In this document: piece by piece, positions 1-45,981 of the stretch | How the letters are laid out: each line of letters begins with the position of its first letter | How positions within the stretch are numbered: position 1 is the first letter of the stretch | The notes under the pieces: model-generated | The model's database searches: none | Seen by the model: the letters and a program-made list of their open reading frames with translations, nothing else | Told to the model about the DNA's origin: nothing | From: a virus | Reading direction: 5' to 3' (one strand) | DNA: 45,981 bases | Virus record (IMG/VR): IMGVR_UViG_3300014493_000009 | Span: 1-45,981 of that record | Made by a program: the position numbers and the translations under genes

Positions 1-71
1 AACGACAACCGTGGCGGGAGGTCACAGCGGCCATGGATGCCGCACTGCATCTACTCCCCAAAACCCCGTAA
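1..71 (+). CDS. 3' end of an unidentified upstream gene (partial)
   Basis: The third frame is open from the window edge to a TAA at 69-71. It would encode about 22 C-terminal residues including WREVTAAMDAALHLL, which reads like the end of a helical protein. There is also an internal ATG at 33. With so little sequence no function can be assigned, and the frame could be open by chance. It is followed by about 60 bases that carry a promoter-like sequence for the terminase genes. Confidence 0.3.
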   Translation, partial: RQPWREVTAAMDAALHLLPKTP

Positions 72-93
72 TATCCACTCGCCTAACACTCAG

Positions 94-122
94 TTGCAAT
101 CCACTCCATCTTGTGTCATTAT
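94..122 (+). promoter_or_regulatory. Promoter-like sequence before the packaging operon
   Basis: TTGCAA at 94-99 and CATTAT at 117-122 are separated by 17 bases, resembling a sigma-70 -35/-10 pair. Transcription would start near 129-131, right at a GTG codon at 131 and 9 bases before the ATG at 140. The -35 side (TTGCAATCCAC) is nearly identical to the one at 8186 (TTGCATCCAC), which supports a shared promoter type. Inference only. Confidence 0.4.
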
Positions 123-139
123 CTCCTTTGGTGACACTT

Positions 140-721
140 ATGCCTGCAGGATTACCTAAAGACGAACCCCTCCGCTCACAAGAGGCCTTCACCGCCTATT
201 GTCAGCTCACTCCGGAGCAGCACGAGAAGCCGCTGGAGTGCTACGCCCTATTAGGCGCACGCTACCAGGCGCCGGTGAAATTGGTCGAATCGTGGGCCAA
301 GAAATACAAATGGTCCGACCGCCGCCGCCAATTCGAACAGACCGTCATGCAGAAGGTGCAGGAACGGGTTGTCGAGAACGCCGTCGAGACGAAACTATAC
401 TTTCACGACAAACTAACCACCTTGATTCGCCTATGGTTCACCACGCGCATGGCTGCGGAAAACTCCAGCGCCACCATCAACGCCATGCGCCCCGGCGACA
501 TCCGCGCGCTCATCGAGTTGGACCTCGACATCATGGGCGGCAAGGACATCAGCGATGCCCTCAAGGGGGTGAAGGAAGATGAGAAGGACGCCAAGGCCGC
601 GGTGAAGGTGCTGACGACGAAGGAACTTCAGAGTCTCGTGGCCATCGGGGATCAGGACCGCGCCAAGAATCAACCCGTGGCCTTACCGTCGGCCGGCCCG
701 ACCGGTACAGGGAATGCATAA
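140..721 (+). CDS. Terminase small subunit-like protein
   Basis: A 193-residue, mostly helical and charged protein lying directly upstream of the large terminase, the usual place of the small subunit that recognises phage DNA for packaging. Its N-terminal part (about 15-65) contains LECYALLGARYQAPVKLVESW, which resembles the helix-turn-helix of small terminases that act on recognition DNA, and is followed by KKYKWSDRRRQFEQ. The C-terminus is low in complexity. ATG 140 is chosen, but an in-frame GTG at 131 is possible because neither has a Shine-Dalgarno sequence and the promoter-like sequence at 94-122 would place the transcript start at about 130. The stop directly abuts the GTG of the next gene. 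Assignment rests mainly on position and general character. Confidence 0.6.
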   Translation: MPAGLPKDEPLRSQEAFTAYCQLTPEQHEKPLECYALLGARYQAPVKLVESWAKKYKWSDRRRQFEQTVMQKVQERVVENAVETKLYFHDKLTTLIRLWFTTRMAAENSSATINAMRPGDIRALIELDLDIMGGKDISDALKGVKEDEKDAKAAVKVLTTKELQSLVAIGDQDRAKNQPVALPSAGPTGTGNA

Positions 722-2371
722 GTGAAGAAGAAGATTGCAGCGAAAATTCGTGCGGCGGTATCGGGGCTGACGTCCACCGCAGCATCGGCTTCGACAGTGG
801 CAGCGGCAGCGGCAGCGGCAGCGACAGCAACCCCAACCTCGACCATCGCAGCCCATGAAATTCCTCCGCCGCGCGTTAATCCCATGCAGGTGCAGGCTGC
901 GCGGCAGGAGTTGGCCTCGCGCGAGTTAGTACCGTATGTGGAATTTGTGCACAAACCGGCGCTGTCCACGGCACGGCACATGGCGGAATGGGCCGACATC
1001 TTCATGCACCCGTCGAAGACGAAACCCCATACGTTGATCATCGCTCCTCCGGGGTCGTCGAAGACCAGTTGGAGCAGCAAATTCCTCCCCTGCTTTCTTA
1101 TCGGCCAGAACCCTGGACTGCATGTCGGCGTCGTGACCTCCACCGCCAAGCGCGCATGGAAGCTATCCCTCGCCTGCCGCGACACGGTCACGGAAGTTCC
1201 GGAGTATCAACAGGTGTTCCCGCATGTGCGGCCCAATAAGGCTAAAGGTTGGGCCCGTGATCAGTGGTTCGTCGAGCGTCCGCAAAAGGACGACCCCGAC
1301 CCAACGATGACTTCATGCGGACTCTTCGGCGATATCCTCGGGTCCCGATTGGACTTTTTGATCTTCGACGACATCTTTGACGAGGAGACGATTGGCAGCG
1401 ACACCCTCCGTGAGCGTGGACGCAAGTGGGTGCGCAATACGGCTATGACGCGGCTCGACCCGTCGAAGGGGCGTGCGGTTGCCATTTTGACGAGATGGAG
1501 TGGAGTCACTGAGGATCTCGTCGCCGAATTCGAGAAGGACAAGCGCTGGCAGATAATCAAGATGCCGGCGATCGGCTACTTCGGCGATGGGAACTCCTTG
1601 TGGCCTGACCGCCTGCCGCTACAGTTCCTATTAGATGAGCAGGAGCGGGACCCGCTGGGCTTCGAAGCGGTCTATCAAGGCAATCCATCCCTGGCGGAAG
1701 GCGATATTTTCAAGCGCGCCTGGTGGAAGTGGATGGATCTCGACGCCTGGCCCGATAAATTTGAGATGATCGTGCAGGCGTGGGACACCGCGTACAAGAA
1801 AGGGAAGAAGAATGACTATAGTTCATGCGTAACTCTTGGCATCCTGCGCGGCGGGATTTTCGTTCTCCACGTGCTGCGCGAGAAACTCACTTGGCCGGAG
1901 TTGGTCGAGGCGGCGAACAAACAGTTCTACGCTTTCCGCCCTCGCACGGTGTTGATTGAGGACTCGGCGAGCGGGCAGAGCTTGCTGCAACAGTTAAAAG
2001 TGCAGTCGGAGCCCATGATACCGGTGCATGAGTCGCAGCGCGGGCAGCAGGACAAGCGGTCCTTCGTATTGCCGGTGACAGGCTATGTCCAAGGCGGACG
2101 CGTATGGCTGCCGAAAGATGTGCCATGGGCGAAACGGTTCGTCTCCTCCCTGGGCAACTTCAACCCCGACCGTGAGCAGAAGGACGACGAAGTTTTGGCC
2201 TTCACTCACGGCATGTTATGGCTGACCAAATCAAAGTCCGTGTCGCTCACTCAGGATTGCCTGATTAAACCGTCGGGACTGAGTGAAAATGTAGGCAGCA
2301 TGGGGACGCGGTTTGCCACACAATTAGGACTCGGCGGTTCACCCGGGGGTTCATGGTTTGACCAAATGTAA
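722..2371 (+). CDS. Terminase large subunit (ATPase-nuclease)
   Basis: This is the packaging motor: it pumps DNA through the portal and cuts it. The 549 residues show a Walker A-like APPGSSKT (109-115, Lys114), a Walker B-like LDFLIFDD (210-217), and an RNase H-type nuclease with acidic residues in VQAWDTAY (Asp355), LIEDSASG (Asp414) and QKDDEVLAF (Asp488/489). It is of the Mu gp28/Terminase_6 kind. Residues about 20-40 are an alanine-rich low-complexity tract encoded partly by GGCAGC repeats. GTG start at 722 immediately follows the previous stop, so translation is probably coupled. The portal lies downstream, as usual. Length is normal for the family. Confidence 0.92.
   Translation: MKKKIAAKIRAAVSGLTSTAASASTVAAAAAAAATATPTSTIAAHEIPPPRVNPMQVQAARQELASRELVPYVEFVHKPALSTARHMAEWADIFMHPSKTKPHTLIIAPPGSSKTSWSSKFLPCFLIGQNPGLHVGVVTSTAKRAWKLSLACRDTVTEVPEYQQVFPHVRPNKAKGWARDQWFVERPQKDDPDPTMTSCGLFGDILGSRLDFLIFDDIFDEETIGSDTLRERGRKWVRNTAMTRLDPSKGRAVAILTRWSGVTEDLVAEFEKDKRWQIIKMPAIGYFGDGNSLWPDRLPLQFLLDEQERDPLGFEAVYQGNPSLAEGDIFKRAWWKWMDLDAWPDKFEMIVQAWDTAYKKGKKNDYSSCVTLGILRGGIFVLHVLREKLTWPELVEAANKQFYAFRPRTVLIEDSASGQSLLQQLKVQSEPMIPVHESQRGQQDKRSFVLPVTGYVQGGRVWLPKDVPWAKRFVSSLGNFNPDREQKDDEVLAFTHGMLWLTKSKSVSLTQDCLIKPSGLSENVGSMGTRFATQLGLGGSPGGSWFDQM
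799..828 (+). repeat. GGCAGC hexanucleotide microsatellite in the terminase gene
   Basis: Four tandem GGCAGC units plus one GACAGC variant encode part of an alanine run near the terminase N-terminus. Because the unit is six bases, slippage would add or remove two residues without shifting the frame. Confidence 0.85.
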
Positions 2372-2385
2372 CTTAGGGGGCTAAT

Positions 2386-2562
2386 GTGGAATTCGCTGCG
2401 GATAACGACGAACTGCAACTGCTGGAAATCTCCGTCAACGCCAGCTACGCCACGTGGAAGGATCAGATCCGCCACGTCAACATTCTGAAGATCCGCTGCC
2501 TCTGCTTCTGGGACGGCGTGCGGCTGCCGGTGCAGTTTGGAGTGGATACGACGAATAACTAA
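2386..2562 (+). CDS. Small protein between terminase and portal
   Basis: A 58-residue reading frame starting at GTG 2386, with AGGGGG five bases upstream (2375-2380) as a good ribosome-binding site. It fills the gap between terminase and portal almost exactly. The product contains LQLLEISVNASYATWKD and ends VRLPVQFGVDTTNN, suggesting a compact alpha/beta protein. The C-LC-W cysteine cluster (about residues 39-44) has no clear metal-binding spacing. I do not recognise the family. Position suggests a small head or packaging accessory protein, but this is inference. Confidence 0.65.
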   Translation: MEFAADNDELQLLEISVNASYATWKDQIRHVNILKIRCLCFWDGVRLPVQFGVDTTNN

Positions 2563-2575
2563 GAGGACACTTCCT

Positions 2576-4762
2576 ATGCCTGTCGACAACGTAATTGCCG
2601 CGCACTCCATGCCGGTCACGACTGTACAGCCGGTTAGTCCGGACCTACTGGCCGGTGGGTATCCGAAGTCCGCCAACGACGGCGCGACAGGTGGGTTCTT
2701 CAACAATATGTTTGGTGCGTTGCGGCGGATATTCCCCAATGGGCCACTGGCGGGGGAGTATGGCGTGAAGTCCTCACAGCCCGTGCTGAGTCCCTTTCAA
2801 GCCAACCCGGTGCCGGAGCCTCAGCCTACGCAGCGTCCGGCGCAGACCACGGCGCAGTTGGGGGGATCGGGCACACCAATCTATGCGGGTTTCGTGACCG
2901 ACCTTGGGGAATACAATGGCAAACTGCAGGGGAGCAGTGCGTTTCCTACCTATGAGAAAATGCGCCGGAGTGATCCGGATTGCCACGCCGGGATAAATGC
3001 GACGAAGCTGCCTATCAGGTGTGCGCAGTATCAAGTGATACCTGGAGTCACTCCTGCAAGTCCCCTGTATAACTTCGCCGTGGAAATTGCCGACATGGTA
3101 AGGGAGAATTTATTCGGCGGCCTGGAGACGATGTCATCGACGGGGTTTTATCACGGGCAGACCTTCGAGTCCGTGCTGGAGAATGCCCTGCTGTGCATTG
3201 ATTTTGGTTGCTCCTCCCATGAAATCCTCTGGCATGTCGACCAAGATAAGGTGAGAATCCGCAGGCTGGCGCCCATGCTCCCCATGACGTTCTTCCGTTT
3301 TTATCCCGACAAAGACGGGCAAATCCTGCTGGCGTTGGAGCAGTATGGTTACCGCGGCGACGAGTACGTGAATGTGATCATCCCATCCGAAAAGATCGAC
3401 TACTTCACTTACGATAAGGAAGGCAGCGATTTCTATGGGCGCAGCGCTCTACGCTACGCCTATGCTCCGTGGTGGGTAAAATCAAACCTGTGGCGACTGG
3501 ATAGCATCGCGATTGAACGCAATGGAATGGGGATCCCCCTCATCACGATGCCTGAGAATGCATCCGATGAGGACAAAGCTTCCGCCCAAGCATTCGTCAC
3601 TTCACTGGCTATTCATGAGCAGGTAGGCCTCACGCTCCCCTTCGGTTACGACTTCAAGCTGGTCGGCATGACGGGCCGTATCCGCGATCCGAAGGCATCC
3701 ATTCAGCATATGAGCGAGCAGATCCTGCGCTCCTTCCTCGCCCAGTTCCTCGCCTTCGGCACGACCGCCACCGGCAGCCGCTCCCTGTCTCAGGACATGT
3801 CCACCTTCTTTAAGTTGGGCCTCAACACTATCGCACGCGCTACCACCGGCACCATATCCAAGAGCTGCATTCGGCGCTTAGTCGACTTCAACTATGGCGA
3901 CTCCCGCAAGCAGATCCCCTACCCTCAGCTCATCCACTCCAACATCGCCGCGCTCGACCCGATGGAGTTGGCGGAGAAGATTAAAAATCTCAGCCAATGG
4001 CAAGTGGATCTCCTGCAACCCGACGATGAACTGGAAAACTGGTTCCGTCATGAATACGGATTGCCCGCCAAGACCAAGATGCGCGTTCGTTGGATGCCTG
4101 TTCAGACCCGCCTCATGGAGCAACCTGCTCCGGGCCTCACGCCGACGGAGATCGAAGCGGGGAAGGACCCTGGCGGCGCCCCGCCGGTTGTGGAGCCTAT
4201 CAATCCCACCGGCGGGCAGAATCCTCCGCACCCCGGCACTCCGGTTAAGCAGTCCTATGAGCCCGGCGTGCAGCCCAATCCGCACCGTGAGGAGGGAGCG
4301 AAGGTCAATCCGGTCGGCGGTGGCGGCCCGGCGGCGAGTATGAAGGCGGAGGAGACCGTGGAGTTGTGTCTCCTCCTGGCCGACAAGCAACCGGCCAGTC
4401 CAAAAATTGTAGTGTTCGACTTCGATGGAACCATTTCAATTTTCCCTGGGAAGAAACAACTCGACTACGTCCCGGGGAAATTCGGCGTGTGCAGTGAGAA
4501 TGCAAGGGAGTTGATGAAGCGGATCACCGCGGCGGGGATGAAGTGTGCAGTGGTCACGGCCCGCAAGGATATTGAGGATACAAAAGCGTGGATCAAGGCG
4601 CAGAAGCTCCCGGTGGTCAGCGTAGGAAATGAGAAGATTCCCTGCCTGATGAGCGTCGATGACAGAGGTTGCCACATTTCGTGGGGGGAGGACCTCGACC
4701 CCGCTGCCGTGTCGGCCGTGATGAAGGCGCTCAAGAAGATTATGAAGACACATGGAGATTAA
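2576..4762 (+). CDS. Portal protein (DUF935/Mu gp29-like) fused to a HAD-type phosphatase domain
   Basis: Residues about 85-520 look like a DUF935 portal, the ring through which DNA enters the head (for example YEKMRRSDPDCHAGINATK, GFYHGQTFESVLENAL and QILRSFLAQFLAFGTT). A proline/glycine-rich linker (about 535-590) leads into a complete HAD domain at about 608-728: motif I DFDGT (Asp615, Asp617), motif II threonine in VVTAR (Thr661), motif III lysine in NEKIP (Lys687) and motif IV acids in SVDDR (Asp695, Asp696). All four catalytic motifs are intact, so activity is plausible. The 728-residue length exceeds an ordinary portal of about 500. ATG 2576 is preceded by AAGAGGA. The frame is unbroken across both parts. 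Confidence 0.85.
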   Translation: MPVDNVIAAHSMPVTTVQPVSPDLLAGGYPKSANDGATGGFFNNMFGALRRIFPNGPLAGEYGVKSSQPVLSPFQANPVPEPQPTQRPAQTTAQLGGSGTPIYAGFVTDLGEYNGKLQGSSAFPTYEKMRRSDPDCHAGINATKLPIRCAQYQVIPGVTPASPLYNFAVEIADMVRENLFGGLETMSSTGFYHGQTFESVLENALLCIDFGCSSHEILWHVDQDKVRIRRLAPMLPMTFFRFYPDKDGQILLALEQYGYRGDEYVNVIIPSEKIDYFTYDKEGSDFYGRSALRYAYAPWWVKSNLWRLDSIAIERNGMGIPLITMPENASDEDKASAQAFVTSLAIHEQVGLTLPFGYDFKLVGMTGRIRDPKASIQHMSEQILRSFLAQFLAFGTTATGSRSLSQDMSTFFKLGLNTIARATTGTISKSCIRRLVDFNYGDSRKQIPYPQLIHSNIAALDPMELAEKIKNLSQWQVDLLQPDDELENWFRHEYGLPAKTKMRVRWMPVQTRLMEQPAPGLTPTEIEAGKDPGGAPPVVEPINPTGGQNPPHPGTPVKQSYEPGVQPNPHREEGAKVNPVGGGGPAASMKAEETVELCLLLADKQPASPKIVVFDFDGTISIFPGKKQLDYVPGKFGVCSENARELMKRITAAGMKCAVVTARKDIEDTKAWIKAQKLPVVSVGNEKIPCLMSVDDRGCHISWGEDLDPAAVSAVMKALKKIMKTHGD

Positions 4763-4799
4763 AGTGCCACAGTTTTCAATTTGCCTCAAGGGGGATACA

Positions 4800-4985
4800 A
4801 TGCCCAGACCGTGCTTCTTTCCCGGATGTTATGCCCTAGAGAAACGTATTTACGATGCAGCAACCCCAGAGGATCGGATAACGATCGAGAGAGGTTATCT
4901 TCGATCACCATGGATTACACACTATACCCCTGAACCGGTAACCGCTACAGATGGAAATGAAAAGATCTTTCAGATCGGTAATTGA
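4800..4985 (+). CDS. Small hypothetical protein with CFFPGCY motif
   Basis: ATG 4800 has AAGGGGG five bases upstream (4788-4794), so it is preferred to the ATG at 4752 that overlaps the portal gene. The 61-residue product begins MPRPCFFPGCYALEKRIYD and continues with DAATPEDRITIERGYLRSPW. The C-x4-C pair could bind metal with another partner, but no second pair is present. It is the first of four small genes between portal and the next large gene. I do not recognise it. Confidence 0.65.
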   Translation: MPRPCFFPGCYALEKRIYDAATPEDRITIERGYLRSPWITHYTPEPVTATDGNEKIFQIGN

Positions 4986-4990
4986 TCCCT

Positions 4991-5182
4991 ATGTCCACAT
5001 GTGATACCGTATTCCCTGTGCAGCACTTCGCCGGAGTTGAACTCATCATCGACCCCTTCGCTTCCGACGGGGGCCCGTGGCGCAATCCACTACGGGTGGA
5101 CAGCTTTATCGTCAATCCCAAGGAGTGGGCGGAGATTCAGCGGCGGTTGGCGGAGATGCACGCGAAATCGAAGGAGGAGTAG
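4991..5182 (+). CDS. Small hypothetical protein
   Basis: A 63-residue product with a beta-rich N-terminal half (FAGVELIIDPFA) and a charged C-terminal helix (NPKEWAEIQRRLAEMHAKSKEE). The start could instead be TTG 4982, which overlaps the previous TGA; neither has a strong ribosome-binding site, so translation is probably coupled. The end of this gene supplies the strong AAGGAGGAG ribosome-binding site of its neighbour. Function unknown. Confidence 0.65.
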   Translation: MSTCDTVFPVQHFAGVELIIDPFASDGGPWRNPLRVDSFIVNPKEWAEIQRRLAEMHAKSKEE

Positions 5183-5185
5183 AAA

Positions 5186-5635
5186 ATGGTCGACGGTCGT
5201 TACTGTTTCGTCTGTCACGAATTCACCGAGGGTGACGCTCCATGCAAATGCCCCGACGGTACATCGCGGCGGCTTGATGTTGCCGATCCTGTAGAGGAGT
5301 TTACGGATCAGGTTGTATTGACCCGCAATGCTGATGGTGTTGTCGCGACTTGGGGTGCCCATTCCGGATTTGGTACCGATGAAGCTGAGGCGCTTGTCGT
5401 GCTGGCCAATAAACTCCGCGCTGGCAAGCTTTACCCCTGCGATTGCGGGCAGTTGGTATTCACCTTCTACGTGGCGCGTAGACTGCTGGCCCAGCCGGAT
5501 GTCGAGGAAGGTGGCTATCTTCGCTGCCACTATTGCTTCGCTGACGATGACAAGGGGGACGACTTGAAGTTGAATGGGAGTCAGGATCATCTGCAAGTGG
5601 AAGGTGGAGCAACCAGCGATGCACCCAAAAGTTGA
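5186..5635 (+). CDS. Hypothetical protein with paired cysteine knuckles
   Basis: 149 residues with cysteine pairs at both ends: CFVC and CKC near residues 7-22, then CDC and CHYC at about 76-116. Such an arrangement usually binds structural zinc. The core (TRNADGVVATWGAHSGFGTDE) looks beta-stranded. ATG 5186 follows a near-ideal AAGGAGGAG that overlaps the preceding stop, predicting strong translation. It overlaps the start of the next gene by 17 bases. The family is not recognised; it may be a small virion or host-interaction protein. Confidence 0.7.
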   Translation: MVDGRYCFVCHEFTEGDAPCKCPDGTSRRLDVADPVEEFTDQVVLTRNADGVVATWGAHSGFGTDEAEALVVLANKLRAGKLYPCDCGQLVFTFYVARRLLAQPDVEEGGYLRCHYCFADDDKGDDLKLNGSQDHLQVEGGATSDAPKS

Positions 5636-5978
5636 ACTCGCCATGAAGGTGCTGACGCTTCTCGCCGACCACGACACCTGTGAAGACGTGTGGTGGCGCA
5701 CGGACGGCGAGTATGCGCCCATAACCTTCATCGTCAACTGCAACGACTTATTTTACTGGGCCTGTGCAGACGCGGTGGAAATTACCGAGGACAACTTCCC
5801 CTTGATGGTGCAGGCGTACGGCGATGCGGACGCCATCAACTGCCCGGTATGGGCGGCTACACTATTCTGCACGCGCACCCGGGCGATGAGGCCGCAACCT
5901 CCGTGCTATAAGGGATTCCCGCAGGTGCTATGGCCCTTGCTCGACGAGTGCGGGCCGAAGCGGACGGCGGAGTTTTAG
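5619..5978 (+). CDS. Hypothetical acidic protein
   Basis: A 119-residue protein starting at ATG 5619, preceded by AAGGTGGAG. It reads VELAMKVLTLLADHDTCEDVWWRTDGEYAPITFIVNC in pieces, suggesting an N-terminal helix and then a beta-sheet core rich in tryptophan and cysteine. It is probably a globular cytoplasmic or virion-associated protein; there is no signal or membrane segment. I cannot name a family. It sits in the block of small genes between portal and the InPase/histidine phosphatase gene. Confidence 0.65.
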   Translation: MHPKVELAMKVLTLLADHDTCEDVWWRTDGEYAPITFIVNCNDLFYWACADAVEITEDNFPLMVQAYGDADAINCPVWAATLFCTRTRAMRPQPPCYKGFPQVLWPLLDECGPKRTAEF

Positions 5979-6029
5979 TTCAGTCCGAAGGTCGCATCAG
6001 CAGAAACACTACCGTTAAGGATCGACCCT

Positions 6030-7895
6030 ATGGAGCTAACACTTACCTGGGACGGCCAACTGACGCTCAGCGACGAGCCGTCCCAAGACGCTGTGTCGTG
6101 GAGCAAACCGTACCAGACGATGGTGCATGGTTTGCCTGTGTTCATCGAAAACCCGCGCGGCACGACGAGGTCCGGCAAAAACCGGGAGGGTACGCCGTGG
6201 TCGATCACCATGACGCATCACTACGGCCGCATCGAGAAGACGGCAGGATTTGACAATGAAGCCGTCGATGTCTTCATCGGCGACGATGCCGACTCGCAGG
6301 ATGTCCACGTCATCCGCACCCAAGACCCCATAACAAACACAATGGATGAAGAGAAGTGTGTGCTCTGCTGCCGCGATCCCGGCAAGGCGAAACAGATATT
6401 CTTGGACAACTATTCGGATAGCCGCTTCTATGGCGGTCAAACGCATATGACCATGGAGGAGTTTAAGCACTTCATCGGTTGGGCCGCCAAGCCGGACCTG
6501 CGACTCGCCGATAAACCGCCGCTGCCCCAAGTCCTACTGGTCCGCCATGCCCACGTGGCCGACAACGGCACCGACGACCCCTCCACTCAACTCGTCCGCG
6601 GCTCGCGCGATGTGGAGCCCGATGCTCAAGGGTTGGAGGAGGCGGAACGCATTGGTCGGGAATTCTCCGGCATGGCGATTGGCAAAATCTACACCTCCGG
6701 TAAACAGCGCGCACGGATCGTCGCCGATGCAATTAGCCGCGCCACAGGAGCGCCTGTCGAAGTAGACCCCGCACTGGAGTCTTGGGCCCGCGGCGAAATG
6801 GAGGGTTGTCCCGTCAGTGCCGTAATGGAGCGTATGCAATACTACGCTGAACATCCCGATGAAGTCCCGCCAGGCGGGGAGGCTCGCAACGCCTGGCTGC
6901 AGAAGTTCGGTGTGGATCTGAAGGCCAAGATGAATGAGACGGAGACTTCCGGCAAAATGATAGTTGGAGTTACACACCTGTCGAACATCATGGCGGTCCC
7001 GGCCATTGTCACCGGCGACACGGACCTGCTGCCCTTCCCCGGACAGAAGTTCAAAACCTGTGAAATGCTTGCCCTCACGAAGCCGGGCAAGGATTGGAAA
7101 TGGAAACGCTATGTCACCCTCAGCGATCGCCTCCAGCCTGTGGACTCCGCTGCCCATAAACGAGTCCTCGAATCCACTGCTCAACGAGTTCACGCAATAC
7201 TTCGAGACGCTGCTCCGGGAACTCGTGTGCTCGCAGGTGAGTATGTTCGCTCCTTTGGGTCGACCCCTCCCGCCACGGAACAGGGACTGGTGGAACTCAA
7301 TGACCTCCTCGGCGCTCGAATGCCGGTCGATGCGTCGCTAGCGAAATCCGTAGCGGATGCAGTCCGCCCCGCCTTCCTGTTCGGCCACGACGCGGTAATC
7401 CAGGAGTATGAAAAGGTGCAGGCGATGCCATCCCCTTGGCAAGACCCTCCGCAAGGATTCAATCCGGCCAACTTTCCCGCGCCCGCGATCGACGGGGGAA
7501 CGGAGCGTGTCTATGCTCCACTCGGCACCAATGTCGCACAGCCTACTCCGCCCGAGGGTCTGCAGGCGCCATGGGCACAATCCATTGCTGCAGTAGGTAA
7601 ACGTGGCGCTTTCGACTTTGCGGCATGGACATTGTCTCGGGAGATGTCGCAACTTCCCGAGGATTCGTACCCTGTGGGGTTGGATGGGCCGGATGAGCAG
7701 GAGTTTAATTTAGAGGCGGATATTCTGCAGAACGCCATGGCAAATTCCGGACTGCCACTCCGCCAGCTTGCCCGCGAGATTGCGCATCAGGCGCTGAACG
7801 AAGGTCGGCGGCAAGCGCTGAAGGAGCTGGGAAACAGAGTGTACTCGTTACAGCTTAGAGATGGCATTGTAACCGGAGAATACATATGCGCCTAG
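6030..7895 (+). CDS. Multidomain InPase-like / histidine phosphatase / MuF-like head protein
   Basis: Three regions can be read in 621 residues. Residues 1-155 resemble the InPase (inorganic pyrophosphatase-like) domain known from phage polyvalent proteins: ENPRGTTRSGKNREGTPW, EAVDVFIGDD and a final QTHMTMEEFKHFIGW. Residues about 168-345 are a histidine phosphatase (phosphoglycerate mutase-like) with LVRHAH (His173), SGKQRA, ESWARGEMEG (Glu250) and VTHLSN (His316), so the catalytic set is present. Residues about 500-621 are helical, ending HQALNEGRRQALKELGNRVYS, reminiscent of the MuF minor head protein but without its usual C-x2-C end. The place after the portal also fits MuF. AAGGA lies nine bases before ATG 6030. 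It may be a virion-carried enzyme. Confidence 0.75.
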   Translation: MELTLTWDGQLTLSDEPSQDAVSWSKPYQTMVHGLPVFIENPRGTTRSGKNREGTPWSITMTHHYGRIEKTAGFDNEAVDVFIGDDADSQDVHVIRTQDPITNTMDEEKCVLCCRDPGKAKQIFLDNYSDSRFYGGQTHMTMEEFKHFIGWAAKPDLRLADKPPLPQVLLVRHAHVADNGTDDPSTQLVRGSRDVEPDAQGLEEAERIGREFSGMAIGKIYTSGKQRARIVADAISRATGAPVEVDPALESWARGEMEGCPVSAVMERMQYYAEHPDEVPPGGEARNAWLQKFGVDLKAKMNETETSGKMIVGVTHLSNIMAVPAIVTGDTDLLPFPGQKFKTCEMLALTKPGKDWKWKRYVTLSDRLQPVDSAAHKRVLESTAQRVHAILRDAAPGTRVLAGEYVRSFGSTPPATEQGLVELNDLLGARMPVDASLAKSVADAVRPAFLFGHDAVIQEYEKVQAMPSPWQDPPQGFNPANFPAPAIDGGTERVYAPLGTNVAQPTPPEGLQAPWAQSIAAVGKRGAFDFAAWTLSREMSQLPEDSYPVGLDGPDEQEFNLEADILQNAMANSGLPLRQLAREIAHQALNEGRRQALKELGNRVYSLQLRDGIVTGEYICA

Positions 7896-8101
7896 TGAAG
7901 CACAATAAACTTGCGATGCCTCTACACAATCCACTTGTCGTCGCCCGATGCAGTGAGCGCGGCTGCCCATTCCCAGCAGAAGAGGGGCGGCAGTATTGCC
8001 GTCGATGCGGATTGATGCAGACGGAGCCCAGATACTTCCAGGGAACGTCTACGCTGGGTCAGGCGGAAATTCAATGGCAGTGTTTGATGAGCGAAAAGTA
8101 G
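7886..8101 (+). CDS. Zinc-ribbon-like microprotein
   Basis: 71 residues containing CSERGCPFPAEEGRQYCRRCG, a four-cysteine pattern typical of a zinc ribbon or knuckle. ATG 7886 has GGAG seven bases upstream and overlaps the previous gene by ten bases; an internal ATG at 7916 is a less likely start. Probably a DNA-, RNA- or protein-binding accessory factor, but the partner is unknown. It ends the first operon, followed by 120 bases containing the next promoter. Confidence 0.65.
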   Translation: MRLVKHNKLAMPLHNPLVVARCSERGCPFPAEEGRQYCRRCGLMQTEPRYFQGTSTLGQAEIQWQCLMSEK

Positions 8102-8185
8102 AGTGAAAGGCTGACGCCTGTGGCCGCCATTTAGAAAATCCACCCTCAAATCTCACCATCCGCACCACCCCCTCCAAAATACCCC

Positions 8186-8215
8186 TTGCATCCACCATTC
8201 CAAACTGGTTATCAT
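8186..8215 (+). promoter_or_regulatory. Promoter-like sequence placing the transcript start at the protease ATG
   Basis: TTGCAT (8186-8191) and TATCAT (8210-8215) are separated by 18 bases. The -10 ends six bases before ATG 8222, which has no Shine-Dalgarno sequence, so the mRNA may be leaderless. The TTGCATCCAC stretch echoes the sequence at 94-104 before the packaging operon. Confidence 0.5.
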
Positions 8216-8221
8216 GTAGTC

Positions 8222-10411
8222 ATGAATGATTTGACGCTAAGTATTAACGTCAGCGGGACAATGCCGGCAGAAAACGTAGCGGCACTGTTATCCTCTGCGG
8301 GCGTCAAAGTCGCTCCAGTGCAGACCGATCCCGCACAATCCATCGTCGGCCCGCGGATGTTCGCACCCGGTGACACGCCGGTTGCCGCTCCCGTAGTGGA
8401 CGCTGCGCCTCTCGTGCCCCTCAGCGACGACGGCGACTACGCGACTGTCAGCGGCACGAAAGTCCACCGCAGCGACTTCGCCTACGCTCCGTCTGGCTCT
8501 AAGCCCAGCGAATGGAAGCTCCCCGTGCACGACAAAGATCATGCGCAAAATGCTCTCGCCCGGTTCAATCAAACCGACCTTCCCGCCGACGCCAAGAGCG
8601 GAGTACGGAGTAAGGTAATCGCCGCTGCCCACAAATACGGCATCGACACTGTCGGCTTCGAAAAGGAACACGCCGACAAAAACTCCGACGCCGGTCCACC
8701 CGCGACTCCCGATCTTGGCCCGCGCACCGAGCCCAATGCCGGCCAGGTTGCCCTGGCGGAAGCAACTGTCGCACCTGCGACAACGGATCGCGCGGGCCAC
8801 CTGTTCTGGCTTCTGTCTGAACTCGCGGCCATGCAAATGGACGGCAAGGAAGTGTACGAGCTGCCCATCGCCATGACCGGCACATGGGTCAAGGACGGCC
8901 GGCGCTTCAGCATCACCGACGAAGACCTGGACGACATGATCCGCAACTTCGAAGGCCGTGGAAACGGTCTGACCGTCGTCGACTATGAACACGCATCGGA
9001 GCAGCCGGAAGTGGCCCGCGGCGGCCCTGTGCCCGCAGCCGGGTGGCACCACAAATTAGCGAAGAAGCAGATCACCAACAAGAAGGGCAAGCTGCTGAAC
9101 GCTCTCACGGCGCTCATTGAGTTTACTCCCGAAGCGAAGCGTATGCTGGAAGCCGGTGAGTATAAATTTTTCTCTCCTGCCATCCAGTTCGACAAGCACG
9201 ACAAAGAGACGGGGGCCGCAATTGGGGCCTATTTGAACTCCGGCGCGCTCACCAACAAGCCCTTCCTGGAGGACTTGCCTCCCATCGTTTTATCCGACCT
9301 CGTATTATCTGGTTTACAGAGTGTGCACGTTGGTAGTACAATTGCTTTGTCGCCGGATTTCAGCAATGGGGCGCTTGCAGTACCCGCCGCCGGCAAAGAG
9401 ATGAGCGAGAAGGAAACCAAGAAGGAGCTGAAGCTCATGGCGAAGAAGATGAAGGCGAAGAAAATCATGGAAGGCCCGGACGCCGGCAAGTTCGGCATGT
9501 ATGGCGAGGATGGCGGCATCGTCAAGACCTTCCACAGTAAAAAGATGAACGACACCTTGGAGTCCATGGCGGAAGCCGACCGCGACGCCATGTGCTCGGA
9601 GATGTGCGACATGGGAGATTTGAAGTTGGGCGAGCCGGAAATGGCGGCTGGCGTAGGTGGAAACATTGTCGGAGGCGAGACCGTGGCTCCCAAGGCCCTG
9701 GCCGCGTCCGAAGTACCCGCACCTGCTGCCGCGGCTCCCGTAGCTGCATTACCTGTGGCAGAAATTATTCCCGCTGCACCGGCAACACCGGCGGCGATAC
9801 CCGCGAAAGGAATTGAGACCATGAGCGAAAAGAAAACCACCGCCGTATTGCTGAGCGAATGCATGAACACCGAGACCGGACGCCTGGATGTTGAAAAGGT
9901 GGTCAACCTCGCCGCGACTCAGCAAATCACCCCTGCCGAGGCGTCCAAGGCGACGACTCTGAATGAGACCGTTGCCGGCGCCGTGCAGAAGGGGATCTTC
10001 ACCCCGCAGCAGTTCGGGACCGCAATAGGTTGGGCGTTGAAAGACGAAGCCGGATTCAACAGCTTCGTTGCCACTGCCAAGCCGCAGATTGATCTGGAGT
10101 CGCATGGTGTGAGCCTGACGAATACTCAGGGGCAGACCCATGAGCAGATTGCACGCGCCGCGACACCCGAGGGCGCCTTCCTGAAGCTGACCGAGGAAAT
10201 CTACACTCAGGGCAAGGCTGCAAATCCTGCCTACAGGTATGAGGATGCTCTGTTGTCGGCGAGCCGCCGGGATCGTGCAGGCTTCGACAACTATCGCAAT
10301 GCCACGGTGAATCTGACTGATCGTCCGAAGGTCGCTTCACTGAATCTTGGCGAACGCTCGGTGTTGCAGAACACCCTGTCCGAGAGTCTCGGTCGTGTAC
10401 CGCTAACGTAA
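8222..10411 (+). CDS. Mu I-like capsid protease with C-terminal scaffold
   Basis: 729 residues. About 70-150 is a small helical domain common in phage proteins (EWKLPVHDKDHAQNALAR and SKVIAAAHKYGID). About 190-370 matches the Mu gpI prohead protease type (ELPIAMTGTWVKDGRRFSIT, GLTVVDYEHAS, FTPEAKRMLEAGEYKFFSPA), which matures the head by cleaving scaffold and capsid proteins. After an acidic/lysine-rich stretch and an alanine-proline linker (about 490-533), residues 534-729 look like a scaffold or internal head protein. The start at 8222 lacks a ribosome-binding site but fits a promoter directly upstream. The decoration and capsid genes follow, as in Mu-like phages. Confidence 0.82.
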   Translation: MNDLTLSINVSGTMPAENVAALLSSAGVKVAPVQTDPAQSIVGPRMFAPGDTPVAAPVVDAAPLVPLSDDGDYATVSGTKVHRSDFAYAPSGSKPSEWKLPVHDKDHAQNALARFNQTDLPADAKSGVRSKVIAAAHKYGIDTVGFEKEHADKNSDAGPPATPDLGPRTEPNAGQVALAEATVAPATTDRAGHLFWLLSELAAMQMDGKEVYELPIAMTGTWVKDGRRFSITDEDLDDMIRNFEGRGNGLTVVDYEHASEQPEVARGGPVPAAGWHHKLAKKQITNKKGKLLNALTALIEFTPEAKRMLEAGEYKFFSPAIQFDKHDKETGAAIGAYLNSGALTNKPFLEDLPPIVLSDLVLSGLQSVHVGSTIALSPDFSNGALAVPAAGKEMSEKETKKELKLMAKKMKAKKIMEGPDAGKFGMYGEDGGIVKTFHSKKMNDTLESMAEADRDAMCSEMCDMGDLKLGEPEMAAGVGGNIVGGETVAPKALAASEVPAPAAAAPVAALPVAEIIPAAPATPAAIPAKGIETMSEKKTTAVLLSECMNTETGRLDVEKVVNLAATQQITPAEASKATTLNETVAGAVQKGIFTPQQFGTAIGWALKDEAGFNSFVATAKPQIDLESHGVSLTNTQGQTHEQIARAATPEGAFLKLTEEIYTQGKAANPAYRYEDALLSASRRDRAGFDNYRNATVNLTDRPKVASLNLGERSVLQNTLSESLGRVPLT
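9821..10411 (+). other. Possible in-frame nested scaffold start
   Basis: Inside the protease gene, ATG 9821 (MSEKKTTAVLLSECM) follows AAAGG ten bases upstream, just after the alanine-proline linker. It would give a separate 196-residue scaffold. In Mu and lambda the scaffold is known to be translated from an in-frame start within the protease gene. A similar MSEKETK start exists at 9401 with a weaker ribosome-binding site. Confidence 0.45.
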
Positions 10412-10441
10412 TCTCCGGCGCGCAGCAAGGCCCGGGAGCCC

Positions 10442-10460
10442 CAAGGGGAGCAACCCCTTG
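10442..10460 (+). terminator. Hairpin between scaffold and decoration genes
   Basis: CAAGGGG (10442-10448) and CCCCTTG (10454-10460) form a perfect 7-bp stem around AGCAA. No T-run follows, so it is more likely an RNA-stability or attenuation hairpin than a strong terminator. Confidence 0.4.
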
Positions 10461-10482
10461 ACTTAAAGAGTGAGGAGTCATC

Positions 10483-10980
10483 ATGTCACAAGATGCCGTT
10501 GTTATCGGTCTGAAGTCGACCAACAACCAAACGTTCTGCAAATACTGCGCGGCGCTGCTGGACACCGTGAATTCCGGTCAGTTCATTCCGCCCGCGGGTG
10601 CCAATGGTGGACCCGTCGCCGGATTGGCTACCAACTCAATCCTGTACTCCGGAATCTCCGACTACGTCGGCGGTGTGTTCCAGTGGACTCTCACCGGCGC
10701 CGCGTGGCCATCCTATGCATCGGGAAGCGGAACCAATCGCGTCCTGACTATTGGGACCACGGGCTTCTTCTACGGCCTATTCGTCGGCACCGGCACGATT
10801 GCCCCCGGCGATCGCTTGGTTGTGGCCGACCAGTACGGGCGTCTTGCCAGTATCGAAGCGGATGGTTTGGCTTACGCCGCCGGCACCACGGCCTACTTGG
10901 TCGGTACCGCCGCGGACGCGGCAACCGTTTCCGGACAGCGCTTCAAGGTGCAGATGCAACTTACGACCATCAAGGTGTAA
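10483..10980 (+). CDS. Head decoration / capsid cement-like protein
   Basis: 165 residues, glycine-, alanine- and threonine-rich and predicted beta, including GDRLVVADQYGRLASIEADG and GTTAYLVGTAADAATVSG. This pattern resembles the DUF2190-type head decoration proteins that sit on the capsid surface. The gene lies between the protease/scaffold and the major capsid, the standard position. ATG 10483 is preceded by GTGAGGAG. The N-terminal FCKYCAALLDT cysteines are unusual for this class. Function is inferred from position and composition. Confidence 0.65.
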   Translation: MSQDAVVIGLKSTNNQTFCKYCAALLDTVNSGQFIPPAGANGGPVAGLATNSILYSGISDYVGGVFQWTLTGAAWPSYASGSGTNRVLTIGTTGFFYGLFVGTGTIAPGDRLVVADQYGRLASIEADGLAYAAGTTAYLVGTAADAATVSGQRFKVQMQLTTIKV

Positions 10981-10989
10981 AGGTACGCT

Positions 10990-11009
10990 GCCGGGGCCAG
11001 CACCCCGGC
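10990..11009 (+). terminator. Hairpin in the leader before the major capsid gene
   Basis: GCCGGGG (10990-10996) and CCCCGGC (11003-11009) make a perfect 7-bp stem with a 6-base loop. There is no T-run. The 176-base gap between decoration and capsid genes otherwise contains no convincing gene; the hairpin could protect or attenuate the capsid message. Confidence 0.4.
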
Positions 11010-11156
11010 GTTGTGGCTCGCGTCACGTGAACTGCTGGCAAGGACGATGAACGGGACGCGCAAGGGTGGGAAGTGAAGGGCGGCAAATGCCGTCGCACAC
11101 AACCTGCCCGGGGAGACGGCCGGAGAGGTCCCCTAACACCGTGCTGAGGTTCTATC

Positions 11157-12122
11157 ATGCCGTCATCTACACAGCAAGTACACGTAGACGCCGCCCTCAC
11201 GCAGATTTCGGTGGACTTCGCCAACGATAAGTTGGGTGGCTATGTCTCCGAAGGTGTGTGGCCGGTTGTCACTGTGCAGAATGCAAGCGATTTTGCATTC
11301 TTCATGTCCAAACAGAAACTGCGTCGGTACAATACGACCCTTGGGCCCGGTGCTGATTTTAACCGCCTGACGCTGGAATACGACAAGCGTCTGTGGTACT
11401 TCGCCGATGGGCACGGGGTGGAAGTTGCAATCCCGGACCAGATCCGTGCGAATGCCGACCCCGCGGCTCAACTCGACATCCAGAGCACCAAGCTGGCAAC
11501 CGAGACTATACTGATTGACCAGGAGTACAATCTGGCCGTCGGCTCCCTTGGGAGCAGCTCTGCCTTGACGGCTGCAGGTGTGACCTATGTCACATTGAGC
11601 GGTACCAATCAATGGTCCGATCAGACCAACAGCGATCCGCTGTCGGTGATCGATGCCGCGAAGATCACGATCGCCAATCAGTGTGCCGTCTACGGCAACG
11701 CCATGGTGATCAGCGACGCAGTGTATGTTGCGCTGCGCAACCACCCCCGCATTCGTGAATACTTCAAATACCCCGGTATGGCGATGAAGCCCCTCTCCGT
11801 CGACATGCTCCGCGAGTATTTCGGTTTGGAGTATCTGTTCGTCGGAGCCCCCCGCTACCAGACGGCAGTGGATGGAGCGGCGGACGCTTTGGCGCCCATC
11901 TGGGGAAAGAATGCCTACTTGTTCTACCGTCCTCCCAACCCGGGGCTGATGGAGCCGTCGTTCGGCTATACGTTCCTGTGGACCGGTCAGGGCTTCGGGC
12001 AGTTAGTGGCTCGTTACCGGGAGCAGTGGAAGACTCAGGACGTGATCCAATGTCAGAAATATTACGCGCAAGTCGTTGTAGTGCCCCAAGCTGCATACGC
12101 TTGGTTGAATGCCGTGGCATAA
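11157..12122 (+). CDS. Major capsid protein
   Basis: 321 residues with the features of an HK97-fold coat protein of the smaller Mu-like class: an N-terminal arm, KLRRYNTTLGPGADFNRLTLEYD, a central domain with YGNAMVISDAVYVALRNHPRIREYFKYPG, and a C-terminal REQWKTQDVIQCQKYYAQVVV. It follows the protease/scaffold and decoration genes and is followed by a terminator-like hairpin, as expected for a highly expressed coat gene. ATG 11157 has GAGG seven bases upstream. Assignment is based on position plus these patterns. Confidence 0.82.
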   Translation: MPSSTQQVHVDAALTQISVDFANDKLGGYVSEGVWPVVTVQNASDFAFFMSKQKLRRYNTTLGPGADFNRLTLEYDKRLWYFADGHGVEVAIPDQIRANADPAAQLDIQSTKLATETILIDQEYNLAVGSLGSSSALTAAGVTYVTLSGTNQWSDQTNSDPLSVIDAAKITIANQCAVYGNAMVISDAVYVALRNHPRIREYFKYPGMAMKPLSVDMLREYFGLEYLFVGAPRYQTAVDGAADALAPIWGKNAYLFYRPPNPGLMEPSFGYTFLWTGQGFGQLVARYREQWKTQDVIQCQKYYAQVVVVPQAAYAWLNAVA

Positions 12123-12136
12123 GCTTGTCGACTCTA

Positions 12137-12168
12137 GGGGCGGCCATTCAAGCCGCTCCTTCAGTTTT
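12137..12168 (+). terminator. Rho-independent terminator after the major capsid gene
   Basis: GGGGCGGC (12137-12144) pairs with GCCGCTCC (12152-12159), eight pairs including one G-U, around a 7-base loop, then TTCAGTTTT. Likely reduces readthrough from the capsid gene into the connector genes. Confidence 0.6.
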
Positions 12169-12197
12169 AGATGTGACAGCAGTTAGGGAGGATTGAA

Positions 12198-12593
12198 GTG
12201 AAAATTCAAGTATTCGGCACTGGCGATGTACTCCACGGTGTTAGCGACGAGCATGGCGTGCAGATTCAACTTTTACGCCTGCCCCCCGGAATTCACGCTA
12301 CGGTTGAGGAAGATCCGGACCACTGCAAAATCACCGACGCTTTGGCGCAGTATTTGATCGACACGACAAATGGTCATGTCAAGCTCTATGTTCCTCCGGT
12401 CGACAAGCCGATCGAAGTCATGGTCTCCGTCAAAGACGACTCCGAGAAGACCAAACGGCAAGAGGCCCTGGCTGCCGCACAGAATGCGCAGCGCGAGCAG
12501 TTTGAGCAGGGGAAGAAGCTGCAGGATGAGCGGTATAAGCAGGCGGAAGCCGACCGTGCGGCCGAGAAGGTGCGGGTGGCGGGGAAGAAGTAG
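12198..12593 (+). CDS. Hypothetical protein with charged C-terminal coiled coil
   Basis: 131 residues. The first half (MKIQVFGTGDVLHGVSDEHG, VKLYVPPVDKP) appears beta-stranded; residues about 80-131 are a lysine/glutamate-rich helix likely to coil. GTG 12198 has GGGAGGA five bases upstream. It lies between the capsid and the Ig-like decoration gene, so it is probably a head or head-tail joining protein. I do not recognise the family. Confidence 0.6.
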   Translation: MKIQVFGTGDVLHGVSDEHGVQIQLLRLPPGIHATVEEDPDHCKITDALAQYLIDTTNGHVKLYVPPVDKPIEVMVSVKDDSEKTKRQEALAAAQNAQREQFEQGKKLQDERYKQAEADRAAEKVRVAGKK

Positions 12594-12652
12594 TAGGGCA
12601 ATAGGGAGTTCGCGGGGTGGCGACTACCACACCCCTTTAGGGAGAATGCAAA

Positions 12653-13411
12653 ATGGCTATCATCGCACAGATTCAACCTCGCGGCAGCTTTCAGATCCAG
12701 ACTTTCAGCGGAGAAGCTCCACGGCTCACGAAGATATTCCTCTCCGGGCTGTCGACCAATGCGGTCAACTACGTCATCCATGGACTGCCCACCGGGGCGG
12801 TGCCGATTGCCACGATCCTTGTGCCTGGCGTTACCGGTGGCGGCCTTTGGGCAGAGTCGCAACCGGCGGATGCCTCGCAGAGTTTTGCCCTTACCGCCGC
12901 GGCCGCCGCCGCCAGCAGCGTTACGGTTTATACCGGCACGATTCCCGATGGAGTGGCGACCAATGCCATCACTTTGACTGCCGCGGCCGGTTACTCCGGC
13001 GGGGCGACCGTGTATACTGGTACGGTGAATGGTGGAGCAAGCAACGCCTATGTCGGCAGTTACTTCGATGTGACCGGGTTCGACAACTCCAGCAATAATG
13101 GCGTGTTTCTCTGCATCGCATCGACTGCTACAACCCTGACGCTTAACAACGGCAGCGGCGTAGCGGACACGCATGCGGCTACGGCGACCACTGGCGGATT
13201 GATTGGCAGCTACTTGACCGTGGCGGGATTTGGTAATTCTGCCAACAACGGTACGTTCCAAGTTTCGGCGCAGACAGCGACTACGATTACCTTGTCCAAT
13301 AGTTCCGGCGTGGCGCAGACCGCGACTGCGGGAACGGCCACCGGCGGCTTCGTTTACCTTGAGCCGGCCACCGGCGGCGCTACCTACGGGTCGCTGTACA
13401 TGATTTACTAA
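12653..13411 (+). CDS. Ig-like beta-module virion protein
   Basis: 252 residues. After an N-terminal domain (1-80), the chain is made of threonine/glycine-rich beta modules: a full module at about 107-180 containing YFDVTGFDNSSNNGVFLC and STATTLTLNNGSGV, then a shorter copy at about 185-233 with YLTVAGFGNSANNGTF. Related modules occur in the giant fibre at 22956 and the spike at 28098. Such modules usually decorate head or tail surfaces and may bind cell-surface glycans. AGGGAG precedes ATG 12653. The exact virion location is unknown. Confidence 0.65.
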   Translation: MAIIAQIQPRGSFQIQTFSGEAPRLTKIFLSGLSTNAVNYVIHGLPTGAVPIATILVPGVTGGGLWAESQPADASQSFALTAAAAAASSVTVYTGTIPDGVATNAITLTAAAGYSGGATVYTGTVNGGASNAYVGSYFDVTGFDNSSNNGVFLCIASTATTLTLNNGSGVADTHAATATTGGLIGSYLTVAGFGNSANNGTFQVSAQTATTITLSNSSGVAQTATAGTATGGFVYLEPATGGATYGSLYMIY

Positions 13412-13431
13412 TCTTGACGGGATAAGTGAAC

Positions 13432-13476
13432 AAGCCCCCTTCACCGCCTCCACACGGGGGCTTTGAAGGGGGTTTT
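13432..13476 (+). promoter_or_regulatory. Two mutually exclusive hairpins over a ribosome-binding site
   Basis: The C-run at 13435-13439 can pair in two ways: AAGCCCCC (13432-13439) with GGGGGCTT (13456-13463), or CCCCCTTCA (13435-13443) with TGAAGGGGG (13464-13472), the latter followed by TTTT. The second helix hides the ribosome-binding site of the next gene and also looks like a terminator; the first leaves it free. Confidence 0.55.
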
Positions 13477-13479
13477 CAT

Positions 13480-14016
13480 TTGAGCGAGACTTCCACGTCC
13501 TACTGCACAACGCAGGATGTTTACAATCAATTCCCCGTATTTGTCCCCAATCAGACCGGCAACGTGTCGGACTCCGTCGTGCAGTCCTGGATTGACGACG
13601 CCGGGGCGTACATCTATGCCCTGTTCCTGTCCCGCGGGATTAACCTCACTTCGATTCAGGCGACGACGGGGCTCACGCCGGTTCAACTCTACATCCTCCG
13701 CATGTTGAACAGGGAGAGCGGCACGAAGGATTTGGCGGCCGTGATCCGCTACAGCAATACGTCGGCCGACATGGGAGCGTTTGGAGCGCAGCAGGATCAA
13801 CCGAAGACGTCATTGGTGGCAAACCGGTTCAGGGATGGCCGGTTCAGCGAGATCCTGCGTGGAAGTTTCGACAAAGTGTTCCTGCCGAATATCGCGCGCA
13901 CCACGTCCATTTCGCCGACGATTCCAGGCAGCATATCGGGCGGCGACACGGAACCCGGATTGACGGCGCAGCAAGAGGGGCTCAATTCATTCTTCGTAAA
14001 ATCGGAACAGTGGTAG
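13480..14016 (+). CDS. Mu gp36-like (DUF1320) head-tail connector
   Basis: 178 residues from TTG 13480, which has AAGGGGG seven bases upstream. The alternative GTG 13426 would add proline-rich residues encoded by the hairpin region and is unlikely. The pattern YCTTQDVYNQFP, an alpha-helical SVVQSWIDDAGAYIYALF and LYILRMLNRESGTKDLAAVIRYS is typical of gp36/gp6-type connectors that join the portal to the tail. The gpG/S-type gene follows, as in Mu-like phages. The TTG start and overlapping hairpins suggest limited translation. Confidence 0.75.
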   Translation: MSETSTSYCTTQDVYNQFPVFVPNQTGNVSDSVVQSWIDDAGAYIYALFLSRGINLTSIQATTGLTPVQLYILRMLNRESGTKDLAAVIRYSNTSADMGAFGAQQDQPKTSLVANRFRDGRFSEILRGSFDKVFLPNIARTTSISPTIPGSISGGDTEPGLTAQQEGLNSFFVKSEQW

Positions 14017-14019
14017 CCT

Positions 14020-14652
14020 ATGCTAAACATCACCGGCACGGTCAGTTGGCAATACGGCGAGTATGCTCCGGCGGCAGACCCCGACGCCGCGCTCCATTTG
14101 AGCCTGCAGATTCTGGAAACCCGTCTGACCGACTGGTCTGACATCTTCGAAGAGAAAACCGCCCCCGTGATGCAGCGTGCGGTGCAAGAGCAGATCCGGA
14201 GTGAAGGCGATGCCCTGGATACCTTCTGGGCCCCTCTCGCTCCTGCCACTGTCGCTGATCGGGAGAAGAAGGGATTGGGCGGAGCACATCCGATGCTGCA
14301 GCGCAGTGGTTGGCTGATTGACTCCTTCGCGGCCGGCGATACGGATCACATCCAAGAGGTGACAGCGGACACAATGGACTGGGGCTCCGCGCTTCCCTAC
14401 TCCCTCTACCTCCATACAGGTACACAGGAGGGGTATCGCATCGGCCGCAGCAGTTTGGGGCATCTAGGACTGGGCATCATGAAGGCCCATGGAGCAACCG
14501 CCGTGGGTATGCCCGGACGCCAGATTATCAATATGACTGAGGAACTGCAGAACCGTATTCGCTGGGACTTCCCGCGGGCGCTGGCGGATGCCGCGGTCAG
14601 AGCACATTTCGAAGTAGATCAAGCGGGGGAGCCGCAGGAGCCTCCGGTCTAG
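14020..14652 (+). CDS. Tail completion / virion morphogenesis protein (Mu gpG, P2 gpS-like)
   Basis: 210 residues with the signature of the Phage_tail_S family: WSDIFEEKTAPVMQRAVQEQ, FWAPLAPATVADREKKG, HPMLQRSGWLIDSF and YSLYLHTGT. These proteins finish the neck so that head and tail can join. The gene begins three bases after the connector stop and has no clear ribosome-binding site, so translation is probably coupled. It is followed by the tail terminator candidate. Confidence 0.75.
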   Translation: MLNITGTVSWQYGEYAPAADPDAALHLSLQILETRLTDWSDIFEEKTAPVMQRAVQEQIRSEGDALDTFWAPLAPATVADREKKGLGGAHPMLQRSGWLIDSFAAGDTDHIQEVTADTMDWGSALPYSLYLHTGTQEGYRIGRSSLGHLGLGIMKAHGATAVGMPGRQIINMTEELQNRIRWDFPRALADAAVRAHFEVDQAGEPQEPPV

Positions 14653-14660
14653 GAGAAGTG

Positions 14661-15242
14661 ATGGGATTCAGTCCGTATTACAAAGCTCTCTTTACGCAGC
14701 CCTTCATCCTGCAGATGGTGGCGATCATCCAAGCCGATATGCAGAGTGCGCTGAACCTTGTGACCGGGGTGACATTTAATCCCGCCACTCCGACTCTCGG
14801 CCTGCAGTCCTACATCGAGTACGACCTGGCCGTCATGCCGCCGGGAAATGTACCGCAGCTTATCGTCACTCCGCCGCGCGTATTGAAGATCGACGAGGGT
14901 AGTCAGCTAACGGAGCGTAGCGGCGGTATGCTGGAATTCATCACCACCGTAGGAAACCAGAGCCCCAATGTCTTAGCGCAGAACCTCCAAATGTACCTCC
15001 GTGCGCTTGCTTACGTGATCGACACCGCGGAGTCGAATGCGGCTTCGGACCAGAGCCAAATGTACCAATCGCTGCCCATTAGTCTGCCCTTCTGGACACC
15101 GACCACGACGACCCCGATTCAAACCGGATCGCTGATTTATATGCGGGTTGTCAGCATGGAGTTCGGCAATCTATACCGTAATCAGCAGGGTTTCCTGCAG
15201 GCGGCGTCTTTGCTTGCAAGGATAGACCTTGAAGAGGTATAG
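14661..15242 (+). CDS. Probable tail terminator / neck protein
   Basis: 193 residues. ATG 14661 is chosen because AGGAG lies five bases upstream; GTG 14658 is in frame just before it. Elements such as IIQADMQSALNLVTGV, LIVTPPRVLKIDEGSQ and LLARIDLEEV suggest an alpha/beta protein of the tail terminator size range. The position between the gpG-like gene and the tail tube supports a role capping the tail tube. No diagnostic motif is visible. Confidence 0.5.
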   Translation: MGFSPYYKALFTQPFILQMVAIIQADMQSALNLVTGVTFNPATPTLGLQSYIEYDLAVMPPGNVPQLIVTPPRVLKIDEGSQLTERSGGMLEFITTVGNQSPNVLAQNLQMYLRALAYVIDTAESNAASDQSQMYQSLPISLPFWTPTTTTPIQTGSLIYMRVVSMEFGNLYRNQQGFLQAASLLARIDLEEV

Positions 15243-15258
15243 CAAACTGGGGTATAAT
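15229..15258 (+). promoter_or_regulatory. Promoter-like sequence inside the tail operon
   Basis: TTGAAG (15229-15234) and a perfect TATAAT (15253-15258) lie 18 bases apart, starting within the end of the preceding gene. The transcript would begin about 30 bases before ATG 15297. Confidence 0.5.
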
Positions 15259-15296
15259 TCCTTTGTGAACTGTAGGTAAGGGGAGGGCGTGACACC

Positions 15297-15677
15297 ATGT
15301 CGATGATCGCAACGTTAAGCGGTACCGTTACTCTGATTGACAGCGATACGGGGACGGTGGCACTGAGCAAATCACTGTCGGTGTCGTTCACCGGCCTGCT
15401 TTCCTCCGTGGCCAATGCGGTGCTGGTCGGGACAGGCAACACGACCGTGGTAATCCCCAACACTACGGCCAATTTTATCTACGTGAAAAATAACCACGCC
15501 ACGCAGACCCTGACGGTGACATGGACCCCCAACGGCGGTTCCTCCGCTGCCGTGCAGACGCTTGAGCCCGGCGGTGTGGCAATCATCGTCCAGCCAGCGA
15601 CGGGCGGCGGCATTACGGCAATGGTCCTGACGGCCTCCGGAGCCAGTACGCCGGTGGAGTGGATGATCCTCGGATAG
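15297..15677 (+). CDS. Small beta-rich hypothetical protein
   Basis: 126 residues, nearly all threonine-, valine- and serine-rich strands (ATLSGTVTLIDSDTGTVALS, NFIYVKNNHATQTLTVTW, LEPGGVAIIVQPATGGG). Such small beta-sandwiches are common as decoration or tail-associated proteins. AGGGGAGGG lies nine bases before the ATG, and a promoter-like sequence lies just upstream, so it may be expressed more strongly than its neighbours. Family not recognised. Confidence 0.6.
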   Translation: MSMIATLSGTVTLIDSDTGTVALSKSLSVSFTGLLSSVANAVLVGTGNTTVVIPNTTANFIYVKNNHATQTLTVTWTPNGGSSAAVQTLEPGGVAIIVQPATGGGITAMVLTASGASTPVEWMILG

Positions 15678-15690
15678 TCGGAGCGGATTG

Positions 15691-16164
15691 ATGTTGAAGA
15701 CTTACCAAGTAGTGAATGATCACTTCTCCCTGACGGCTCCCGCGGAGCGCAGGATCTCCGTGGAAGAGACGGGTATGCCGGGCGACTTTATCAAGCTGGA
15801 CTGTATCGCCGACCTCGGCAAGGGTGAACGGTTCCGCACGGCGAATCCGGATGAGATTATAAGGTTTGATCATCTGGTGGCGCTTGGCTACCTGACGCTT
15901 GCCGGTGAGGATGCGGAGTTTGAGGAGCCCCAGCCGAAAGTGGAAGCGCCGATTCTCGCGGATGGGGAATTCATCGTCATCAAGGCGGAGTCGATCGGCC
16001 TGCAGGGGATTGTGCTCGACTACAAGTCCCCCGACATGAAGGAATTCAAAGCGGTGACGGGCAGCTTGGCGGTAACTCCCGGGGTGAAGTTGAAAGCCCA
16101 AGGGCCGTCGGCGGAAGCGGTGATGGCGCGGTTGATACGAGAGAAGATTATTGCGAAGGAGTAA
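15691..16164 (+). CDS. Hypothetical protein before the tail tube gene
   Basis: 157 residues from ATG 15691 (GGAG seven bases upstream); TTG 15688 is also in frame. Contains YQVVNDHFSLTAPAERRISVE, DEIIRFDHLVALGYLTL and a C-terminal helix EAVMARLIREKIIAKE. Probably a small soluble virion or assembly protein. The family is not recognised and position alone does not settle its role. Confidence 0.55.
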   Translation: MLKTYQVVNDHFSLTAPAERRISVEETGMPGDFIKLDCIADLGKGERFRTANPDEIIRFDHLVALGYLTLAGEDAEFEEPQPKVEAPILADGEFIVIKAESIGLQGIVLDYKSPDMKEFKAVTGSLAVTPGVKLKAQGPSAEAVMARLIREKIIAKE

Positions 16165-16170
16165 GCGAAA

Positions 16171-17004
16171 ATGGCTGATTCAACTTACACTGTCACGGTT
16201 GGAGATTTCCAAGCCGGTCCGTCCTTTATTTGGCCCGTAGTGCTTGCCCCTGCCGATGGGGCTAGGATGCTGGTCGACACCAATGGAAATCCGACCAACC
16301 CTGCATCTACGACTTGGGTCGGCGCCACTGCCTATTCGATTGGACAGCAGGTGTGGGACGCTAACGGGAACATTGAGACCTGTACGATCGCTGGGACCAG
16401 CGGCGGGTCTGCCCCTTCGTGGTCCACGAGTCCCTACCCTGTGAACTCGCAATCAGCGGCGAGCACGACGGACAATACTGTGACCTGGACCAATCTGGGG
16501 GCCCCTTACAGCGCCGGGGCCACTGAGGGGGAGGCTACATTAACGCTTGACACAAAGACAAAAGACATAGAATGTGACCAGGAGACCGGGACCGTCGATG
16601 CGATCATGACGGCGCAATCGGCAATGATCACGTGCAAACTGAAGGAGTCAAGTCTCCTCAAGATATTCTATAGTATTCCTGGCGGATTGTTCTCTTCCGG
16701 TACGGATACCGGATTGCCGTCTGGCGCCCAAAGCTACGAGGAGTTCGACTTCGGCGGATACGAACTTCCTAACCTCTTAGCCCCCGGCGTCGGCTTCACT
16801 GCCGCGCTGATTGCACCACGCCGCGGATTTACTAACCCCTCGAAATTTTATATAGCCACCCTTTACAACTGCTACCCCAAATCGGTGCTGAAGTGGGGAA
16901 GCACTCGCAGCAAGGAAACGATCTACGAGCTTCAACTCCATGGTATGGAAAATATTTGGAGGACCAAAGGGAAGCGGATTGCCCAATTTTATAGGCAAAA
17001 ATGA
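16171..17004 (+). CDS. Probable major tail tube protein with inserted carbohydrate-binding-like module
   Basis: 277 residues. The N- and C-terminal parts (TYTVTVGDFQAGPSFIWPV, KDIECDQETGTVDAIMTAQSA, KETIYELQLHGMENIWRTKG) fit a tail tube subunit. Residues about 45-110 form an inserted module, WVGATAYSIGQQVWDANGN through GTSGGSAPSW to DNTVTWTNLG, a pattern frequent in phage surface modules. It lies immediately before a strong terminator and the tail chaperone genes, the usual tail tube position. An alternative is another tail-surface protein. Confidence 0.6.
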   Translation: MADSTYTVTVGDFQAGPSFIWPVVLAPADGARMLVDTNGNPTNPASTTWVGATAYSIGQQVWDANGNIETCTIAGTSGGSAPSWSTSPYPVNSQSAASTTDNTVTWTNLGAPYSAGATEGEATLTLDTKTKDIECDQETGTVDAIMTAQSAMITCKLKESSLLKIFYSIPGGLFSSGTDTGLPSGAQSYEEFDFGGYELPNLLAPGVGFTAALIAPRRGFTNPSKFYIATLYNCYPKSVLKWGSTRSKETIYELQLHGMENIWRTKGKRIAQFYRQK

Positions 17005-17120
17005 TTTATTTCCAGAACTTTATCGGTGCAGGAGTCGCGGTACTCCAGTAAGGCGCAACCCGTCGCAGGCTGGCGGATGAACCGCAAATCCAATATGTGC
17101 CCCGGACACGCGGCCGGGTG

Positions 17121-17171
17121 GCCATGTTGCAGTCCACGATAACAGTGGCGGCAACATGGCTTTCTTATTTT
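17121..17171 (+). terminator. Strong rho-independent terminator after the tail tube gene
   Basis: A perfect 10-bp stem, GCCATGTTGC (17121-17130) with GCAACATGGC (17151-17160), encloses an inner CCAC/GTGG stem and is followed by TTTCTTATTTT. It lies in the 183-base gap before the chaperone genes and would lower their transcription relative to the tail tube. Confidence 0.8.
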
Positions 17172-17187
17172 ACTGAGGAGGCGTTAA

Positions 17188-17715
17188 GTGAAACAAGAAG
17201 TGAATTACGACAAGTGGTTGCTGACCGACGACACGTCCACGACGTTGCCCAGCGGAATGCCCTGTGTGCTGCGTTTCCCCCCGGACGAATACTTTCTCCG
17301 CATCGGCGCCATGCCTGGTGGAAACTTGCTCGTCTCTGCCGTCTCTCAGGGGACTGATGTGGCTACGCTGGTACAAGAGGCGGAAGCGTCCAAAGAAGCG
17401 GACATTGCGGCAAAGAAATCGAGCGGGTATGAGTTGGACTTAGCGGAAGTGCGCAACAGCGAGTTCCGCCTGTTCCTGCTAATTACATATGTGATTGTTT
17501 CACCGGTGTTCAGCCTGGAGCCTGTGTCCGGCACATCCTTCCATCCCCGCCGCCTGCGGCCAGAGGACCGGACATTCATACTGCGGTGGTATGAGGGGCA
17601 AATGAAATCCATCGCCAAGGGTGGACGCGCTGACGCCGAAACCTTTCCTGCAGAATCGGGAGCAGGTGCATTGGCTGATGAACGTGGCGGAGAAGTGTCG
17701 CAGGTCGCCGGCTGA
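17188..17715 (+). CDS. Tail assembly chaperone (first frame)
   Basis: 175 residues from GTG 17188 with GAGGAGG six bases upstream. Its place between tail tube and tape measure, and its overlap with a second short frame, match the G/GT chaperones that keep the tape measure soluble during tail assembly. The core includes LRFPPDEYFLRIGAMPGGNLL and FRLFLLITYVIVSPVFSLEP. The last 30 residues (after about 146) become alanine/glycine-rich, as if the frame were drifting where the second frame takes over. Confidence 0.6.
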   Translation: MKQEVNYDKWLLTDDTSTTLPSGMPCVLRFPPDEYFLRIGAMPGGNLLVSAVSQGTDVATLVQEAEASKEADIAAKKSSGYELDLAEVRNSEFRLFLLITYVIVSPVFSLEPVSGTSFHPRRLRPEDRTFILRWYEGQMKSIAKGGRADAETFPAESGAGALADERGGEVSQVAG

Positions 17716-17812
17716 TTATTTCCGCTTATCCCCTTGGGTGTGGCAGTTTGAGTCGGCATGTTGTGCGGTGGTTTGGCAGGATGAAAGTCGGAAGCCTAAA
17801 AACGGTGAATAG
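17606..17812 (+). CDS. Tail assembly chaperone extension or separate small protein (overlapping frame)
   Basis: This frame opens at 17606 and ends at 17812. From GTG 17621 it gives 63 residues (REQVHWLMNVAEKCRRSPADY, FESACCAVVWQDESRKPKNGE). It overlaps the previous gene by 110 bases in the frame reached by a +1 or -2 shift. No spaced ribosome-binding site precedes GTG 17621, which favours frameshifting or coupled reinitiation. Possible slip sites are AAGGGTGG at 17617-17624 and ACCTTTCCT around 17641-17650. The helical sequence resembles the T part of G/GT systems. Confidence 0.5.
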   Translation, partial: NPSPRVDALTPKPFLQNREQVHWLMNVAEKCRRSPADYFRLSPWVWQFESACCAVVWQDESRKPKNGE

Positions 17813-17814
17813 TT

Positions 17815-20175
17815 ATGGCCGCAACGAATTCTGATGTCCTCTCTTTGGTTGTGAAGTTTGTCGCCGATGTCCAGCAATTGGTCAGCGGGATGAAAGAGGC
17901 GGAGACTGCGACTGTGCAGTCTACTGCGGCTATGACGGATGCGGTGAAGAAGCAGACGTCCGCCTACGAGGTGCTGGCTGAGGAGCAGCAGCGTCGTGTG
18001 GAAACGATGCATCTTGAGACCGGGGAGGAGGAGACCTCGGCGGCCAAGCGCCGCCAGTGGTATGAGGAATGGATTGTAATCGAGCACAAGAAGTCGGAGG
18101 CGGCAAGGCGGTCCGCGGAGGCGGAGCATGAACGTACCGCGCAGGAGATTCAAGCATTGGAGATTACCAGGCTGGCAAAGGCGGAAACCGCCGCCTATGC
18201 AGAAAATCTCCGCCTTCAAACTCAGGCCGTTCAAGACAACACTGTCGCCTACGAGCGACTGAGCATCCGTGGACTCCTTCCGGTACTGGGTAACATCCGA
18301 ACCCTTACACGTGTGGCTACGGGTATTTTTGCTATCGGCTTCCTCATTTCTGAGTGGGCAACGTTTGCCGATTGGATTCGAACCTCAGTAGACAATATGA
18401 TGGGGTTTGATGAGGCGCTCAAGCAGACCGAACGCGATGCAGTAGCTGCGAGCCATGCATCTCTTGTGACTGTACAAGGGATGTCGGAGGCGGAAAAAAA
18501 TCACCTGACTACCTTGCGGGATGTAAAAGTCATTCGTGAAGAGATGCAGGAGAATGATGTCAAGCACATCAAAACTGCGTTGGCTGGGGCAGTAGAAGAT
18601 GAAAAAAATGTGCAGAACGATATTTCTCTGCTTCAAGCTCGCGATGCGCTAAAGAATGGCGACTTAAATAGAGCCAAAGAGTTATTGCAGACTACGACTC
18701 TACACAAGGATCTCGTAAAGACCATCAATGACGAAGAGGCGAAGGCGGATGAGATTCAGAAAATGACCGGCGAACGTATCGGCAACAATGCTGTAATCGC
18801 CCAGAAGATTATTGATGAGCGTATCCGATCCAGAAACTTGGAGAGCACAACTGAGAAGGAACTGGCGAAGCAGCAGGGGGCTGATCAGGATCTCCAAAAG
18901 CAATATGCCGCTCAGATCAATCAGCACTTGGTAGAGGCACACATTGCCACCTTAACTGTCAATAAAGAAGGTGCCGCTGCCGAGAAGAAGGCAGAGTCCG
19001 CGTGGGAGAAAGCCACCGAGGCAATGTACACCTACTACGCCAAACGGCGGGTCGAGGCGGATAAGGAAGCGAAGGCGCAAAATATTTTCACCGGTGCTGC
19101 GGAAGTGGAGACGGCCAAGGATCGCAACAAGGAGGAGTTGGCGAATCAGAAAGAAATGGAGCGCATCCTAACGCAGCGTGTGGAGAACCTTGGCCACCTA
19201 TCGCAGGCGTATAAGAAGTTGCGTGAGGATGAGCAGCAGTATACCCAGAAGACGTTAGCCGATGAAGACAAGGCGCAGTTGAAACTTCTGGCGTCGCAGG
19301 AGAAAGCGCTGAAGCAGCATTTGCAGTTCTCGTCGGTGTTCCGCAAAGGGCGCGAGAAGGATGTCGCCGACCTGTTGAGATTCGAGCAGGAGAAGACCCA
19401 GATACGCGCGCGCGAGGAAATCCGCCAAGTGCTGGACAGGGAGCAGGTGTTTGCTCGTGAGTTGGCAGCGCAACGGGATGCGGCAATACAACAAGGATTG
19501 ACGGGGGAGCAGATCGTCGCACTTGATGCGCAGCAGCAGCAGGCCATGGTGAGGGCACATCAGGAAGCTGGGCAGCAGATTCAGGCAATCAATACGCAAA
19601 CAGCACAAAGCGCCAAAGCCGCTACAGATGCCGAGGAGGAATCGGCTAAGATGCAGGCATTGGCTAATGGGGAAGCTATTGCGGGTGGAGCTGCACGATT
19701 GCTGGCGGTATTGGGGCATAAAAAGGCGGAAGCGTATGTTGAAATGGTAATGCATACCGCTGCCGGTCTTGGAGACTTGGCGACGCAGAATTACGTGGGT
19801 GCCGCGTTGGAGTTCATGTCTGCTGCGGAGTACGGAATTATCGCTGGACGAAGTGGAAGCAGTCATGGAGGAGGTGCTGGCGGCAGTGCAGGACGAGAGG
19901 CTTCCAGCGGTCGCGACATCCGCCGTGGAGGCGGTGGTGGAAGTGGACGGGACAATGGGCCCGGCGTCGTCATGGGAGAAAGTGGTGGCAGCAGTGGCGG
20001 CAGCAGTGGGGGGTCCTCCAGCGGGCACTCCATCACTCAGATCAATGTCAGCGGCGGCATGATTTCCGCCGACACGCTGCAGCAGTTCATGGCGAAGGTG
20101 GGCGTGGGTCAGGGAAGTGGGATGTTCCGCATCAATGCGAACACCACATCCTCCGTACCTGCACCGAGGGCATAG
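17815..20175 (+). CDS. Tape measure protein
   Basis: 786 residues, largely long charged coiled coils (about 60-150 and 230-620), with hydrophobic segments at about 155-185 (LPVLGNIRTLTRVATGIFAIGFLI) and 620-685 (LANGEAIAGGAARLLAV). A serine/glycine linker (about 685-745) precedes a C-terminal beta part, HSITQINVSGGMISADTLQQF. This design is typical of the protein that sets tail length and is injected with the DNA. It starts two bases after the chaperone frame stops. The shortness suggests a short siphovirus tail. Confidence 0.88.
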   Translation: MAATNSDVLSLVVKFVADVQQLVSGMKEAETATVQSTAAMTDAVKKQTSAYEVLAEEQQRRVETMHLETGEEETSAAKRRQWYEEWIVIEHKKSEAARRSAEAEHERTAQEIQALEITRLAKAETAAYAENLRLQTQAVQDNTVAYERLSIRGLLPVLGNIRTLTRVATGIFAIGFLISEWATFADWIRTSVDNMMGFDEALKQTERDAVAASHASLVTVQGMSEAEKNHLTTLRDVKVIREEMQENDVKHIKTALAGAVEDEKNVQNDISLLQARDALKNGDLNRAKELLQTTTLHKDLVKTINDEEAKADEIQKMTGERIGNNAVIAQKIIDERIRSRNLESTTEKELAKQQGADQDLQKQYAAQINQHLVEAHIATLTVNKEGAAAEKKAESAWEKATEAMYTYYAKRRVEADKEAKAQNIFTGAAEVETAKDRNKEELANQKEMERILTQRVENLGHLSQAYKKLREDEQQYTQKTLADEDKAQLKLLASQEKALKQHLQFSSVFRKGREKDVADLLRFEQEKTQIRAREEIRQVLDREQVFARELAAQRDAAIQQGLTGEQIVALDAQQQQAMVRAHQEAGQQIQAINTQTAQSAKAATDAEEESAKMQALANGEAIAGGAARLLAVLGHKKAEAYVEMVMHTAAGLGDLATQNYVGAALEFMSAAEYGIIAGRSGSSHGGGAGGSAGREASSGRDIRRGGGGGSGRDNGPGVVMGESGGSSGGSSGGSSSGHSITQINVSGGMISADTLQQFMAKVGVGQGSGMFRINANTTSSVPAPRA

Positions 20176-20183
20176 AGGTTCCT

Positions 20184-20585
20184 ATGGCGAGCATTTACAG
20201 CAAATTCCGCTACCCGGCGCAGATCGTGCAATCCGGCGGCACTGTGTTTCAGCCAGCCTACCCCATGCGCTTCATGCCGGGGTTTGATTATGCATGGATC
20301 GGGACCGATACTGAATCGTCCGCGGGCTACCAGCAGTCCATCACGCAATTCATCCGCACGGAGTTTGAAGTGGAAGCGCCGAATGTGGCTGTGGGGACCG
20401 ACACCGCCAACTGGGCGCGGTTCATTCAATCCGCCCTGACCCGGGTGCCATTCGATTTCTACCCGGACGCCAGCAGCAGCGCGTATAACACTTACATCCT
20501 GATGGACAAGAAGGTGGCGGCGCAGTATAGCAGTCCGGGGATTTACTCGATCGGAAAGATGATGTGGAAACTCCTGATATCCTAG
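20184..20585 (+). CDS. Small tail-tip protein
   Basis: 133 residues between tape measure and hub gene, where distal tail proteins lie. It contains FRYPAQIVQSGGTVFQPAYP, YAWIGTDTESSAGYQQSI and YSIGKMMWKLLIS; the chain looks beta-rich with many aromatic residues. AGAGG precedes ATG 20184. Role inferred from position only. Confidence 0.55.
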   Translation: MASIYSKFRYPAQIVQSGGTVFQPAYPMRFMPGFDYAWIGTDTESSAGYQQSITQFIRTEFEVEAPNVAVGTDTANWARFIQSALTRVPFDFYPDASSSAYNTYILMDKKVAAQYSSPGIYSIGKMMWKLLIS

Positions 20586-20592
20586 AGGCCCC

Positions 20593-22044
20593 ATGGTTCC
20601 GGCATCGACACAATGGACACAAGCGGCGCAGAGTTACCAGCAGGGGACTGGCGCTACTCCTGTAGTGTTGCTCACCATAGGGAAGTTGTCGCTGACCGAC
20701 ACCGGGGGGTATCCGCGCATCCTGTCCAGCAATAGGACGGGAGTGACGAACCAATACCCCTGGATGAAGTTGGGTGGGGCGAAACTCACTCAATCCGTTA
20801 ATGATCTGGAGGCGTCGAGTAACCTGTCGGACGTGACGATCGCCTGCGTCGATGGCGATCTGCTGAACCCTCAAGCCATCACGGCGGATATCGAAGGGGG
20901 CTACTCCTTCATGGGCAAGACGGCGATTATCTGGGTCGGGTGGACAACCATTCCGCAGTCGCAGTTTGTCCAAATGGCGACCATGATCCTCGATCATGTG
21001 GCGTATGGCGACGACAACACGACGCTGAACTTCGTCATCCGCGACAATACCCTGCTCATCAACAATTACGCCTTCATCGACGCCAACAACGGGCTGCCGA
21101 CATGCGACCAGAATCCCGCAGCCGTCTTGGGGCGCCCATTTGATCCGGTACAGGGATTGGCCGTGACGGCGCTGCTCGATGCGGATCTGCCGTCCAATTT
21201 GCTCAACACAACGGCCATTTCCTATCTCGACCAAAATATCTACTTCGACTTCAACATGCAATTCTCCATTACCTACCCACCGGCGGCGAAGGATTGGGTG
21301 GAGTCGGAACTCCTGAAGCCCCTCGGGTGCGTGTGGTTCTGGAACTACTTGGGGCAATGGACGCCATACTCCCTGCTGCCGGCCGTGCCCCCCGCGTCGG
21401 CGCTGACTCTCGATCAGACCAATATCGCAGCGAGTACACTGCCTGTCCCCGTGCAGTCGGAGATGTACACGTCCGCCCTGACCTACCGCATGGACATGGA
21501 CTCCAACGGGCAGAATGCCAATACCATTTTCACCGACATTTACGCCCCGGCCGCTAACCTCTACGGTATCTCACAGACCCGCGTGATCATCGCCCGCGGC
21601 GTGCGGTCGTCCTTGGGCGGCCTGCGCATGGCGCACCTCATGGCCCAGATGGTATTCCGCCGGTATGGGCTAAAGCCGTTGACGCTCAAGTTGCTGACCT
21701 TCGCCCCGGCCATGCTGCTGGAAATGGGCGACAAGTTGACGATCAATCACCCCCTGATTCCGAACGGGATATTCCCCGCGGCGTTGCGGGTGCCGGGGAG
21801 TTACTTGGGGGTGCAGGGGACTTTGTGGGAAGTGCTGCGCAAGACGGTGGATTTGGCGGCAATGACGGTTGAATTGGAACTGCTGGACGTGTCATGGGAG
21901 TTGCCGACGAATGCCTGGTACATTGCGCCGGACACGGTACCCAGTTACGCATTGGCGACGACGGCGCAGAAGGAAGCGAATTTCTTTTTGTGTAACGGAT
22001 CCAACCAATACAGCGACGGCAGCGCGGCGCATACACTTTGGTAG
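20593..22044 (+). CDS. Tail hub / baseplate-like protein
   Basis: 483 residues, mixed beta. Segments such as NDLEASSNLSDVTIACVDGD, MATMILDHVAYGDDNTTLNF, LGCVWFWNYLGQWTPYSLLP and LEMGDKLTINHPLIPNGIFP recall hub proteins that close the tail and carry fibres. AGAGG lies six bases before ATG 20593. The location after the distal tail protein and before the putative peptidoglycan-active protein is consistent with a tail-tip role. No strict motif was recognised. Confidence 0.6.
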   Translation: MVPASTQWTQAAQSYQQGTGATPVVLLTIGKLSLTDTGGYPRILSSNRTGVTNQYPWMKLGGAKLTQSVNDLEASSNLSDVTIACVDGDLLNPQAITADIEGGYSFMGKTAIIWVGWTTIPQSQFVQMATMILDHVAYGDDNTTLNFVIRDNTLLINNYAFIDANNGLPTCDQNPAAVLGRPFDPVQGLAVTALLDADLPSNLLNTTAISYLDQNIYFDFNMQFSITYPPAAKDWVESELLKPLGCVWFWNYLGQWTPYSLLPAVPPASALTLDQTNIAASTLPVPVQSEMYTSALTYRMDMDSNGQNANTIFTDIYAPAANLYGISQTRVIIARGVRSSLGGLRMAHLMAQMVFRRYGLKPLTLKLLTFAPAMLLEMGDKLTINHPLIPNGIFPAALRVPGSYLGVQGTLWEVLRKTVDLAAMTVELELLDVSWELPTNAWYIAPDTVPSYALATTAQKEANFFLCNGSNQYSDGSAAHTLW

Positions 22045-22056
22045 GCGGAGGTGTGG

Positions 22057-22413
22057 ATGTTGACATTCATTCAGGCATTGGCAAGGCAGGAGGGCGCGTA
22101 CGCTAAGGGTTCAACCCCGACTCTCCCGGAGCGCCGCGATAATCCCGGCGACATCGAGGATGGGGAGTTTGCGCAGACGCATGGGGCTCTTCCATCCGAC
22201 GGTAACAGGTTTGCGGCATTCCCCACGATGGATGCGGGGTTCGCCGCCGACCGGGTGCTGCTGGACGATGACTACGTCGGCTTGACTATACTGCAGGCGA
22301 TCCACAAGTACGCTCCGGCGATTGAGAATGCTGATGATATATACGTCAGGAATGTGTGCACTTGGACCGGACTGACGCCCGCAACGGTGCTGACGAAGGA
22401 ATTGATTGGCTGA
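22057..22413 (+). CDS. Tail-associated lysozyme-like protein ('structural protein P5'-like)
   Basis: 118 residues: IQALARQEGAYAKG, RRDNPGDIEDGEFA, FAAFPTMDAGFAADRVLL and LTILQAIHKYAPAIENADDIY. The combination NPG-DI, aromatic-AAFPT-xxG and KYAPA-xEN resembles a phage protein group often annotated as structural protein P5 and suspected of acting on peptidoglycan. The glutamate in QEG is a candidate catalytic residue. ATG 22057 fits GGAGG better than GTG 22051. It would help the tail pass the cell wall. Confidence 0.6.
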   Translation: MLTFIQALARQEGAYAKGSTPTLPERRDNPGDIEDGEFAQTHGALPSDGNRFAAFPTMDAGFAADRVLLDDDYVGLTILQAIHKYAPAIENADDIYVRNVCTWTGLTPATVLTKELIG

Positions 22414-22426
22414 AGGGGGAGTGCAT

Positions 22427-22579
22427 GTGACCGACCAAAACCTAAGCTATGTGAGGGAGGAAGGTGTGTGGTTCCCTCCGACGGCATGTACGCCGTGTAA
22501 CAGCGAGATGTACTATAATAACCTTGAGCAATATCCGGGGAGGTGCAGGCATGGTAAGCATAGAGTACGAGGTCTATAA
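22427..22579 (+). CDS. Cysteine-containing microprotein
   Basis: 50 residues from GTG 22427, preceded by AAGGGGGAG five bases upstream, an excellent ribosome-binding site. The product includes YVREEGVWFPPTACTPCNSE and ends GRCRHGKHRVRGL, with CTPC and a C-R-H group that could hold one metal ion. It overlaps the next gene by 29 bases in another frame. Function unknown; the strong translation signal argues that it is real. Confidence 0.6.
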   Translation: MTDQNLSYVREEGVWFPPTACTPCNSEMYYNNLEQYPGRCRHGKHRVRGL

Positions 22580-22949
22580 GGTTCTTGAGGATCATGTTTC
22601 CGTTGGGGTGGCGAAAGCGGTCTACAATTGGCTGCACAGGTGGTTCGCGCGTCCGCGGCGGTACCTGCGTTCGGCGTTTCTGTGGTGCACGCGGGCAGAG
22701 GACAGAAAGTATCTGTCACGTCCTTGGCATCCGCGGCCTTGGGTCGCCGCGTATCTGGCGGGGCGGTTTGGCTACACAGAGTGGGACGTTTGCCGTGGAG
22801 GCAAGAACAACCAAATCGACGGGTTTATTCCCATCACCCGGGATGCGGAAGGGGAGAAGTTGTTCCATCCATCAAAGTCGGTGTTTGACATGCGCTCCCT
22901 GCGTGGGTATGCGGCGTTGGACCTAAAGCGATTGGAGATGAGAGGGTAG
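22551..22949 (+). CDS. Hypothetical basic protein
   Basis: 132 residues from ATG 22551 with GGGGAGG seven bases upstream. The N-terminal half is rich in arginine and tryptophan (YNWLHRWFARPRRYLRSAFL, RPWHPRPWVAAYLAGRF), the C-terminal half contains DGFIPITRDAEGEKLFHPSK. It may bind nucleic acid or membrane surfaces. No family recognised; it lies between tail-tip genes and the giant fibre. Confidence 0.6.
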   Translation: MVSIEYEVYKVLEDHVSVGVAKAVYNWLHRWFARPRRYLRSAFLWCTRAEDRKYLSRPWHPRPWVAAYLAGRFGYTEWDVCRGGKNNQIDGFIPITRDAEGEKLFHPSKSVFDMRSLRGYAALDLKRLEMRG

Positions 22950-22955
22950 GCTAGT

Positions 22956-25900
22956 ATGTCTTTTTTATTGGCAGAGGCCCCGGGGTTCACCGACATACCC
23001 GACTCGTTGACCGCAGCGTCCAGTGCGTTTGCCACTGGATTTCTGATGTCGGCGATCAAGGACGACTGTGCAGCGGGCACGGTGATGCCGGAGTTTTTTC
23101 AGGGCTTCTACACCAATGGGCAGGTTGTCCCTCCTCCCACTTCCACTGTCGATGGCTACCTCTATCAGCAACAGGAGATAATGTACGTCTGGGAGTGTGT
23201 CAACACGACGAATATGTCGAACGGCCTCCCATCCGCCAACGGGGGTCTGCTCTGGATGCAGCACAATGTCGACCAAAGCTCCGGCGCCGTCTCCTGCACC
23301 GAAGCCTACTACGTCCCCGGCGGTGCACAGACCAACACCAATGACGGCGTGCTGAAAGTCACCACCATCGCCGTCCGCGGGAAGCAACTCCGCAAGATGA
23401 CGTCGACGATTACCGGCAGCCTCACAAGCGGCATGTTTCAGTTGGGTGAGCGGCTCATTCAAACCACCAGTGGAGCGACTGCCTATGTCGACTCCGGCTC
23501 ATCTCTCCCCGGCGATTACATTCCCGGCGGCCTGACGAGTGGAACATTTACTCTCGGTGAAACCGCAACCCAGACCGGCACCGGCGCCACGGTTGTCGTC
23601 GCCTATCCGCCGCCAGGCTCCGATGGGCCGATGTACACGGGAGTCGGCACAGGGACGCCGAACGCCACGAGTATATGGACCGGCAACACTTCCGGCGCCG
23701 TTTTCACTCCGGCAGCGCTGCCGGTCGATATCCCCCTGACTGTTCTGCAAGCGGTCATGGGCGTCGCCACTGCGACGAACGTCTGGACGGGGCAGACCAG
23801 CGGGGCGACCTACACTCCCACCGCCCTGCCGAGCCCGTTTGCATTTAAGTATTACATCAGCGGTGCATTGGGGTCGGGCATATTCAGCAATGGTGAAGTG
23901 GTCCAACAGGCCGTCACCGATGCGCAGGCGATACTGACGCGCTGGCCGGACACCAGCGTCGGCGATCGGTTGTTTGTCCTTGGACCCATTACGGGCAGCA
24001 CTCCGCCGGATAATTCTCACACATGGTCAGGCCTCAGCAGCGGTGCGACGTGGAACCCAACCGGGTATCCGGTGTTTATCACTTCGCGCTACACCGACCT
24101 GTCCGCGAACACTTGGCCCGCCGATGGCCCCCTGGGGCAGACTGCAGTGAGGGATTTGGTCAACAATGCCCGGCTGTCCACAGTCCGCATGGAATGCTTT
24201 CTGCTCAATCCATCCGGAGCCGCCACGTGGCAACCCAATACAAGCTACACCGAGGGGCAACTCATTCAACCCTCCGGACGCTGGGCCAACGGCTGCTGGT
24301 ATGTATGCGCCCTGAGTGGCATCTCCGGCAGTTTGGAGCCGGGCCCATGGCCTTCGGAGTTGACGGAGACGCAGCCGGTTGCGGACGGCAGCACGCTGTG
24401 GAATATTGCCGGTGCAGGGTTCACTTACGGGCAGCAGGTCCCGTTGCCGGTGTCGCCCTTCGACGGCTATGAGTACAACCAGGAAGAAATCTACGTCGTG
24501 ATGCCATTCTTCATTACGACCCTGGCGCTGCCCATTCAGAAGGGTATTGACATTGTCTGGACATCCGGCCGTGGCGACGCCCGGGCGTTCGCTAAGAATA
24601 TCGTGTCGACGCAGCCGGCGAATCCGTCCTATTTACCCGCTGGAACGGCGCCGGCGGATGTCACCGGGGCGACGGTCTATACGCAGTGGAATGCCAGCAA
24701 CCCCAATGCGGCATATTACCTGGTCCCCGGCGCCGTCACGTTGGGAACCTTCCACGCCCCCGGGGAAGTGGTCATTCAGAACATCTCGCTGGCCAGCGCG
24801 TTCATGTCGCCGCCCCCTCAGAACTCGCCATACGGCGGACAGTTGACCTTGGCTAATCCCATCACGGGAACGGCGGATGTTAGTGACATCTGGGTCGGGC
24901 AAACCAGTGGTGCACAGTTCACTCCAACAGGCACTCCCGTCGCTGCCGGCTCCGCCGAGATTCACGAGCCCGCACTGCTTTCTCCGACGACGCCGACAAC
25001 CGGCTGCGGCATTGTTTACAACTCTGTCTTCTTCCAAGACGGGGCATACAGCGACGGCGCCCTCAATGTTCTTGTCATCGCCTGCCGCGCGCTCACACCG
25101 GGGAATCCGACGACATTTACGCTGACCGCTGCCGCCGCGGGGGGAGTGTACACTGGCACGATCACGGGCGGGGGCGGCAACTTCTACGCGGGCTATTCCT
25201 TCACGATCACCGGATTCGCCGCCAGCAGTGGGGCGAACAATGGAACCTACAAATGTACCGCGTCGACGGCCTTAACCCTGACGCTGAGCAACTCCAATGC
25301 GGTAAATGAAACCCACTCCGGCTCCGCGGCCTTCGTTACCATGGCGGCGCCTGGGGGTGCAACCTACACCGACTTTGAAACCGACGACGTGTTGTCCGGC
25401 GAGCCCCTGCCGACGCTGCTGATGACCGAGATGAACGAGAACGCCAAGTTCGCCATTCTGCGCCCGGAGGCGGAGGTGGAGTTCACGGTAGGGCCCGGGA
25501 CGATCGTACCTTCCTTCACTAGTCCGTGGGATGGCTATCTGTACGAAACCAGTGAGGAGCAATTTCTGGAGTGGTGGACTAATACCGGTGCGGCGCCGGG
25601 AGACCTCCGCGACTTTAGTCTGCAGATTAACCCGCAAACCGGCGTGTGTCAGACGAGAACCGACTACTACCGCGGCGCCGGGTGGAGCGTGCCGCTGACG
25701 TTTGGACTGATTACGTTCGGCTCTGGAGGATCATCCATTGCCACGGCCATGTATGGTTACCCTGGATCGCCGGTTTACTCCAACATGCCCAGCACGGGGA
25801 CATGGGGCATCCCCACAGTGAACGTCGCCATACTGGCGTCACGGCAAGCGGAGGTGGAGCAGCAGAATGTGACGCTCATTGCGACGCCGGGCAACACGTC

Positions 25901-27479
25901 GCCTGCGCCTCCCGGCAGCGGCAACCTTCTGCCTGATGCTGGATTCGAATTGTGGTCAGAGCCTGGCAACACGGCCATTGCGACGGCGGGAGTGGCCGAC
26001 GATTGGTACACTGATGAAAACGTCGGTACCACGGCTTTCTCACAGGAGGCCGGCTTGCTCCCCGGCAGCACCTACGCACAGGGGATTGGGGCGAAATATA
26101 CCGCGTCCACGCTGGCGGGACGCTCTGCAAACCCCGTCAACCGCGCGAGCGTGCAATCCATGCGTGTGCCCATCGACCCGACAGGAACTTATGCGTTTGC
26201 TTTCGTCGCGCAGGCTAGTCCGCAAGTTATTAACTACGGCTTCTACTGCAGAATTCACTTGCTCGACAACAACCTGTCGAACGATACGCAGTTCGAACTG
26301 TTGTGGCCGGGGCAGACGCTGGCGGATATTCCCGGGTCCATTACCCTCGGGACCTTCCTTGTCGGCGAGCAAATCATTCAGAACGGGAGCGGGGGGGCGG
26401 TCACCTATTGTGCGGCAAATACCGCGCCACTGCAGTTGTTTGGCGGCGTAGTCGGCGTCCCCGATGCGACGGACATCTGGGTGGGACAGGTGTCGGGAGC
26501 GCACTTTACACCTTCCGCTGTCCCCACCCTGTCCGCGACCGGCGATGAGGGCAATCCGCCCGGCACGACGATCGGCAATAATTACGGGTCGCCGCTTAAT
26601 ACGACCGTGCAGGTATTCGGCAATCCGCCGTATGTGTTCCAAATTCCCCAGAGCGGGGTGTCCTCAGCCTCCACCAACTTCGGCGCCTCCGTGCTGAATC
26701 AATCCAGCACACCGGTTACGCTCGGCTTTATCCCCGCCTACCTCTACGTCGAGTTCGACCTGTGGTCCCCCATGAACAATGGTGGCGGCCCGGGCGGCAC
26801 CGGCATGATGTTCGCCATTGTCGACAACTGCGTGCTGACCAATGTCACCGGGGTGCAGGCGGTATCGCCCAGCGGCGGGGGAATCGTGGTCGGTGATGGT
26901 GGGTATAACCCGGGAGGCCGCGGGCGTCCGATATCGCCACTCTACGGCAATACGGCGGGGAGCACAGCGCTGTACTCCATCAAGGGGGTGGGCGATCCTC
27001 AGACGCTCAGCTTGGACACGGAAATCAGCGACGGCCCGACGACGTTCTGGCGTGTGGGGAGTGTCAACACATCGAACCTGATCACAGCGCCCTCGCACGC
27101 GTCGCAGGCGGTGAACATCCGTAACTTTACGACGTTTAGCTCCGTAGCCGTAACCGGCACTGTCGCAACGGTGGCCACCATGTCCCTTGCCACCGGGACC
27201 AATGCGGGGGATCTCGTCTACTTCGGGTTCAACCTTTCCAATGTGACAACCTCCTACGCGAACAACTACTTCATTTACGCGATTGTGTCGTACGCCGGAG
27301 CCGCAGGGTCCACGCAGATTTTCATCGACTACCTCTTCGGCATTGGGTTTGGCTCGGTAATCCTGCAGGCCGGGGCGTCGGCGTCGACAACGGCGACACT
27401 GTCGATTGCACTGGTCGGCGGTCCGAGCAGCGGCACGGTTTCAGGCTCGTTTTACGTGGGGAATCAGCAGAATAGGTGA
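22956..27479 (+). CDS. Giant modular tail fibre / receptor-binding protein
   Basis: 1507 residues without a signal peptide. After an N-terminal domain that probably docks to the tail (1-150), it has copies of a module with the pattern GTF-x3-GE...SGA...IWTGQTSGA-x-FTP: at about 154 (front half), 191-258, 267-294 (back half), 303-373, 592-663 and 1127-1192. A carbohydrate-binding-like segment lies at about 415-480 (WQPNTSYTEGQLI...SGISG), and the Ig-like module shared with two other genes at 722-790. Residues about 985-1110 (LLPDAGFELWSE...) resemble a jelly-roll carbohydrate-binding domain. Likely the main host-recognition fibre. Confidence 0.75.
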   Translation: MSFLLAEAPGFTDIPDSLTAASSAFATGFLMSAIKDDCAAGTVMPEFFQGFYTNGQVVPPPTSTVDGYLYQQQEIMYVWECVNTTNMSNGLPSANGGLLWMQHNVDQSSGAVSCTEAYYVPGGAQTNTNDGVLKVTTIAVRGKQLRKMTSTITGSLTSGMFQLGERLIQTTSGATAYVDSGSSLPGDYIPGGLTSGTFTLGETATQTGTGATVVVAYPPPGSDGPMYTGVGTGTPNATSIWTGNTSGAVFTPAALPVDIPLTVLQAVMGVATATNVWTGQTSGATYTPTALPSPFAFKYYISGALGSGIFSNGEVVQQAVTDAQAILTRWPDTSVGDRLFVLGPITGSTPPDNSHTWSGLSSGATWNPTGYPVFITSRYTDLSANTWPADGPLGQTAVRDLVNNARLSTVRMECFLLNPSGAATWQPNTSYTEGQLIQPSGRWANGCWYVCALSGISGSLEPGPWPSELTETQPVADGSTLWNIAGAGFTYGQQVPLPVSPFDGYEYNQEEIYVVMPFFITTLALPIQKGIDIVWTSGRGDARAFAKNIVSTQPANPSYLPAGTAPADVTGATVYTQWNASNPNAAYYLVPGAVTLGTFHAPGEVVIQNISLASAFMSPPPQNSPYGGQLTLANPITGTADVSDIWVGQTSGAQFTPTGTPVAAGSAEIHEPALLSPTTPTTGCGIVYNSVFFQDGAYSDGALNVLVIACRALTPGNPTTFTLTAAAAGGVYTGTITGGGGNFYAGYSFTITGFAASSGANNGTYKCTASTALTLTLSNSNAVNETHSGSAAFVTMAAPGGATYTDFETDDVLSGEPLPTLLMTEMNENAKFAILRPEAEVEFTVGPGTIVPSFTSPWDGYLYETSEEQFLEWWTNTGAAPGDLRDFSLQINPQTGVCQTRTDYYRGAGWSVPLTFGLITFGSGGSSIATAMYGYPGSPVYSNMPSTGTWGIPTVNVAILASRQAEVEQQNVTLIATPGNTSPAPPGSGNLLPDAGFELWSEPGNTAIATAGVADDWYTDENVGTTAFSQEAGLLPGSTYAQGIGAKYTASTLAGRSANPVNRASVQSMRVPIDPTGTYAFAFVAQASPQVINYGFYCRIHLLDNNLSNDTQFELLWPGQTLADIPGSITLGTFLVGEQIIQNGSGGAVTYCAANTAPLQLFGGVVGVPDATDIWVGQVSGAHFTPSAVPTLSATGDEGNPPGTTIGNNYGSPLNTTVQVFGNPPYVFQIPQSGVSSASTNFGASVLNQSSTPVTLGFIPAYLYVEFDLWSPMNNGGGPGGTGMMFAIVDNCVLTNVTGVQAVSPSGGGIVVGDGGYNPGGRGRPISPLYGNTAGSTALYSIKGVGDPQTLSLDTEISDGPTTFWRVGSVNTSNLITAPSHASQAVNIRNFTTFSSVAVTGTVATVATMSLATGTNAGDLVYFGFNLSNVTTSYANNYFIYAIVSYAGAAGSTQIFIDYLFGIGFGSVILQAGASASTTATLSIALVGGPSSGTVSGSFYVGNQQNR

Positions 27480-27488
27480 GGGGTCCCG

Positions 27489-28055
27489 ATGGCAGTCTAT
27501 GTCCAGAATAATGCCTATGGCGGGGTGAGCATGACGGTGTCCGACACCCCCCTCAAGGGCTATACGGAGTTGACCGCGGCACAGGCCGCAGCGCTCATGG
27601 CGGCCGGCCCGGGGGCGACGATCAACGCCCAAGGGGGATTGGTAACTCCGCCTGCCCCATCGGCCCTTGTGACGGCGCAGCAGACGGCGATTCAGGCGCT
27701 GTACATTCAAACCCGCAACCTGCTGCTCCAGGGGTTTACGTCCACCGCGCTCGGAAGCTCCTGCACCTACCCCACGAATCCGACGGACCAAGTGAACATG
27801 CAAGCGGCGGCGCTCGCGGCGGTAACGGCTACCGGCGGATGGACCGTCCCCTTGTGGTGCATGAGCGGCAGCACGTGGTCCTTCACGATGCACACGGCGG
27901 CACAGGTGCAGAAGGTACTGAGCGATTGGGTGACATTTCGGACTGCCTGTTCGACCAACTTGGCAGCGGCAGTGGCGGTGGTAAATGCCGCGGCGACAGT
28001 CGGGGCAGTGCAGGCCGTGGCGATGGTCGTGCCGTCCGCCAGTGCAGGGTTGTAA
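27489..28055 (+). CDS. Tail fibre assembly-like protein (DUF4376)
   Basis: 188 residues. Residues about 60-145 match the DUF4376 pattern: TAQQTAIQALYIQTRNLLLQ, LGSSCTYPTNPTDQVNMQAA, LWCMSGSTWSFTMHTAAQVQ and KVLSDW. Proteins with this domain are usually found beside tail fibre genes and are thought to help fibre assembly or form its end. GAGGGG precedes ATG 27489. It directly follows the giant fibre and precedes the spike. Confidence 0.75.
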   Translation: MAVYVQNNAYGGVSMTVSDTPLKGYTELTAAQAAALMAAGPGATINAQGGLVTPPAPSALVTAQQTAIQALYIQTRNLLLQGFTSTALGSSCTYPTNPTDQVNMQAAALAAVTATGGWTVPLWCMSGSTWSFTMHTAAQVQKVLSDWVTFRTACSTNLAAAVAVVNAAATVGAVQAVAMVVPSASAGL

Positions 28056-28061
28056 CAATCC

Positions 28062-28070
28062 TGCTATAAT
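28062..28070 (+). promoter_or_regulatory. Extended -10 promoter-like sequence before the tailspike gene
   Basis: TGCTATAAT at 28062-28070 is a perfect extended -10 (TG-n-TATAAT) with no good -35 partner. The transcript would start near 28077, giving a short leader that contains the GGAGG ribosome-binding site of the gene at 28098. Confidence 0.45.
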
Positions 28071-28097
28071 GTAGTCTGGGATTACCGGAGGTTGGAC

Positions 28098-31000
28098 ATG
28101 CTCGGATGGTTGCGGCGGGTGGTCGTGTTGACGGTGTTGCTGGCGGGGGCGTCCGGGGTGGCGCTGGGGCAGAACTTCACCGCGTTCTCCGCGTCTAACA
28201 TTCAGAACCTGCAGGGGACTCCGCTGGTGAGCGGCACCCTGTACATTCAGGGCACGGACCAAGTGAACACCCCGATCTCCTACCAGTGCGGCGGCGGCGG
28301 CCAAGTGGTCCGCACTCCCTACACGGCGAATATTACGTCCGGAGCTGTGGTCACCTTCAACGTCTGCAATCCGGCGAATACTTTGCCCGCCGGGATTTAC
28401 TACCATATTTGGGTGATCGACTTGACCACCGGGTCGTCCACGCTGAACCAGACGGTGCTGAACTACGGCCTCGTGCAGTGGACCGGAGCGACGTTCAACT
28501 TCGACGACTACACGCCCACTGCCAACACAGTAGCTCCGACCGGGTACAGCATCACGGGCAATTTGGGCGTCAACGGCAATATCAGCGTCACCGGCTCCAT
28601 CACCGGCACGGTGCTCAATACCGCCGGCCTGGGGGATAATTCGACAGTGATCGACGTGTCGGTCCAGGCGGGATCCACATGGGACGCGAAGTATGCCGCG
28701 GCGCAGGCGATATGCACCGGTATTTACAATAATTGCGTGTTTGACGCGCGGCGGTTGACGGGTACGCAGACCTTGGCGGCAACGGTTACTCCGCCGGAGA
28801 ACTCCACAACACTCTTTGGCATCATGAATATGACCGAATCATCCGGGGCCTACTTCAACCTTTACCGCCCCGGTGTACATCTGCACGGGCAGGGGAACGG
28901 GACATACTTCGTCAAGGCAAGCGCTTCCGACTTCACGCCGATATTTTATGTGGCCCCCGGGGAGATCTATGGAGGCATTGGGGGCAGTAGTGCTGAAATC
29001 GACCACGTGTTTACCGGCTACACGACATCCAGCGGCTCCATGATGCCCATTACATCTGTGGCGTCCACCTCCGCCACGACCATAACTATTACCGCGGCCG
29101 CGGCGGCGAACAGTTACGGATTGACCGTCTACTCCACAGCCTACTTCGCACAGGCGTCGGTGCCCGGCAATCAGTTCCTCATGACGATTACAGGGTTTAG
29201 TTCCCCGGCGACGGCGAACAACGGCTTATACTGGTGTATCGGATGGACGACCAGCACGATTACCTGCGAGAACCCGGGCGGCGTGGCGGCAACAGGAGCC
29301 TCTGCAACTGGCAGCATTGGGACGACGACCTACACCGGGACATTCACGGCCGTGCATCAACTCTATGGTACGGTCACGACTTCAGGCTCGACATTCACCC
29401 TGTCGCAGGGGCAATACTTCATCACGGGAAGCGTCTTGGTAGGACAGACAATTACCATTGGCGGAAGTCCTTACACGGTGGCGACAATTACCAATGCCTT
29501 GAGCGGCACAACGACCACCAGTATCGGGACGAATACTACCGCAGTTGCCTACTCGGTGCCGGATCCATCCTTCCCGGTTGCAACCTGCGCGACCAATGGC
29601 TGCCAGGGCTATGAGATGGGTGTGTTCCCTTACGCCACATCCTACACCAACGTCAATCAAGCGGCCTACGATTGGGGCTACGCGGCCGTAATTGCATCGA
29701 CGAGCACCACCATTACTCTCTCGCAGGGGCAGTCTCCGGGTTCAGGTTCAGTCAGTGCCTATGCGGTCCTCGCCGGCGGATGGGCGCTGAAAGGTCCGCT
29801 CTATCAGGCGAACATTCATGAGTTCAATACGTACACAACCGACCTTGGGATCGAAGTGTCCACGAGCGGGTGCAGTTGCTATAACAACTTCAGCTATGAC
29901 CAATTGGAGACGCAACATGGAGCGTTTTTCGTGGGCTTCAATGCGAACTCCGGAAACGTGAATAGCCTGTTGGCATGGGCGGGGGATGTGGGCACAGTTG
30001 GTTATCTGAATGCCACCGGATTTGCCGTTCGCATGGAAGGCGGCTCGGAGTGGCACTTCAAGGGTACAACCGACATTGAGAACACACGATACTCCGTGCA
30101 GGTGCGGTCACCTTATACATCTTTCGACAAGATTGCATTGGAGTGCGATAAATGTGTGAGCATTGGAACGTCCAATTTCAGTGGCCCTGCCAGCACCGGC
30201 ACGAGTTCCTTCCTGCCGACCATTTTGCCGTTGGCCCTTGCCGTAACTATTGGCGGTGCAGTGTCGGTCGTCGACTACAGTGGATCGAATATCCTCACGA
30301 GTAACATCTCTACGAATAGATTCGGCACACAGTCCCAGGCGCGGGACATCAATGTCAATCAGTACGGATCGGTCATTGTCCCGGGTTTGCCGACGCCGAA
30401 TTCGAACAATTTTGCACCGTCCCCTACCTGTGCCAGCGCTTGCTCGATGAACTACCAATACTACATGGTGGGGCGCGACTTCAACATGAACCCCACGCAG
30501 GTGTATACCCCGGCAACGGTGCCGAATAATGCGGCGCTTTCTACTGGAGTAAACTATAATACACTCAGTGGGACATACTCCCCCGCGGGCGCATACTGCT
30601 GGGATATCCTGAAAGGGGATACGTCCCACTCCCTCTACACTTGCGTGAAGAACGACCAGTCGCCGATGATCGACGACGGCAGTATTGCAACCGTGGCTTA
30701 CCCCCCTGCCGGGCAACTCGCGCCGCCAACGACAGGGAATTATACCTCCATGGTGGAGGCTGGTCAGGTGTTGGCCAATCAGGGCACCGCTTGCACGACG
30801 GGCGAATTGGCGCTCAGTAGCGGCTGGGGCACCAGTCCAACTGTCACGGCCGTCCACGGTTTGGGCCAAACCTGCCAATGGACGATTACCGCGGAGGCCA
30901 CAACGGGTGCTAACCCGACAATTACGGACACCCTGACTAATCCGCTCCCGACGGCCACTACGGTTTGTTGGGCCATGATGGTTGGCGGTACAGGCTCGTC

Positions 31001-31109
31001 CACAATGATTGCGCAGACGACACTCAGCGCTACGGCACCGGTGTTCACATTCAATGGGACTCCGACGGCTGCAGACACATACATTGTAGTCCGCACGTGT
31101 GGACCTTAA
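28098..31109 (+). CDS. Tailspike-like protein with Sec signal peptide
   Basis: 1003 residues. ATG 28098 (GGAGG seven bases upstream) gives a classical signal peptide: basic MLGWLRR, hydrophobic VVVLTVLLAGASG, cleavage near ALG/Q. The N-terminal part has FTAFSASNIQNLQGTPLVSG, followed by GNLGVNGNISVTGSITGT. From about 195 the chain resembles a parallel beta-helix spike (WDAKYAAAQAICTGIYNNCV, YRPGVHLHGQGNGTYF, then EFNTYTTDLGIEVSTSG and LNATGFAVRMEGGSEWHF). The Ig-like module shared with two other virion proteins is at about 330-405. A signal peptide is unexpected for a tail component. Could bind or degrade surface polysaccharide. Confidence 0.7.
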   Translation: MLGWLRRVVVLTVLLAGASGVALGQNFTAFSASNIQNLQGTPLVSGTLYIQGTDQVNTPISYQCGGGGQVVRTPYTANITSGAVVTFNVCNPANTLPAGIYYHIWVIDLTTGSSTLNQTVLNYGLVQWTGATFNFDDYTPTANTVAPTGYSITGNLGVNGNISVTGSITGTVLNTAGLGDNSTVIDVSVQAGSTWDAKYAAAQAICTGIYNNCVFDARRLTGTQTLAATVTPPENSTTLFGIMNMTESSGAYFNLYRPGVHLHGQGNGTYFVKASASDFTPIFYVAPGEIYGGIGGSSAEIDHVFTGYTTSSGSMMPITSVASTSATTITITAAAAANSYGLTVYSTAYFAQASVPGNQFLMTITGFSSPATANNGLYWCIGWTTSTITCENPGGVAATGASATGSIGTTTYTGTFTAVHQLYGTVTTSGSTFTLSQGQYFITGSVLVGQTITIGGSPYTVATITNALSGTTTTSIGTNTTAVAYSVPDPSFPVATCATNGCQGYEMGVFPYATSYTNVNQAAYDWGYAAVIASTSTTITLSQGQSPGSGSVSAYAVLAGGWALKGPLYQANIHEFNTYTTDLGIEVSTSGCSCYNNFSYDQLETQHGAFFVGFNANSGNVNSLLAWAGDVGTVGYLNATGFAVRMEGGSEWHFKGTTDIENTRYSVQVRSPYTSFDKIALECDKCVSIGTSNFSGPASTGTSSFLPTILPLALAVTIGGAVSVVDYSGSNILTSNISTNRFGTQSQARDINVNQYGSVIVPGLPTPNSNNFAPSPTCASACSMNYQYYMVGRDFNMNPTQVYTPATVPNNAALSTGVNYNTLSGTYSPAGAYCWDILKGDTSHSLYTCVKNDQSPMIDDGSIATVAYPPAGQLAPPTTGNYTSMVEAGQVLANQGTACTTGELALSSGWGTSPTVTAVHGLGQTCQWTITAEATTGANPTITDTLTNPLPTATTVCWAMMVGGTGSSTMIAQTTLSATAPVFTFNGTPTAADTYIVVRTCGP

Positions 31110-31124
31110 CCCGGAGACACGTCA

Positions 31125-31430
31125 ATGCCCAACTTCGACCGCCAATCCGCCGACCCCATGCTGCTCTACATGCTGGATTCCATGCAAGCCATGCAGGCAT
31201 CTCTGACCTCGATGCAGGCATCTGTCGCTGCCTTAAACATACACATCCACGACCTCCTCGGCAATGGCCAGCCTGGCCGCCTGCAGCGTACGGAGACGGA
31301 ACTATTCGGCGTGCGCGACGATGTGCGGAATTTGTGGGAATCCCACTCCAAGCTGCACCGCCTTGTCGTCTGCTACATCGGGGCCGCCGTGGGGGCTCTG
31401 TGGGTGGTCCGCCACTTTCTCCACATATGA
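31125..31430 (+). CDS. XhlA-like membrane protein, holin candidate
   Basis: 101 residues: a coiled coil at about 15-80 (SMQAMQASLTSMQASVAAL, ETELFGVRDDVRNLWESHSK) and one C-terminal membrane segment (VVCYIGAAVGALWVVRHFL). This order is that of the XhlA haemolysin/holin-accessory family. A 12-base direct repeat (ATGCAGGCATCT) encodes the repeated MQAS. GGAG precedes ATG 31125. It ends the tail region and could work with the membrane peptide at 35118 in lysis. Anchoring of another protein is an alternative. Confidence 0.55.
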   Translation: MPNFDRQSADPMLLYMLDSMQAMQASLTSMQASVAALNIHIHDLLGNGQPGRLQRTETELFGVRDDVRNLWESHSKLHRLVVCYIGAAVGALWVVRHFLHI

Positions 31431-31443
31431 TGAAAATTAGCGC

Positions 31444-31472
31444 TTGACTCATACCTAACTGGGTGTTACAGT
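31444..31472 (+). promoter_or_regulatory. Promoter with likely leaderless transcript
   Basis: TTGACT (31444-31449), 17-base spacer, TACAGT (31467-31472) with TG one base before it. The -10 ends seven bases before ATG 31480, which has no Shine-Dalgarno sequence. TTGACTC and the GTG/ACA parts recur with the same 17-base spacing at 34045-34073. Confidence 0.65.
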
Positions 31473-31479
31473 TGCGCAC

Positions 31480-31803
31480 ATGACACAAGTGAAACGGTCT
31501 GCGACGGTTTCCCCAGTGGAGCTTAAAATCAATGGCATTCCGCTTGTCGAGGCACTGGGCAAGGCTTCGAGGATTGTGCAGGTTTTGGCCTTCCTGAATT
31601 CCCGCGAGGACAATGAGATATTCGATATTCCCACTCTCGCCGGGGAGATCGGCATCTCCCAAGAAAACATGAGAGTCCTTTACAGTAAGCATAAAAGCAG
31701 ATTGATCGACCACTCCTGCTTCGCCGGGCGCACCCGGTACTTCGGGAACCCTGTAGCGATTCAGGCACTCATTTCGCAGATACAAGAGGGGCTGCCGCAA
31801 TGA
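31480..31803 (+). CDS. Winged-helix-like protein paired with a metallophosphoesterase
   Basis: 107 residues. Residues about 45-75 (FDIPTLAGEIGISQENMRVLYSKH) read as a helix-turn-helix, followed by a beta-wing-like RTRYFGNPVAIQAL. There is no Shine-Dalgarno sequence; the promoter at 31444-31472 places the transcript start at the ATG. The gene overlaps the phosphoesterase by ATGA, so the two are translationally coupled and probably act together. It may regulate or target the enzyme; DNA binding is inferred, not shown. Confidence 0.6.
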   Translation: MTQVKRSATVSPVELKINGIPLVEALGKASRIVQVLAFLNSREDNEIFDIPTLAGEIGISQENMRVLYSKHKSRLIDHSCFAGRTRYFGNPVAIQALISQIQEGLPQ

Positions 31804-33014
31804 AGATTGACGACGCCGCGAAGAATGTCATCGCCGACCTTGCCGCATCCGTGAAGCCGATCGAGACGGAGTCCGATGAACGGGAAGGTGATGAGCGCAC
31901 CATTAAGAAGGTGGTGTCGAAGCAGATCAAGACGCTCAAGGAGTTGGCGGATGCCTGTGAAATCGACCTGACGGAGTGGGAAATATACAAGTGGAAGTGC
32001 GCCGCATGGCAGACCGGGATGAAGCCTCCGGTTACAGGGAGCAGTGGTGCGTGGAAGCGGGACTCCAAGGACCCGGTTTACTCTCAGCAATTCGTCGTCA
32101 TGGCGTGGATGCGCCTCCGCGTGAAACTTATCGCCGCGGCGGCCGAGTTCGACGCCCTCCGCGAGAAGGCGCTGGACCATGTCCCCGGGATGCCGGCGAT
32201 TATCATCCACAAGGACTCCAGCGAGGATTTGCTCACCGAGTATTCCCCCATGGATCACCACATTGGAATGCTGGGCTGGGGGGAAGAGACCGGCCACGAC
32301 GATTACGACATCAAGCTGTCCGCAAAGCTCTATAAGGAGGCGTTGACGTGTCTGGTGTCGCGGACATCCAACTACGCCAGCCATCGGGCGATTCTGGTGC
32401 TGGGCAACGACCAGCAGAATATCGACAACCGCATGGGGACCACTACAGCCGGCACGCCGCAGAATACGGACAGCAGGTATCAGAAGGTCTTCACTGTATC
32501 ACGCGATGTCTCCATCTGGGCAGTCGAGGCATTACTGGCGGTGTCGCCCAAAATTGATGTCATCATCATCTCCGGCAACCACGACACCCTCGCGGCGTGG
32601 CACCTCGGCGACAGTCTGCGGTCATGGTTCAAAAGTGAATCCCGAGTCAATATCGACAACCGCCCCCTGTTCCGCAAGTATTTCCAGTTCGGCACCAATA
32701 TGCTGATGTTCACCCACGGGAACGCCGGGAAGTTGGAGGACTACGGCAAGACCATGGCGGCGGAGCAACCGGAGATGTGGGGCGCGACGAAGTGGCGGGA
32801 GGCGCATACAGGGGACAAGCACCAGAGGCGCTTGGTGGAATTGCGCGGTGCTGCCGTACGGATTCTGCCGTCGCTGCGGCCGCCGGATGCCTGGACCAGC
32901 GAGCATCACTATATTGGGTCGCTGCGGGCGGCAGAGGCGTACGTGTGGCACAAGACGCTGGGGTTGATAGGGACCGCGACGTATTCAGTTTTGGGGCGGA
33001 AAGGGAAGACGTAA
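31800..33014 (+). CDS. Calcineurin-like metallophosphoesterase
   Basis: 404 residues. The N-terminal 150 residues contain helices and a possible DNA-contact part (LADACEIDLTEWEIYKWKC). The metal-binding motifs of the calcineurin superfamily follow in order: DHHIGMLGWGEETG (D-x-H), LGNDQQNIDN, SGNHD, FTHGN and HTGDKHQ. The TTTAGTPQNTDSRYQKVF stretch between them is shared with a widespread phage group of such enzymes. It should hydrolyse phosphodiester or phosphomonoester bonds; the substrate is unknown and could be DNA ends or a nucleotide. Coupled to the preceding winged-helix gene. Confidence 0.8.
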   Translation: MKIDDAAKNVIADLAASVKPIETESDEREGDERTIKKVVSKQIKTLKELADACEIDLTEWEIYKWKCAAWQTGMKPPVTGSSGAWKRDSKDPVYSQQFVVMAWMRLRVKLIAAAAEFDALREKALDHVPGMPAIIIHKDSSEDLLTEYSPMDHHIGMLGWGEETGHDDYDIKLSAKLYKEALTCLVSRTSNYASHRAILVLGNDQQNIDNRMGTTTAGTPQNTDSRYQKVFTVSRDVSIWAVEALLAVSPKIDVIIISGNHDTLAAWHLGDSLRSWFKSESRVNIDNRPLFRKYFQFGTNMLMFTHGNAGKLEDYGKTMAAEQPEMWGATKWREAHTGDKHQRRLVELRGAAVRILPSLRPPDAWTSEHHYIGSLRAAEAYVWHKTLGLIGTATYSVLGRKGKT

Positions 33015-33050
33015 ATGAGCGCCCAAGCCGCGTGCTGGGGAACCCATCTA

Positions 33051-33067
33051 ATGATATACTCAACTTA
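33051..33067 (+). repeat. Degenerate copy of the cassette end motif
   Basis: ATGATATACTCAACTTA matches the core of the perfect inverted repeat at 33269-33292 (ATATACT-n-AACTT) in the same orientation. Its TATACT (33055-33060) could also serve as a -10 for the gene at 33105. Confidence 0.5.
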
Positions 33068-33104
33068 ATGCAAGGTGATGAACTCGATCAGGAGGGAAGC
33101 GGCT

Positions 33105-33266
33105 ATGGCTATGGAGGATTTTGTTCGTGAAATCACGTCAGAATGGAAAACTCTAAGTAAATCGGAGAGGATCAAGAGAACCAAGAAATTGTGTGCATCT
33201 CCGAATACAATGAAATTCATTCAGGAGCGATTTCCAGAATTCTACGCTGAATGTGCTATAAAATAA
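33105..33266 (+). CDS. Small basic helical protein
   Basis: 53 residues: MAMEDFVREITSEWKTLSKS, then RIKRTKKLCASPNTMKFIQE, ending FPEFYAECAIK. ATG 33105 has AGGAGGG eight bases upstream; ATG 33111 is too far from it. The protein is helical and basic, AT-rich in codon choice compared with the structural genes. Its stop codon (33264-33266) lies within the 8-bp direct repeat that borders the methyltransferase cassette. Function unknown. Confidence 0.6.
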   Translation: MAMEDFVREITSEWKTLSKSERIKRTKKLCASPNTMKFIQERFPEFYAECAIK

Positions 33267-33268
33267 AA
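33261..33268 (+). repeat. Left 8-bp direct repeat (putative target duplication)
   Basis: AAATAAAA here is repeated exactly at 33785-33792, each copy directly touching the outer end of a 24-bp inverted repeat. This is the arrangement produced by transposition, though the A-rich sequence makes chance matches easier. Confidence 0.6.
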
Positions 33269-33784
33269 GGGAATTATATACTTAACTTCCTCAAGTAAAT
33301 AAAGGAGATAGAATGCCTCACAATGCGACAATGGCGGCAATGACTAGTTCCGAGTTTGAAGCATGGCAGACTCCCAAAGATTTGTTTGTCCGCTTGAATG
33401 AAGAGTTTAATTTCACATTGGACGCGGCAGCCAGCAAGGAAAACGCACTATGTAGTGAGTTTTTCACTGTCGAGGACGACGCCCTTTCTCTCTGCTGGAA
33501 AGGGCGTGTATTCTTAAATCCGCCGTATGGTAGACAAAAAACAGGAGATTTTGTACGCAAGGCGGTTGCCGAACGCGACAACGCGGAGGTAATAGTGGTG
33601 CTTGTTCCAAGCCGTACTGATACGCGCTGGTTCCACGACGTTGTGTATCAGCAAGCCGGTATTGATGTACGCTTCATTAAAGGTCGACTAAAATCTCCGG
33701 GGCGCAAGGTGCCATGGCCGTTCGCCTCCATGCTTATTGTGATTTATCCGACCCCAAAACGAGGAAGTTAAGTATATAATTCCC
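33269..33784 (+). mobile_element. Methyltransferase cassette with 24-bp terminal inverted repeats
   Basis: The 24 bases at 33269-33292 (beginning GGGAATTATATAC, ending AACTTCCTC) are the exact reverse complement of 33761-33784. Between them lies one gene, a DNA adenine methyltransferase; no transposase is present. The unit is 516 bp, flanked by AAATAAAA on both sides (33261-33268 and 33785-33792). The right repeat overlaps the last codons and stop of the gene. The simplest reading is a non-autonomous element mobilised by a transposase elsewhere. Removing the unit plus one direct repeat would leave the upstream gene intact. A purely regulatory inverted repeat is the alternative. Confidence 0.65.
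33313..33771 (+). CDS. Phage DNA N6-adenine methyltransferase (Dam family)
   Basis: 152 residues. It matches the phage Dam group: AWQTPKDLFVRLNEEFNFTLDAAAS, CSEFFTVEDDAL, WKGRVFLNPPYG with the catalytic NPPY (69-72), and VVLVPSRTDTRWFHDVVY. These enzymes transfer a methyl group from S-adenosylmethionine to adenine and often protect phage DNA from restriction. AAAGGAG precedes ATG 33313. Length is typical and no motif is missing. It is the only gene within the inverted-repeat cassette, and its composition is more AT-rich than the structural genes, pointing to separate origin. Confidence 0.88.
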   Translation: MPHNATMAAMTSSEFEAWQTPKDLFVRLNEEFNFTLDAAASKENALCSEFFTVEDDALSLCWKGRVFLNPPYGRQKTGDFVRKAVAERDNAEVIVVLVPSRTDTRWFHDVVYQQAGIDVRFIKGRLKSPGRKVPWPFASMLIVIYPTPKRGS

Positions 33785-33792
33785 AAATAAAA
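33785..33792 (+). repeat. Right 8-bp direct repeat (putative target duplication)
   Basis: Exact copy of AAATAAAA at 33261-33268, directly beyond the right inverted repeat. Confidence 0.6.
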
Positions 33793-34040
33793 AGGCGTGT
33801 GGGGGTTAAGGGCCATCTTTCACTGGCCCTTCGGCCTGTCAAAGGTCGCTTCTCATGACATAAACCCCACCGCCTTTCCAGGCCGGGTTTGGGACGTGTG
33901 TCCGCCAAGATACAAACCCAAATCCGGTCTCACTTCCTACGCTGTTCAAGGCGAAAGCGCGCCATCGACCATTTGCAAATCGGCGTGACTGAATGCATCG
34001 GGCAAAGTTTTTCAAAATGAGTCACTACCGAAGGCGTAGG
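33791..34040 (+). ncRNA. Highly structured intergenic segment, candidate non-coding RNA
   Basis: No convincing + strand gene lies here, but nested stems do. AAAGGCG (33791-33797) pairs with CGCCTTT (33871-33877), extended by GTGGGG/CCCCAC (33799-33804, 33865-33870); inside are AAGGGCCA/TGGCCCTT (33808-33815, 33824-33831) and CGGCC/GGTCG (33832-33836, 33844-33848), giving a three-way junction. Next, GGCCGG (33881-33886) pairs with CCGGTC (33924-33929), with GTTTG/CAAAC and GGAC/GTCC inside. Then CCTACGC (33936-33942) pairs with GCGTAGG (34034-34040), enclosing GTGACT/AGTCAC (33985-33990, 34020-34025) and the palindrome ATTTGCAAAT (33971-33980). The strand and family are unknown; a minus-strand frame of about 58 residues, from TTG near 34010 down to a stop near 33841, is a coding alternative. 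Confidence 0.5.
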
Positions 34041-34044
34041 GCTA

Positions 34045-34073
34045 TTGACTCGCAAGACAACGTGTGAGACACT
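34045..34073 (+). promoter_or_regulatory. Promoter-like sequence before the lipoprotein gene
   Basis: TTGACT (34045-34050) and GACACT (34068-34073) have a 17-base spacer. The -10 is weak, but the whole stretch matches the 31444-31472 promoter at many positions (TTGACTC, then GTG and ACA-n-T), so the two may be read by the same factor. Confidence 0.45.
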
Positions 34074-34118
34074 GACATAGAGGATCCCGTTGAATTAAAC
34101 TTTGGAGGAAACAATCGA

Positions 34119-34664
34119 ATGAAGAAAATGATTTTAGCAACTCTGCTCGCAAGTGTGATCTGGTTCTCAGCGTGCTCCACCCCCACCTGGGTCATAACGG
34201 GGGAAAACATCGCGGAGGCCGCGGTGCCGATCGCTGGTTCAATTCTCGACATTGTAGACCCGCCACTCGCCCCGGTCGTCACGCTGGTTGAAGGCGGCTT
34301 CACGGCCGTTGTCAACACGCTGAAGGCGTATCAAGCCGCACCTAATGCGACTACGCTTCAGGCCACTCAGTCCGCCTTCACTGCCCTGCAGGCTAATGAG
34401 GCTGCACTGGAAAAGGCCGCAGGCGCAACTCCTACTCTCGACGCCACGATCAATGGCGTGTTGGCCCTGGTCGCCCAAGCTGTGACGGAAATCGCAGCGC
34501 TGATTCCTCCGCCTACCGCAGGAGCTTTCGGGATTCACATCCATGGGCGGTCGAAGGGTATGAAGGCGAACGATTTCAAGAAGCAGTTTAATGCAATCAC
34601 CAAGGGCGATCCCCGCTTCGCCAAGCGTCAATTCCATTTGAATCCGGTTGCTCGCGTGCTCTAA
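34119..34664 (+). CDS. Lipoprotein
   Basis: 181 residues beginning MKKMILATLLASVIWFSAC, a signal peptide ending in a lipobox (FSAC) for lipid attachment at Cys19. The mature part is alanine- and threonine-rich and helical (LEGGF-like segments, ATTLQATQSAFTALQANEAA), with a basic C-terminus (KKQFNAITKGDPRFAKRQF). GGAGGA precedes ATG 34119. A lipoprotein outside the lysis genes of a phage often blocks superinfection or acts as an outer-membrane spanin; which applies here is not shown. A terminator follows. Confidence 0.7.
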   Translation: MKKMILATLLASVIWFSACSTPTWVITGENIAEAAVPIAGSILDIVDPPLAPVVTLVEGGFTAVVNTLKAYQAAPNATTLQATQSAFTALQANEAALEKAAGATPTLDATINGVLALVAQAVTEIAALIPPPTAGAFGIHIHGRSKGMKANDFKKQFNAITKGDPRFAKRQFHLNPVARVL

Positions 34665-34689
34665 TCGGACCTTTCAAGTGTCGGGTTTC

Positions 34690-34716
34690 AGGGCCGCTCA
34701 TCCGGGGCGGCCTTTT
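34690..34716 (+). terminator. Rho-independent terminator after the lipoprotein gene
   Basis: AGGGCCGC (34690-34697) pairs with GCGGCCTT (34707-34714), eight pairs including one G-U, around a 9-base loop, and runs into TTTT. It closes the lipoprotein transcript. Confidence 0.7.
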
Positions 34717-34758
34717 GGTTTGGGGAATTACAGCCTTGACTGCATTGGGGTGAAATCT

Positions 34759-34911
34759 ATGGCCGATGAAACTGAAAACTTGGCGCAAGAAACCATCGAA
34801 GATGATGAATCGAATGCTTACTGTCCTCACTGCGCAAAACCTTATGAGGATTTCAGCGACCTAGGATGCGGCTACTGTGACCGCCGAAGTCCCGAATGGG
34901 GAATAGAGTGA
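34759..34911 (+). CDS. Zinc-ribbon microprotein
   Basis: 50 residues: an acidic N-terminus (MADETENLAQETIEDDESN) followed by CPHC and CGYC separated by 14 residues, a zinc-ribbon pattern, ending RRSPEWGIE. GGGGTGA precedes ATG 34759. The stop overlaps the degenerate repeat at 34908-34925. Similar acidic zinc ribbons often contact nucleic-acid enzymes; the partner here is unknown. Confidence 0.65.
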   Translation: MADETENLAQETIEDDESNAYCPHCAKPYEDFSDLGCGYCDRRSPEWGIE

Positions 34912-34925
34912 AGTATATAAGTCCC
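34908..34925 (+). repeat. Second degenerate copy of the cassette end motif, inverted
   Basis: GTGAAGTATATAAGTCCC matches 16 of 18 positions of the right inverted repeat (33767-33784) and has the same orientation. With the copy at 33051 it brackets the perfect pair, giving an order right-right-left-left. Confidence 0.6.
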
Positions 34926-34944
34926 TTTTGGTTTGGAGGTTAGC

Positions 34945-35106
34945 ATGGCGGACGAAATGGGAATCTTCGGTATCAATACCCGTGGCATCAAGGAAGCCTA
35001 CGAAAACTATAAGCAACAGGTGGCAGCACTTCCCCCATCCCCAGACCCATGGGTTCGCGCGCTGGCCGGTCTCATAGCGGCGATCGCGCAAACTTTTGGA
35101 GCTTGA
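34945..35106 (+). CDS. Small protein with hydrophobic C-terminal helix
   Basis: 53 residues: MADEMGIFGINTRGIKEAYE, a KQQVAALPPSPDP turn, and a C-terminal WVRALAGLIAAIAQTFGA that could insert in or lie on a membrane. GGAGG (34935-34939) precedes ATG 34945. It is followed 11 bases later by a tiny membrane peptide gene and shares its MADE start with the gene upstream at 34759. Possibly part of a lysis group; no family recognised. Confidence 0.6.
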   Translation: MADEMGIFGINTRGIKEAYENYKQQVAALPPSPDPWVRALAGLIAAIAQTFGA

Positions 35107-35117
35107 GGAGGCGTAAA

Positions 35118-35219
35118 ATGGCAACACCTTTGGCAATGACCGGAGTTGCGGCAATCGCAGCCGGAGCAGTTGGGCTGGTGGTCGGATTGTGGAAGAAGAT
35201 ATTCAAGGGGAGTAAATAA
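35118..35219 (+). CDS. Tiny membrane peptide, holin-like candidate
   Basis: 33 residues: one hydrophobic segment (LAMTGVAAIAAGAVGLVVGL) followed by a basic tail (WKKIFKGSK). GAGGAGG lies six bases before ATG 35118, a near-ideal ribosome-binding site, so it is probably well translated. The small hydrophobic-plus-basic design resembles small holins or toxin-like membrane peptides. The stop overlaps the next ATG (TAATG). Lysis is inferred from this and from the peptidase gene downstream. Confidence 0.6.
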   Translation: MATPLAMTGVAAIAAGAVGLVVGLWKKIFKGSK

Positions 35220-35419
35220 TGCAGGACACCGACTACATCGTGACCGTAACAATTCGTCAGCCGCGGCTTCACCCTGACAACCCATTTCCTCATGCCATCG
35301 TTGGGCACAAGCCTGATGGTTGGGAGTTCAACAAGGGAACCTGTTCAGCCTGTGCGTGGCTGCAGGGGTTGTACCACCACGCGAAGGGGGAGGCACATGA
35401 CGACACTGTTTCACGATAA
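35219..35419 (+). CDS. Hypothetical protein between membrane peptide and peptidase
   Basis: 66 residues: MQDTDYIVTVTIRQPRLHP, GHKPDGWEFNKGTCSACAWL and a histidine-rich tail. Its ATG overlaps the previous stop and AAGGGGAG lies seven bases upstream. It overlaps the peptidase gene by 23 bases, so the three genes are translationally linked. The CSAC pair and histidines could bind metal. Family unknown. Confidence 0.6.
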   Translation: MQDTDYIVTVTIRQPRLHPDNPFPHAIVGHKPDGWEFNKGTCSACAWLQGLYHHAKGEAHDDTVSR

Positions 35420-36221
35420 GGACTTCTTTCAGCCTGCCGTCGAAGGGTTCCGCAAGTTTCAGGATGGATTATTCCATTCCGTCTCGTCCGTACCCTTTCC
35501 CTTCCGCCTCGGCAAGCTCGCGGCGCGCGTCGACCCTCGCACCCTTTCCGCAATCGACTATTGCGCTGTAGCAGGGGCGGCGCTGCCTCCACCCAAGCCT
35601 GCGGTGGACTGGATCTCCGCAGTCCCTTCCTACCCCATGTACGGTAACGATGTGCACGGCGACTGCTCCATTGCGGCGATTGGACACATGGTGCAGGCGT
35701 GGGCGGCGAATAATGGGATCGTCGTCACCCCTACACTCGACGACGTAATGAGCGTTTATAACGTCCTCAGCCCATACGACAATGGCTGCGTCTTGCTCGA
35801 CGTGCTGAAGTATTGGACCACCCATCCCATCTGCGGAGTGCAGATTGGAGCCTTCGCCGCCGTCAATCCCCGTAACCAGGCGGAGTTCAAAATCTGCACC
35901 GAGATTTACGGCGGGGTGTATGTCGGCGCCGAACTTCCCCAGTCCGCGATGGAACAGGATGAATGGACCGTTGTGTCCGGGGCGGCGGGTGTATATGGAG
36001 GACTCGGCGGCCATTGCATTCCATTCCTGAAGTACGATGCCGACAAAGCCACCTGCGTGACCTGGGGGATGATGAAGGACGCCACGTGGGAATGGATCAC
36101 GGAGTACGTTTCGGAATGTTATGTTTTGATCTCCACTCGATGGTTGAATGGCAGCGGAAAAACTCCCGAAGGATTGGACATGCCGACGCTGCTATCGGAC
36201 CTGAAGCTCGTCAAAGCCTAA
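35397..36221 (+). CDS. Papain-like cysteine peptidase, endolysin candidate
   Basis: 274 residues from ATG 35397 (AAGGGGGAGG upstream). YGNDVHGDCSIAAIGHMVQA carries the likely nucleophile Cys90; GLGGHCIPFLKYD carries His206, followed by VTWGMMKDATWEW, which may supply the third residue. This order fits papain/C39-like peptidases. There is no signal peptide, so if it digests the cell wall it needs a holin, and small membrane proteins are encoded just upstream. An internal proteolytic role is an alternative. It precedes a run of Sec-exported proteins. Confidence 0.65.
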   Translation: MTTLFHDKDFFQPAVEGFRKFQDGLFHSVSSVPFPFRLGKLAARVDPRTLSAIDYCAVAGAALPPPKPAVDWISAVPSYPMYGNDVHGDCSIAAIGHMVQAWAANNGIVVTPTLDDVMSVYNVLSPYDNGCVLLDVLKYWTTHPICGVQIGAFAAVNPRNQAEFKICTEIYGGVYVGAELPQSAMEQDEWTVVSGAAGVYGGLGGHCIPFLKYDADKATCVTWGMMKDATWEWITEYVSECYVLISTRWLNGSGKTPEGLDMPTLLSDLKLVKA

Positions 36222-36243
36222 CCCCTTCCCCTGCAATCTCACC

Positions 36244-36281
36244 TTGCTCGATATGACCGTTCAAGGGTACAATACCCTTGG
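36244..36281 (+). promoter_or_regulatory. Promoter with overlapping palindrome (possible operator)
   Basis: TTGCTC (36244-36249) and TACAAT (36268-36273) lie 18 bases apart. The -10 is in the centre of a perfect palindrome, CAAGGGTA-CAA-TACCCTTG (36262-36280), directly followed by the GGAGGG ribosome-binding site of the gene at 36295. A dimeric repressor there would block the operon of secreted proteins. Confidence 0.5.
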
Positions 36282-36294
36282 AGGGTTATATCCA

Positions 36295-36846
36295 ATGAAG
36301 AAACACCTGTCTCTGATCGCTTTGGTCGGAATCCTGCTATTTACCACTTCCGTCCCCAGTTTCCCTCAAGCCTATACCGACCCCTCCAAGCTGCCCCGCA
36401 CCTACAGCGCCGGCTTCTCCATCGCTTGCGGAGGCGCCGGCGATTGTGTCACTGTCACTCTAACTGCAGGGGGCAGCAACGTGACCGCCGTGCGGGAGTT
36501 GTGGATCTCCCAACCCTCCAGCAACGTGACGGTCTCTCTGATTCGCCGGAGCGCTTTGGACACTGGAGGCACGAGCACCACGGAGACCCTGGTTTCCAGC
36601 GACACCAACGATGCAGCGCCGAACACCATCGTCACGGCCTACACTGCCGCGCCGACGGCGGGTTCCACTACGGGTGGTGGGACATTCTTCAGCCTACCGA
36701 TCACCACTACGTCGACACTGGTCCGCGACTCCACCGTGTCGAACTATAAGCCGTTTCTGCTGCAAGGCGCCACACAGGTCTATGCGATCTACGTGAGTGG
36801 GGCGGCCACAGTGACGGTCAACTTGGTTGTCGTAGAAACCCCGTAA
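36295..36846 (+). CDS. Secreted beta-sandwich protein
   Basis: 183 residues. Signal peptide MKKHLSLIALVGILLFTTS with cleavage near SFPQA. The mature part is threonine/serine/valine-rich strands (VTVTLTAGGSNVTAVRELWI, VSLIRRSALDTGG, VTVNLVVVETP) and looks like a single beta-sandwich. GGAGGG lies nine bases before ATG 36295, behind the promoter at 36244-36281. It heads five consecutive signal-bearing genes. Possibly a fibre or surface-binding component; family not recognised. Confidence 0.65.
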   Translation: MKKHLSLIALVGILLFTTSVPSFPQAYTDPSKLPRTYSAGFSIACGGAGDCVTVTLTAGGSNVTAVRELWISQPSSNVTVSLIRRSALDTGGTSTTETLVSSDTNDAAPNTIVTAYTAAPTAGSTTGGGTFFSLPITTTSTLVRDSTVSNYKPFLLQGATQVYAIYVSGAATVTVNLVVVETP

Positions 36847-36857
36847 AAGAGGAGCAC

Positions 36858-39800
36858 ATGAAAACCTTCCGGTTCCTTCTAATTGGACTCTTGCTTGCCT
36901 CACCGGCTTGGGCGCAGTTCTCCGGACGTTCGGGCATATACGGCCAAGGCGGTGGTGGCGGGGCGGCAACTGGGTTGACGTTCGGGGTTACCACGCAGAC
37001 CATCACGACACCGGGCGCCACCGCGTCCGGACTCTGCATTGTATCCACCGGCAGCGGACCCTACCAGTGGAGTGCGGGGGCCTGCAGCGGATCAGCCGCC
37101 ACGGCGTTCAGCGCCCTTACAGGGAGCACGAATACCACCGCCGCAATGGTAATTGGCAGCGGAGCGTCGCTTGCGGTTACGGGCACAGGCACGAATGCGG
37201 CAACGGGATTCTCCATGCCTGCGACTTTGACCGGGACTGTGACCTCCGGCGGTATGCCGTATTTTAGCAGCACTACGGCCCTGACGTCGTCCGGAGTTCT
37301 TGGACTCAATGCCCTGATCGTTGGTGGCGGCGCTGGAGGTTCCCCCGGAACCGGCAGCGGGGACTTCACCTATGCCACTCACACGCTGACCATGGGGGCG
37401 GCAGGGCTGCTTAACCTGTCGGCAGGTGTGGCCACTGGTTTTACGCTACCCGCGGGGGCCGGATTTGCTCCCACAGTAGACGGGCAAATTGCAACGAATA
37501 CCACCAACCACACGCTTGTATATGGAGGCAACGGTACGGCTCTTGTGAGCGCAGTTGCAGCGACGGGGACGAATACGGCCACGACCTGCACGAATCAAGT
37601 TATTACCGCCATCAGCGGCATTGCGGCGCCAACCTGCTCCACCGTGGCCAATGCGGCACTGTCGAACTCCGCGATCACGATTGGCGGCACATCCGTTTCC
37701 TTGGGTAGCTCGACCAGTTCATTTCCCAACCCCGGTGCGATCGGCGGGACAACGCCATCCACAGGGGCATTCACTACTCTGTCGGCCACCGGACAGTTCA
37801 CTTCCACTCTCGCGACCGGCACAGCGCCATTTGCGGTGACCAGTACAACGGCGGTAGCGAACCTCAGCATTGGAGGAACCGCAGCGACCGCAACCAATGT
37901 GGCGGGCGGGGGAACGGGTGGAGTGGAATACCAAAGTGCGGCAAACACCTCGACATTCCTCGCCAGCCCTACGACCAGCGGGCACATATTCGCTTTGGCG
38001 TGGGAGCCTATCGGCAGTGCGCTTGCCCCGGTGGCTTTGGACTTGGCAACCTATTTGGGATCACCGGCAAACATTGGGGGGACCTCGGCGGCAAGCGGAG
38101 CATTCACGACCTTATCCGCATCGTCCACGGTATCCGGTACCGGGTTTTCCACCTACTTGGCATCCCCTCCGGCAATCGGGGGTTCTGCCGCCGCTGCCGG
38201 CGCCTTTACGACATTGAGCGGGTCCAGCACTATTACGTTTTCAGGCATTAGCGGCTCCACACAGTGTCTGCACGTTAATAGTTCCGGAGTGGTTACGGGA
38301 ACAAGTGCGGATTGCGGCGCCGTGGCATCCCTCAGCGGAGACGGGACAATCATTACAAATAGTGCATCCACAGGCGCCGTTACACTGACAATCGCCGGTA
38401 CCAGCGGCGGTGTGCCCTGCTTCAGCAGTGGATCGGCATGGAAGTCGTCGGCGGCGCTGACCTCCACCGACCTTATGGTCGGCGGCGGTGCGGGCAACTG
38501 CCCGACCGTCGGCAATGGGGATTTCACCTACGCGACGCACACCCTTGCAAGCGGCGCCAGCGGCATCCTCGACCTCCACTCCGCCACCGGTACGGCGGCA
38601 TTTAAGGTTCCGTCCAATTCATCCAACACCGCCACCGCTGCGGGGGTGATCGACTTCGACACGAGCAATACTAACTTCCACATTTACGCCAATGGCGCCG
38701 ACTCCATCATTGCCCCCTTTTTGGCCAGCGGCTCCTACAGTAATAACGACTGCGTGAAGATCCTTGTCGCCAGTGGGAACTTGACGCTTGGCGATGCCGG
38801 TTCGGCGTGCGGCAGCGGTGGCGGCTCATCCGCCCTGTCGAGCATCACGGCGGCTACGGGCAACAATACAATCGCATCAGGGAACAATTACAACCAAATC
38901 TGGAACTGGGCCCTCACCAGCAATGGCGTCACGGCCATGACGTTCGGCGAGACTACTGCGGCGACTGGAACAGGGACGAACTATATCGGCCAGTTCAGCA
39001 CCAAGACTGGATCGACGGCGACGCCGCTGAACATTACCAGTTCGCTTAGCGGATCGCAGACGCTGCCGTCGCTCTCCATTACTCCGACGTGGAACACCAC
39101 GGGAGTCGTCGACGCCGGCATTCTGGAGAATGTAGTAAACACTGCGTCCGGCGCCAATTCACTTCTGCTGGACCTGCAGGTGGGTGGCAGCAGTGAGTTC
39201 AAAGTCGACACATCCGGAAACATTACCAATGGGGGAACGCTTACGACGGGAGGCACGACAAGCGGAATTGCCATGGATTGCCAGACGGCGGCAACGGCCA
39301 CATCGGGCTTCTTAGGCTTCACTCCTCCATCATCCTGTTCCAGTGGTTACGGATTCTACAACTTGCCTACATTGCCGGCGACGGCTGGCCCGCTTGTCGC
39401 CGGTGTGGCGTCGAGCAACATATCGGCTATCACCGTGGGGACGACCACAGGCAGTGGTAATTATGTCCTCTCTACCTCTCCGGCATTGACGACGCCGAAC
39501 TTGGGTGTGCCATCTGCAGTGACCTTGACAAACGCCACCGGGCTCCCTTGTGGTGCGCTACCGGCCCTGACCGGAGACGCAACGACCAGTGCGGCCTCGT
39601 GCGCAACAAGTGTAGTCGCGATTGAAGGTGGCACCATTCCCGCCAGTGCGGGAGTGCTCGGCACAAACTCCAGCAGGCAGCCTGTCGCCGCCACCGCAGC
39701 CAATGTATCCAGCATCTATTACATTGGCGGCGGGGGTACCGCACAGGCGCAGACCGCTACCCTTTCTCCCGCCGTCGGGTCTCTCACCAACGGTCTGGTC

Positions 39801-41900
39801 GTCAACTGGCTCCCGCTGCACGCCAACACCGGCAGCGGCACGACACTGGCGGTGAACGGGTTGTCAGCCATAACCATCGTGAAAACCGGCGGCTCTGCAG
39901 TGGCGGCGAACGACCTTACCACCACGGCCATTGCAACAGCTATATATGACGGCACGAACTTTGAATTGCAGAATCCGCAGACGTCAGGCTCCAGCTCCGG
40001 TACCGTAGGGAATTGCTCCGTTGCGGATTCAGTCACCTACTACTCTTCGACAGGAACCACGGTGGCTTGTACGAGTGAAGCCGGATTGGACCAATACACC
40101 TATGTCGCCGGCGGTGGCACGGCGAATGCGCAGACGGCGACACTTGCTCCCGCACTCGGCGCTTACGCTGCAGGCGTGCGTGTTGAATGGATACCGACTG
40201 CTGCCAATACGACAACCGCTACCCTCAACGTGAATGGTCTGGGGGCAAAGACCCTCGATAAATGCGGAACTTCCGCTTTGGTCGCCAGTGACCTCACGAC
40301 AACTGCGGTAGCAGTGGCGATTTACGACGGCACGGAATTCCAACTGCAGAATCCGCAGCAGGTGATTTGCGGAACGGTGCCGAATGGCAGCTTGGCCAGT
40401 TCGGCGATCACGATTGCCGGGACATCCGTCGCCTTGGGTAGTTCCACCTCATCCTTACCCAGCCCCGGAGCGATCGGCGGAACCACTGCGGCCGCGGCGA
40501 ACTTCACGACGGTGGGGGCCACCGGACTTGGAACATTCTCCGCAGCCGGCGCGGCGTCGACGGCCGGATTAACGGTGACGGGCGCTCCCTACACCGGTGG
40601 GTCGGCGACAACCAACTTCCCCCAATTCTACGTCAATGACGGAACCGGGCCAACCACCTTCTCCGGCAACGGCACGGAGTTTGGCGTCAACTCTCCGTCC
40701 GGGTTCACCGGCAACTTCCTCGATTTCCATGTGAATGGTGGATCGTCGGTTGCCAGCATCAATTACCAAGGCAATGGATTGTTCGCCGGGACCTTGGGCG
40801 TCACCGGCCATGTGACCCTGGAAGGCGTGACCAGTACGGGAGCCACCGGTACCGGCAATCTGGTGTTCTCCGTCAGCCCGACGATCACTGGCACACTGAC
40901 CGCGCAGAATGGTTCATCCTTCGGGGGCACCGCATACTCCTACGGCGCACCCTCCACTACAGGTGGAGCGGCAGTCATCGTTCCGGCGACAACCTATACC
41001 GTAACCGGTTCGGCGACTACCGCGAACTTTCAAGGCGAGTATCACGGAGTTAAAACATTCACCGATGCATCGGCGGGAACTATCACGGACCTGTTTGGCA
41101 CCCTATTCTCCGGGCCGGCTGCAGGGGCGGGGAGCTTGACCGTCACGCGCGCCCACACATTCGGCATTGTGGATTCCACATCCGCGGCGTCTTCAATCAC
41201 CGGCGGCTTTATTGTCGCCACGACACTGGGAACCGCCGCGACATCGGTCGGCATCGGTGGCGGGAATATCAATGCAGGCGGCACGGGCACATTTGGCGGA
41301 GCGCTGAGCGCGGATGGTTTGTCCTATCCCACATCACTCACTTCCGGCGGCGCGTGCTATGCCTCCAGCACCAGTGCTATTGCGTGTGGAGGTATTCTCA
41401 ATACGAACATTCTGGTAAAGGGGGGCGGCGCCGGGGCAGCCCCGACGAACTCCGGCATCACCGACAACGGAACGAATATCACGTCTTCAGAGAACCTGCT
41501 GTTGACGGGGGTTATGGACGGCCTTGCACCGATTACCAATACCACGGGAACGACCGCGACTCTTGGTGCGGCGACGTACCAGAGTGGTTACACCTTCAAT
41601 CAGGAAGCGACAGCGGCGACCGGTGTGACCTATACTCTCCCGGCAACGGTGAAGGGGGCGCAGTATTGCGTCGCTAACTCCATCGTTTCAGGCACTGGGG
41701 CAGCGGACACGGGAGTGCTGACTGTCTATCCCCCATCCGGGTCTTATGTGATCCTCAAGGGTGTGATCAATACAATCGGCGGAGGCGGCACGCACGGCGT
41801 GGCTTCGGGCGGAGCGGCGGCGGATGCGGCTTGTTTTGTGGCGAATGATGCTACGCATTGGACCGTATTTCCCAGTAGTGGAATTTGGACGGCGAACTAA
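36858..41900 (+). CDS. Very large repetitive tail-fibre-like protein with Sec signal peptide
   Basis: 1680 residues. Signal peptide MKTFRFLLIGLLLASPAWA/Q with a clear cleavage site, then glycine/threonine/serine-rich repeats. The fibre repeat AIGG-xxxxxGAFTTLS appears at several places (about 290-310, 390-420, 435-455 and 1205-1225). A 90-residue module (GGGTAQAQTATLSPAVGSL through IYDGTNFELQNPQ) occurs twice, at about 955-1040 and 1080-1165. The C-terminal 200 residues form a different beta-rich domain. All repeats are typical of phage fibres, yet fibres are not normally exported. GGAGC precedes ATG 36858 and the stop overlaps the next ATG. Confidence 0.7.
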   Translation: MKTFRFLLIGLLLASPAWAQFSGRSGIYGQGGGGGAATGLTFGVTTQTITTPGATASGLCIVSTGSGPYQWSAGACSGSAATAFSALTGSTNTTAAMVIGSGASLAVTGTGTNAATGFSMPATLTGTVTSGGMPYFSSTTALTSSGVLGLNALIVGGGAGGSPGTGSGDFTYATHTLTMGAAGLLNLSAGVATGFTLPAGAGFAPTVDGQIATNTTNHTLVYGGNGTALVSAVAATGTNTATTCTNQVITAISGIAAPTCSTVANAALSNSAITIGGTSVSLGSSTSSFPNPGAIGGTTPSTGAFTTLSATGQFTSTLATGTAPFAVTSTTAVANLSIGGTAATATNVAGGGTGGVEYQSAANTSTFLASPTTSGHIFALAWEPIGSALAPVALDLATYLGSPANIGGTSAASGAFTTLSASSTVSGTGFSTYLASPPAIGGSAAAAGAFTTLSGSSTITFSGISGSTQCLHVNSSGVVTGTSADCGAVASLSGDGTIITNSASTGAVTLTIAGTSGGVPCFSSGSAWKSSAALTSTDLMVGGGAGNCPTVGNGDFTYATHTLASGASGILDLHSATGTAAFKVPSNSSNTATAAGVIDFDTSNTNFHIYANGADSIIAPFLASGSYSNNDCVKILVASGNLTLGDAGSACGSGGGSSALSSITAATGNNTIASGNNYNQIWNWALTSNGVTAMTFGETTAATGTGTNYIGQFSTKTGSTATPLNITSSLSGSQTLPSLSITPTWNTTGVVDAGILENVVNTASGANSLLLDLQVGGSSEFKVDTSGNITNGGTLTTGGTTSGIAMDCQTAATATSGFLGFTPPSSCSSGYGFYNLPTLPATAGPLVAGVASSNISAITVGTTTGSGNYVLSTSPALTTPNLGVPSAVTLTNATGLPCGALPALTGDATTSAASCATSVVAIEGGTIPASAGVLGTNSSRQPVAATAANVSSIYYIGGGGTAQAQTATLSPAVGSLTNGLVVNWLPLHANTGSGTTLAVNGLSAITIVKTGGSAVAANDLTTTAIATAIYDGTNFELQNPQTSGSSSGTVGNCSVADSVTYYSSTGTTVACTSEAGLDQYTYVAGGGTANAQTATLAPALGAYAAGVRVEWIPTAANTTTATLNVNGLGAKTLDKCGTSALVASDLTTTAVAVAIYDGTEFQLQNPQQVICGTVPNGSLASSAITIAGTSVALGSSTSSLPSPGAIGGTTAAAANFTTVGATGLGTFSAAGAASTAGLTVTGAPYTGGSATTNFPQFYVNDGTGPTTFSGNGTEFGVNSPSGFTGNFLDFHVNGGSSVASINYQGNGLFAGTLGVTGHVTLEGVTSTGATGTGNLVFSVSPTITGTLTAQNGSSFGGTAYSYGAPSTTGGAAVIVPATTYTVTGSATTANFQGEYHGVKTFTDASAGTITDLFGTLFSGPAAGAGSLTVTRAHTFGIVDSTSAASSITGGFIVATTLGTAATSVGIGGGNINAGGTGTFGGALSADGLSYPTSLTSGGACYASSTSAIACGGILNTNILVKGGGAGAAPTNSGITDNGTNITSSENLLLTGVMDGLAPITNTTGTTATLGAATYQSGYTFNQEATAATGVTYTLPATVKGAQYCVANSIVSGTGAADTGVLTVYPPSGSYVILKGVINTIGGGGTHGVASGGAAADAACFVANDATHWTVFPSSGIWTAN
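37662..37779 (+). repeat. Copy 1 of an internal DNA repeat in the fibre gene
   Basis: Encodes SAITIGGTSVSLGSSTSS and the following IGG/FTTL part. It is recognisably repeated at 40396-40512 at DNA level, with long shared runs such as GCGATCACGATTG and CCTTGGGTAG. Confidence 0.7.
39718..39978 (+). repeat. Copy 1 of a 90-residue fibre module
   Basis: Encodes GGGGTAQAQTATLSPAVGSL through AIYDGTNFELQNPQ. Copy 2 is at 40097-40357 (GGGTANAQTATLAPALGAY through AIYDGTEFQLQNPQ). The two are separated by about 120 bases and have diverged. Confidence 0.8.
40097..40357 (+). repeat. Copy 2 of a 90-residue fibre module
   Basis: Paralogous to 39718-39978; see that entry for the pattern. A duplicate of the following module (40396-40512) also exists at 37662. 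Confidence 0.8.
40396..40512 (+). repeat. Copy 2 of an internal DNA repeat in the fibre gene
   Basis: Encodes SAITIAGTSVALGSSTSS, paralogous to 37662-37779. Confidence 0.7.
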
Positions 41901-42712
41901 TGAGAAAACTGATCTTACTTATCTGGTTACCGATTATGGGTCTCCTGTTTCAATGGGTGCCCATGCGTCCATTTGCCGCCCCGGTTCCGCAGATCATGCA
42001 GAAGGCTATTGTGTTCCTTCCCGTGCCTGCGGTTGGTGGAGTTACATGGACGCTCATCCAGCATCCGCACAACTGGACCTGTACGAGTACAGCCAGCGGC
42101 AATTTGACTTGCACAGTCACGGCTACGGCCACAGTCGCCGGAGACGCTCTCTTGCTGGCGCTGTCATATTACGATGCGATCACGGTGGACGTTGCGCCAA
42201 CCTACGTCTCGGCGGCAGGGGATAGCACGTGGACGCATAACGCCGGATGTGCGGATTATGGACTTGCCGTAGCTGGTGTTTATGTGGGAGTGGACTGTGC
42301 CTACATTCTCAGCGCGACGGGCGGCGCAACATCGCTTTCTATGACGTACGATTTCTTTGACGTGAATGCAACTGATGGGGCATTCATGGACTTGGAGCTT
42401 TACGAAATGCGAAGGTCAACGGGGACTCCATCGCTGGATGTTTTGGGCGCCAGTTTCGCGAACAGTTGCTCCACCACCTGTACCGGTCCCGCACTTTCTC
42501 TGACCGGTACAGACTACGTTGCAGAGTGGGCCGCAACCTGCAATCCTCCAACTGTTCCGGGCGCTCCTTGGACGAACCCTAGTGACGTTGACTCATCTAG
42601 CAATCAGATCGCAGGCTTCCTGGGAGCGCTCAATCAGACTTCGGTAACGGCATTGACCTATTCGCAGTCTCCTACCTGCGGGTTCGGCGGTGGAGCATTC
42701 TCGTTCAAATGA
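41900..42712 (+). CDS. Secreted beta-rich protein
   Basis: 270 residues. Hydrophobic N-terminus MRKLILLIWLPIMGLLFQW followed by RPFAA suggests export. The mature part alternates strands and cysteines (WTCTSTASGNLTCTVTATAT, YGLAVAGVYVGVDCAYILSA, FANSCSTTCTGPALSLTG). The cysteines are mostly in pairs, consistent with disulfides formed outside the cytoplasm. The ATG overlaps the stop of the fibre gene (TAATG) and the stop overlaps the next ATG (ATGA), so it is tightly coupled. Could be a glycan-binding or fibre-cap protein; family not recognised. Confidence 0.65.
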   Translation: MRKLILLIWLPIMGLLFQWVPMRPFAAPVPQIMQKAIVFLPVPAVGGVTWTLIQHPHNWTCTSTASGNLTCTVTATATVAGDALLLALSYYDAITVDVAPTYVSAAGDSTWTHNAGCADYGLAVAGVYVGVDCAYILSATGGATSLSMTYDFFDVNATDGAFMDLELYEMRRSTGTPSLDVLGASFANSCSTTCTGPALSLTGTDYVAEWAATCNPPTVPGAPWTNPSDVDSSSNQIAGFLGALNQTSVTALTYSQSPTCGFGGGAFSFK

Positions 42713-44193
42713 AAAGACTATTTTTCGGCTTGCTCATTCTCGCAGGATTCGTCGCGCCGTCATTCGCACAGCAGTTGATGACGCTCGACCCCACCGGCAA
42801 ATTCCTCATGAACACCTTCACGAACCAGCCGGTTTTCATGGTGGGCGAGGACGCCTTCGACCTCATCACGCAACTCGACACGGCGGATGCAGACACCTAC
42901 CTCGCAGACCGCGCCTCACGCGGATTCAACGTGATTTGGGTAGCGGCGGCGGACAATGTGTACCAGGCGGGTGCACCGGATAACTACTACGGCAACGCAC
43001 CGTTCAGCGGAGCCGATTTCACCAATGAGAACTCTACCTACTGGGCGCACGTAGACTTGATCGTCTCGACGGCAGCCTCTTACGGTATTGTCGTCGGCCT
43101 CGACCCCGGGTTCGCCGGACTGACAAGCACGCAGGGGTACTTGGCAAGTTATCAGAATTCGTCGGGTTCAGTCCTCTCGGCTTACGGTGCATGGATCGGG
43201 TCGCGATATAAAAACTATTCCAACATCATCTGGATTCTGGGCGGTGATGCCGACCCCACCGACACAGCGCTATATGCAAATTTGAATAATCTTGCAGTGG
43301 GCATTCGTTCGACCGACACGAATCACCTTATCACGATTGAAGCGGCAAGGTTCTATGAGAACGACACGGCGGCTCCCAATAGCGGTTGGTCGAGCTTGGA
43401 TGCATGGGGAAGCGGGGTGACAGGCTCTTATACGCCAGCCGGATCACCGCCGAGTTGGCTGGGTACAAACTGGGTGTATGACCCGTACTCCGTTGTGCAG
43501 GGTGGATGCTCGCGGAACTACACGTCCTATGTGACAGCGGCTCCCCACATGCCGGGCTTGATGGGAGAGGCATGGTACGAGGGTGAACACTCGACCACGA
43601 CCCTGCAACTGCGCGAGGAAGGCTACTGGTCGGTGCTCTCAGGTTGTGCGCTGGGATACATGTTCGGCAACAATCCCATATGGTGTTTCGACTCCCCCCA
43701 GTCGATCGCCGGCTGCAATACCGGAACGACGTGGCAGAGTTCGTTGTCATCCAGCGGATCGGTTGCGCAGGAGTGGCTGGGGAGACTCGCGTACAGCCGT
43801 GAGTTCTGGAAGATGGTTCCCGATATAAGTAATGCTGTGTTGACAGGGGGTATCGGCTCGGGAACGACGATATCCGTAGCCTCTTGTTCATCAGATGGGC
43901 AGACTTGCGAGATATACGATCCGATCGGAAACAGCCAGGTGCCGCAGATTGCCATGGGGCATTTCTCCGGCACTGTGCACGCTTGGTGGTTCAATCCCCA
44001 AACCGGGGCGACAACGGACCTCGGCACCTTCACGAATAGCGGGACGCGGACATTCACACCCGCCGACGGCAACGATTGGATTCTGGTTCTGGACCTGAAC
44101 TCTTTGGGACTGAAGGCCCCTGGTAGTTTTAATCTTCTGGCGACTTCTGCGGTTATCGACAATGTTGTCCTACGGGGAATCAAGATTCAATAA
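42709..44193 (+). CDS. Secreted apiosidase-like glycoside hydrolase (DUF4038/GH140-like)
   Basis: 494 residues. Signal peptide MKRLFFGLLILAGFVAPSFA/Q. The catalytic TIM-barrel fits DUF4038: DPTGKFLMNTFTNQPVFMVG, DAFDLITQLDTADADTYLADR, RGFNVIWVAA, WILGGDADP (candidate acid Asp180) and LMGEAWYEGEHST (candidate nucleophile Glu287, with Glu291). Residues about 405-475 (HFSGTVHAWWFNPQTGATTD) match the C-terminal domain that often follows. Family members cleave unusual sugar linkages such as apiose side chains. In a phage it could remove surface or environmental polysaccharide. ATGA overlap with the previous gene. Confidence 0.78.
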   Translation: MKRLFFGLLILAGFVAPSFAQQLMTLDPTGKFLMNTFTNQPVFMVGEDAFDLITQLDTADADTYLADRASRGFNVIWVAAADNVYQAGAPDNYYGNAPFSGADFTNENSTYWAHVDLIVSTAASYGIVVGLDPGFAGLTSTQGYLASYQNSSGSVLSAYGAWIGSRYKNYSNIIWILGGDADPTDTALYANLNNLAVGIRSTDTNHLITIEAARFYENDTAAPNSGWSSLDAWGSGVTGSYTPAGSPPSWLGTNWVYDPYSVVQGGCSRNYTSYVTAAPHMPGLMGEAWYEGEHSTTTLQLREEGYWSVLSGCALGYMFGNNPIWCFDSPQSIAGCNTGTTWQSSLSSSGSVAQEWLGRLAYSREFWKMVPDISNAVLTGGIGSGTTISVASCSSDGQTCEIYDPIGNSQVPQIAMGHFSGTVHAWWFNPQTGATTDLGTFTNSGTRTFTPADGNDWILVLDLNSLGLKAPGSFNLLATSAVIDNVVLRGIKIQ

Positions 44194-44194
44194 G

Positions 44195-45981
44195 ATGCGA
44201 AAACTTCTCCAACTCGTACTGTTCGCGGCCTTGGCCTCTCCCGTTTTTGCAACAGGCGGGTCGTGTCCCGCCAGCGCTCCGGTAACCGGCAGCAACTGTT
44301 ATTTTATTTCAGCGCAGTCGGGAGCGGCAGACTCTAACAATGGCACGAGCGAGTCGACCCCTTGGCTTCACGCTCCCGGGATGCCGAATTGTTCATCCAC
44401 TTGCGCGGGTGTGACACCCACTTCCGGCAATGGCTTCATCCTGCGCGGTGGTGATACATGGCATTATGGCAACACGACACCGGCATCGGGGGTCTACACC
44501 GGCGGCTCGTGGACGCTCGATACTTGGGCGGGAAGTTCCTCCACCTGTGTATACGAAGGTACACAGACAGGCTGCATTTATTGGGGTGTGGATTCCACTT
44601 GGTACAACTCCGCCGTCTGTGGCGCCGCTTGGTGCAGGCCCATCATGAATGGAGACAACGCTACCTCGGGCAGCACGGTTGCGTCCTGCACCTACCAAAT
44701 CGGTTCATCGAATCAGATGATTATACAGGCCGGCGGTTCGGGGTATTATAACATTCTCGACAATCTTGAAATGCTGGGCCTATGCACTCAGCGCAGTACG
44801 GGCGGGAACAATAACGACGATGTGTATGTGCAGGACGGTGGCAGCGGAACGGCGGGCCAAGGATTAGTGATTCAGACGAATCTCTACATCCATGGCTGGA
44901 CGGCGACGACTACGGCCGGTACCGGCAATGACGCCCTTGCCTGCAACATGATCGGCGGGGGAAACCAGTCGCTCCATGCCATTACGGCGTTGGTCATCGA
45001 CGGCTCCGACAGCGACCCGCAGGTGTGCGCTTGGGGAGTCTTCCCGGCTTTCTACCATCTGAAAGATAGCATTGTCCGCTACGCCACTCAGGGCATCGCC
45101 GCGGGCTGGTGCCACGACATCCATGACAACATCTTTGAGCACTTCTATGGGCCCAACGTGCCAACGCACGGCAACATGTTGGAGTGCAACGAGGACTCTC
45201 CCGGCAATGCGCCAAATCAGCCGCAGAATACGCCTAATGTGGTCTATAACAATATTTTCCGTCATGACGACCCCTCGATCGCCAGCAATCCGGACCTGTG
45301 GCTGTGCCCCACGGCAATCCCGGAGTATTGGTTCAACAATCTCATGTACGACCTTGCGGGGGAGGGCTGGAGCGTTGCGGGGCCCGGGGGTTACGCAGGC
45401 TGTCCAAATACTGGCGGCCAGTACATGTTCAATAATACGTTGGTTGACATGACTCAGCCATGCTATCTTAATGCTTCAAACAACGGAACGGGAGGGCAGT
45501 ATCTGACGATTCTGAATGAGCACTTGATCAATTCTCCCTTGGATACCCCGGTACAGTCCCCCGGGTGCACGGGAGTCGCCAGCGCTACCAATATTGCCAT
45601 GAGTGATGCCACGGCGACAAGTCAGGGGTACACGACCGGCAGCGCGGGAACGGCGCAGTCGAACACCTGCGCCAACGAATCCAGCAAACCCTGCAAGCCG
45701 ACGCTGATCAGTAATGGTACCATCAATGCAGGCGGGAATAAGCAGACTTATTGCACGTCTTTGGCATCTTACACCGGAGAGTATGCCATAGGGACAGAGG
45801 CGGCAAATGCCTGCATGTACGGCACGACGGATGGCTGCTCCTATAACACCTCAACGCATGTTATGAGTTGCCCAGCGCAGACTGCAGTTACCCGGCCGCC
45901 AACCGGAGCATGGGACTCCGGGGCCTACCAGTTCCTGTCCGGAATTGCGGGGTACATTTACAATATCATTCTGAAGGGAGT
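44195..45981 (+). CDS. Secreted parallel beta-helix protein (cut by window end)
   Basis: 595 codons are visible with no stop before the window edge. Signal peptide MRKLLQLVLFAALASPVFA with cleavage before TGGSC. The start of the mature protein (NCYFISAQSGAADSNNGTSE, PWLHAPGMP, FILRGGDTWHYG) is typical of right-handed parallel beta-helix proteins related to pectate lyases. Coils follow such as YYNILDNLEMLGLC, LVIQTNLYIHGWTATT, LKDSIVRYATQGIAAG, CHDIHDNIFEHFYG and QYMFNNTLVDMTQPC. It begins one base after the hydrolase stop. Likely binds or cleaves polysaccharide; the active site cannot be assigned. Confidence 0.7.
   Translation, partial: MRKLLQLVLFAALASPVFATGGSCPASAPVTGSNCYFISAQSGAADSNNGTSESTPWLHAPGMPNCSSTCAGVTPTSGNGFILRGGDTWHYGNTTPASGVYTGGSWTLDTWAGSSSTCVYEGTQTGCIYWGVDSTWYNSAVCGAAWCRPIMNGDNATSGSTVASCTYQIGSSNQMIIQAGGSGYYNILDNLEMLGLCTQRSTGGNNNDDVYVQDGGSGTAGQGLVIQTNLYIHGWTATTTAGTGNDALACNMIGGGNQSLHAITALVIDGSDSDPQVCAWGVFPAFYHLKDSIVRYATQGIAAGWCHDIHDNIFEHFYGPNVPTHGNMLECNEDSPGNAPNQPQNTPNVVYNNIFRHDDPSIASNPDLWLCPTAIPEYWFNNLMYDLAGEGWSVAGPGGYAGCPNTGGQYMFNNTLVDMTQPCYLNASNNGTGGQYLTILNEHLINSPLDTPVQSPGCTGVASATNIAMSDATATSQGYTTGSAGTAQSNTCANESSKPCKPTLISNGTINAGGNKQTYCTSLASYTGEYAIGTEAANACMYGTTDGCSYNTSTHVMSCPAQTAVTRPPTGAWDSGAYQFLSGIAGYIYNIILKG

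Follow-up and report, generated by a model that had tools for sequence, protein, structure and literature searches.

A rare and recurrent fusion of a Mu/P23-45-type phage portal protein with a HAD phosphatase domain

Can the portal protein of a tailed phage carry a phosphatase of the HAD family in its own chain, and where would such an enzyme act? The question is raised by one gene in the IMG/VR record IMGVR_UViG_3300014493_000009, the whole of which (45,981 bases) was analysed in this study and is referred to as the window. The record derives from an uncultured phage, whose host was probably a soil acidobacterium. The head module lies at the start of the window, with all genes on the plus strand and in the order usual for a tailed phage. 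Its features are as follows.

11-721, plus strand: small terminase of the head module
722-2371, plus strand: large terminase, TerL (PHROG 38 at 1.5e-77; PF17289)
2576-4762, plus strand: portal-HAD fusion gene, 728 aa in a single open frame (profile matches; GAGG at 2563-2566)
2849-4090, plus strand: portal core, residues ~92-505 (PF06074, PF21919, PHROG 113; P23-45/G20C, Bas63 and Mu portal structures; alignments)
4091-4393, plus strand: Pro/Gly-rich linker, residues ~506-606 (low pLDDT; sequence)
4348-4360, plus strand: possible internal ribosome binding site (GGAGG at 4348-4352) and start codon GTG 4358 (site strength among internal starts)
4394-4759, plus strand: small HAD phosphatase domain, residues ~607-728 (PHROG 1238/415, alignment, PDB profile matches)
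6030-7895, plus strand: protein with InPase (residues 29-149; PF18823 at 1.7e-32) and histidine-phosphatase (residues 168-359; PF00300 at 8.5e-17) domains
8222-10411, plus strand: Mu I-like head maturation protease (PF10123 at 2.7e-26; PHROG 328 at 2e-26)
11157-12122, plus strand: major capsid protein (PHROG 1005 at 8.7e-66; PF03864)

A first-pass annotation of the window had described the gene at 2576-4762 as an unbroken frame joining a DUF935-like portal to an intact HAD phosphatase, and this description was borne out. The frame runs for 728 codons uninterrupted by any stop, its GAGG lies 9 nt ahead of ATG 2576, and GC3 stays at 0.63-0.76 along the whole gene, the HAD part included. Residues 125-496 match Portal_Mu (PF06074) at 8.5e-41, and the P23-45 portal family (PF21919) is matched at 1.1e-13, both above the curated cut-offs; the match of the portal part to PHROG 113 is 2e-53. 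An AlphaFold model of the whole 728-aa protein was built on 60 relatives, and Foldseek searches with this model returned about 30 solved portals, among them those of Bas63, P7-1, G20C/P23-45 and Mu, with E-values from 5e-20 to 1e-8 over 390-450 columns. Residues ~92-505 of the product are a Mu/P23-45-type portal. The position of the gene, between TerL and the protease and capsid genes, is that expected of such a portal, and small genes fill the stretch from its end to the InPase gene at 6030. The proline/glycine linker noted earlier between portal and HAD is present, and its extent was corrected to residues ~506-606; it is Pro/Gly-rich and disordered, with pLDDT below 50 over residues 523-589 of the model. 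The portal tail of the window matched neither PF04233 nor any other MuF profile.

The HAD part matches PHROG 415 at 3.6e-7 and PHROG 1238 at 4.3e-7. Its catalytic motifs are complete (motif I, D615/D617; II, T661 with R663; III, K687; IV, D695/D696), and a residue check found the motif numbering of the first-pass annotation to be exact. In an alignment of six HADs, comprising that of the window and those of five other phages, D615, D617, R663, K687, D695, D696 and R697 are invariant and position 661 is T or S. When the profile of these six was compared with the PDB, the E-values were 1.8e-8 for 1xpj and 4e-5 to 2e-4 for polynucleotide kinases. The window HAD scored below the curated cut-offs of PF25109 and HAD-SF-IIIA, and membership of the PNKP-type HADs (Pfam HAD_PNKP) was rejected, since its scores of 18.5-22.9 bits fall short of the 27.6 bits required. 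A model of the HAD alone has a strand-helix order that fits the Rossmannoid HAD fold, but its pLDDT is 50 and it gave no significant Foldseek match. The domain is probably an active phosphatase.

Elsewhere in phages this HAD family is found stand-alone or fused to kinases. The PHROG 1238/415 HADs and the 3'-phosphatases of T4-type polynucleotide kinases (PNK; PDB 1LTQ, 5UJ0) share with the window HAD the motifs DxDG(T/V), (T/S)xR, K and DDR and are likewise small cap-less domains; unlike it, they occur stand-alone or kinase-fused among genes of nucleic-acid metabolism. A further setting is provided by gp273 of the acidobacterial jumbo phage Tunturi_5, in which the HAD comes first in a protein of the order HAD-NUDIX-ART-PolyVal-GNAT. 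It resembles the window gene in its HAD family and in being encoded near a head gene, and differs in being a polyvalent protein of many domains rather than a portal. The gp273 gene (L203:10803-15272) adjoins a minor head protein and is annotated only as a MutT/NUDIX hydrolase.

Phage records contained nothing close to the protein as a whole, and identity over the portal reached at most ~33%. Alignment scans of viral contigs retrieved portals up to ~50% identical, and in scans of bacterial genomes the nearest prophage portals were in Acidobacteria/Terriglobia assemblies. One of the viral contigs, L109, repeats the architecture, so that the search for the same fusion, which had been proposed as a check, yielded a second case. 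In L109 the portal is followed by a linker beginning PVQTRLME and by a HAD (residues 940-1051, PHROG 1238) that keeps every motif and is 27-28% identical to that of the window; the first 30 residues of the window linker resemble the L109 linker (PVQTRLME...EIE). As L109 is an independent phage that shares both the fusion and the start of the linker, an assembly or frameshift artefact was rejected as the origin of the window gene, and the profile scores together with this second arrangement exclude chance as the source of the portal-HAD reading. With the HADs of the window and of L109 as queries, L109 itself was the only close HAD relative in the viral contigs; 396 acidobacterial genomes contained no additional portal-HAD fusion. 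A DNA search for the PVQTRLME motif found the contig of L109 and one other stretch, in the 317-kb contig L209. The L109 portal gene (4917-8075) also bears a LAGLIDADG intein at residues ~264-606, and an intein-like insert is present in the large terminase of L109 as well (L109:1117-3798).

A census of the tails of 165 distinct portals, all complete at the 3' end, gave 81 that were short, 68 that were MuF-like, 14 that were long and of other kinds, and 2 with HAD. At least one of the long-tailed portals, that of L036, belongs to the same Pfam family and carries NUDIX. The portal-HAD fusion is real, rare (2/165) and recurrent, and the C-terminal slot of a single portal family is shown to hold MuF, HAD, NUDIX or nothing, a case of one family swapping its C-terminal module. 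When a tree was built from portal cores, one small clade of four members (support 95/89) united the window and L109 with two portals that bear MuF; that the HAD fusion arose only once was neither demonstrated nor rejected (AU p = 0.26). The portal-MuF fusions (68/165, PF04233) have the same portal, the same Pro-rich linker and an extra domain in the same place; where they have MuF the window has HAD, and its faint MuF resemblance is in a separate gene. Because this slot is otherwise taken by MuF, a structural head domain, the HAD might be a purely structural passenger that holds internal proteins or scaffold, its motifs being kept by chance. Such a role appears highly improbable, as both fusions retain every catalytic residue although their domains are only 27% identical elsewhere. 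Two giant portals of 1,700-1,900 aa were also noted on actinophage-like contigs (L036:5977-11178 and L071:1995-7796); the NUDIX of L036 and a faint PI3/PI4-kinase-like match in L071 lie far downstream of the portal core.

Enzymes tied to phage head proteins have been described previously. Iyer et al. (2017) described fusions of many enzymes to MuF and of InPase, PBECR and 2H to portal domains, and proposed that such proteins are packaged and injected (PMC5512222); fusions of NUDIX to MuF, portal and head protease, and of 2H to MuF or portal, are also on record (PMC9503650). The portal fusions among them, such as the portal-InPase of Burkholderia phage BcepF1 (gp124), share with the window gene a portal with a C-terminal enzyme in the head module, and their enzymes are mostly phosphoester hydrolases, as here. 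They differ in that the enzymes joined are others, the one in the window being a HAD phosphatase. As in that class, enzyme and head protein form one polypeptide encoded among late genes. The earlier statement that no portal-HAD fusion had been described holds for the literature searched, since such a fusion is named in neither PMC5512222 nor PMC9503650, nor in a literature search of limited scope; its wider claim to novelty does not, and the novelty is smaller than first thought because these sister fusions were already published. What is added is a HAD phosphatase, as a further member of the small set of enzymes joined directly to the portal by phages.

Separate translation of the HAD part, which would speak against a fusion, had been suggested from ATG 4340. 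This codon was rejected as a start, being without a Shine-Dalgarno site at proper spacing. The idea survives in part at GTG 4358, a codon ~15 codons upstream of where the first HAD strand begins, which has GGAGG exactly 5 nt ahead of it, so that a separate HAD product alongside the fusion is possible from the sequence of the site. The duplex energy is -9.5 there against -5.8 at the portal's own start, and sites as strong precede only 6 of the 418 internal in-frame ATG/GTG codons of large genes. Since stand-alone members of this HAD family occur in phages, it could be argued that the HAD functions chiefly as a free 134-aa protein started at GTG 4358 and that the fusion merely nests one gene in another. 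However, the GAG-GAG codons of a Glu-Glu pair yield GGAGG by themselves (given about three start-like codons in this part of the gene, a chance of ~4%), no site of similar strength precedes the HAD in L109, and, as no stop separates the domains, the fusion is made each time the portal is made. We consider the nested arrangement quite unlikely, and have very little doubt that portal and HAD form one polypeptide. There is a slim prospect that both forms matter, the portal ring being a multi-site phosphatase in the head and the free HAD from GTG 4358 acting at a different stage; if so, virion-bound and soluble forms could, for instance, clear phosphates of nucleotides or nucleic acids at ejection and during replication.

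The C-terminal crown of portals faces the head lumen, inside the capsid, and MuF proteins also bind at the lumen side. Since portal C-termini are so oriented, the HAD of the fusion very likely resides in the head lumen. The first-pass annotation had placed it at the head-facing or the surface end of the ring; the head-facing placement agrees with portal orientation and with the MuF domains in the same slot (68/165), while the surface placement found no support. Up to twelve HAD domains would then project from the crown into the lumen, where the HAD would be an accessory virion enzyme of the class that includes the portal- and MuF-fused InPase, NUDIX and 2H domains. The reading of the whole protein as a portal with a catalytically intact HAD on a flexible C-terminal tether, acting as an accessory virion enzyme, we regard as evenly poised. 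Besides the domain and motif matches, the recurrence in L109, the NUDIX-bearing portal of L036, Tunturi_5 gp273 and the published portal-enzyme fusions were counted in its favour; the divergence of the HAD (27% identity to that of L109), its poor individual model and the rarity of the fusion were counted against it.

Because the nearest profiles are polynucleotide-kinase 3'-phosphatases and PHROG 1238, the domain would most plausibly take a terminal phosphate off a nucleotide or a nucleic-acid end, and from these sequence resemblances we see an even chance that the substrate is a nucleotide or nucleic acid. A cap-less HAD can accept large substrates, and the domain would adjoin packaged DNA; together with the kinase-type profiles, this lends some appeal to the earlier suggestion that the enzyme, sitting at the portal, trims the ends of DNA as it is packaged. 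That role has a very low probability, in that terminase makes the packaging ends, for which no need of dephosphorylation is known, 163 of the 165 portals are without HAD and their phages still package, and no ligase or kinase adjoins the gene.

An accessory virion enzyme of this kind might act in the early infected cell, having been freed by the head protease or in the course of ejection; alternatively, it might act in the producing cell, which holds plenty of unassembled portal. A HAD tethered to the portal is not injectable unless it is cut off, which counts against delivery, and no cut site is known. Delivery into the host, as proposed for other head-fused enzymes, is regarded as doubtful. 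The first-pass suggestion that the enzyme destroys a host nucleotide signal on entry found no support in the analysis. A specific form of it, which we think unlikely, is that the head maturation protease cuts the linker and that the HAD, packaged loose, enters the host together with the DNA and serves as an early effector, in the manner of polyvalent proteins. The Mu I-like protease in the same module, the long disordered linker, the injection proposed for portal- and MuF-fused enzymes (PMC5512222, PMC9503650) and the HAD of the same family in the polyvalent protein of Tunturi_5 are in its favour; yet no cleavage site is known, the structural MuF on other long-tailed portals argues for a HAD that stays attached, and the narrow portal channel would require unfolding. 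If the HAD is active in virions, the fusion would offer a straightforward way of learning whether enzymes bound to the portal remain in the head or are delivered to the host, on which the only answers to date have been deduced from gene fusions.

Two further phosphate-cleaving domains, InPase and histidine phosphatase, share one protein of the window's head module. This protein (6030-7895) occupies the minor-head slot, two to three genes downstream of the portal-HAD gene, and its C-terminus has two faint, co-linear MuF-like matches that end before the CxxC half. It is not conserved in the relatives. Its nearness to the fusion gene was weighed in favour of the accessory-enzyme reading, and this lack of conservation against it.

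Among the other genes of the window, N-termini resembling Sec signal peptides were recognised by eye at 28092-31109, 34119-34664, 36244-36846, 36858-41900, 41885-42712 and 42709-44193, the last of which also encodes an apiosidase-like glycoside hydrolase domain (PF13204 at 1.2e-49); similar leaders are present in L109 at 8103 and ~8942. The gene at 33313-33771 encodes a Dam-type DNA N6-adenine methyltransferase (PF05869 at 1.6e-27), and its GC3 of 0.49 is below that of the structural genes.
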